The translations under genes and the position numbers were made by a program. Positions 1-34,007 of a stretch of DNA of 34,007 nucleotides are shown piece after piece. Origin of the DNA: a bacterium (lineage in GTDB: Bacteria > Krumholzibacteriota > Krumholzibacteriia > LZORAL124-64-63); NCBI GenBank assembly GCA_003353795.1, contig PIVY01000036.1:1-34007 (forward strand). Direction: 5' to 3'. Below the pieces are notes generated by a model, which was given only the letters and a program-made list of their open reading frames with translations, was not told where the DNA came from and did no database searches. Each line of letters starts with the position of its first letter. The stretch's first letter is position 1.

Positions 1-59
1 ACAACAAGACCGGTCGAGCAGATCCGCGAAGCGTCTGTCCGACCGGTCTTGTTGTATGC
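1..59. repeat. Hairpin repeat, copy A (core of long gene-end palindrome)
   Basis: Positions 1-16 and 40-55 are perfect inverted repeats around a loop that itself forms a short stem. The whole 59 bases are identical to 3408-3466. Similarity continues to about position 83 with three mismatches, ending in the same ctacttgatc string that mirrors the 3' end of the S8 gene at copy B. The left half of the outer palindrome would lie upstream of the window. The inference is that an upstream gene ends there with a similar coding tail, and that this is its palindromic end. Confidence 0.85.
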
Positions 60-118
60 ACCCCCGGACGGGCTACTTGATCGAGGTGGTGTTCCGGACG
101 GATTGGGGGTGGTGGGCG

Positions 119-147
119 TTGCTTGGGGGCTATTGGGGTCCTATACT
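119..147 (+). promoter_or_regulatory. Putative sigma70-type promoter of the S8 protease gene
   Basis: TTGCTT at 119-124 and TATACT at 142-147 are separated by 17 bases. This would start transcription near 154, giving a leader of roughly 60 bases before the ATG at 217. The -10 matches the consensus well (5/6) and the -35 weakly (3/6). This is a prediction by motif only. Confidence 0.4.
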
Positions 148-216
148 CATTTGGTGAATCGTTTGCAGGCTGTCTGCTGTCACCGATCCATTCATCGCCA
201 CCTGTCGGAGGCCCCC

Positions 217-3200
217 ATGAAGACCGTCGCTGCTCTTTCTTGTGTCGTAATGCTGGCGATCGCCGCCGCCGCATCGGCCGTTCCGTTCGAGAATGCCAGC
301 GTCGTGGGGCACGTGCAGGACCGGATCGTGATCACCGTGGAGCCGGGCGTGGCGCTCGCCGTCGACAAGAGCGGAGGGACGCCGCTGACCGGCCTGGCCA
401 GCATCGACGGCTTGACCGCCAGGCATGCGGTCGCAGACATCTCGCCGCTGTATGCGGGAATCGCGGAGAAGTTCGACGACGATGAACTCCGCCAGGAAAT
501 GGGTCGCTGGTATGCCGTGGACTTTGTCGGGGCCGTCGACCTCGACGAAGTGCTGGCCGACTACGGAAAGGCCGACGGGGTATTCGAGGCGCGTCCGGTG
601 GACATCTGTCGCCAGTACGGCACCGCCTTCCTGCCCAACGACCTCAACAATCAGTACTACCTCCGCAATGAGGCCCTGGCCGGAGGCGACGTGCGCGCCC
701 TCGGCGGCTGGGCCGAAACCCTGGGAGACAGCAACGTCATCGTGGCCGTGGCCGATTCGGGTGTCGACTGGAATCACCCCGACCTCGGCGGCCCTCATCC
801 CGACAGGGTCAACGGCGCCATCTGGACCAATTGGGACGAGTACTACGGCATTTCCGAGGTGGATGACGACAACAACGGTTACGTCGACGACATCCGCGGC
901 TGGGACTGGGTCCACGTTCCGGGCCAGGGCTATCCCGACGAGGACGACGAAACGCCCGACAACGACCCCAGCGACTACGAGAGCCACGGCACCAACTGCG
1001 CCGGCTGCGTGGCGCCGCTCACCAACAACGGCATCGGCATCGCCGGCACCGCCTCCGGCTGCAAGATCATGGCCCTGCGTGTGGGCTACCTGCCCGACGG
1101 CGAGTCCGGCGGCGTGGTGCGCATGGACTGGGCGTCCCAGGCCTTCTTCTACGCCGCCGCCATGGGCGCCCGGATCTTCAACGCCTCCTGGGGCAGTTCC
1201 AGCTTCCTCAGCTTCGGCGTGCGGGAGTTCCTGGACAACGGCGGCTTGATCGTCACGGCGGCCGGCAACGACAGCAACCAGGATGCCTCGTACCTTTGCG
1301 GCTATCCTGACGGAACGGGTTCCGAGCACCGGGTGCTCGCCGTGGCCGCCACCCAGCAGGACGACGGCAAGGCCGACTTCTCCAACTACGGCAGCTGGAT
1401 CGACCTCGCCGCGCCCGGCGTGAGCATCTACACCACGGCCTACTCCCGCTTCACCGACGAGAGCACCTACGCCACGGTCCAGGGCACCAGCTTCGCCTCG
1501 CCGCTCACCGCGGGCGCGGCCGCCTTGATCTGGTCGTCGAACCTGAACCGGACCGCAGCCCAGGTTTCGCAGGTGCTGCGCTTCAACTGCGACAACATCG
1601 ATGCCGCCAATCCCGGCTACGAGGACCTGCTCGGATACGGCCGGGTGAACCTCACCAAGGCGCTCGGTGACGACGAGCAACGCGTGCCGCAGGAGTTCGC
1701 CTCGATCCAGGACGCCATGAACTGCGCCGCCGTTGGCGATGTCGTCAAGATTCTCGCCGACGAGATCCTGCCGGCCTTCACTGTGATCGAGCGCGACCTG
1801 CAGATCCTCGGTGGCTACGCGGCGGACTATCAGACCCGAGATCCGCTCGGCACCCCGACCATGGTCGAGTCGCTGCCTACCACGCCGGTGCTCGACTTCT
1901 ACGGCGACGTGACCAACACCACGGTGGTGGACGGCTTCCACCTCACCGGCGGCGGCGGCCGCACGTTCGCCAATATCCCCTACTCCGGGCGGTACGGTGG
2001 CGGCATCATGCTCAATCAGAAGTCGCCGACGTTGCGCAATCTGGCGGTTTCCGGCAACTCGGTGGGCAACGCATCGACCCTGGGTCTGGGCGGTGGCATC
2101 GCGCTCTACAACTCCGACGCGGTACTCGAGAACATCACCGTCACCGGCAATACGGCCATCTATGGCGGCGGCGTGTTCGTCTACCAGGGCTCACCCTCCT
2201 TCAGCAACGTCACGCTGGACGCCAACACCTTGATCACCGACAACCTGACCAACGCGCCCCTCGGCGGCGGCATCCACGTGATCGACGCGTTCGTGACACT
2301 CGACGACGTGGTCATCACGGGTCACATCGACTCCGACAAGGGCGGTGGCATCTACGCGGCCGACCTCGACGGCTCGACCTCGGTGTACCTGAACGGCGGC
2401 GAGGTCTCGGGCAACACCGCCAAGACCAACGGCGGCGGGATCTGCGCCCTCGGCGGCACCATCGACCTGGTCGACGTGATCGTCTCGGACAACGGCAAGA
2501 CGGCCGCAGCCACCTTCATGGGCGGCGGCGGTCTCTATGCCGACGGCGCCATCGCCAGCGTCGCGGGCAGCACGTTCGACCAGAACGAGGCCCACAGCGG
2601 CTCGGGCGCTCAGTTCAACGCCTGCCCCGAGGTCTACCTCGCCGGAACGAGCTTCACCCGGTCCACCGCGGCGCTCTTCGGCGGCACGGTCTACGTCGTC
2701 GGCTGCACCCAGGCCGACCTGCACCACCTGACCATCGCCGACAATAGCTGCCCCAGCGGTGGCGCGGGCCTCTACTCGACCAACACGCCGTTGACCGTCG
2801 CCAACACCATCAGCGCGTTCAACACCGGTGCCGGCGCCACGGCCAACGGTATGTCCATCACCGGCGCGGCCACCTTGACGTGCAACGACGTCTTCGGCAA
2901 CGAGGGCGCCGCGTACGGCGGCGTGAGCGATCCCACCGGCACCGACGGCAACGTGGCCCTGGACCCCCAGTTCTGCGACCGCGGCGAGGGCGACTATCAC
3001 GTGAACCCCAACGGCCCCTGCGCTCCCGCCCACAGCGGTGGCTGCAACCTCATCGGCGCCCTCGTAGCCGACTGCGGCTCCGGCATCGGCGTGTCGGACC
3101 CATCGGTGCCCGTGGCCTTCCGCGTCGACCAGAGCTTCCCCAACCCCTTCAACCCGGCCACCACCATCCGCTTCGCCCTGCCCGCCGCGGCCCGCACCTC

Positions 3201-3390
3201 GCTGGTCATCTACGACGTCAAGGGCCGAGTCATCAAGACCCTCGTGGACACGGAACTCGAAGCGGCCACCCACACCTACCAGTGGCGCGGCCGCGACAAC
3301 CAAGGCCGCGCCACCTCAGCCGGCATCTACTTCTACAAGATCACCAGCGGTGATCACCAAGCAGTCGGGAGAATGGCGCTGATCAAGTAG
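217..3390 (+). CDS. Secreted S8 (subtilisin-like) serine protease with beta-helix region and FlgD-like C-terminal domain
   Basis: A 1057-residue secreted protease. The ATG at 217 is preceded by GGAG and begins a clear signal peptide (MKTVAALSCVVMLAIAAAASA); the in-frame ATG at 49 lies inside the hairpin repeat and is unlikely. The S8 catalytic triad is visible: Asp180 in VAVADSGVDWNHPDL, His257 in ESHGTNCAG and Ser425 in GTSFASPLTAG, with oxyanion Asn351 in AAGND. From about residue 490 to 950 there are repeated GG(G)I/GNTA-type turns typical of a right-handed parallel beta-helix. The last ~85 residues carry NPFNPATTIRFALP and end RMALIK, a FlgD-like Ig domain used as a sorting or anchoring tail in FCB-type phyla. 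It probably degrades or binds extracellular material. The substrate is unknown. The final codons lie inside a long palindrome (3377-3493). Confidence 0.9.
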   Translation: MKTVAALSCVVMLAIAAAASAVPFENASVVGHVQDRIVITVEPGVALAVDKSGGTPLTGLASIDGLTARHAVADISPLYAGIAEKFDDDELRQEMGRWYAVDFVGAVDLDEVLADYGKADGVFEARPVDICRQYGTAFLPNDLNNQYYLRNEALAGGDVRALGGWAETLGDSNVIVAVADSGVDWNHPDLGGPHPDRVNGAIWTNWDEYYGISEVDDDNNGYVDDIRGWDWVHVPGQGYPDEDDETPDNDPSDYESHGTNCAGCVAPLTNNGIGIAGTASGCKIMALRVGYLPDGESGGVVRMDWASQAFFYAAAMGARIFNASWGSSSFLSFGVREFLDNGGLIVTAAGNDSNQDASYLCGYPDGTGSEHRVLAVAATQQDDGKADFSNYGSWIDLAAPGVSIYTTAYSRFTDESTYATVQGTSFASPLTAGAAALIWSSNLNRTAAQVSQVLRFNCDNIDAANPGYEDLLGYGRVNLTKALGDDEQRVPQEFASIQDAMNCAAVGDVVKILADEILPAFTVIERDLQILGGYAADYQTRDPLGTPTMVESLPTTPVLDFYGDVTNTTVVDGFHLTGGGGRTFANIPYSGRYGGGIMLNQKSPTLRNLAVSGNSVGNASTLGLGGGIALYNSDAVLENITVTGNTAIYGGGVFVYQGSPSFSNVTLDANTLITDNLTNAPLGGGIHVIDAFVTLDDVVITGHIDSDKGGGIYAADLDGSTSVYLNGGEVSGNTAKTNGGGICALGGTIDLVDVIVSDNGKTAAATFMGGGGLYADGAIASVAGSTFDQNEAHSGSGAQFNACPEVYLAGTSFTRSTAALFGGTVYVVGCTQADLHHLTIADNSCPSGGAGLYSTNTPLTVANTISAFNTGAGATANGMSITGAATLTCNDVFGNEGAAYGGVSDPTGTDGNVALDPQFCDRGEGDYHVNPNGPCAPAHSGGCNLIGALVADCGSGIGVSDPSVPVAFRVDQSFPNPFNPATTIRFALPAAARTSLVIYDVKGRVIKTLVDTELEAATHTYQWRGRDNQGRATSAGIYFYKITSGDHQAVGRMALIK

Positions 3391-3493
3391 CCCTTCCGAG
3401 GGCGCATACAACAAGACCGGTCGAGCAGATCCGCGAAGCGTCTGTCCGACCGGTCTTGTTGTATGCGCCCTCGGAAGGGCTACTTGATCAGCG
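3377..3493. repeat. Long perfect palindrome, copy B, overlapping the S8 gene end
   Basis: Left arm 3377-3423 and right arm 3447-3493 are 47-base perfect inverted repeats. The 23-base centre folds further (3426-3429 with 3441-3444; cgc/gcg around gaa at 3432-3440). The left arm includes the last 14 bases of the S8 coding region (3377-3390), so the right arm is a mirror copy of that coding tail, including its stop codon. It lies between two convergent genes (S8 plus strand, SRPBCC minus strand) and, being symmetric, would fold equally in both transcripts. No U-tract follows on either strand, so it is not a textbook intrinsic terminator. Bases 3408-3466 are identical to 1-59. Confidence 0.9.
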
Positions 3494-3503
3494 TCGGCAC
3501 CGA

Positions 3504-3947
3504 CTACTTGGTGACCAGCGGTGAAAGCCGGTCGAAGGAGCCGCACCAGCCGTGGTTGTGCTCTTCCACGGACTTTTCGGTGGGGAGTTTCGTCTGGGTG
3601 AAATGGAGCTCGGTGCCGCCGTCGGCGGGCTTGAACTCGAGGGTGACGAGCATCTCATGGTGGGCGTAGTCGCCGTCCTGCCAGACGAAGGTGTAGGCGA
3701 GGCGCTCGTTGGGGACGATCTCGCGGAACTCGCCGCAGAGGTCATGGGCGGGGCCCTTCTCGCTGGTCATGGTGAGGTGGTACCGGCCGCCGACACGGAC
3801 ATCCATGTCGCAGCGGGGCGTGCTGTAGCCGGGGGGCCCCCACCACTGCTGCATGAGCTCGGGTTCGGTGAAGGCGCCGAAGACCTCGGCAGGCGAAGCG
3901 GCGAAGGTCCGTCGAATCTCGAGGGTGTGTTGCTGCGTGGTTTCCAT
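3504..3947 (-). CDS. SRPBCC-family (AHSA1-like) protein, arsR-linked
   Basis: 147 residues, the usual size for a single SRPBCC/AHSA1 domain (a hydrophobic ligand-binding helix-grip fold). Family signatures are the N-terminal RTFAASPAEVFGAFTEPELM, then QQWWGPPGYS, and a C-terminal HGWCGSFDRL. The ATG at 3947 follows a GGAGGA site located within the end of the upstream gene. The upstream ArsR-type gene stops only two bases before this ATG, so the two are almost certainly co-translated. Paired ArsR/SRPBCC genes are common in bacteria, with the regulator repressing the pair. The ligand is not known. Nothing in the sequence indicates damage. Confidence 0.88.
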   Translation of the reverse strand: METTQQHTLEIRRTFAASPAEVFGAFTEPELMQQWWGPPGYSTPRCDMDVRVGGRYHLTMTSEKGPAHDLCGEFREIVPNERLAYTFVWQDGDYAHHEMLVTLEFKPADGGTELHFTQTKLPTEKSVEEHNHGWCGSFDRLSPLVTK

Positions 3948-3949
3948 GT

Positions 3950-4279
3950 CTATTCCTCCATGGGCTCGGGTTCGCGTCGGGACGCGAGGAAGCGGTCCAG
4001 GTTGTCGAACTGCTCGGTCCAGAGTGCGCGGTGTTCTTCGATCCAGGCGGTGGCCTCGTCCAGGGGTTCCGGCCGCAGCTTGCACAGGTGCAGTCGCCCC
4101 TGTTTCTCCTGGGTCACCAGACCCGCGCGTCGGAGGACCCCGACGTGCTTGGAGACAGCCTGCTGGGTCATGTCGAAGGCCTCCACCAGATCCCGCACGT
4201 GACAGGGGCCATCGCTCAGTCTGGCGAGGATGGCTCGGCGGGTCGGGTCGGCCAGGGCCGCGAATGCTTGGCTCAACAT
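3950..4279 (-). CDS. ArsR-family transcriptional regulator
   Basis: A 109-residue winged-helix repressor of the non-metal-sensing ArsR type. It begins MLSQAFAALADPTRRAILAR, and the recognition helix lies in VEAFDMTQQAVSKHVGVLRR. No CVC metal-binding motif is visible, so metal sensing is unlikely. A longer in-frame start exists at 4303, but it would place codons across the palindromic operator, so 4279 is preferred. It is the first gene of a two-gene unit with the SRPBCC gene. An almost perfect palindrome at 4284-4299 immediately upstream suggests autorepression. Confidence 0.88.
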   Translation of the reverse strand: MLSQAFAALADPTRRAILARLSDGPCHVRDLVEAFDMTQQAVSKHVGVLRRAGLVTQEKQGRLHLCKLRPEPLDEATAWIEEHRALWTEQFDNLDRFLASRREPEPMEE

Positions 4280-4283
4280 ATCC

Positions 4284-4320
4284 ACAACTATATGGTTGTA
4301 CATATTTCGCGATCTGTCAA
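4284..4320 (-). promoter_or_regulatory. ArsR operator with promoter -35
   Basis: Bases 4284-4299 read acaactatatggttgt, a 16-base dyad with half-sites ACAAC/GTTGT, of the kind bound by ArsR repressors of arsR-SRPBCC pairs. On the minus strand a perfect TTGACA occurs at 4320-4315. The expected -10 position, 17 to 18 bases downstream, falls inside the dyad. Repressor binding would therefore block RNA polymerase. The actual -10 hexamer is not clear. Confidence 0.6.
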
Positions 4321-4330
4321 GCCCCCCTGT

Positions 4331-4432
4331 GGCCATGCTATCGGACTGCAGACATGACGAGACCCCTCGGACAGGGCGCGTCGCGATCCTGCTCGAGGGG
4401 TCTCGTCATGTCTGCAGTCCGATAGCATGGCC
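4331..4432. repeat. 39-bp perfect inverted repeat between the C25 gene and arsR
   Basis: Left arm 4331-4369 and right arm 4394-4432 are exact reverse complements over 39 bases, with a 24-base centre that contains a further cagg/cctg pairing. The sequence is unrelated to the palindrome at 3377-3493, but the architecture is the same. It lies downstream of the minus-strand C25 gene (ending 4528) and just upstream of the arsR promoter. It would isolate the two transcription units. There is no U-tract. Confidence 0.9.
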
Positions 4433-4491
4433 GCCGCGGCGATCGACTGATCGGAAATTTGTCCCCCCTGGAGTGGCGGATCGGGGGATGC

Positions 4492-4517
4492 TGGGCGGGT
4501 GCCGAAGCGCCCGCCCA
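4492..4517 (-). terminator. Putative terminator hairpin after the first C25 gene
   Basis: tgggcggg at 4492-4499 pairs with cccgccca at 4510-4517. The pairing extends inward to a CGAA tetraloop at 4503-4506, giving about 11 base pairs. It starts 11 bases beyond the C25 stop codon. No strong U-run follows, so termination may depend on this stem together with the longer palindrome at 4331-4432. Confidence 0.5.
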
Positions 4518-4527
4518 TCGTGCTGGG

Positions 4528-7500
4528 TTACTTGACCATGGTCATGCGGCCGGTGAGGATCTGATTGCTGGTGACCAGGCGGTAGATGTAGGTGCCGGAT
4601 GCCAGGCGGCGGCCATCGTTCGAGGTGCCGTCGAACGCGATGTCGTGGTGGCCGGCGGGCATCGATTCGCTCGCCAGGGTGCGCACGAGGCGGCCGCGGA
4701 GGTCGTGGACGGTGAGCTGGACGTGGGTGTCGCGCGGCAAGGCGAAGGCGATGCTCGTGCGAGGGTTGAAGGGGTTGGGAGCATTCTGGGCCAGCTGGAG
4801 GCTGGCGGGGAGATCCGGCGTGGCCGTGGAGGTATCCACCAGCAGATTCACCGGCACCGTGATCGGGCTGCCGCCGGAGGACAAGATCACCAGATCGACC
4901 GTGTACTGGCCCACCGGGAGCCCCGTGGCATCCAGGGTCACGGTCACCGATGCCGTCTCACCGGCAAGGGTCTGACCCGACTGCTCCGAGAGCGTGATCC
5001 AGGAGAACTCCTGGGTGATGCTGAAATCGGCGTCGCTGTTGTCGGCGATCAGCACGTTGTTCTGATCGAGGACGCGGGCGCGGCAGTTGTCGCTCGCCGG
5101 ACCGGTGACCAGCCACGGCCAGCTTCCGAGGCTGGCGTCGACATCCGAAGCCAGCAGTTCGAAGCCCTGCCCACGATCGACCAGCAGACGCACCAGATTC
5201 ACGTCTGCCGAGGCGTCCCAGGTGAACGTGCGAATCTGCCCGACCAACCAGGTCTCGCCGCCGTTGGGCGCGGTCAGGTCGAGGGACGGATCTCGGGATT
5301 CGCCGCCGGCGGCCAGCAAGCCCGACGCTTCCTGCAGCGTCAGCTGCCAGTTCAGCACCGAACCGACGGGCCCCGTGCTGTCGATCTCCAGGGTCCGCTC
5401 CACGGTCTGCCCCGGCATGAGGATCGCGTCGATGGACTCCGTCGCCACGGTGATCGCGGCGGAAATCTGCTCCGCCACGGGAACCCAGGCGATGGCCATG
5501 TTCGATTGCATCGTGCGCGCGCCGGGTGCATAGCGGTTGTAGTAGGTGTAGTTGATGCCCAGGTCGCCGTCCTGGAGACCCACGGTGGCGTAGCCGCGCT
5601 GGTTGTCGTTGTTGGTGGCCTGCTCGTACTGGAAGACCATCAGGCCGTCGCCCGTGGCGGTCGGGTGCATCGCGGTGTCGTGCAGGATCAGCTGACAGTT
5701 CTGGAGACCGTTGAGCAGGTTGCGCATGCGGCTCCACTGCACGACGTAGACGCCCTCGTCGGCGTCGTACTCATGGTAGACGCGGTTGGTGGAGGCCTGC
5801 GCCAGGTTGTCCCAGAACACGCACACCATGTTGTCGGGAGTGCCGGCGGCCGGCAGGCCCCAGTTGCGCCAGTGCACCAGGTAGGTCTGGCCGAAGGCGA
5901 TCCAGCCGTTGGAGCAGATGGAGATCTGGTCGTACTCCACGCCGTTGAAGAGGAAGCTGAACGGCAGGTCGAAGGTGTCGGTGTCGTCCTGCTCGTAGCC
6001 GAAGTCGCTGAGTCCCACATCGACGCCGTCTCCGCCGTAGTTGGGATCGATCTCCCGCCAGGCGAAGACCGGCGCGTCGGGTGACGGATCCTGACTGTCC
6101 CAGGCCAGGTACGGCAGATCGGGATTGCCCACCGGGCTGTCGGCGTTCACCGAGCCCACGGTCACCGGCATGTCCAGGACCTGCCGCGTGCCCGTGGCCG
6201 AGGTGACGGTGAGGGTGCAGCTGGCGAGGTGGCCGTTGAAGGCGTCACCCGAAACGAGGATGTCGTAGGCCACGGCCACCGTGGCGCCCGGAGCCACGTC
6301 ACCCAGGTCGGCGTCGACCGGGCCCGCGGGCAGGAGCAGACTGCTGGCGCTGGCGAAGCCGGCCATCCCGCCGGGTGCCATGACCGAGCCGTCGTTGCGC
6401 AGCGACACGGACAGCAGACCGGTATCGCCGGGCTGACCGTCGAAACTGGCCGACACGATGGTGAAGGCCGGCGCGCTCACCGGCAGGTCGACCCGCGACA
6501 GCCAGGCGTCGGCGCCCGAGTTGGCCGTCAATGAGAGCACCGCCGACGCGCCGTCGGGCAGGTCGTCGGGCAAGATCACCGACCACGGTCCGGCCGGAGT
6601 GGAAGCGCCGGCTGCGAGATCGCCGAGATCCACGACGCCGGTGCCGACGCCCACGCCCGCGGTCTGCGAGGCCAGGTTCACGCTGACCTGTCCAGCCGTC
6701 TGCTGGCCGAGGTTGCGCACCGTGATGGTGAGGTCACCGGTCTCGCCGGGATCGGGCATGCCGTCCTGGCCGTCGTCCCAGGTCCAGCCGTCCTCCACGC
6801 AGTAGGCGGTCACGGCGCCGAGCATGGTCTGGCCGCGGTGCGGCACGAGGTCGTCGCCGGTCACCGTGACGGACAGTTCGCCGGCGGCCGCGCCTGCGGG
6901 CAGCGACAGCAGCACCTGACCGGCCGCGTCGGTACGGGCAACCACCTGGATCGCGCCTTCACGATAGACAGTCACCTGCGCACCCTCGAGAGGTAGGCCG
7001 GCACTCATCACCGTGACGGGCAGCGTGCCGGCGTCGGGCGGCAACTGGGCCGGGTAGCTGACGACCGGCGTGGTCGGCAGGGCCTGGCGCATCTCGGTGG
7101 CGGAGTCGCCCATGAGGTTGTTCCAGACCGACCAGATCTCCACCTTGACGAGTTCGTTGCCTCCATACTGGCGGTAGAGCTCGATCTTGCCCCGATTGTG
7201 GGCGTACCCGAGAGTCCGGTCGGGCTCGCCCATGGCGCCTTCCCAGACTCCGTGGAAGTAGGCGTTGTTGTAGCGGGTATGGGTTCCCGTGGTGGCCGTG
7301 CCGACGGCCCCGATGGCGCCACCGTGCGGGTTGCGCAGCATGGCCTCGGTGTAGGCGTGGGTCTGCATGAAGCTACCCGACGCGCAGGTGGGCATGACGG
7401 CGAAGGGCAACTCGCCCTGGTTCTGGAGGTTGTCGATGTAGCCGGTCGAGAAGCCGCTGCAGCCCAGGTAGCCGCGGTAGCTGTAGACCGAGATGCCCTG

Positions 7501-8526
7501 GTTGAACTTCTGGGTGATCTGGCTGGCGAACGGACCGCTCCAGACGGTGTCGATGCGGGTGTAGTTCAGCCGCTCGAGGTGCTGCTCCTTGAGCCACTGG
7601 TTGACGTAGATCGTGCTCGTGCCCGAGGCGCTCGAGTCGCCCACCAGAAGGGCCGACGTGTACCACTCCGGGTTGGAGAAGGTATCGGGATTCTGCTCGT
7701 ACTCGAGGATCTTGGCGACGATCCCCTCGAGCTCCGGGACGTTGCGGGCGGACAGCCGGCCGATGAGGGCGTCCGACAGCACGTCGTTGCCCTCGAGCTC
7801 GGTGTAGTAGTGGTCGCCCTCGCCCTGGTAGCCGGAGCGGGACTCGCGCCAGCTGGCCACGGCCACGCCCCCGTTGGCGTCGCCCACCAGGCAGATGTGG
7901 ACCAGCGGCTCGTCGGCCGTGTCGTAGACCTGCTGGATGTACGACTTGATCTGCGTGGTGCTGGTACCTGTCTCGGCGGTGGACGCGGCGATCACGTTGT
8001 AGCCCTGCTTGCGGCGCCAGTCGAGCAGCGGCTGCACCGCGCCCATGGCACCGGTGGCCGACGAGACGACCGCCAGGTAAGTGCCCGGCACCACCTGGTA
8101 CCCATCGAGCAACGCGGCGGCGCCGATGACCTCGGCCTCGAGCAGATTGGCAAAGGACCTCGCGATCTTCGTGCGGCGCGGCGCCACGGCCCCGGGATCG
8201 GCGGTGAAGCTCAGGGCGACCTCGCGGCTACGAACCCCGTCGGCGGCCGGAGCCACGGACAGCGGCACGATCTGCATGCCGTGAAGGACGGCAGGCTGCC
8301 CCAGCTCGATGCTGGCCGCGGTGGTGAGCAACTCGGCTCGCTTGCCGGCGGGTACGGCCACCAGCCCCTGCCACGCCTCGGCATCCGCTGGCACGTCCAC
8401 CCGCAGGCGCATTCCGTCGCTGCTGCCAGCGAGGGTGGTCACCGCGGGATCAGGCTTGGCGAGAGCGGTCGAAGCGAGAAGGGCGAGGAGCAGGGTCATG
8501 AGCACGACAACTACGCGAGGACGCAA
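4528..8526 (-). CDS. Secreted gingipain-like (peptidase family C25) protein with FlgD-like C-terminal domain
   Basis: 1332 residues from a TTG start at 8526 that sits six bases after GGAGGT and opens directly into a signal peptide (MRPRVVVVLMTLLLALLASTALA). The upstream in-frame ATG lacks a comparable site. After an N-terminal propeptide-like part comes a C25-type domain, with HICLVGDANG, GEGDHYYTELEGND, the nucleophile-type Cys381 in MPTCASGSF, and a closing WNNLMGDSATEMR that resembles the end of the gingipain catalytic domain. The position aligned by eye to the gingipain catalytic His (Y-x-G-H-G) is Tyr353 in YRGYLG, so activity is uncertain. Later parts look like CARDB/Ig-type modules. 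The end carries NAPNPFNPRTSIAFALP and RMTMVK, a FlgD-like sorting domain. It is a paralogue of the gene at 14110-18774. Confidence 0.85.
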   Translation of the reverse strand: MRPRVVVVLMTLLLALLASTALAKPDPAVTTLAGSSDGMRLRVDVPADAEAWQGLVAVPAGKRAELLTTAASIELGQPAVLHGMQIVPLSVAPAADGVRSREVALSFTADPGAVAPRRTKIARSFANLLEAEVIGAAALLDGYQVVPGTYLAVVSSATGAMGAVQPLLDWRRKQGYNVIAASTAETGTSTTQIKSYIQQVYDTADEPLVHICLVGDANGGVAVASWRESRSGYQGEGDHYYTELEGNDVLSDALIGRLSARNVPELEGIVAKILEYEQNPDTFSNPEWYTSALLVGDSSASGTSTIYVNQWLKEQHLERLNYTRIDTVWSGPFASQITQKFNQGISVYSYRGYLGCSGFSTGYIDNLQNQGELPFAVMPTCASGSFMQTHAYTEAMLRNPHGGAIGAVGTATTGTHTRYNNAYFHGVWEGAMGEPDRTLGYAHNRGKIELYRQYGGNELVKVEIWSVWNNLMGDSATEMRQALPTTPVVSYPAQLPPDAGTLPVTVMSAGLPLEGAQVTVYREGAIQVVARTDAAGQVLLSLPAGAAAGELSVTVTGDDLVPHRGQTMLGAVTAYCVEDGWTWDDGQDGMPDPGETGDLTITVRNLGQQTAGQVSVNLASQTAGVGVGTGVVDLGDLAAGASTPAGPWSVILPDDLPDGASAVLSLTANSGADAWLSRVDLPVSAPAFTIVSASFDGQPGDTGLLSVSLRNDGSVMAPGGMAGFASASSLLLPAGPVDADLGDVAPGATVAVAYDILVSGDAFNGHLASCTLTVTSATGTRQVLDMPVTVGSVNADSPVGNPDLPYLAWDSQDPSPDAPVFAWREIDPNYGGDGVDVGLSDFGYEQDDTDTFDLPFSFLFNGVEYDQISICSNGWIAFGQTYLVHWRNWGLPAAGTPDNMVCVFWDNLAQASTNRVYHEYDADEGVYVVQWSRMRNLLNGLQNCQLILHDTAMHPTATGDGLMVFQYEQATNNDNQRGYATVGLQDGDLGINYTYYNRYAPGARTMQSNMAIAWVPVAEQISAAITVATESIDAILMPGQTVERTLEIDSTGPVGSVLNWQLTLQEASGLLAAGGESRDPSLDLTAPNGGETWLVGQIRTFTWDASADVNLVRLLVDRGQGFELLASDVDASLGSWPWLVTGPASDNCRARVLDQNNVLIADNSDADFSITQEFSWITLSEQSGQTLAGETASVTVTLDATGLPVGQYTVDLVILSSGGSPITVPVNLLVDTSTATPDLPASLQLAQNAPNPFNPRTSIAFALPRDTHVQLTVHDLRGRLVRTLASESMPAGHHDIAFDGTSNDGRRLASGTYIYRLVTSNQILTGRMTMVK

Positions 8527-8566
8527 AACGACACCTCCGGTGGGCGGGCGGCTAAATGGAACCCTT

Positions 8567-8572
8567 ATTATA
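8567..8572 (-). promoter_or_regulatory. -10 element (TATAAT) upstream of the first C25 gene
   Basis: The minus strand reads a perfect TATAAT at 8572-8567, about 40 bases before the TTG start and 5' of the GGAGGT ribosome-binding site (8533-8538). No convincing -35 hexamer is found 16 to 18 bases upstream. The promoter may be activator-dependent or use a different spacing. Confidence 0.45.
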
Positions 8573-8633
8573 GCGCATGGAACAGACAAAAGCGGGTTGA
8601 AATGAGTAAACCACCTGTTTTCAACGAAGAAGA

Positions 8634-8657
8634 CGGGGAGGCCGGACGGCCTCCCCG
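8634..8657 (-). terminator. Terminator hairpin after the CHAT gene
   Basis: cggggaggcc at 8634-8643 pairs perfectly with ggcctccccg at 8648-8657 around a four-base loop. It is downstream of the minus-strand CHAT gene (stop at 8784). On that strand it is followed by a pyrimidine-rich stretch containing several T residues. It separates the CHAT gene from the promoter of the C25 gene. Confidence 0.65.
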
Positions 8658-8783
8658 CTCCACTGGGGGGAACAAGCAGCGAGCGCTACTTGGTCGGGTC
8701 GGTCATGGGGATAGCGGTCTCCTTTCGGGGCAATCAATGGGGATCGAACCCCCCATTTCCCCGCGGAGACGGATCTTACGACC

Positions 8784-11711
8784 TCACCGAGCGTCACCGA
8801 TGGCCACGAATGCAGCCCATACGTTGGGGTGAGCCAGCGCCACGCCCCCGGACGTGGTCCCGGAATCGGCGGCGAACTCGCGCTTGGTGGCCGCGAGCGC
8901 AGCGCCGCGAGACGCGCCCTCTTCGGTTGCCAATCGCGCGTGATACCGACCCATGAATCGAGCGGCACCGTCGCCGCCCACATCCCATAGCGCGGCCACC
9001 ACGCTGCGGGCGCCGGCATAGAGGAAGGCCTGGCTCAGCCCCACGAGCCCCTCGCCGTCCACCGATTCCCCCAGGGCCGAGGAGCAGGCCGAAAGCACGA
9101 CCTGATCGCAGTCGAGGTCGAGCGCGAAGATCTCCGACACGTCGAGGAAGCCGTCGTCGGCGTCGGTGGCGGCGAGGACCAGTCCGGAGTACTGCGGGCG
9201 TTGCTCATTGAACAATCCGTGGGTCACCAGGTGTACGGAGCGCCAGGCGCCGTCGGCGCCCGGTGCGGGTCCGAGGTGGGCCGCGGTGGCCTCGGCGCCC
9301 TGCCACACGTGCGCCGTGTCGCCGTAGATCTCCAGGAGATTCTCGGTCTCTGCTGCAGCCCCCGGCACGGGAGCCAGGCCGGCAGCGCCGGCCACGCGGG
9401 CGAACACGCTGGCCTCGTCGGGACTCGGTAACTCGGGGTCGGCCAGGAGCAACAACGGCGCCGCGTCCAGAGCCACCGGGGGCGCGGCACGCAGCCGGGC
9501 CAGGGCGCTCACCGAAGGAGCCACCAGCACGTCGACCTGAGCGGCCAGCCAGGGCACCTCGTGGAACTGTTCGGCCTGCGAGTCGCGAACCGGCAGCGCA
9601 TCGAGCGGCAGGTAATGCAACAACCCGTCGGGCACCACGATCAACCGCTCGATGCCTTCGAGGTCGGCCAGCACCGGGTCGAGAAGATCGCGGGCCACGG
9701 CGCGGGCGGGCGCCGCATACCAGGCCGCCGCGCCACCGGCGAGGTCGGGATCGTGCAAGAGAGGCAGCAGGTCACGGATCCGGCCCTCGATCTCGGACCG
9801 TGGCGGCAGCCGGCGCATGACGAATCGGTCGTGGGACACCAGCCAGAGGTGCGAGTGGCGTTCGCCCAGCTGGAACTCGAGGAACGCCTCGCCGGGGCGC
9901 AGGACGGAGGTGCGGGCCTGGTCCAGCGTGATGGGCTGCGGATAGCGGAGGTCGGCGTAGCGGGGATCGGCGGCGCGCAGCTCGGCCTCCAGCACGTCCA
10001 GACGGGACTCGAGACGTCGGATCTCGGCGTCCAGCGCAGCCGCGCTGTCGGGCGACGCCAGGCGGCGCTCCTCCAGGGCCGCCATGGCCTCCAGGGTGGC
10101 CACCTCCCGCTCACGGTACGAAGCGTCCGCGCGGACCCTGAGATCGACCTCGCTCTCGGCCAGCAGATCGAGGAGCCAGCGGGCGCGCCCCTGCTGGGCC
10201 ACCTCCCAGGCGCGGACGCCGTGATCGGCTTGCGGCTCCACCTCCTGCCGCTCGTACAGCACGCCGACCAGGGCGTCGAAGACGTCGTTGGCCTGGCCGA
10301 AGTAGCCACTCTGGACGCCGGCCGAACCGCCGCTGTATCGGCGCACCTGGAGCACGGTGTCCACGGCGAGCTGGAGCTGCGCCTCGGCCTCCTCGAGACG
10401 CCCCTCGCGGCGGGCGATCTCCGCCAGACCCTTGCGACCGGATGCCTGCAGGTCGAAGTAGCCCAGCTGGTCGGCACGCACCATGGCGTCTTCCAGGAGC
10501 GGCCGGGCCTCCTCGAGGCGGTCCTCGTCGATGAGGGCGTGGCCCTTCACCTCGAGCGCCTTGGCAACGTCCAGGGGCAACTGGTACTCCTCGGCGTGAG
10601 CGATGGCGGCATCGAGATCGGCCAGCCCCTGCTCCACGTCGCCCACCACGCAGCGATTCTGGCCCAGGGCCAGCAGGATGGTGGACTCGGTGCGGTGATC
10701 ATCGGTGGCGCGCACCAGCTCCAGGGCTTCTTCGTAGCGCGGGATGGCCTCGGCGCGATGGCCTTGCCGGGACTGGATCGAGGCCAGATTGGTGAGGTAC
10801 CAGCCCTTGCGGCGCGGGTCGGCCGTGAGGTCGGAGGCTTCCTGGTACCGGATCGTGGCGCCGGTGTAGTCGCCGGTGAGAAAGAGGATGCCGGCCTGGT
10901 CGCCGAGGCAGCCCGCCAGCACGTCGTCCGACCCGGCCTCGCGCGCCAGTTGCTCCGCGGCCTGCAGCTTGATCATGGCCTGGGTCAGCTCGCCTCGCAT
11001 GGCGTGTGTCGTGCCGATGAAGTGCAGGGCGCGGGCGCGGCCGGGATCGTAGTTCGCCGACGTGTAGGCCGCGTAGGCCTCCTCCCGCAGGGCCAGCGCC
11101 GTGTCCAGATCCATGCGCAGCCGGGCCACCACCGAGAGGTTGAGGGCCGCGTCGCCGTGCCAACGGTCGATACCGAGATCGCGGGCGCCGTCGCGGGCGG
11201 CCTTGAGCCGCGCCTCGGCGGCGTCCACCTCGCGAGTGCGGATGAGCGCCCGCCCGAGGTTGAGGTCGGCCAGGACCAGCGCCATGGGCTGACCGATGTC
11301 GGTGGCCAGACGGCGGCAGCGCTCCAGGCGTGGGCGGGCCTCGGTCAACTGGAAGGCGTCGATCTCCAGAATCGCCAGGCGCTCGAGGCAAACCAGCACC
11401 CACACGCTGTCACCGGCAGCCTCGGCGGCGGCCAGTTGCTCGCCATAGGTCGCCATGGCCTCGTCAGGATCGGAGTCTTCGAGGTCGCGTAGATCGGCGT
11501 CGGCCAGCCATCGGGTGCGGGCCGACAGTTCGCCGCGAACCCGCTCCGGCGCCACCGAACCGTCCCGGACCAGGTCACGCCAGGCCGCCTCGGCACGGTC
11601 CAGATCCTGCGCCTGGACACCGGTCGCGAGAACGGCCAGCAGGAACGACAGGACAACGATCTTGCCAGGAACCGTTGCCGCGGGTGATGATCGGCGACGT
11701 TGCGGCCTCAT
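8784..11711 (-). CDS. Secreted TPR-repeat protein with C-terminal CHAT (caspase-like) protease domain
   Basis: 975 residues. The ATG at 11711 is preceded by GAGGTGA, and the protein starts with a signal peptide (hydrophobic IVVLSFLLAVLATGVQA). Residues ~30-480 are alpha-helical repeats with TPR character (for example DRWHGDAALNLSVVARL and TGDYTGATIRYQEASDL), followed by a helical, coiled-coil-like linker. The C-terminal ~300 residues form a CHAT domain: VVPDGLLHYLPLDALP, His831 in VTHGLF and Cys876 in LSACSSALGES, the expected caspase-type dyad. CHAT-TPR proteins are proteases or scaffolds of the caspase-gingipain clan. A periplasmic or surface location is inferred from the signal peptide. 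It is divergent from an ECF sigma/anti-sigma pair only ~100 bases away, which suggests shared control of an envelope response. The substrate is unknown. Confidence 0.88.
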   Translation of the reverse strand: MRPQRRRSSPAATVPGKIVVLSFLLAVLATGVQAQDLDRAEAAWRDLVRDGSVAPERVRGELSARTRWLADADLRDLEDSDPDEAMATYGEQLAAAEAAGDSVWVLVCLERLAILEIDAFQLTEARPRLERCRRLATDIGQPMALVLADLNLGRALIRTREVDAAEARLKAARDGARDLGIDRWHGDAALNLSVVARLRMDLDTALALREEAYAAYTSANYDPGRARALHFIGTTHAMRGELTQAMIKLQAAEQLAREAGSDDVLAGCLGDQAGILFLTGDYTGATIRYQEASDLTADPRRKGWYLTNLASIQSRQGHRAEAIPRYEEALELVRATDDHRTESTILLALGQNRCVVGDVEQGLADLDAAIAHAEEYQLPLDVAKALEVKGHALIDEDRLEEARPLLEDAMVRADQLGYFDLQASGRKGLAEIARREGRLEEAEAQLQLAVDTVLQVRRYSGGSAGVQSGYFGQANDVFDALVGVLYERQEVEPQADHGVRAWEVAQQGRARWLLDLLAESEVDLRVRADASYREREVATLEAMAALEERRLASPDSAAALDAEIRRLESRLDVLEAELRAADPRYADLRYPQPITLDQARTSVLRPGEAFLEFQLGERHSHLWLVSHDRFVMRRLPPRSEIEGRIRDLLPLLHDPDLAGGAAAWYAAPARAVARDLLDPVLADLEGIERLIVVPDGLLHYLPLDALPVRDSQAEQFHEVPWLAAQVDVLVAPSVSALARLRAAPPVALDAAPLLLLADPELPSPDEASVFARVAGAAGLAPVPGAAAETENLLEIYGDTAHVWQGAEATAAHLGPAPGADGAWRSVHLVTHGLFNEQRPQYSGLVLAATDADDGFLDVSEIFALDLDCDQVVLSACSSALGESVDGEGLVGLSQAFLYAGARSVVAALWDVGGDGAARFMGRYHARLATEEGASRGAALAATKREFAADSGTTSGGVALAHPNVWAAFVAIGDAR

Positions 11712-11735
11712 GATTCACCTCGGATCGTGTGGTGC

Positions 11736-11760
11736 GGAACCAACCTGGGCCGTATTCGTC
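11736..11760 (+). promoter_or_regulatory. Candidate ECF-sigma promoter (GGAAC-N16-CGTC)
   Basis: GGAAC at 11736-11740 and CGTC at 11757-11760 are separated by 16 bases. This matches the general form of promoters read by ECF sigma factors, which often carry AAC at -35 and CGT at -10. It lies about 50 bases upstream of the sigma gene start at 11809, as expected for autoregulation. It also lies in the only gap between this gene and the divergent CHAT gene. Confidence 0.4.
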
Positions 11761-11808
11761 CCAGTATGCACCGAGCCCAGCCAAGCAGCAACAGCCCGGG
11801 AGCTCCCC

Positions 11809-12432
11809 TTGGACGACGAGCAGACGCTAGAATCACTGGATCGGCTCCGAGATCGCGCCCTGGCCGGCGACGCCCGCGCCGAATCCGACCTGTTCGAGGA
11901 ATTGCGCGTAAGATTCCTGGTCATCGCCAAAAAGAGGGTGCATGCGGACCACACCGAGGACGTGGTCCACGAAGCACTCGAGGTCGTCCTGGCAAAGTAC
12001 CGGGCCCTCGACCGCGACCGCGGCCTTCTTCTCTGGAGTCTTACCGTGCTACGCAACGTGATCGGCAATCACTACCAGGCCCAGCGCCGCTCCACCGCCC
12101 AGACGGTGCAGGTGGAAGACTGGCGGACGGTGCCGGCGGCGGCCCTCAGCGAGGACCCCACCGCCGACCTGGGCGCCACCGAAATGGCCGATCGCCTGCA
12201 GACCGCCATCGACGAACTGGCGCGCCGCTCTCCCCGGTGCGGCACCATCTTCGCGCGAATCCTCGAGAGCCTGGACCAGGCCGACGGGACCCGCGAGGTC
12301 AGCCAGGCGGCCTTGACACTGGTGCAGCAGGACTTTCCGGATCTGTCGCGGAACACCTTCTACGTAGCCCTGCACCGCTGCCGTGCGCAGCTGCGCGGGT
12401 TGCTGGACCAGATGGAGGCTGCTCATGGCTGA
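11809..12432 (+). CDS. ECF-type RNA polymerase sigma factor
   Basis: 207 residues from a TTG start at 11809, six bases after GGGAG; earlier in-frame codons run back into the divergent gene and lack such a site. The N-terminal part shows sigma region 2 features: ALAGDARAESDLFEELRVRF, then AKKRVHADHTEDVVHEALE and LLLWSLTVLRNVIGNHYQ. The C-terminal part ends in a region-4-like helix-turn-helix, LSRNTFYVALHRCRAQLRGL, though it is less canonical than usual. The stop codon overlaps the next gene's start by eight bases (12425-12432). That gene has anti-sigma features, so the two form a sigma/anti-sigma module. Targets are unknown; the adjacent CHAT gene is a candidate. Confidence 0.8.
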   Translation: MDDEQTLESLDRLRDRALAGDARAESDLFEELRVRFLVIAKKRVHADHTEDVVHEALEVVLAKYRALDRDRGLLLWSLTVLRNVIGNHYQAQRRSTAQTVQVEDWRTVPAAALSEDPTADLGATEMADRLQTAIDELARRSPRCGTIFARILESLDQADGTREVSQAALTLVQQDFPDLSRNTFYVALHRCRAQLRGLLDQMEAAHG

Positions 12433-13213
12433 CCGGGACCACAAGGCTGACCACGACCAGAAGGATCTGCTGGCTGCCTACGAACTCGGCCTTCTCGACG
12501 ACGCCGAGCGCGCCCGCTTCGAGGCCGCCACCCGCGAGGACGCCGACGTTCTCGACGACCTCTTCGAATCGGCCCCCGACGCCATGATGCTGGCCCAGGA
12601 TCCCGGCCGCTTCGCCGCCGCGGCCCGGTCTGCCCTGGCCGACGCGAAACCTCGCGAGACGGTCGGCCTGCTCCATCGACTGCGCGGCCTGCTCCGCGTG
12701 CGCGTCCTGGTGCCCGTGGCGGTGGCCCTGGCAATGGTCTTCATGGTGCTTGGTCCCGATGGCGGCGACAAGAGTGTGACGGATCTGGCCGTGGTCGCGC
12801 CGTTGCACGCCACCCGGCAGACCGTGCGCGCCGATGCTCCCGCCGCCGAGGCCCGTTTCCGCGACGCCATGGACGCCTATCTGGACGCCCGCTGGTCCGA
12901 TGCCGCCGAGAGCCTCGAGGAGGCCCTGGCGGCGGGGGGCGACACCTGGCCGCGGCGTGACCAGGCTCACCTCTACCTCGGCAGCAGCTTGCTTCTCGAC
13001 GGTCAGGCCGAAGCCGCCACCACGGCCCTCGAGGAGGCAACATCGGCCAGCGTGCTCCCGGTGCGCGAACAGGCCACCTGGCAACTGGCTCATGCCAGAC
13101 TCACCCTCGACGACGCCGCCGGCGCCCGCGCGGCTCTCGAGACCCTGAGCGCGAGTCCGGTGCTCGCCGAGAAGGCCCTGGCCCTGATGGCCGAACTGGA
13201 CGCCCGCGACTGA
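12425..13213 (+). CDS. Membrane-anchored anti-sigma factor-like protein with periplasmic TPR region
   Basis: 262 residues. The ATG at 12425 has GGAGG upstream and overlaps the sigma gene, implying translational coupling. The N-terminal DLLAAYELGLLDDAERARFE resembles the cytoplasmic sigma-binding part of anti-sigma factors, but no HxxxCxxC zinc motif is present. A single hydrophobic segment around residues 98-114 (VLVPVAVALAMVFMVLG) should cross the membrane. The remainder contains repeat helices of TPR type (DARWSDAAESLEEALAAGG, DGQAEAATTALEEATSA). The inferred role is to hold the sigma factor inactive until an envelope signal, possibly a protein contact made by the TPR part. The family identity is inferred from position and layout. 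Confidence 0.65.
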   Translation: MADRDHKADHDQKDLLAAYELGLLDDAERARFEAATREDADVLDDLFESAPDAMMLAQDPGRFAAAARSALADAKPRETVGLLHRLRGLLRVRVLVPVAVALAMVFMVLGPDGGDKSVTDLAVVAPLHATRQTVRADAPAAEARFRDAMDAYLDARWSDAAESLEEALAAGGDTWPRRDQAHLYLGSSLLLDGQAEAATTALEEATSASVLPVREQATWQLAHARLTLDDAAGARAALETLSASPVLAEKALALMAELDARD

Positions 13214-13256
13214 TTCGGGGATCAAGACTGCTGAATCGAAAACCGAATTCATCCAG

Positions 13257-13285
13257 TTGATGGATCGGGCGGTCTCTGGTAGGAT
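13257..13285 (+). promoter_or_regulatory. Putative promoter of the small secreted protein gene
   Basis: TTGATG at 13257-13262 and TAGGAT at 13280-13285 are exactly 17 bases apart, placing the start of transcription near 13292 and the ATG at 13327. Each hexamer matches the sigma70 consensus at four of six positions. Confidence 0.4.
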
Positions 13286-13326
13286 CGTGCGGAACTCGCT
13301 GCGTCCCTTTGCCCGAGGAGGCAACC

Positions 13327-13986
13327 ATGTCGTTCGCCCGCACCTTCGCCGTCATCGCACTCCTGACCATGGCCGCGAGTCCGGCTCTCGCCCAGTCCGG
13401 AGGTCGCATCGGCAACCTCAACGATCCCGTCCAGACCGTGCCCGATCTGCTGACCGGCAACCAGAGCTTCGCCTACCTGGTCTTCCCCGCCGAGCAGGTG
13501 AGCTGCCCGGACGGCGGCTGCGCCCTGCAGAACGTCTTCATGTACCTCGACTTCACTCCCGAACAGGTGCCGCAGCTCATCACCGTCAGCGGCGGATTCA
13601 TCTCCGCCGAGTCCGACGGCGACGGCGGCTGGATCCCCGGTGACGACATCTGCGTCTCGCCGCCCATGCAGATCGAGATCCTGGAACCGGGGCCGCAAGT
13701 GATCGTGATCCCCGTGGCGGACATCTGCGGCTGCGTGCCGGTGGACCAGCCCTACTTCCTCAACGTGAACTTCGAGGACGACGCCAACGGCGGCATTCCC
13801 ATCGATAACGAACCCCAGGCCGGCGTGGTCTACTGGGACCTCGGCGACGGCTACACCGACATGATCGACGTCATCGTGGACAAGACTTCCGATGGCAAGG
13901 TGATCATCTGGGGCGACATCCTCTGTTGCATCGTCGTGGGCAACGAGGCGCAGAGTTGGGACAACGTGAAGAGCCTCTTCCGGTAA
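13327..13986 (+). CDS. Secreted protein of unknown function
   Basis: 219 residues. The ATG at 13327 follows GAGGAGG by six bases and opens a signal peptide (MSFARTFAVIALLTMAASPALA). The mature part is acidic and rich in predicted beta structure, with several Cys pairs (SCPDGGCAL, DICGCVP, ILCCIVV) that could form disulfides outside the cytoplasm. I do not recognise a named family. It lacks the FlgD-like tail of its neighbours, so a periplasmic or freely secreted fate is more likely than sorting by that signal. It has its own promoter-like motif and a strong terminator, and is convergent with the second C25 gene. Confidence 0.75.
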   Translation: MSFARTFAVIALLTMAASPALAQSGGRIGNLNDPVQTVPDLLTGNQSFAYLVFPAEQVSCPDGGCALQNVFMYLDFTPEQVPQLITVSGGFISAESDGDGGWIPGDDICVSPPMQIEILEPGPQVIVIPVADICGCVPVDQPYFLNVNFEDDANGGIPIDNEPQAGVVYWDLGDGYTDMIDVIVDKTSDGKVIIWGDILCCIVVGNEAQSWDNVKSLFR

Positions 13987-13999
13987 GGCAAGTCTTCCG

Positions 14000-14102
14000 G
14001 GGTGTGTCACACTCCTCCCCGCTGGAAGTCCTCACGAAAGGCGGCCCATTAGGGGCCGCCTTTCTGTTGCGGAGATCCAGCGGGGAGGAGTGTGACACAC
14101 CC
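14000..14102. repeat. Nested palindrome between convergent genes (27-bp outer arms)
   Basis: Outer arms 14000-14026 and 14076-14102 are exact reverse complements over 27 bases. Inside them lies an independent terminator hairpin (14037-14063). The right arm ends just before the stop codon of the minus-strand C25 gene at 14110, and the left arm starts 13 bases after the end of the plus-strand gene. This is the third long intergenic palindrome of the window at a gene end, and its sequence is unrelated to the others. Confidence 0.9.
14037..14063. terminator. Bidirectional intrinsic terminator
   Basis: aaaggcggccc at 14037-14047 pairs with gggccgccttt at 14053-14063 around a five-base loop. The A-run before and the T-rich stretch after the stem let it work on both strands, serving the convergent genes ending at 13986 (plus) and 14110 (minus). 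Confidence 0.85.
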
Positions 14103-14109
14103 TGGAAAA

Positions 14110-17100
14110 TCACCTCACCAGGGAGAGTTTCTTGACGTGGTCGCCGGTCTCGGTGCGGAGGCGGTAGATGTAGGTTCCTGACGATAGCGGCGCGCCCGAA
14201 CGGTCGGTGGCTTGCCAGAGGACTGTGTGGTGGCCGGCTGGCTGGTGACCGGTGACGAGGACGGCGACGCGGCGGCCGGCCAGATCGTAGACGGAGAGGT
14301 CGACGGGGCCGGCGGCCGGTAGGGCGAAATCGATGGTGGTGGCCGGGTTGAAGGGATTGGGGTGGTTCTGCATCAGGGCCACGATGCGGGGCAGGTCGTC
14401 CACGGGCAGGATGTCGCCCACGTCCAGGGTCACCGGCACGACCACCGCCGAGCCGCCGTTGTGGGTGATGATCAGCAGTTGCTCGTGGGTGCCCTCGGCC
14501 AGGCCGGCGGCATCGACGCTCGCGTCCAGGGTCACCGTTTCGCCGGCGGGAACGATGCCGCTCCACGCATCGAGAGAGAGCCAGGTGAGGTCGTGCTGGA
14601 TGATGAAGACGCCGTTGCTGGTGTCCGAGATCGAGGCATCGGACGACGCGGAGACGCGGACCTGGCACGTGGAGCTGACCGGCCCGGTGACGGCCCAGGT
14701 GATGGCCCCGTCGGTGGCGGGCACGCCCACGGCAAGGGTCTCCCAGGTGGCGCCGTCGCGGGTGAGTTCCACGTCCACGGCGGTGATGTCCACGCTGGTG
14801 TACCAGCCGATGTCGCGAGTCTCCCCCCGGGCCCAGATGTCGCCGGCGATGGGCGACTCGACCCGGATGGTTTCGGCGAGGCTGGGTAGGGTGATCGTGC
14901 CGGCGAGGGAGTGCGGCGGCGCCCCGTAGTTGTCGCCCTGCAGGGTCCACGGCAATGCGAGTTCGCCCAGGCCCTGCTCGGCCACGATGGTGATGGTGGC
15001 CTGGCCGGTGAAGCCGACGTAGATGTAGTCGCCGTTCCAGCCCACTTCGGCGCCATCGCCGGTCGCCCCGTTCCAGCCCAGGGTGGCGTTGGAAGTGGTC
15101 ATGTTGGAGGCGCCGAGCACGTTGACGCCCGGTGGGAAGTCCAGCGCCACGTCGATGATCCACTCGTCGTCGGGACTGCCGTTGGTGACGCTCAGGTGGA
15201 GGGTGGTCTCCACGCCGGGCTCGTAGCCGTCCTCGGCAAGGACCACGGAGCTGCCGTTGAGATTCTTGGCGCCGCCACCGGACACCGTGGGATCCACCTG
15301 ACTCACCGCGAAGTTGAGATCGGAGCCCGCGGGCCCGTTGTTCACGATGTGCAGCGACCGGTTCTGCTGACCGTCCACCGGCACGGCGAACGCGAGGTAA
15401 CCGGGATCCACGTCGCAGGTCGCCAGCGACAGCACACCCACCGGCAGGTAGGCCACGGCCGTGCCCGCGACCAGCGGCGCCGCGCCCGGCGCGTAATCGG
15501 CGTAATAGGTGTAGAGCACGCCGTCGGTGCGGGAGTGGTCCTGGATGCCGGCGGTGCCGTAGCCGCGGGTGTTGTCGTTGTTGGTCACCGTGTGGTACTG
15601 GCAGACGATGGCGCCGTCGCCGCTGGTGGTGGGATGGTACGCGGGATCGAGGAGGATGACCTGGCAGTTCTGAATGCCGCCATGGTAGTTGGCCATGCGG
15701 CTCCACTGAACGATGTAGCGATGGTTGGCCGCGTCGTGCCAGCGGTAGACGCGGTTGGAGCCGCTCTGGCGCAGGTCGTCCCAGAACACGGCGATCATGG
15801 CGTCGGGACTGCCGGCCGAGGGCACGGTCCAGTTCCGGTAGTGCGCCAGGTCGGTGTCGCCGAAGGAGACCCAGCCGTTGGAGCAGATGGACAGCCGGGT
15901 GTGGTCCACACCGTAGTAGCGGAACGCGAAGGGAAGGTCCACGGTGCGGGTGTCGTCCTGCTCGTAGCCGAAGTCGGAGAGGCCGGCGTCGGTCCCGGAG
16001 CCGCCGTGGTTGGGATCGATCTCCACCCACTGGTAGACCGGCGCCAGAGGATAGCCCGTGTCGCCGCTGTCGTAGGCGTGGTAGCCGTAGAGGTCGGGAC
16101 CGGCGGGGTCGGTGATTCCGGCCTCCCCCACGGCCAGGGTGATATCCACGCGGCGAACGGTGCCGTCGTCCTGGGTCAGCACGATGGTCAGCGGCGCGAG
16201 ATGTCCGCGCGGGCAGTCGCCGGCGATGACGATGGCGAAGGGATCGCCGGCATTGGTGCCGTCTCCACCCGGGGCGATGCTCCCCCAGACGCCCGACGAG
16301 TCGGTGACGGCCACCCACGGGCTGCGCGCCTGGAGCACCGCGTCGGCGCCGGCCACGGGCCGCCCACCGTCATTGCTCAGCGTGACCACCAGTTCACCGC
16401 TGGTGCCGGGTAGCGGGTCGCCGCCCGAGTAGGCCACGTCGCCCGGCTCGAGGCGACTGGCCACCACCGGCAACTCGAAGCGCGAGATCCAGGCTCCGTC
16501 GGCCCCGGTCACCTCGACGCGCAGTGAACAGGCTTCCTGGTCGGGCGCGGCGGCATCCACGGCCACGCGGATGGCGCGGTCGCCGCTCGAGGTTCCGCCC
16601 GCCGGAATGGCGGCGTAACCGGCGGCCGCCTGGGTCACGATGAGCCAGGAACTCTCGCTGGTCACGGTGGCGTTCACGCCGGTCGCCGTGGCGGTACCGA
16701 GGTTGCGGAGCACCAGGTCGATCTCCAGGGCCTCGCCCGGATTGACCAGCTGGTCGCCGTTGCCGGCCGTATCGTCGAGCTGCCAGGAATCGAGGGTCAC
16801 CCAGTGGGGCTGGTCGCCGATCGTGGCATCGCCCAGATAGGGCATGAGGCCGTGACCGGTGACCGTGACCTGGAGCGAGCCGTTGGTCACCGCGGCCAGC
16901 GGCAAGGTGACCGCGCCAACGTCATCGGTCAGCCCCACGGCCACCACGACGTCTCCCTGGACGATGGCCACGCGGGCGTCGGCAACAGGCTGGCTGGATG
17001 CGTACACCGTCACCGGCAGCGCGCCGGCCGAGGCGGGTAATGCGGCCGGATGTTCGACCACCAGTTGCCGCGGCACGGACATCCAGAGATCGGTGGCGGG

Positions 17101-18774
17101 GTCGCCCATGAGGTTGTTCCACACTGACCAGATCTCCACGGCGCTGGGCTCGTTCTGCTGGTAGTTGCGGTACAGCTCGAGCTTGCCACGCGAGTGGGCG
17201 GCGCCCTGGTGGTGGTCGCCGCTGTTGATGGCGCCCTCGAACGTACCCTGGTAGTAGCAGTTGTTGTAGCGCGTGTGGGTGCCGCCGGTGGCGGTGCCGA
17301 TGGCGCCGATGGCGCCGCCGTTCGGGTTGGCGAGGAAGGCCTCGGAGCGGCACACGGTGTCGGAGCGGAAGCTGCCCGTGAGGCAGGTGGGGAAGCAGGC
17401 GAAGGGCAGGGCCAGACCGTTGTTGAGCACCGACGCATGGCCGCTGGAGAATCCGCTCATGCCGGCGAAGCCGCGATAGCCGAACATGCTGCGGCCCTGA
17501 TTGAGCCCGTTGATCATGGCCGAGGCGAAGTTGCCGCCGTAGACCTCGAGGATGTTCAGGTAGTCGGCGCCTTCCAGTTGCTGCGCCACCCACTGTCCGC
17601 AGTAGACGGTGGTGATGCCGCTGTCGCTGGGATCACCCACGATCAGGGCGCTGGTGTACCACGACGGATCGAGGGTGGGCGGCGTGGTCTCGTAGCCGAT
17701 GATCTTGGCGACGATGCCCTGAAGGTCGCTGACCGAACGGCAGCTGAGGCGGCCGACATGGACGTCTGCCAGGATGTCGTCGCCGTCGAGGCGGGCGTAG
17801 TAGTGGTCGCCCTCGCCGCCGAAGCCGGAGACGGTTTCGCTCCAGGTGGGCAGGGCGATGGTGCCGTTGGCGTCGCCCACCAGGACCACGTACTCCAGCG
17901 GCGGGTCGAGAGTCGCGTACTGGGTGCGAAGCCAGTTCTGGATGTTGTTGGCGGTGGGACCGGTGGTGCCCAGGTCGGCGACCACGACGTTGAAGCCCTG
18001 CCGGCGGCGCCAGTCGGCCAGCGGCTGGATGGCGTTGACCACCGATCCGTTGTCTGGGCAGAGGATGAGCCAGGTTCCGGGAATGTCGTTGGCGCGGGGC
18101 GCCGTCAGTTCAGCCGGCAGGTTGAGTGCGACCCCGGCCAGAAGGTGGCGCATGGATGCCGGGACGGTACGAGACGGCACCGCTGCGGCCGCGGTCCAGT
18201 CGAGGGTGATCTCCACGCGGGTGGCCACGGTCGCGGTTCGGCTACCGGCGTCGTAGCTCACCGGTCGGATCGAGAGCGACATCACCGTGACGCCGGCCAG
18301 GCTGGCCGCGTCGCCGAGAGACACCAGTTCGGGCTTTGCGGACCGGCCGGCGGTGTACCAGTCGCGGTCGACGACCAGATCGTCGGCCTGGTCGGGTTGC
18401 ACGGGCAGGAGGTCGAGGTCGGTGAGGGTGTGCGTGTCGGCGGCCAACGCGCGGACCGTGGCCTCGGCGCCGGCCGGCACGACCACGAGGCCCGACCACT
18501 CGGGCAGGCCGGGGCGGCCTTCGCGACCGGTGATGGCGCCGTCGGGCAACGTCAGCGCGGTCCAGGTGCGGCCGTCCGCGTCCAGGGTCTCGTGCTGCAG
18601 GGCGCCCAGTTCCACGACCATCCGCACGCCGCCGGCGTGCTCCTCGATCACCTCCACCGAGATGGGAGCGGCATCCGGCCGAGCAGAATCGAGCGGTATC
18701 AGGATCGGCGCGGCGGCAACCGAGGAGGCGAGCGCGGTTGCGAAGGCGAGCGAGACGACGGCGCGTGACGGCAT
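14110..18774 (-). CDS. Large secreted gingipain-like (C25) protein with multiple Ig-like modules and FlgD-like tail
   Basis: 1554 residues. The ATG at 18774 is preceded by GGGAG at seven bases and begins a signal peptide (MPSRAVVSLAFATALASSVAAA). Earlier in-frame ATGs lack a ribosome-binding site. The propeptide-like N-terminus includes GRPGLPEWSGLVVVPAGAEA. The C25-type domain contains EYVVLVGDANGTIALP, FGGEGDHYYARLDGDD, Cys464 in FPTCLTGSF and WNNLMGDPATDLW. The expected catalytic His position is Phe436 in YRGFAG, as in the paralogue where it is Tyr. Beta-rich repeats follow, including a region shared with the paralogue (GLSDFGYEQDDT, RLSICSNGWVSFGD) and an extra segment near residues 1180-1300. 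The tail has QNHPNPFNPATTIDFALP. Proteolysis is not assured. A surface adhesin or inactive enzyme is possible. Confidence 0.85.
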   Translation of the reverse strand: MPSRAVVSLAFATALASSVAAAPILIPLDSARPDAAPISVEVIEEHAGGVRMVVELGALQHETLDADGRTWTALTLPDGAITGREGRPGLPEWSGLVVVPAGAEATVRALAADTHTLTDLDLLPVQPDQADDLVVDRDWYTAGRSAKPELVSLGDAASLAGVTVMSLSIRPVSYDAGSRTATVATRVEITLDWTAAAAVPSRTVPASMRHLLAGVALNLPAELTAPRANDIPGTWLILCPDNGSVVNAIQPLADWRRRQGFNVVVADLGTTGPTANNIQNWLRTQYATLDPPLEYVVLVGDANGTIALPTWSETVSGFGGEGDHYYARLDGDDILADVHVGRLSCRSVSDLQGIVAKIIGYETTPPTLDPSWYTSALIVGDPSDSGITTVYCGQWVAQQLEGADYLNILEVYGGNFASAMINGLNQGRSMFGYRGFAGMSGFSSGHASVLNNGLALPFACFPTCLTGSFRSDTVCRSEAFLANPNGGAIGAIGTATGGTHTRYNNCYYQGTFEGAINSGDHHQGAAHSRGKLELYRNYQQNEPSAVEIWSVWNNLMGDPATDLWMSVPRQLVVEHPAALPASAGALPVTVYASSQPVADARVAIVQGDVVVAVGLTDDVGAVTLPLAAVTNGSLQVTVTGHGLMPYLGDATIGDQPHWVTLDSWQLDDTAGNGDQLVNPGEALEIDLVLRNLGTATATGVNATVTSESSWLIVTQAAAGYAAIPAGGTSSGDRAIRVAVDAAAPDQEACSLRVEVTGADGAWISRFELPVVASRLEPGDVAYSGGDPLPGTSGELVVTLSNDGGRPVAGADAVLQARSPWVAVTDSSGVWGSIAPGGDGTNAGDPFAIVIAGDCPRGHLAPLTIVLTQDDGTVRRVDITLAVGEAGITDPAGPDLYGYHAYDSGDTGYPLAPVYQWVEIDPNHGGSGTDAGLSDFGYEQDDTRTVDLPFAFRYYGVDHTRLSICSNGWVSFGDTDLAHYRNWTVPSAGSPDAMIAVFWDDLRQSGSNRVYRWHDAANHRYIVQWSRMANYHGGIQNCQVILLDPAYHPTTSGDGAIVCQYHTVTNNDNTRGYGTAGIQDHSRTDGVLYTYYADYAPGAAPLVAGTAVAYLPVGVLSLATCDVDPGYLAFAVPVDGQQNRSLHIVNNGPAGSDLNFAVSQVDPTVSGGGAKNLNGSSVVLAEDGYEPGVETTLHLSVTNGSPDDEWIIDVALDFPPGVNVLGASNMTTSNATLGWNGATGDGAEVGWNGDYIYVGFTGQATITIVAEQGLGELALPWTLQGDNYGAPPHSLAGTITLPSLAETIRVESPIAGDIWARGETRDIGWYTSVDITAVDVELTRDGATWETLAVGVPATDGAITWAVTGPVSSTCQVRVSASSDASISDTSNGVFIIQHDLTWLSLDAWSGIVPAGETVTLDASVDAAGLAEGTHEQLLIITHNGGSAVVVPVTLDVGDILPVDDLPRIVALMQNHPNPFNPATTIDFALPAAGPVDLSVYDLAGRRVAVLVTGHQPAGHHTVLWQATDRSGAPLSSGTYIYRLRTETGDHVKKLSLVR

Positions 18775-18817
18775 GGAACGGCTCCCGGTTGACGGCATCG
18801 GATCGAAGACCAGCATG

Positions 18818-18846
18818 ATTTTACAGGATCCGGGAGGATCATTGAA
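18818..18846 (-). promoter_or_regulatory. Putative promoter of the second C25 gene
   Basis: On the minus strand, TTCAAT (18846-18841) and TAAAAT (18823-18818) are 17 bases apart, about 45 bases upstream of the ATG at 18774. The -10 is close to consensus and the -35 is weak. The 169-base gap to the divergent queF must hold both promoters. A TTGACA is seen on the plus strand around 18873-18878, but without a matching -10 at normal spacing. Confidence 0.35.
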
Positions 18847-18943
18847 GGGCGTCACGGAGAAATCACGGTGAATTGACAATTTCTGGCGCCCGCGGCCGAC
18901 ACCCGTTAGCATGGCGCCAACGAACCGAGAGAAAGGATCCGCC

Positions 18944-19315
18944 ATGCCCAGCCAGCCCTCACGCGATCTCGAGGTCTTCGAGAACCCCGCCCCCGACCGG
19001 GATTACGAGATCACGTTCGACTGCCCCGAGTTCACCTGCCTGTGCCCCCTCACCGGGCAGCCCGACTTCGCACACTTCAGCATCGTCTACATTCCCGACA
19101 AGATTTGCGTCGAGTTGAAGTCGTTGAAGCTGTACCTGTGGAGCTTTCGAAACGAGGGTGCCTTCCACGAGAAGGTCACCAACCAGATCCTCGACGACCT
19201 CGTGGCGGCTTGCTCGCCGCGCATGATGGAGGTCAACGGAGAGTGGTTCGTTCGCGGCGGCATCACGACCGAGGTGCGGGCGACGTTCGTGGATCCGGGA
19301 TGGGGCGGCGAATGA
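18944..19315 (+). CDS. queF: NADPH-dependent 7-cyano-7-deazaguanine reductase QueF
   Basis: 123 residues, the short unimodular type. It reduces preQ0 to preQ1 in queuosine biosynthesis in the cytoplasm. The catalytic segment is [14 protein letters not shown]: Cys34 forms the thioimide with preQ0 and Asp41 is the proton donor by family analogy. [20 protein letters not shown] matches the substrate-binding stretch of the family (VESKSLK in other members). The start at 18944 has AAAGGA six bases upstream; an in-frame ATG at 18911 lacks one. Another queuosine gene, queG, lies 2.4 kb further on the opposite strand, so the pathway is partly clustered. It is convergent with the adenylate kinase gene, with five bases between the stops. 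Confidence 0.93.
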
Positions 19316-19320
19316 TCGGG

Positions 19321-19953
19321 CTACAGACCCAGTTTTGACCGGATCTCCGCCTGCACCAGGTCCCGGTCCTGGTTCCCGTCGACGTGCACGATCAATTCCT
19401 TGACCGCGAAGATGTCCAGCACCGGCTTGGTCTTGGCATGGAAGTCGGCGATGCGCGCGCGCAGGGCTTCCTCGTTGTCGTCGTCGCGGGCAACCAGCTG
19501 GCCACCGCACACGTCGCAGGTGTCGTCCTTCTCGGGCCGGTGGTAGAACAGGTTGTAGTCGAGGCCGCACTGGCTGCACAGCCGGCGCGACAGGACCCGC
19601 TGCGCGACGATCTCGTCGGGCATCTCGATGTTGATCACCGCGTCGATGTCGTAGTTCTCGAGGAAGAAGGCGGCCTGGCGCGGGTTGCGGGGAAAGCCGT
19701 CGAGGATGAAGCCGTAGTTCCAGTCGTGGTCCGCGAGGCGCTTGTGAACGATATCGGCCACGATGTCGTCGGCCACCAGTTCACCGCGCGAGACGATGCG
19801 CTTGATGCTGGCGCCGAGCTTGGTGTGGTTCTGCACGCTCCAGCGGAAGATCTCACCCACCGAGATGTGAACCAGGTCGAAGTCCGCGGCGAGCAGCTTG
19901 GCCTGAGTGCCCTTGCCGCAGCCCTGGATACCCATGATGACGTACTTGCGCAT
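19321..19953 (-). CDS. adk: Adenylate kinase (zinc-type LID)
   Basis: 210 residues. It transfers phosphate between ATP and AMP in the cytoplasm. The P-loop reads GIQGCGKGTQAK instead of the usual GPPGAGKGT, the second nucleotide-binding segment is FILDGFPRNPRQA, and the LID region has four cysteines (CSQC and CDVC) expected to bind zinc. SVGEIFRW replaces the common STGDMLR at the AMP site. These changes suggest a divergent adenylate kinase or a second copy with altered nucleotide preference, rather than the standard ribosomal-operon adk. The start at 19953 begins the family-typical MRKYVIMG. The ribosome-binding site is weak. Confidence 0.82.
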   Translation of the reverse strand: MRKYVIMGIQGCGKGTQAKLLAADFDLVHISVGEIFRWSVQNHTKLGASIKRIVSRGELVADDIVADIVHKRLADHDWNYGFILDGFPRNPRQAAFFLENYDIDAVINIEMPDEIVAQRVLSRRLCSQCGLDYNLFYHRPEKDDTCDVCGGQLVARDDDNEEALRARIADFHAKTKPVLDIFAVKELIVHVDGNQDRDLVQAEIRSKLGL

Positions 19954-20138
19954 GGTGGTCTTTCGGGTTCGGGATCCTGGTCGGCACACCTGTGGATGAT
20001 CGGCGTGGTTTCGGGCGCCTTGAATGAGCAATATGCCCCACGCCCGCGGCTTGCACCAGTCGTACGCGAGGACTCCAGTGAAAAAGGCGGTGACGTCACT
20101 GATTCGCTCTCCTAGAGTCCCGATCGAGGTATGAAAGC

Positions 20139-20687
20139 ATGAAAGTCAAAACACTCGCAGAGGCCTGTGCATTCGTGAAATCGGTGCAGATCTGCACCGT
20201 CTTTCCGTCGGACAAGACCGAACTGACATCCTTGTATGAACACGTCGACCTTCCGGAGAAGCAGCCGGGCGAATCCGGATGGGGCCAGCGGATCGAAGCG
20301 GTCTGGCCGTGGAAGAATCAGCTCCCCGCCAACTATCCGAACGAGATCTACTATGGGAAGATCAAGAGTGGATTCGCGGTGCTGATGGAGATGGGCTACC
20401 TCGATACCGTTCATTTCGCAGCCGCCTATCGACCGGTTCGTGCACTGAACCAGCTGGCGCAGCAGATCTTCGAAAAGATCCGCATCGAACCGTGGGTCAC
20501 CGGCGAATTGCGGAACGAAGTGATGGCGGAAACCGGCTGCTCGAAGAGCCCATTCGATACCGCGCTGAAGAATCTGCAGATCTCGATGAACGTCGTCCGC
20601 GACTGCGAAGCCGAACAGGATACCTGGCTCACGTTTCAGGAAGTCTATAGCGATATCTGGAAGCGGCATGTTCGGGATGAAGACTAG
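20139..20687 (+). CDS. AlkZ-related-type / winged-helix protein, function unknown
   Basis: 182 residues, cytoplasmic, no signal peptide. The N-terminal part has VDLPEKQPGESGWGQR and VWPWKNQLPANYPNEIYYGK, which resemble proteins annotated as AlkZ-related (a small relative of the winged-helix DNA glycosylase YcaQ/AlkZ). The identification rests on recollection of that family and is tentative. The C-terminal GELRNEVMAETGCSKSPFDT followed by ALKNLQISMNVVRD looks like a winged-helix DNA-binding unit. The start at 20139 has GAGGT a little upstream. Codon use is somewhat less GC-biased than in neighbouring genes. It stands alone between two minus-strand genes. Confidence 0.55.
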   Translation: MKVKTLAEACAFVKSVQICTVFPSDKTELTSLYEHVDLPEKQPGESGWGQRIEAVWPWKNQLPANYPNEIYYGKIKSGFAVLMEMGYLDTVHFAAAYRPVRALNQLAQQIFEKIRIEPWVTGELRNEVMAETGCSKSPFDTALKNLQISMNVVRDCEAEQDTWLTFQEVYSDIWKRHVRDED

Positions 20688-20734
20688 CCGACAGGAACGT
20701 CAGAGCAACGCTCCCCCGACCCCACGAGCCCGCC

Positions 20735-21733
20735 TCAACCGGTGGCAAGCGTGATCGGCAGCGGGGTGCTGCACGACGGACACTCCGGCGTGGTGAGATG
20801 CACCGTCGTCCGATACCCGCGCCGCTCGATCACCGACACTCCGCACTCGGGACAGCGAGTATTGTTCCACGCCGGCAGGTGAAGATTCCCGGTGAATACA
20901 TACCGCAGTCGATCCGCACACAGAGCGGCCGCACGCTCGAGAGTCGCCGGCGGAGTCGCCGGTGCGTCGAACCGAAACTCCGGACGATACGCGGACAGGT
21001 GCAGCGGAATATCCACCGAAAGATCGGCCACGAAGTCGCGGAGCCTGGCGAAGTGATCCACCGTGTCGTTGTGCCCGGGGATCACCAGGTTCGTCACCTC
21101 CACGTGAACGCCGGCCTCGTGCAGCGCGACGATGTTGGCCAGCACCGGATCCAGCTGACCCTTGCACACCTCGCGGTAGAAGCTGTCGTCCATGCTCTTG
21201 AGGTCGACGTTAGCGGCGTCCAGCAGCGGGATCAGTTCGGCGATGGGTTCGGGGTTGAGGTAGCCGTTGGTCACCACCACGTTCACCAGCCCGGCCTCGC
21301 GCGCCAGCCGCGCCGTGTCGCGGACGAATTCGAACCAGACCAGCGGTTCGCTGTAGGTGAAGGCGATACCCACCGACGCGTGCTGCTTCGCGAGGGCCAC
21401 CACGTCGGCTGGTGAGAGGTCGTCGGTGCGGCCATGCAGGGTCTGGCTGATCTGCCAGTTCTGACAGAAGGCGCAGTGCAGGTTGCAGCCCTTGGCGGCC
21501 ACCGAAAGGATGGGCTGGCCGGGGAGGTAGTGGTAGAGCGGTTTCTTCTCCATGGGGTCGAGGCCCGTGGCCACGACCTGACCGTACTGCAGCGGTAGCA
21601 TGCGGCCCTCGCGGTTGCCGCGAGTCCCGCACTGGCCATCCTGACCATCGCCCAGAACGCAGCCCACCGGGCAGAGCTCGCAGGCCACCCTGCGGTCGGT
21701 CGCCGTCTGCCAGTACGCCGCTTCACCGCTCAT
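20735..21733 (-). CDS. amrS: AmmeMemoRadiSam-system radical SAM enzyme
   Basis: 332 residues. The radical SAM cluster motif CxxxCxxC is at Cys83, Cys87 and Cys90 (KGCNLHCAFCQNWQIS). The N-terminal cysteine pattern (CELCPVGC, then CGTR) and PLYHYLPGQPILSVA are typical of AmrS, the radical SAM member of the AmmeMemoRadiSam set, which is related to pyruvate-formate-lyase activating enzymes. The C-terminal CPECG and CPSCSTPLP add a zinc-ribbon-like element. The start ATG overlaps the queG stop by four bases (ATGA), so it is the third gene of the NPD-queG-amrS operon. The usual partners (AmmeMemo and AMMECR1 proteins) are not in this window. The reaction catalysed is not established. Confidence 0.88.
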   Translation of the reverse strand: MSGEAAYWQTATDRRVACELCPVGCVLGDGQDGQCGTRGNREGRMLPLQYGQVVATGLDPMEKKPLYHYLPGQPILSVAAKGCNLHCAFCQNWQISQTLHGRTDDLSPADVVALAKQHASVGIAFTYSEPLVWFEFVRDTARLAREAGLVNVVVTNGYLNPEPIAELIPLLDAANVDLKSMDDSFYREVCKGQLDPVLANIVALHEAGVHVEVTNLVIPGHNDTVDHFARLRDFVADLSVDIPLHLSAYRPEFRFDAPATPPATLERAAALCADRLRYVFTGNLHLPAWNNTRCPECGVSVIERRGYRTTVHLTTPECPSCSTPLPITLATG

Positions 21734-22857
21734 GCCGGCTCCTCCAGTCGGTTCACGGCCCAGGCTGCCACGGCGCGGACCTCGGGATCGGGATCCTCGC
21801 TGGCGGCGCGTCTCACCTCGTCCAGAAGATCGACCCGACCGGTGTTCGCGGCCACCACCAGGGCGTTGCGCCGCAGGCCCTCGGGATGCGCACGCCAGAG
21901 CGGCGTGCGCCGGAAACGCTCCCGGAACCCCTCGGCGTCCAGGCCGATCAGGCCGGCGAGGTCGATCTCGGCGTGGGCCTGCAGCGGCGCGTAGGCGTCG
22001 CGAGGCGTCGGTCTGCCGGCGGCGCCCCGCAGCGCCTTGCCGTTCCACGGACACACCTGCTGGCAGACATCGCAGCCGAACAGGTGGTCGCCCTGTCGGT
22101 CGCGCTCGTCGGCGGGCGCGCGGCCCTGCCACTCGATGGTCCAGGTGCTGAGACAGCGGCCGGCGTCGAGGACCCGTGCGTCGATGAACGCGTCGGTGGG
22201 GCAGGCGTCGAGACAGCGTGTGCAGGAGCCGCAGCGGTCGGTATCCTCCCGCGGAAGCGATCCGCGGGCCGCGACTTCGAACAGCGGATGCGGAGCCCCG
22301 GTCCAGTCGGAGAGGACCAGGTTGGTGGGCGCCACGGCCAGGAACATCCCCGAGCCCAGGGTCTCGTGGATGAGGCAGGTGTTCTTGCCCACGAATCCCA
22401 GGCCAGCGCGTACCGCCCAGGCGCGTTCCAGGTACGGCCCGGTATCCACCGCCGGGTGCGCCTCGAGCTCCGGCCAGGTCTCGCGAAGGTCTCGCAGCAC
22501 AGCCTTGACGGCCGCGAGCAGGACGTCGTGATAGTCGCTCCCCCGCGCGTAGCGGGAGACACCCCGCATCCAGTCCTGCGCTTCGTCAGGCGCCGGCCAG
22601 CCGTCGGTGTAGCGCTGGGCGAAGATCAGCAGCGACTTCGCCCACGGATTGCGCACCCGCGGGTCGGCGCGCTCGTCGCGGGTGCGCGCGAGATACTCGA
22701 GGTCGCCGTGGAGATCGTCGTCGAGCCAGCGGCGCCAGTGTTCTGCACCCGGTGCAGGGCCGTCCAGCGGCACGGCGCCGGCCAGGTCGATGCCGCGGGC
22801 CGGGCAGAGTTCGGCCAGACGCCGCGCCAGTTCGGCTGCGGATCCCGCCGGGCTCAT
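21730..22857 (-). CDS. queG: Epoxyqueuosine reductase QueG
   Basis: 375 residues. It catalyses the last step of queuosine formation in tRNA, reducing epoxyqueuosine with a cobalamin cofactor and two 4Fe-4S clusters. Cluster motifs are visible as CGSCTRCLDACPTDAF and CDVCQQVCPWN. The upstream part has the family string WAVRAGLGFVGKNTCLI with TGPYLERA. The C-terminus has HEAT-like helices (GLRRNALVVAANTG, EVRAVAAWAVNRL) seen in many QueG proteins. Its ATG overlaps the end of the upstream flavoenzyme gene by four bases, and its stop overlaps amrS, so the three are co-translated. queF lies nearby. Confidence 0.93.
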   Translation of the reverse strand: MSPAGSAAELARRLAELCPARGIDLAGAVPLDGPAPGAEHWRRWLDDDLHGDLEYLARTRDERADPRVRNPWAKSLLIFAQRYTDGWPAPDEAQDWMRGVSRYARGSDYHDVLLAAVKAVLRDLRETWPELEAHPAVDTGPYLERAWAVRAGLGFVGKNTCLIHETLGSGMFLAVAPTNLVLSDWTGAPHPLFEVAARGSLPREDTDRCGSCTRCLDACPTDAFIDARVLDAGRCLSTWTIEWQGRAPADERDRQGDHLFGCDVCQQVCPWNGKALRGAAGRPTPRDAYAPLQAHAEIDLAGLIGLDAEGFRERFRRTPLWRAHPEGLRRNALVVAANTGRVDLLDEVRRAASEDPDPEVRAVAAWAVNRLEEPA

Positions 22858-23804
22858 GCCCCGGCCAGTCTGGTCACGGCCGCCGTATAATCGGTCGACA
22901 TGCGCGCGACGACCTCGGCCACCGTGGGCACGTCGTCGATGAGGCCCGAGACCTGACCGATCTCGAGCTCGCCCTCGTCGAGGTCGCCCTCCAGCATGCC
23001 GCGGCGGGCGCGCCCCTGCCCCAGCAGTTCCTGGAGTTCGTCGCGATCGGCGCCGCGGGCCTCGGCTTCCGCGACCTGCTCGAAGAAACGATTGCGCAGC
23101 AGGCGCACCGGGACGTGGCGCTTCATGGCGAGCATGGTGTCGCCGGCCCCGGCCTCCACCACCGCCTGCTTGAACGCCTCGTGGCCGCTGGATTCGCGGG
23201 TCACGGCGAAACGCGACCCTACCTGGACGCCGTCCGCGCCCAGGGCCATGGCCGCCGCCCACTGGCCTCCCGTGGCGATCCCGCCGGCAGCCACCACGGG
23301 GATGTTCACCGCCTGCACGCACTGGGGCACCAGCACCATGGTGGTCAATTCCTCGCGGCCGTTGTGTCCGCCCGCCTCGAATCCCTCGCAGATCACCGCA
23401 TCGCAGCCCGCGTCCTCGCACTTGACGGCCAGCTCCGGGCTGGCCACCACGTGCAGCACGGTGCAGCCGGCCTTCTTCAGGACCCCGATGGCGCGCTTCG
23501 GCGAGCCGGCGCTGGTGACGAAGATCGTCACACCGTCGGCCACGGCCAGCTCCACCACCTCGCGGCTGTGGGGGTAGAGAAGCGGCACGTTCACGCCGAA
23601 GGGTCGGTCGGTGAGGGACCGGCACTTGGCCAGCTGCTCGCCGAAGAGGTCGGGGCGCATGCTGCCCGAACCGAGCAGTCCGAGGCCACCGGCATTGGAT
23701 ACGGCGGCGGCAAGTTTGGCCCCGCTCATGTAGATCATGCCGCCCTGGATGACGGGAAGATCGATGCCGAGCAGGCGGCAGAGTCGGTTGTCGGACCAGT
23801 TCAC
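22854..23804 (-). CDS. Nitronate monooxygenase / FabK-like FMN-dependent oxidoreductase
   Basis: 316 residues from a GTG start at 23804, placed seven bases after AGGGA. No well-placed ATG exists. The TIM-barrel FMN family is shown by the N-terminal PVIQGGMIYMSGAKLAAAVS and AGGLGLLGSG, the middle CEGFEAGGHNGREELTTM, and the phosphate-binding VPVVAAGGIATGGQWAAAM followed by GADGVQVGSRF. Nitronate monooxygenases and FabK-type enoyl-ACP reductases share these features and cannot be separated by eye. The GGHNG...LTTM..VPQ stretch is compatible with either. It is the first gene of the overlapping operon with queG and amrS. Confidence 0.82.
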   Translation of the reverse strand: MNWSDNRLCRLLGIDLPVIQGGMIYMSGAKLAAAVSNAGGLGLLGSGSMRPDLFGEQLAKCRSLTDRPFGVNVPLLYPHSREVVELAVADGVTIFVTSAGSPKRAIGVLKKAGCTVLHVVASPELAVKCEDAGCDAVICEGFEAGGHNGREELTTMVLVPQCVQAVNIPVVAAGGIATGGQWAAAMALGADGVQVGSRFAVTRESSGHEAFKQAVVEAGAGDTMLAMKRHVPVRLLRNRFFEQVAEAEARGADRDELQELLGQGRARRGMLEGDLDEGELEIGQVSGLIDDVPTVAEVVARMSTDYTAAVTRLAGA

Positions 23805-24105
23805 CAGGCAGTCCCTTCGCCGATTTCGAGGCCGGACATTGCTCCCGGAAGGCTCCGCCGGAGCGGATCCGTGAACCGAGAACGATTCTTGCAAACGGAC
23901 TTTCGCGAGGCCCACGGCATGGCGAGCATACGCCTCTGCGCGCCGCCGTGGCCAACGGAATCGCCACTGGAGAATACCAGATGCCGTTGATCCAGAATAC
24001 CTTGCGAGCGTCGACCGTGCAAAATCCACCTTTGAAGTTCGCGCCGATTGTCGCCTATGTTTGCGCCACAGTACGACCCGTCAGTCCGTTCTTCTGGAGG
24101 TTCTC
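23805..24105. other. 301-base divergent intergenic region
   Basis: No convincing gene is present. It separates the minus-strand NPD operon from the plus-strand cytochrome locus and should hold both promoters. The plus-strand promoter candidate is listed separately. For the minus strand, TTGGCC and TATGCT occur with a spacing of 19 bases in the middle of the region, which is only a weak candidate. A small GC-rich stem (ggctccgccggagc) lies near the NPD start. Confidence 0.6.
24032..24061 (+). promoter_or_regulatory. Putative promoter of the electron-conduit genes
   Basis: TTGAAG at 24032-24037 and TATGTT at 24056-24061 are 18 bases apart, about 45 bases before the decaheme cytochrome ATG. Each matches four of six consensus positions. 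The GGAGGT ribosome-binding site follows at 24097-24102. Confidence 0.4.
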
Positions 24106-25029
24106 ATGCGGAGAATGATCTGCCTCGTCTGCAGCCTCGCGGTCCTGGTCGCAGGACCGGCCGCCTGGAGCGGCGAGTATCTCGATGGCATCGAGGTCCC
24201 CGCCGACGCGACCTACGTCGGGTCGGAAGACTGCCTCGCTTGCCACGAAGAAGTCGGCGAGTTCTACGCCCACTCTCCCCACCTGCCCGAACTCGGCCTT
24301 TCGGTTCCTGGCCGGGCCGACATCTTCGGCTGCGAGGCTTGCCACGGTCCCGGCAGTCTGCACGTCGACGAGGGCGGCGACGGCTGGATCATGGGCCTCG
24401 ACATCATGCGGGCGCTGGACGACGTGAGCCGCGCTAACATGTGCACCCAGTGCCACCTGAGCCTGGACCTGCAGTATGCCGACGGTCCGCACGCGGGCAC
24501 CGAGGTCTCGTGCGCCGATTGCCATGCCGACCAGGTTCACTTCGGCGGCCAGGCCCGACCGGCCAACGAGTACCGCAACCGCTCCGAGTTCTGTCTGCAG
24601 TGCCACACGGCGGTGTCCGCAGCGTTCCGGCTGCCGTTCCGGCACCGCGTGCTCGAGGGCGACATCGGTTGTGCCGATTGCCACGACCACCACGGCGGCA
24701 ACGACCGCACCACCTGGGAAGGCGCCAATGCCACCTGCCTGAGCTGCCACAACCAGATGGCCGGCCCGTTCGTGTTCGAGCACGGCGGCACCACGGGCGA
24801 GCAGTGCACCAGCTGCCACCTGCCCCACGGATCGCACAACGACAAGCTGCTCACCCAGGACGGCAACGGTCTCTGCCTGCAGTGCCACTACGAGGTGGTC
24901 AATGGGGATCCCAGCTTCGACTTCGGCGGCGTCCCCCACAACGGTCTGCTCCAGGGCGAGGCCCGCTGCTACGACTGCCACCGCGAGATCCACGGTTCCA
25001 ACGTGTCCCCGTCCTTCCGGGACCAGTAA
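24106..25029 (+). CDS. Periplasmic decaheme c-type cytochrome (DmsE/MtrA-like)
   Basis: 307 residues from an ATG four bases after GGAGGT; an in-frame TTG at 24061 lacks a site. A signal peptide spans about residues 1-23. Exactly ten CxxCH heme motifs begin at Cys43, 76, 113, 136, 163, 189, 211, 234, 257 and 288, the count and approximate size of MtrA and DmsE. GPFVFEHGG followed by CTSCHLPHGSHNDKLL and LCLQCH is the DmsE-family hallmark. In Shewanella-type conduits, such a protein sits in the outer-membrane barrel and passes electrons from the periplasm to a surface cytochrome. The barrel gene follows after 12 bases. The electron donor is not encoded here. Confidence 0.92.
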   Translation: MRRMICLVCSLAVLVAGPAAWSGEYLDGIEVPADATYVGSEDCLACHEEVGEFYAHSPHLPELGLSVPGRADIFGCEACHGPGSLHVDEGGDGWIMGLDIMRALDDVSRANMCTQCHLSLDLQYADGPHAGTEVSCADCHADQVHFGGQARPANEYRNRSEFCLQCHTAVSAAFRLPFRHRVLEGDIGCADCHDHHGGNDRTTWEGANATCLSCHNQMAGPFVFEHGGTTGEQCTSCHLPHGSHNDKLLTQDGNGLCLQCHYEVVNGDPSFDFGGVPHNGLLQGEARCYDCHREIHGSNVSPSFRDQ

Positions 25030-25041
25030 GGAGGCAAGGTC

Positions 25042-26949
25042 ATGAAGACGATCATCACGACGACCGCGCTGATCCTGGTCCTGGCGACGGCCGCGCTGGC
25101 CGGACCGACCCTGCCGGCCCAGGCCCAGCGCATCTGGGCGCCAGAAGGCGACCTGATCAGCTACGACCAGAACCATGCCACGGCGACCCTGATCATCAAC
25201 GACGACCACGGCGACTGGGCCAAGGCCGCCGAGGACTGGGCCATCCGGGGCAAGACCTTCGGCTACGGTCTGTTCAACTACCAGCACACCAGCGACAGCA
25301 ACCATCAGCTCAACGTGCGCGGTGACGGCGGCAACGTCCCCGGCAGCGGCCTGGCGGGCAACGTCGGCCTCTGGTCGTCCACACCCGGCAAGTACCGCGT
25401 GCGCCTGCTCTACAGCAAGCACGACCACTACTACGATCGCGACAGCGAACTGCGCAACCCGGGCTTCCCCTATCCGCCCGAGCCGCCGGCGCTTTCGGAT
25501 TCGCCGCACCTCGACTGGCGCCGCGGCCGACTCGACCTGAGCTGGCACCTTTCCAGCGCCTTCGACGTGACCTTCGGCATTGCCGACCTGCGCCGCGAGG
25601 GCAGCAAGGGCAGCCTGCTTCGCGGAACCTCGGGCGAGGCGCCTCCGGCGGTGCTGAGCCAGAAGACCAAGCAGTACGAAGTGTACCTCGGTGGCGTGTT
25701 CCGGGCCGGCAACCTCGGCGGCGGGTTGACCCTCGCCATGCGCAACGCCGACGGCTGGCGGACCCGCAGCGGGACCAACGGCCACGACTACGACGAGGAG
25801 CGTAAGAGCTACCGCGCCGCCCTCGACCTGGCCTACGACGTGTCCGGCGGCACGCGCCTGGCCGCCTACGGCGCCCTCAATCGCCTCGAGCTCAATGGCC
25901 GGGAGATCTGGGGCGGCGGCGACGGCTCGACCAACAGCGACTCCGAGAACGCGGTGGGCCTGCTGGCTCTGCAGACCCGGCTGGGTCGCAAGACCAACCT
26001 GCTCGCGTCGGCCCGCTTCGAGGGGCTCAAGAACGAGTCCCAGATCGACGACATGGCCGGCGTGCTCTACGCCGGCGACACCGATCGCCAGCGGCAGGAC
26101 TACCGCCTCGTGCTCGGCAACACCAGCCTGCCCCGCACCCGCCTGCGCCTGCAGTACCGCTACACCAACGCCGACCGCGAAGGCGTCACGAGCCAGGATG
26201 GACGGCCGGGCGAACCCACCGTGACGGTGGCCCAGGGCCTGAACGAGAATCGCGTCCGCCACGACGTCGACTTCCGGGCCAACGCCAACCTGAGCAAGGC
26301 CGTGAAGTTCAAGCTGGGCGTGCGGTACAACAAGCAGGACGTCGAGCAGACGGCCTCGGGCGACGACTGGTACGGCATCCTCGGCGACCACAATCGGTCG
26401 CGCCTGGGCTGGACGGCGGCCCTCAAGACCCGCCCGCATCCCAATGTACCGGTAGACCTGGGCTACCAGGGCATCGACCAGACCTTCGAGCGCACCGCCG
26501 GCGAACTGGCCGAGACCACCTGGAAAGCCAACCGCCTGTTCCTCAACATCAACTGGATCGCCAGCGCCCGGCTGTCGATGTACGGCATGGTCAACTACGG
26601 CAAGGAGACCTACGAGCTCACCGGCGTGGGCGACCCCGCTGCCGGCCAAGCCGCGTACGAATACGATGGTCAGACCTGGCGTTTCATTCCCGGTGCGGTG
26701 TTCCACGTCACCAATACACTGGAGCTCGAGGGCATGTGGGAAGGCATCCGGTACGAGAACACCGGCAGCGAGACGGCTGCCCTCGATGCCGTGAAGGCCG
26801 ACCACGACCGGGCGCTGGTGAGGGCCCGCTGGCAGACCACCCCGAAGTTCGCCGTCACGGCGAGCTACCGGCGCAACGAGTTCTTCGAGAACCGGTGGGA
26901 TAACTACATCCAGGATCTCTGGGGATTGTCGGTATCTGGCCTGTTCTGA
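25042..26949 (+). CDS. MtrB/PioB-like outer-membrane beta-barrel of a porin-cytochrome conduit
   Basis: 635 residues. The ATG at 25042 follows GGAGG by eight bases. A signal peptide (MKTIITTTALILVLATAALA) precedes a long chain of alternating hydrophobic and polar residues with repeated aromatic strand ends, such as YRVRLLYSKHDHYYDR, LRLQYRYTNADREG and KFKLGVRYNKQDV. The chain ends in Phe (LWGLSVSGLF), as outer-membrane barrels do. Size and position directly after a decaheme cytochrome fit the MtrB/PioB sheath that surrounds the cytochrome. The N-terminal CxxC seen in some MtrB proteins is absent. ExtI-type channels of Geobacter are an alternative relative. The barrel assignment is firm; the exact family is less so. 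Confidence 0.82.
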   Translation: MKTIITTTALILVLATAALAGPTLPAQAQRIWAPEGDLISYDQNHATATLIINDDHGDWAKAAEDWAIRGKTFGYGLFNYQHTSDSNHQLNVRGDGGNVPGSGLAGNVGLWSSTPGKYRVRLLYSKHDHYYDRDSELRNPGFPYPPEPPALSDSPHLDWRRGRLDLSWHLSSAFDVTFGIADLRREGSKGSLLRGTSGEAPPAVLSQKTKQYEVYLGGVFRAGNLGGGLTLAMRNADGWRTRSGTNGHDYDEERKSYRAALDLAYDVSGGTRLAAYGALNRLELNGREIWGGGDGSTNSDSENAVGLLALQTRLGRKTNLLASARFEGLKNESQIDDMAGVLYAGDTDRQRQDYRLVLGNTSLPRTRLRLQYRYTNADREGVTSQDGRPGEPTVTVAQGLNENRVRHDVDFRANANLSKAVKFKLGVRYNKQDVEQTASGDDWYGILGDHNRSRLGWTAALKTRPHPNVPVDLGYQGIDQTFERTAGELAETTWKANRLFLNINWIASARLSMYGMVNYGKETYELTGVGDPAAGQAAYEYDGQTWRFIPGAVFHVTNTLELEGMWEGIRYENTGSETAALDAVKADHDRALVRARWQTTPKFAVTASYRRNEFFENRWDNYIQDLWGLSVSGLF

Positions 26950-26978
26950 TCTTTAACCCCCATTCAGCCCGTTTCAAG

Positions 26979-27005
26979 AAGGCCCCGCAAATGCGGGGCC
27001 TTTTT
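26979..27005 (+). terminator. Intrinsic terminator after the barrel gene
   Basis: aaggccccgc pairs with gcggggcctt around a short loop (26979-27002), followed by a run of T residues (27001-27005). It lies 30 bases after the barrel gene, so the decaheme-barrel pair and the downstream TetR-cytochrome unit have separate transcription ends, apart from read-through. Confidence 0.85.
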
Positions 27006-27066
27006 CTCCGCTATAACTCGCTGCAGTGTTTGAAGTTCGATTCTGTTTTCAAGTGAATATCTTTGA

Positions 27067-27121
27067 TTGACAGCACATAAACAGGTCTCCATCTTGCAGT
27101 GAGTCAACGTTCGCTAACTCA
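27067..27121 (+). promoter_or_regulatory. Promoter and candidate TetR operator
   Basis: A perfect TTGACA is at 27067-27072; the -10 at 17 to 18 bases is weak. A 22-base dyad at 27100-27121 has half-sites TGAGTCAACG and CGCTAACTCA (8 of 10 positions symmetric). It would cover the start of transcription and lies 25 bases before the TetR gene. A looser TTGAA/TTCAA dyad occurs further upstream. The dyad is the natural candidate for autoregulation by the TetR protein. Confidence 0.45.
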
Positions 27122-27146
27122 GACCAATTAAGGATGCCTTTAGCGC

Positions 27147-27794
27147 ATGTCCGCTACCAACGGCAACCGTAGCCAGCAGATCCTCTCCCGGGCGACCGAC
27201 CTGTTCGCCAAGCACGGGTATGCCGGCACGTCCATCCGTCGGATCGCCCGGGCATGTGGCATCACCGAGGCCGCCATCTACCGCCATTTCCAGAGCAAGA
27301 TGCATCTCTACGAAGAGGTCATCCGGGCCAAGGCGGCCCAGCACGACATTGCCGGATACCTGTCGGAACATGCCGGCCAGGGCTCGGTGCGCGATGCGCT
27401 GATCGCCGTGTCGAGTCATGTCATGAAGCTCACCCACGAGGACCCTGCCCTCGTGCGGCTGATGTTCAACAACAGCCTCGAGAGCGGCGACGTGCCCACC
27501 GTGCTCTTCCAGGAGATCCGCGTGCCCTACATCGAATTCCTCACGCAGGAGTTCGAGCGGCGCATGCAGGAGGGTGAAATCATGCCGGTGGAGGCCTTCC
27601 TCACCGGCCGCTGCTTCGTGGGCATGGTCATGGACTGCGCCCTGAATCTCGGGATCTGGAACACGCTGTTCCCGTCCCGGAATCAACCCGTCGACATCTA
27701 CACCAACACCGCAACGATCTTTGCCAACGGACTGACCAAATCCAGTGACGCCACGACATCGCGTGCCGCGTCCAAACCGGGGAGTACCTCATGA
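27147..27794 (+). CDS. TetR-family transcriptional regulator
   Basis: 215 residues. The N-terminal DNA-binding region is standard: RSQQILSRATDLFAKHGYAG followed by TSIRRIARACGITEAAIYRH and FQSKMHLYEEV. The C-terminal ligand-binding half is helical and not assignable to a ligand. The gene stop overlaps the start of the cytochrome gene by four bases (ATGA at 27791-27794), so the regulator and the cytochrome are translated together. The 22-base dyad at 27100-27121 is the likely operator. The context suggests control of the extracellular electron-transfer genes in response to a small molecule or redox metabolite. Confidence 0.88.
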   Translation: MSATNGNRSQQILSRATDLFAKHGYAGTSIRRIARACGITEAAIYRHFQSKMHLYEEVIRAKAAQHDIAGYLSEHAGQGSVRDALIAVSSHVMKLTHEDPALVRLMFNNSLESGDVPTVLFQEIRVPYIEFLTQEFERRMQEGEIMPVEAFLTGRCFVGMVMDCALNLGIWNTLFPSRNQPVDIYTNTATIFANGLTKSSDATTSRAASKPGSTS

Positions 27795-29389
27795 TGCAGC
27801 GATCGATCCTGGTCGTCCTGCCGCTTCTGGTCCTGGCCGCGCTCTGGGGGTGCGATAACGACACCTCCAACGACGTTGCCGGGCCTCCGGGCGGCGGCAG
27901 CACCGACAAGACGTGTATCGGCTGTCACTCCAGCGAGGCCGAGCTCAAGGCCGCGCTGGGAGTCGACGACAAGGGACTGGCCTCCAAGAAGGATCTGGCC
28001 CTGAAGTTCGCCAACAAGGACGACGGCTGAGGCGGCTCAGTACCCGAGCTGGAAGCTTGGGAAAAGGTCATCATCACCGGTTCCAACGGCGATCGGTTCC
28101 TCAACAGCATCCACGGCCCCGGCTACGAGGGCACGGACAACCCGACGCCCCATACGTTGACGTGCCAGCATTGCCACGCCGGCGCCCCGGACTTCGGGTT
28201 CAACACCATGGAAGAGGCCCACACGGGAATGTTCCGCGACCCCAGTGTGCCCGGCGAGACCGGCTGCACGGCCTGCCATGAGGAGAGCTTCGCGCGGTCG
28301 GCCTGCGACCAGTGCCACACCAACGCGGTCACCGTCACGGCCACCAGCCTGCACACCACGTTGCAGGGTTACAAGACGGCTATCGAGGATCGTTGCGGAC
28401 GTGACTTCGACGACCTGGGTATCGAAGAGCCCTTCGAGGTGCGTTGCGCCGGCTGCCACACCACGTGCGGCCAGTGCCACGTCTCGCGCCCCAACTCGGT
28501 GGGCGGTGGTTTCCCGAAGATCGGCGCGTACTACTCGCACCGCTTCCGCCAGTCGCCCGACATGAACGAGCAGTGCACCGCCTGCCACGGCAGCCGCGTG
28601 GGCGTCGACTTCAAGGGCGAACTCGAAGGCAACGTGCCCGACGTGCACCGCACCGCCGGCCAGCAGTGCAACTACTGCCACGGCAAGGACGAGATCCACG
28701 GCGACGGCACCGAGTACGACCACCGCTACGAGGTGGCCAACATGCCCCGCTGCGAGAACTGCCACGAGAGCGACATCCAGGTCCCCGCGGGAACCGGCGA
28801 CTGCACGTCGTGCCATCCGGACGGCTTCGGCAGCGCCACGGTCTCGGCCGCCGACAAGAATCACGCCCACCACGGTGGCGTGTCCGTCGACTGCAGTCAC
28901 TGTCACGATCCCGTGCCGGGCGTGTCCCTGCCGGTGGCGCAGTGCCAGACCTGCCACTCGCAGCCCTACAAGAACTGCACGAACTGCCACAACCTGACCG
29001 ACGAGGGCTTCGACATCAACGAGAGCATCGTGCAGCTCAAGATCGGGCGCAATCCGAGCCCGCATCGCGCCGAGTACGACATCGCGATCGTGCGGCACAC
29101 GCCCATCGATCCCAACACCTTCGCCAACTGGGGCCTCGACCTGCCCGACTACCTGACGAAGTCGACCTGGCAGTACGCGTCGCCTCACAACGTCCTGCGC
29201 TCCACCCCGCAGACCACGGTGGAGGCCGGCCAGTCCTGCGCCGCCAGTTGCCATGGTTCGCCGGATGGTCCGCAGGGATACCTGCTCAGGGAAACCGACC
29301 TCTACGAAGCCGACGGAACCACGCCGCTGGTCGACTACCAGGCCAACATCGACTACGTGATTCCCGAGAGCTTCCCGGCAGGAAAGTAG
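27791..29389 (+). CDS. Lipoprotein multiheme c-type cytochrome with in-frame UGA, probable selenoprotein
   Basis: Read as one frame of 532 residues with TGA at 28028-28030 decoded (residue 80). The start ATG follows GGAG by six bases. Signal peptide and lipobox end at LAALWGC (Cys21), giving a lipoprotein. CxxCH motifs begin at Cys42 before the UGA, and at Cys125, 159, 172, 219, 226, 262, 293, 321, 338, 368, 385 and 396 after it: 13 in all. An unusual CX3CH (CAASCH) begins at Cys483. Frame, codon use and heme spacing continue unchanged across the TGA. The downstream part has no ribosome-binding site or sensible start of its own. A SECIS-like hairpin follows the TGA. The alternatives are a recent nonsense mutation or a sequencing error. 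By position it is the extracellular cytochrome of the conduit. Confidence 0.72.
28043..28061 (+). promoter_or_regulatory. Candidate bacterial SECIS element
   Basis: cccgagct at 28043-28050 pairs with agcttggg at 28054-28061, eight pairs including one G-U, closing a GGA loop at 28051-28053. The stem begins 12 bases and the loop 20 bases after the TGA at 28028-28030. Bacterial SECIS elements are stems just downstream of the UGA with a G at the start of the apical loop, about 16-37 bases from the codon, so this fits. It is weaker than a proven SECIS because the loop is only three bases. Selenocysteine genes are not in the window. Confidence 0.5.
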
Positions 29390-29404
29390 ATCGTCCGCTA
29401 GAAC

Positions 29405-29480
29405 GGCCGGGGTCACCCGTCGATCCCGGCCAGCACCTTGGAAGCGCGGCTCTTCCGCGTGACTATCCGGCCCGCGGGCC
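29405..29480 (+). promoter_or_regulatory. Structured leader between the cytochrome and rhodanese genes
   Basis: Three stems are crowded into the 107-base gap: ggccggg (29405-29411) with cccggcc (29425-29431); cgcgg with ccgcg around a five-base loop (29445-29459); and the 12-base palindrome ggcccgcgggcc (29469-29480) just before the GGAG ribosome-binding site of the rhodanese gene. This may tune expression relative to the cytochrome or protect transcript ends. No U-tract marks any of them as a terminator. Confidence 0.35.
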
Positions 29481-29496
29481 ACACTGAGGAGTAGCA

Positions 29497-31335
29497 ATGA
29501 AACTTCACAAGACTTGGCTCATCCTGATGCTGGTCGCCCTGGTGGCCTTCATGGGTTGTTCGGACGACGACGATCCCGTGACGCCTCCCGGCGCGACCGA
29601 CTTCGAGACCATGGCTGCCGCCGGCACGGCATACGTCAACGACAACACCATCTGCCCGGGCGTCATCAACGCTCAGGTGGTGTACGACAACCTCGCTGAC
29701 TACACGGTCATCGACATCCGCTCCGAGGCCGCCTACCTGGCCGGCCACATCCCCGGCGCCTACCACAGCGGCCTCAGCACCCTGATCGCCGACCTGGCCA
29801 ACATCCCCAGTGACAAGCCCTACGTGATCGCGTGCTACAGCGGCCAGTCGGCCGGCCATGCCAAGATCGCCATGGAGATGCTGGGCTATGAGGACGTCTA
29901 CAGCCTGCTCTTCGGCATGTCCTCCTGGAGCCTGGACCTCGACAGCTGGTCCGGCAAATGCGCCAACGAGCTGGCCGTCGCCGAGACCGACCCCCAGAAC
30001 GACAACCTCACCGAGCACAGCTTCCCCGAGATCGCCGGCTCCGTCGAGGAGCGCGTGGCCGCCATGCTGGCCGCCGGCTTCAAGGCCAAGAGCTACGCCG
30101 ACATTGAGACCAACCTGGAAGAATACTTCATCCTCAACTACTTCGGCGAAGACGACTACCTGGGTGACGGCGAGGCCGGCGTCCCGGGACACATCCCCGG
30201 CGCCTTCCAGTTCACGCCGTACGCCAGCATGGGCATGGACGAGATGCTCATGAACATCCCCATGGACATGCCCGTGATCGTCTACTGCTGGACCGGTCAG
30301 CACTCGAGCCAGATCACCGCCTACCTGAACATGTGCGGATACGAGGCCTATAGCCTCAAGAACGGTTCGAACAACCTGTTCTACGACGCCCTGACCGCCC
30401 ACAAGTGGGGCCCCGGTGCGCAGCACGACTTCGAGCTCGAGACCGGCGCCATGCCCGACGAGACCTTCGAGACCATCGCCACGGCGCTGGCCGACTACCT
30501 GAACGACTCGGCCGACTGCCCGGGCGTGGTCAACGCTCAGGTCGTCTACGACAACCTCGAGGACTACACGGTCATCGACATCCGGCAGCTGGTCGACTAC
30601 GACGCTGGTCACATCGCCGGCGCGTACCACAGCAGCCTCGCGACCCTGCTGACCGACGTCGGCACCACCATCCCCACCGACAACCCGTTCGTGATCGCTT
30701 GCTACAGCGGCCAGAGCGCGGGCCACGCCAAGATCGCCATGGAGTTGGCGGGCTACGAGAACACCCAGAGCCTGCTCTTCGGCATGTCCTCCTGGAGTTC
30801 GGACCCCGACCTCGACAAGTGGACCTCCAAGTGCCTGAACCTCCTGCCCGTGGCCGAGACCGAGAACCAGAACGGCGACCTCGTGGGCTACAACTACCCC
30901 TCGCTGACCGGTGAGACGGTGGCTTCGCGGGTGGACGCCATGCTGGCCGCCGGCTTCAAGGCTACCAGCTACACGGCCATCCAGGACAACCTGGAAGACT
31001 ACTTCATCGTCAACTACTTCGGTGAGGCCGACTACCTGGGTGACGGCGATTCCGGCGTCCCGGGCCACATCCCCGGCGCGTTCCAGTTCACGCCGTATGC
31101 GAGCATGGGCCTGGGCCAGATGCTGGCCAACCTGCCCACCGACATGCCGATCGTGGTCTACTGCTGGACCGGTCAGCACTCCAGCCAGGTCACCGCATAC
31201 CTGAACATGCTGGGATACGATGCCTACAGCCTGGCCAACGGCTCCAACAACCTGTTCTACGACAGCCTGACGGCCCACAAGTGGGGCCCCGGCGCCATGC
31301 ACGACTTCCCGCTGGAAGTGACGCCGGGCAAATAG
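29497..31335 (+). CDS. Lipoprotein with four rhodanese domains (ExtH-like)
   Basis: 612 residues. The ATG at 29497 follows GGAG. The signal peptide ends in a lipobox (VAFMGC, Cys21), so the protein is anchored to a membrane, probably the outer one. It contains two tandem copies of a ~290-residue unit, each with two rhodanese domains. Active-site cysteines are Cys113 and Cys402 (ACYSGQSAGHAK) and Cys264 and Cys556 (YCWTGQHSSQ); all four are kept. VIDIR strings and GHIPGA/GHIAGA loops are classic rhodanese features. Rhodaneses carry sulfur (or selenium) as a persulfide on the active Cys. A rhodanese lipoprotein is, as I recall, the first gene of the Geobacter extHIJKL conduit. Here it follows the cytochrome. 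Its role in electron transfer is unknown. Confidence 0.9.
   Translation: MKLHKTWLILMLVALVAFMGCSDDDDPVTPPGATDFETMAAAGTAYVNDNTICPGVINAQVVYDNLADYTVIDIRSEAAYLAGHIPGAYHSGLSTLIADLANIPSDKPYVIACYSGQSAGHAKIAMEMLGYEDVYSLLFGMSSWSLDLDSWSGKCANELAVAETDPQNDNLTEHSFPEIAGSVEERVAAMLAAGFKAKSYADIETNLEEYFILNYFGEDDYLGDGEAGVPGHIPGAFQFTPYASMGMDEMLMNIPMDMPVIVYCWTGQHSSQITAYLNMCGYEAYSLKNGSNNLFYDALTAHKWGPGAQHDFELETGAMPDETFETIATALADYLNDSADCPGVVNAQVVYDNLEDYTVIDIRQLVDYDAGHIAGAYHSSLATLLTDVGTTIPTDNPFVIACYSGQSAGHAKIAMELAGYENTQSLLFGMSSWSSDPDLDKWTSKCLNLLPVAETENQNGDLVGYNYPSLTGETVASRVDAMLAAGFKATSYTAIQDNLEDYFIVNYFGEADYLGDGDSGVPGHIPGAFQFTPYASMGLGQMLANLPTDMPIVVYCWTGQHSSQVTAYLNMLGYDAYSLANGSNNLFYDSLTAHKWGPGAMHDFPLEVTPGK
29602..31310 (+). 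repeat. Internal tandem duplication within the rhodanese gene
   Basis: The segments of about 29602-30455 and 30463-31310 encode the same two-domain unit and remain similar at the DNA level. For example, blocks encoding GHIPGAFQFTPYASMG (near 30187 and 31066) and SLLFGMSSWS (near 29906 and 30773) are almost identical. The spacing between equivalent cysteines is 289 to 292 codons. The duplication therefore occurred on top of an older two-rhodanese protein. Edges are approximate. Confidence 0.8.
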
Positions 31336-31362
31336 GCGCCACCACTGCGACGAAGACGAGAA

Positions 31363-31390
31363 GGGAGGGCCCCCCGCGGGCCCTCCCTAC
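31363..31390. terminator. Bidirectional intrinsic terminator
   Basis: gggagggccc at 31363-31372 pairs perfectly with gggccctccc at 31378-31387, followed by tactttta. It lies between the convergent rhodanese (plus) and HD-domain (minus) genes and can end both transcripts. Confidence 0.85.
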
Positions 31391-31411
31391 TTTTATGGCC
31401 TGGCGTCGGGA

Positions 31412-31975
31412 CTACAATCCGATGTCGCCGGCCACAGGCACCAGCGCCCCGAGGACATGCTCGATCACCGCGTCCACCTCCAGCCCCAGGTCCGCCGCCC
31501 CCTCCGCGATCTCCTCACGATTCACCTTGGCGGCGAAATCCTTCTTCTTCAATTTCTTCCGCACCGACTTCACCTTCACCTGCGCGATCTGCTTATCGGG
31601 CTGGACCATGGCGCAGGCCATGCAGAACCCGCAGAGCTCGTCCACGGCGAAGAGCCACTGCGCGCATTCGTTCTCCCGCGGCACGCCGGTGTGCGGCGCG
31701 TGGGCCATCACCGTGCGCACGAACTCCTCATCGTAGCCGCGCTCGCGCAGGATCTCCGCTCCCTTGAACGGGTGCTCCTCCATGGTGGGAAACTTCTCGT
31801 AGTCGAAGTCGTGGATCAGGCCCACCGCTCCCCAATGCTCGGGGTCGTTGCCGGTGCGGTCGGCGGCGGCGCGCATGGCCGCTTCCACGGCGTAGGCGTG
31901 GCGGCGCAGAGCCTCGCCCTCGGTGTATTCGTGGAGCAGCGCGAGCACGGTCTCGCGGCGGTAGAGGTCGGTCAT
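31412..31975 (-). CDS. HD-domain protein (predicted metal-dependent phosphohydrolase)
   Basis: 187 residues, cytoplasmic. The ATG at 31975 has GAGGAG six bases upstream, whereas the longer in-frame start at 32038 does not. The HD signature is spread over LRRHAYAVEAAMR, VGLIHDFDYEKFPTMEEHP and TVMAHAPHTG, giving the His, His-Asp and His ligands of a metal-dependent phosphohydrolase. The pattern fits small stand-alone HD proteins annotated as hydrolases. A basic lysine cluster (VRKKLKKKDF) follows the domain. The substrate cannot be told from sequence. It is monocistronic and shares a terminator with the rhodanese gene. Confidence 0.8.
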   Translation of the reverse strand: MTDLYRRETVLALLHEYTEGEALRRHAYAVEAAMRAAADRTGNDPEHWGAVGLIHDFDYEKFPTMEEHPFKGAEILRERGYDEEFVRTVMAHAPHTGVPRENECAQWLFAVDELCGFCMACAMVQPDKQIAQVKVKSVRKKLKKKDFAAKVNREEIAEGAADLGLEVDAVIEHVLGALVPVAGDIGL

Positions 31976-32009
31976 GGCGGTCTCCTCTTGGCTGGTATAC
32001 GAAGCGCCG

Positions 32010-32038
32010 ATCATGCCACGGAACGCACGGAACGCCAA
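32010..32038 (-). promoter_or_regulatory. Putative promoter of the HD-domain gene
   Basis: On the minus strand TTGGCG (32038-32033) and CATGAT (32015-32010) are 17 bases apart, placing the start about 30 bases before the ATG at 31975. The match is moderate. Confidence 0.3.
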
Positions 32039-32182
32039 GGCACCGGTTGCGGGCGCGGGCAGATGTCAGTACTAAAGATGCATGAGTCTCCGTATCCGAA
32101 TTCGCGCCAAGGCCGATCGCGTCGTCCCGGAAATCGCCCCTGGCGGCTGCCCCGCGGTGGTCGACCAGTCACGGAGGAAGTC

Positions 32183-32839
32183 ATGTCCGACCATCTGATC
32201 CTCATGACCCGCTATCCGCGGGCCGGCCAGAGCAAGTCGCGCTTCATTCCCGCCCTGGGCGCGGACGGCGCGTCGCGCTTGCAACGCAAGCTCACCGAGC
32301 ACGTCGTCGGCGTGGCGCGCGAGTGGCGTGATGCGAGCCCCGGTCGCCGGGTCCAGATTTCCTGTGACCGCGCCTCGGTGGACGAGTACCGCGAGTGGCT
32401 TGGCCGCGAACTGGATTTCGGCGCCGAGAGCGGCGGCAGCCTGGGCGCGCGCATGGCCGTGGCCTCGGTGCGTGCCTTCGCCCGCGGCGCCGATCGCGTG
32501 GTACTGGTGGGAACGGACTGTCCCGACCTGGACGTCGGCCAGATCAACCGTGGATTCTACGGGCTGGAGCACGCCGACTGCGTGATCGGCCCCACCACCG
32601 GCGGCAGCTACTACCTCGTGGGCCTTGTCACGCCGACACCGGCGCTCTTCGCCGGCATTCCCTGGGGCACCGGCGCGGTGCTCGCGCGAACGCTCCACAT
32701 CGCACGGCAGGAGAATCTGCGCGTGGGTGTGTTGCCGCAACTCTCGGTGATGCGTGGTCCCGGCGACCTGATCCATGCCGCCCCGTTGCTGGAGGTTCGC
32801 CCGGCCGACGTGCCCCTGGCACGCAAGGCGGAGGGCTGA
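32183..32839 (+). CDS. DUF2064 / TIGR04282-type glycosyltransferase-like protein
   Basis: 218 residues, cytoplasmic. The ATG at 32183 is five bases after GGAGG. Family signatures are the N-terminal ILMTRYPRAGQSKSRFIPAL (commonly KTR; here KSR), RVVLVGTDCPDLDVGQINRG and GPTTGGSYYLVGL. These proteins have a nucleotide-sugar-transferase fold related to GT-A enzymes (relatives of CofC and MobA). Some occur with sugar- or arsenosugar-related pathways, but nothing here ties this one to a pathway. The stop is five bases from the convergent metallopeptidase stop. Confidence 0.82.
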   Translation: MSDHLILMTRYPRAGQSKSRFIPALGADGASRLQRKLTEHVVGVAREWRDASPGRRVQISCDRASVDEYREWLGRELDFGAESGGSLGARMAVASVRAFARGADRVVLVGTDCPDLDVGQINRGFYGLEHADCVIGPTTGGSYYLVGLVTPTPALFAGIPWGTGAVLARTLHIARQENLRVGVLPQLSVMRGPGDLIHAAPLLEVRPADVPLARKAEG

Positions 32840-32844
32840 GCGGC

Positions 32845-33570
32845 TCAGAGTTCCAGTTCGAAGCCGTGATCCCGGAGCCAGTCCATGCACGCATCGTGGT
32901 CGGGGCAGTGGTTACGGACCAGCCGGTAGAAGCGCGCGCCGTGATTGGGATGCTCCAGGTGACACAGCTCGTGAATCACCACGGCGTCCACCACCCGCGG
33001 CGGCGCCATCACCAATCGATAGCAATAGGAAATCGTGCCGCTCTGGGAGCAACTGCCCCAGCGACTGGTCCGCTCGCCCACCATGACGCGCTGGGGCGAC
33101 AGTCCCGTGACGCGAGCCAGCCGGTCGGTGCATTCGCGTAAGTGAATCCCGGCGAAACGGCGGAGCCAGCGCTCCAGGGCCTCGCGAGGATCGAGGAGAT
33201 CCGTCGGGGAGAGTTCGAGGCGCAGGGTGGTGTCCGAGAGTTCCGACCGGGTCCGCGCGCGACCATCGGCCAGCGCCACCAGTTCCAGCCGACGCGGCGT
33301 TCCCAGCACGGCCAGTTCGCTGCCGGTGGCCCAGGCGCGGCGCCGCGGGCCGGACCACACGCCGTAGTGGTCGGCCTGTCGGGCCAGCCAGCGCTCCTTC
33401 AGGGTCAGCAATTCGTCCACGTCGCTCAGGGTCGCCCGCGGCGGGATCACCACCTCGATGCCTTGCCGCGCGCTCACCTGGATGCTGAGCCGCCGGGCCC
33501 GCGCGCTACGGCGCAAGCAGAGGCGTAGGGGCCGTCCCTGGACGAGGCGGGTTTCCATGCGTGCGGTCAA
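32845..33570 (-). CDS. YgjP-type (M48-like, DUF45) metallopeptidase
   Basis: 241 residues from a TTG start at 33570 with GGAG seven bases upstream. An earlier in-frame TTG at 33612 and an ATG at 33549 lack good sites, so the exact start is uncertain by a few codons. The zinc motif HELCH has His200, Glu201 and His204, in VIHELCHLEHPNHGARFYRL. SRWGSCSQSGTISYCYRLVM is the other hallmark of the YgjP/DUF45 family. The N-terminal RRSARARRLSIQVSARQGIE is also typical. It is a soluble protein with no signal peptide. Biological substrates of the family are poorly known. Confidence 0.85.
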   Translation of the reverse strand: MTARMETRLVQGRPLRLCLRRSARARRLSIQVSARQGIEVVIPPRATLSDVDELLTLKERWLARQADHYGVWSGPRRRAWATGSELAVLGTPRRLELVALADGRARTRSELSDTTLRLELSPTDLLDPREALERWLRRFAGIHLRECTDRLARVTGLSPQRVMVGERTSRWGSCSQSGTISYCYRLVMAPPRVVDAVVIHELCHLEHPNHGARFYRLVRNHCPDHDACMDWLRDHGFELEL

Positions 33571-33637
33571 CGCGTCACTCCGGGTTGCTGTTTCGGCCGT
33601 ATTCTTGGCCAAGGCACTGGAGCCGGCGACCGATCTG

Positions 33638-33686
33638 TGCTAAAATCATACCAATCTCGTCTCGTTTTGACGGGAGATCGCGTCAA
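33638..33686 (+). promoter_or_regulatory. Extended -10 promoter and downstream dyad of the cupredoxin gene
   Basis: TGCTAAAAT at 33638-33646 is an extended -10 element, which can compensate for the lack of a recognisable -35. Just after the predicted start point, ttgacg (33667-33672) and cgtcaa (33681-33686) form a perfect six-base dyad with an eight-base spacer, a candidate operator or transcript stem. Confidence 0.4.
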
Positions 33687-33691
33687 CCCCG

Positions 33692-33709
33692 GGGCGGCTG
33701 GAGCCGCCC
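33692..33709 (+). promoter_or_regulatory. 5' leader hairpin of the cupredoxin gene
   Basis: gggcggc at 33692-33698 pairs perfectly with gccgccc at 33703-33709 around TGGA, 24 bases before the ATG. It could stabilise the transcript. No U-tract follows, and the AAAGGA ribosome-binding site remains free. Confidence 0.4.
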
Positions 33710-33733
33710 TCGCATACTACGAAAGGATCGCCC

Positions 33734-34007
33734 ATGACCGCAAAGCTCACGACTTTCCTGCTGGTTCTCGCCTTCGCCGGCGCCGCCATGGCCGTCGACC
33801 ACGACGTCAACCAGGTCGGCCTGACCTTCGCGCCCGATGAGCTGTACATCCAGGTCGGCGACACCGTCAACTGGATCTGGTCCAGCGGCGTGCACACCGT
33901 CACCAACGGCACCGATCTCGGCGACCCCGACCTGGGAATGATCTTCGACGGTCCGCTCGACGCCGGCAATACCACCTTCAGCTACAAGCTCAACTCCGTC
34001 GGCACCT
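33734..34007 (+). CDS. Plastocyanin/azurin-like cupredoxin (3' end outside window)
   Basis: The first 91 residues only; the frame is open at the window edge. The ATG follows AAAGGA and opens a signal peptide (MTAKLTTFLLVLAFAGAAMA). The mature protein begins VDHDVNQVGLTFAPDELYIQ and continues VGDTVNWIWSSGVHTVTNG. This is the typical start of a small blue-copper fold, with the His of GVHTV as the first copper ligand. The remaining ligands (usually Cys-His-Met) would lie beyond the edge. The type suggests a periplasmic electron carrier or, if longer, a secreted protein with a cupredoxin domain. The leader carries an extended -10 and two stems. Confidence 0.75.
   Translation, partial: MTAKLTTFLLVLAFAGAAMAVDHDVNQVGLTFAPDELYIQVGDTVNWIWSSGVHTVTNGTDLGDPDLGMIFDGPLDAGNTTFSYKLNSVGT

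What the first reader, a model, noticed from the sequence alone, without database searches (positions are those of the whole stretch)
24106..31335. Complete ext-like extracellular electron conduit in an FCB-type genome
The order is decaheme DmsE/MtrA-like cytochrome, MtrB/PioB-like barrel, TetR, lipoprotein cytochrome (13-14 hemes) and rhodanese lipoprotein. The first two match porin-cytochrome conduits. The rhodanese lipoprotein plus channel plus large lipoprotein cytochrome matches my recollection of Geobacter extHIJKL, but the order and partners differ. The neighbours carry NPFNP/FlgD-tail proteins, arguing for a lineage not classically known for metal respiration.
Basis: partly seen in the sequence, partly recalled or inferred. 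Interest (0 to 1): 0.82.

Follow-up and report, generated by a model that had tools for sequence, protein, structure and literature searches.

The report
Selenocysteine multiheme cytochrome with rhodanese partner
This bacterium (candidate phylum Krumholzibacteriota) carries an outer-membrane electron conduit next to a heme-rich lipoprotein that uses the rare amino acid selenocysteine and is tied to a sulfur-transfer (rhodanese) partner, an apparently uncatalogued selenoprotein family found in many phyla that points to sulfur or selenium chemistry coupled to extracellular electron transfer.

Summary
All five genes are present. The decaheme and barrel are an MtrA/MtrB-type pair: the decaheme's best solved relative is MtrA 6r2q_A, and the modelled barrel's best match is MtrB 6r2q_B (TM 0.66/0.64). 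The lipoprotein cytochrome (27791-29389) has an in-frame TGA at 28028-28030, followed by a SECIS-like hairpin. Of 80 relatives (MAG titles from about ten phyla), 76 carry TGA at this column and none has Cys. Codon choice favours the hairpin. The genome has tRNA-Sec, SelA, SelB and a SelD that itself contains TGA. So this is a selenoprotein, in a family absent from a 119-family 2026 catalogue and from NCBIfam.

A rhodanese gene is adjacent in 73 of 76 TGA loci; two of the three misses are contig ends. On the tree, Sec was lost four times. Each time the hairpin is gone and no rhodanese is detected, while SelB is kept. I infer that Sec and rhodanese handle sulfane sulfur (or selenium) on a cytochrome wired to an MtrAB conduit.

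It is not Geobacter extHIJKL: ExtH and ExtKL models fail, ExtKL's Sec site differs, and the barrel is MtrB-like. It resembles ext only in parts: rhodanese, a Sec cytochrome, and an ExtM-like heme body. Substrate and direction are unproven.

The parts
24106..25029 (+). Periplasmic decaheme cytochrome, MtrA/DmsE/GSU2203-like
   Evidence: 10 CXXCH; NF041028 192.9 bits (cut-off 325), TIGR03508 182.8 bits (cut-off 192.2); best PDB relative 6r2q_A, MtrA, E 6.5e-29
25042..26949 (+). Outer-membrane beta-barrel of MtrB type
   Evidence: AF2 pLDDT 82, about 26 strands; Foldseek best hit 6r2q_B (MtrB) E 1.7e-15, TM 0.66/0.64, next hits TM 0.44 or lower; PF11854 in 5 of 19 homologs; window protein has no Cys
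26979..27005 (+). Terminator-like hairpin AAGGCCCCGC-AAAT-GCGGGGCCTT-TTT between barrel and TetR
   Evidence: read directly from sequence; not listed by the consensus scan, so a suggestion only
27147..27794 (+). TetR-family regulator, overlaps the cytochrome start by 4 nt
   Evidence: PF00440 E 2.4e-17; position conserved before the cytochrome in nearly all in-phylum homologs
27791..29389 (+). Selenocysteine-containing multiheme lipoprotein cytochrome (532 aa, Sec80, 13 CXXCH + 1 CX3CH)
   Evidence: lipobox LWGC; read-through translation; family alignments
28028..28030 (+). In-frame TGA = selenocysteine codon (motif DG-U-GG)
   Evidence: TGA in 76 of 80 relatives at the same column, never Cys; SelA, SelB, SelD and tRNA-Sec in the genome
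28043..28061 (+). SECIS-like hairpin CCCGAGCU-GGA-AGCUUGGG
   Evidence: 97.3% of cells paired versus 20-50% when slid, one CG/AU double change; synonymous-codon test p=0.002 in the window, 70% of 76 loci at p<=0.05 versus 4% of control stretches
29497..31335 (+). Lipoprotein with four rhodanese domains, active-site loops CYSGQSA and CWTGQHS
   Evidence: PF00581 E 2.1e-46, 4 stretches; lipobox FMGC; adjacent to the cytochrome in 73 of 76 Sec loci
31362..31388 (+). Terminator-like hairpin after the rhodanese
   Evidence: 11-pair stem; consensus match only

Best explanation
The locus holds two units. One is an MtrA-MtrB-type conduit that carries electrons across the outer membrane. The other is a TetR-controlled pair: a lipoprotein multiheme cytochrome with an active selenocysteine, and a multi-domain rhodanese lipoprotein. 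Most likely mechanism: the rhodanese takes sulfane sulfur (polysulfide, elemental sulfur or thiosulfate; possibly selenium oxyanions) onto its active-site Cys and passes the chalcogen to Sec80 of the cytochrome. The heme chain, wired to MtrAB, then delivers (or accepts) the electrons that cleave (or form) the Se-S bond. Shown here: gene content, conservation of TGA and hairpin, a complete Sec machinery, MtrA/MtrB likeness, adjacency and concerted absence of Sec and rhodanese. Inferred: chalcogen transfer to Sec, reductive direction, outer-face location, contact with MtrAB.
For: Single in-frame TGA at one column in 76 of 80 relatives across many phyla. Compensatory hairpin and codon-choice test. 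SelA 451.5, SelB 331, SelD 352.4 bits over cut-offs, SelD itself with one TGA, tRNA-Sec with anticodon tca. Rhodanese adjacent in 73 of 76, with one rhodanese-cytochrome fusion ORF (L144). Four independent Sec losses, all without detected rhodanese, all keeping SelB. MtrA/MtrB. Alignment of 70 members: 11 invariant heme sites but only 10 further invariant His, so one heme has no conserved His sixth ligand, compatible with a reactive site near Sec.
Against: No substrate is shown. Sec-to-rhodanese chemistry rests on co-occurrence, and four independent losses cannot reach 0.05 in a sign test. The two distant Sec-less genomes were searched genome-wide with one protein query, so a diverged rhodanese could be missed there. 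L106 has Sec but no rhodanese. Sec-less relatives keep the decaheme and barrel, so Sec is not needed for conduction. Deca-barrel are missing beside the cytochrome in other families. No fold match for the cytochrome in PDB.
Confidence: 0.55

Rival explanations
1. The TGA is an assembly error or a broken gene; the rest is an ordinary cytochrome.
For: The source is a fragmented MAG (953 contigs, 86% complete).
Against: The same TGA occurs in 76 of 80 independent assemblies with a downstream hairpin kept by synonymous codon choice; Sec machinery present.
Confidence: 0.01
2. The module is a selenite/tellurite (or metal) reductase working like the Geobacter ext cluster, with the rhodanese binding selenium rather than sulfur.
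For: Same kinds of parts as ext (rhodanese, Sec cytochrome, ExtM-like hemes); deletion of extI causes a severe selenite/tellurite reduction defect (PMC6148476, PMC5877670).
Against: The Sec site, rhodanese and barrel are not the ext ones; the ext phenotype belongs to ExtI, which is absent here.
Confidence: 0.2
3. The electron flow is oxidative: the rhodanese and Sec cytochrome oxidise sulfide or sulfane sulfur at the surface and MtrAB brings electrons in.
For: Rhodanese chemistry is reversible; nothing in the sequence fixes direction; decaheme-barrel pairs of this kind serve inward flow in iron oxidisers (general knowledge of PioAB/MtoAB).
Against: Sec is mostly used in anaerobic pathways under reducing conditions (PMC13188914); no sulfur-oxidation genes were seen in the window.
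Confidence: 0.15
4. The Sec-rhodanese pair is a detoxification or repair side-arm (persulfide or peroxide removal) protecting an ordinary Mtr-type metal-reducing conduit.
For: Sec-less relatives keep decaheme and barrel beside the cytochrome, so the arm is separable.
Against: In other families the Sec cytochrome-rhodanese pair stays while the MtrAB pair is gone, so it is not an accessory of that conduit.
Confidence: 0.1

Closest known systems
Geobacter extHIJKL(MNOPQS) cluster
   Same: Rhodanese lipoprotein (ExtH), a predicted Sec cytochrome (ExtKL), barrel, TetR in some clusters (PMC6148476); ExtM heme body distantly homologous to the window cytochrome
   Different: Sec sits near the C-terminus of a non-lipoprotein pentaheme (GH.IPDG-U-PTPNR) in ExtKL, not after the first heme of a lipoprotein (DG-U-GG); the barrel is MtrB-like, not ExtI; no ExtKL match here
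MtrCAB porin-cytochrome conduit (Shewanella, 6R2Q)
   Same: Decaheme MtrA-like plus 26-strand MtrB-like barrel
   Different: The lipoprotein cytochrome is not reported by the OmcA/MtrC model and carries Sec; rhodanese partner
GSU2203-GSU2204 decaheme/barrel pair
   Same: Best NCBIfam model for the decaheme (192.9 bits); weak hit for the barrel (20.9 bits)
   Different: Both below curated cut-offs; the window barrel has no Cys, CXXCH or Sec, whereas GSU2204 is itself a listed selenoprotein family
Octaheme tetrathionate reductase (1SP3, TIGR04315)
   Same: Partial profile match E 4.5e-8; Sec-bearing members are listed in PMC13188914
   Different: Short, weak match in heme-motif regions; N-terminal Sec motif not shared in the aligned stretch

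Membership tests
Bacterial selenoprotein | In-frame UGA conserved across species at one column | tested here: met
   76 of 80 relatives; 26 of 28 same-phylum loci plus the window
Bacterial selenoprotein | SECIS hairpin just 3' of UGA | tested here: met
   absent in the four Sec-less relatives
Bacterial selenoprotein | SelA, SelB, SelD, tRNA-Sec in the genome | tested here: met
Bacterial selenoprotein | Cys homologs at the Sec site | tested here: not met
   none found; exceptions have Gln, Trp, Arg or no motif. Usual supporting evidence, not a requirement
Bacterial selenoprotein | Sec shown in the protein | not testable with these tools
   needs MS or 75Se
Geobacter extHIJKL | ExtKL Sec cytochrome (NF040886) | tested here: not met
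   no match of the window cytochrome; different Sec motif
Geobacter extHIJKL | ExtH rhodanese (NF040901, cut-off 200) | tested here: not met
   18.1 bits
Geobacter extHIJKL | ExtI porin | tested here: not met
   no ExtI hit in NCBIfam; barrel matches MtrB fold
Geobacter extHIJKL | ExtM cytochrome (NF040943, cut-off 800) | tested here: not met
   19.9 bits, though hhalign prob 99.4 to ExtM: distant homolog, not a member
MtrAB porin-cytochrome pair | MtrA/DmsE-type decaheme | tested here: met
   6r2q_A E 6.5e-29; TIGR03508 just under cut-off (182.8/192.2)
MtrAB porin-cytochrome pair | MtrB-type barrel | tested here: met
MtrAB porin-cytochrome pair | Decaheme inserted in the barrel | not testable with these tools
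   no complex modelling available
MtrCAB | MtrC/OmcA-type surface cytochrome (TIGR03507) | tested here: not met
   not reported for P0001; 4 of 70 relatives at weak E

The most novel reading that the evidence does not exclude
A widespread, undescribed class of surface-exposed selenoenzyme in which Sec sits at the one heme without a conserved His sixth ligand, is loaded with sulfane sulfur by a dedicated rhodanese, and does extracellular sulfur (or selenium) respiration in many phyla, plugging into different outer-membrane conduits.
Probability: 0.3. Interest if true: 0.9.

Novelty: new variant of a known kind. Interest (0 to 1): 0.78.

Why it matters
It appears to add a selenoprotein family to the catalogue: one that standard gene calling cuts in two and separates from its signal peptide, and one with no Cys homologs found, so Cys/Sec-pair methods would miss it. 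It links Sec, a sulfurtransferase and a multiheme chain in a co-lost unit, and gives a concrete testable hypothesis for extracellular sulfur or selenium respiration in lineages not known for it (Krumholzibacteriota, KSB1, Neomarinimicrobiota, Phycisphaerae, Chloroflexota).

Tried and rejected
Rfam scan of 23-32 kb: no SECIS family hit, only chance matches. Whole-region folding-energy test with synonymous codons was weak (median z -1.0); a hairpin-specific test was decisive. Foldseek of the cytochrome model against PDB gave nothing. hmmsearch of the barrel profile against PDB sequences gave only chance hits; fold comparison was needed. Considered and rejected: pseudogene or assembly error (conserved TGA), TGA reassignment (barrel, TetR and most neighbouring genes end in TGA), ExtKL membership. 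PF03264 (quinol-oxidising NapC/NirT type) gives only weak hits in the genome (31 bits), so the inner-membrane end of the chain is unresolved. One recent selenoprotein paper (PMC12013261) is not held.

Full report
Observation. Translation confirms the five genes on the + strand at the stated place. The decaheme (24106-25029) has 10 CXXCH, the barrel (25042-26949) has none, TetR (27147-27794) overlaps the next start codon by 4 nt, and the rhodanese lipoprotein (29497-31335) holds four rhodanese domains. The lipoprotein cytochrome starts at ATG 27791 with a lipobox (LWGC) but meets an in-frame TGA at 28028-28030, then runs on to TAG at 29387-29389. A standard gene caller would split it into a short N-terminal fragment (79 codons before the stop) and a leaderless 410-aa cytochrome.

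The stop is a selenocysteine codon. In 80 genomes of the phylum, homologs in other genomes nearly all carry exactly one in-frame TGA. At the aligned column 26 of 28 loci plus the window have TGA; the two exceptions have CAA (Gln, L049/L080) and TGG (Trp, L064/L095). A scan of 84,980 species genomes found 251 relatives; the best 80 were kept. 76 of these 80 have TGA at the same place, in the motif G[ED]G-U-GG.V..LE.WE; the others have Gln, Trp, Arg and no motif, and none has Cys. Titles of the source MAGs span Krumholzibacteriota, Eisenbacteria, Phycisphaerae, KSB1, Neomarinimicrobiota, Chloroflexi, Acidimicrobiia, Gemmatimonadetes, Calditrichota and Thermodesulfobacteriota (MAG labels, not verified by me).

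Twelve bases after the TGA lies an 8-bp hairpin with a 3-nt loop (28043-28061). On 23 aligned sequences 97.3% of pair cells are paired, against 20-50% when one side is slid, with one pair switching CG (15) to AU (8). More distant relatives keep a hairpin there with other stem sequences, such as GUGCCUCCGUUGGAGGCAUGG and GUGGUUCCGUUGGAACCAUGG. When codons are redrawn synonymously, the hairpin at this place is better than expected (p<=0.05) in 70% of 76 sequences, against 4% of control stretches from the same genes; the window gives p=0.002; the four Sec-less relatives have no hairpin. The genome has tRNA-Sec with anticodon tca, SelA, SelB, and SelD which itself contains one TGA, a known selenoprotein and thus a positive control. 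TGA is otherwise a stop here: the barrel, TetR and most neighbouring genes end in it.

Coupling to the rhodanese. A rhodanese gene is adjacent, mostly within 200 bp downstream and sometimes upstream, in 73 of 76 TGA loci; two of the three misses are contig ends. In L144 rhodanese and cytochrome form one reading frame. The three Sec-less loci with room have no rhodanese within about 8-10 kb. Genome-wide, none of the four Sec-less genomes (G042, G066, G084, G085) gives a rhodanese hit to the window protein, while the sisters G041, G061 and G068 do; for G084 and G085, which are distant, this single-query search is less sensitive. All four keep SelB. A maximum-likelihood tree needs four separate Sec losses, and in all four independent contrasts the rhodanese goes the same way. 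Four contrasts cannot give significance in a sign test, so this is strong but not conclusive. One counter-case, L106, has Sec but a FAD disulfide-reductase-like gene in the rhodanese position.

The conduit. The decaheme's closest solved relative is chain A of the Mtr complex 6R2Q, which I take to be MtrA although the record's molecule name is wrong (E 6.5e-29). The barrel is poorly recognised by sequence, but the AlphaFold2 model (pLDDT 82, about 26 strands) matches MtrB 6r2q_B best by a wide margin. The order decaheme-barrel-TetR-cytochrome-rhodanese holds across the window's family; in other families the TetR-cytochrome-rhodanese block stays without this decaheme and barrel, and elsewhere the pair sits near other barrels and multiheme genes. 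Sec-less relatives keep decaheme and barrel. Hence I read two modules: an electron conduit and a Sec-rhodanese chemistry unit.

Anatomy of the cytochrome. Across 70 members, 11 heme sites (10 CXXCH, one CX3CH), Sec80 and 10 further His are invariant. One heme therefore has no conserved His sixth ligand. Whether Sec80 is near it is a hypothesis; the model (pLDDT 83, pTM 0.81) could not be measured.

Comparison with known systems. Geobacter extHIJKL also has a rhodanese lipoprotein and a predicted Sec cytochrome (PMC6148476, PMC5877670). I fetched true ExtKL loci: their Sec motif is GH.IPDG-U-PTPNR near the C-terminus, unlike DG-U-GG after the first heme here, and the window cytochrome is not detected by the ExtKL model. 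ExtH and ExtM cut-offs are missed, although the heme body is distantly homologous to ExtM (hhalign probability 99.4; heme motifs inflate such scores). So it works like ext in outline but is not a member. The 2026 inventory of 119 prokaryotic selenoprotein families lists ExtKL, GSU2204 and octaheme tetrathionate reductase as its multiheme or CXXCH entries and nothing matching this motif (PMC13188914), and none of 70 family members is matched by the ExtKL model at E<=0.01, nor comes near the ExtM cut-off.

Mechanism. Best supported: the rhodanese collects a sulfane sulfur (or selenium species) and hands it to Sec80; hemes supply or drain electrons through the MtrAB-type conduit. Probability about 0.97 that the TGA codes for Sec, about 0.85 that Sec and rhodanese work together, about 0.55 for the whole picture, less for any given substrate. 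Direction is not fixed by the data.

Noticed in passing
L144:795-2489: A Chloroflexi MAG encodes rhodanese and the Sec cytochrome in one reading frame (through the TGA), a fusion of the two partners.
   Followed up: partly
L106:6414-7775: In a Phycisphaerae MAG the gene after the Sec cytochrome is not a rhodanese but looks like a FAD/NAD disulfide reductase (CoA-disulfide/NADH-dependent sulfur reductase type, judged by eye).
   Followed up: partly
L191 (own genome C77:2981-3901): The genome's SelD has an in-frame TGA, so it is probably a selenoprotein itself.
   Followed up: no
window 4528-8589 (-), 14110-18945 (-), 49-3390 (+): Two gingipain-like peptidase C25 proteins and a subtilase, all with FlgD_ig C-terminal domains (sorting-tail type), crowd the left of the window.
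   Followed up: no
window 8784-11711 (-): A 975-aa TPR plus CHAT-domain protein, possible protease effector or regulator.
   Followed up: no
L097, L098 in the tree: Cytochromes from MAGs labelled Gemmatimonadales and Deltaproteobacteria (Myxococcota) fall inside the Krumholzibacteriota clade: transfer or mislabelled MAGs.
   Followed up: no
window 20735-24029 (-): A radical SAM protein, QueG-like epoxyqueuosine reductase and a nitronate monooxygenase lie just upstream on the other strand; probably unrelated housekeeping.
   Followed up: no
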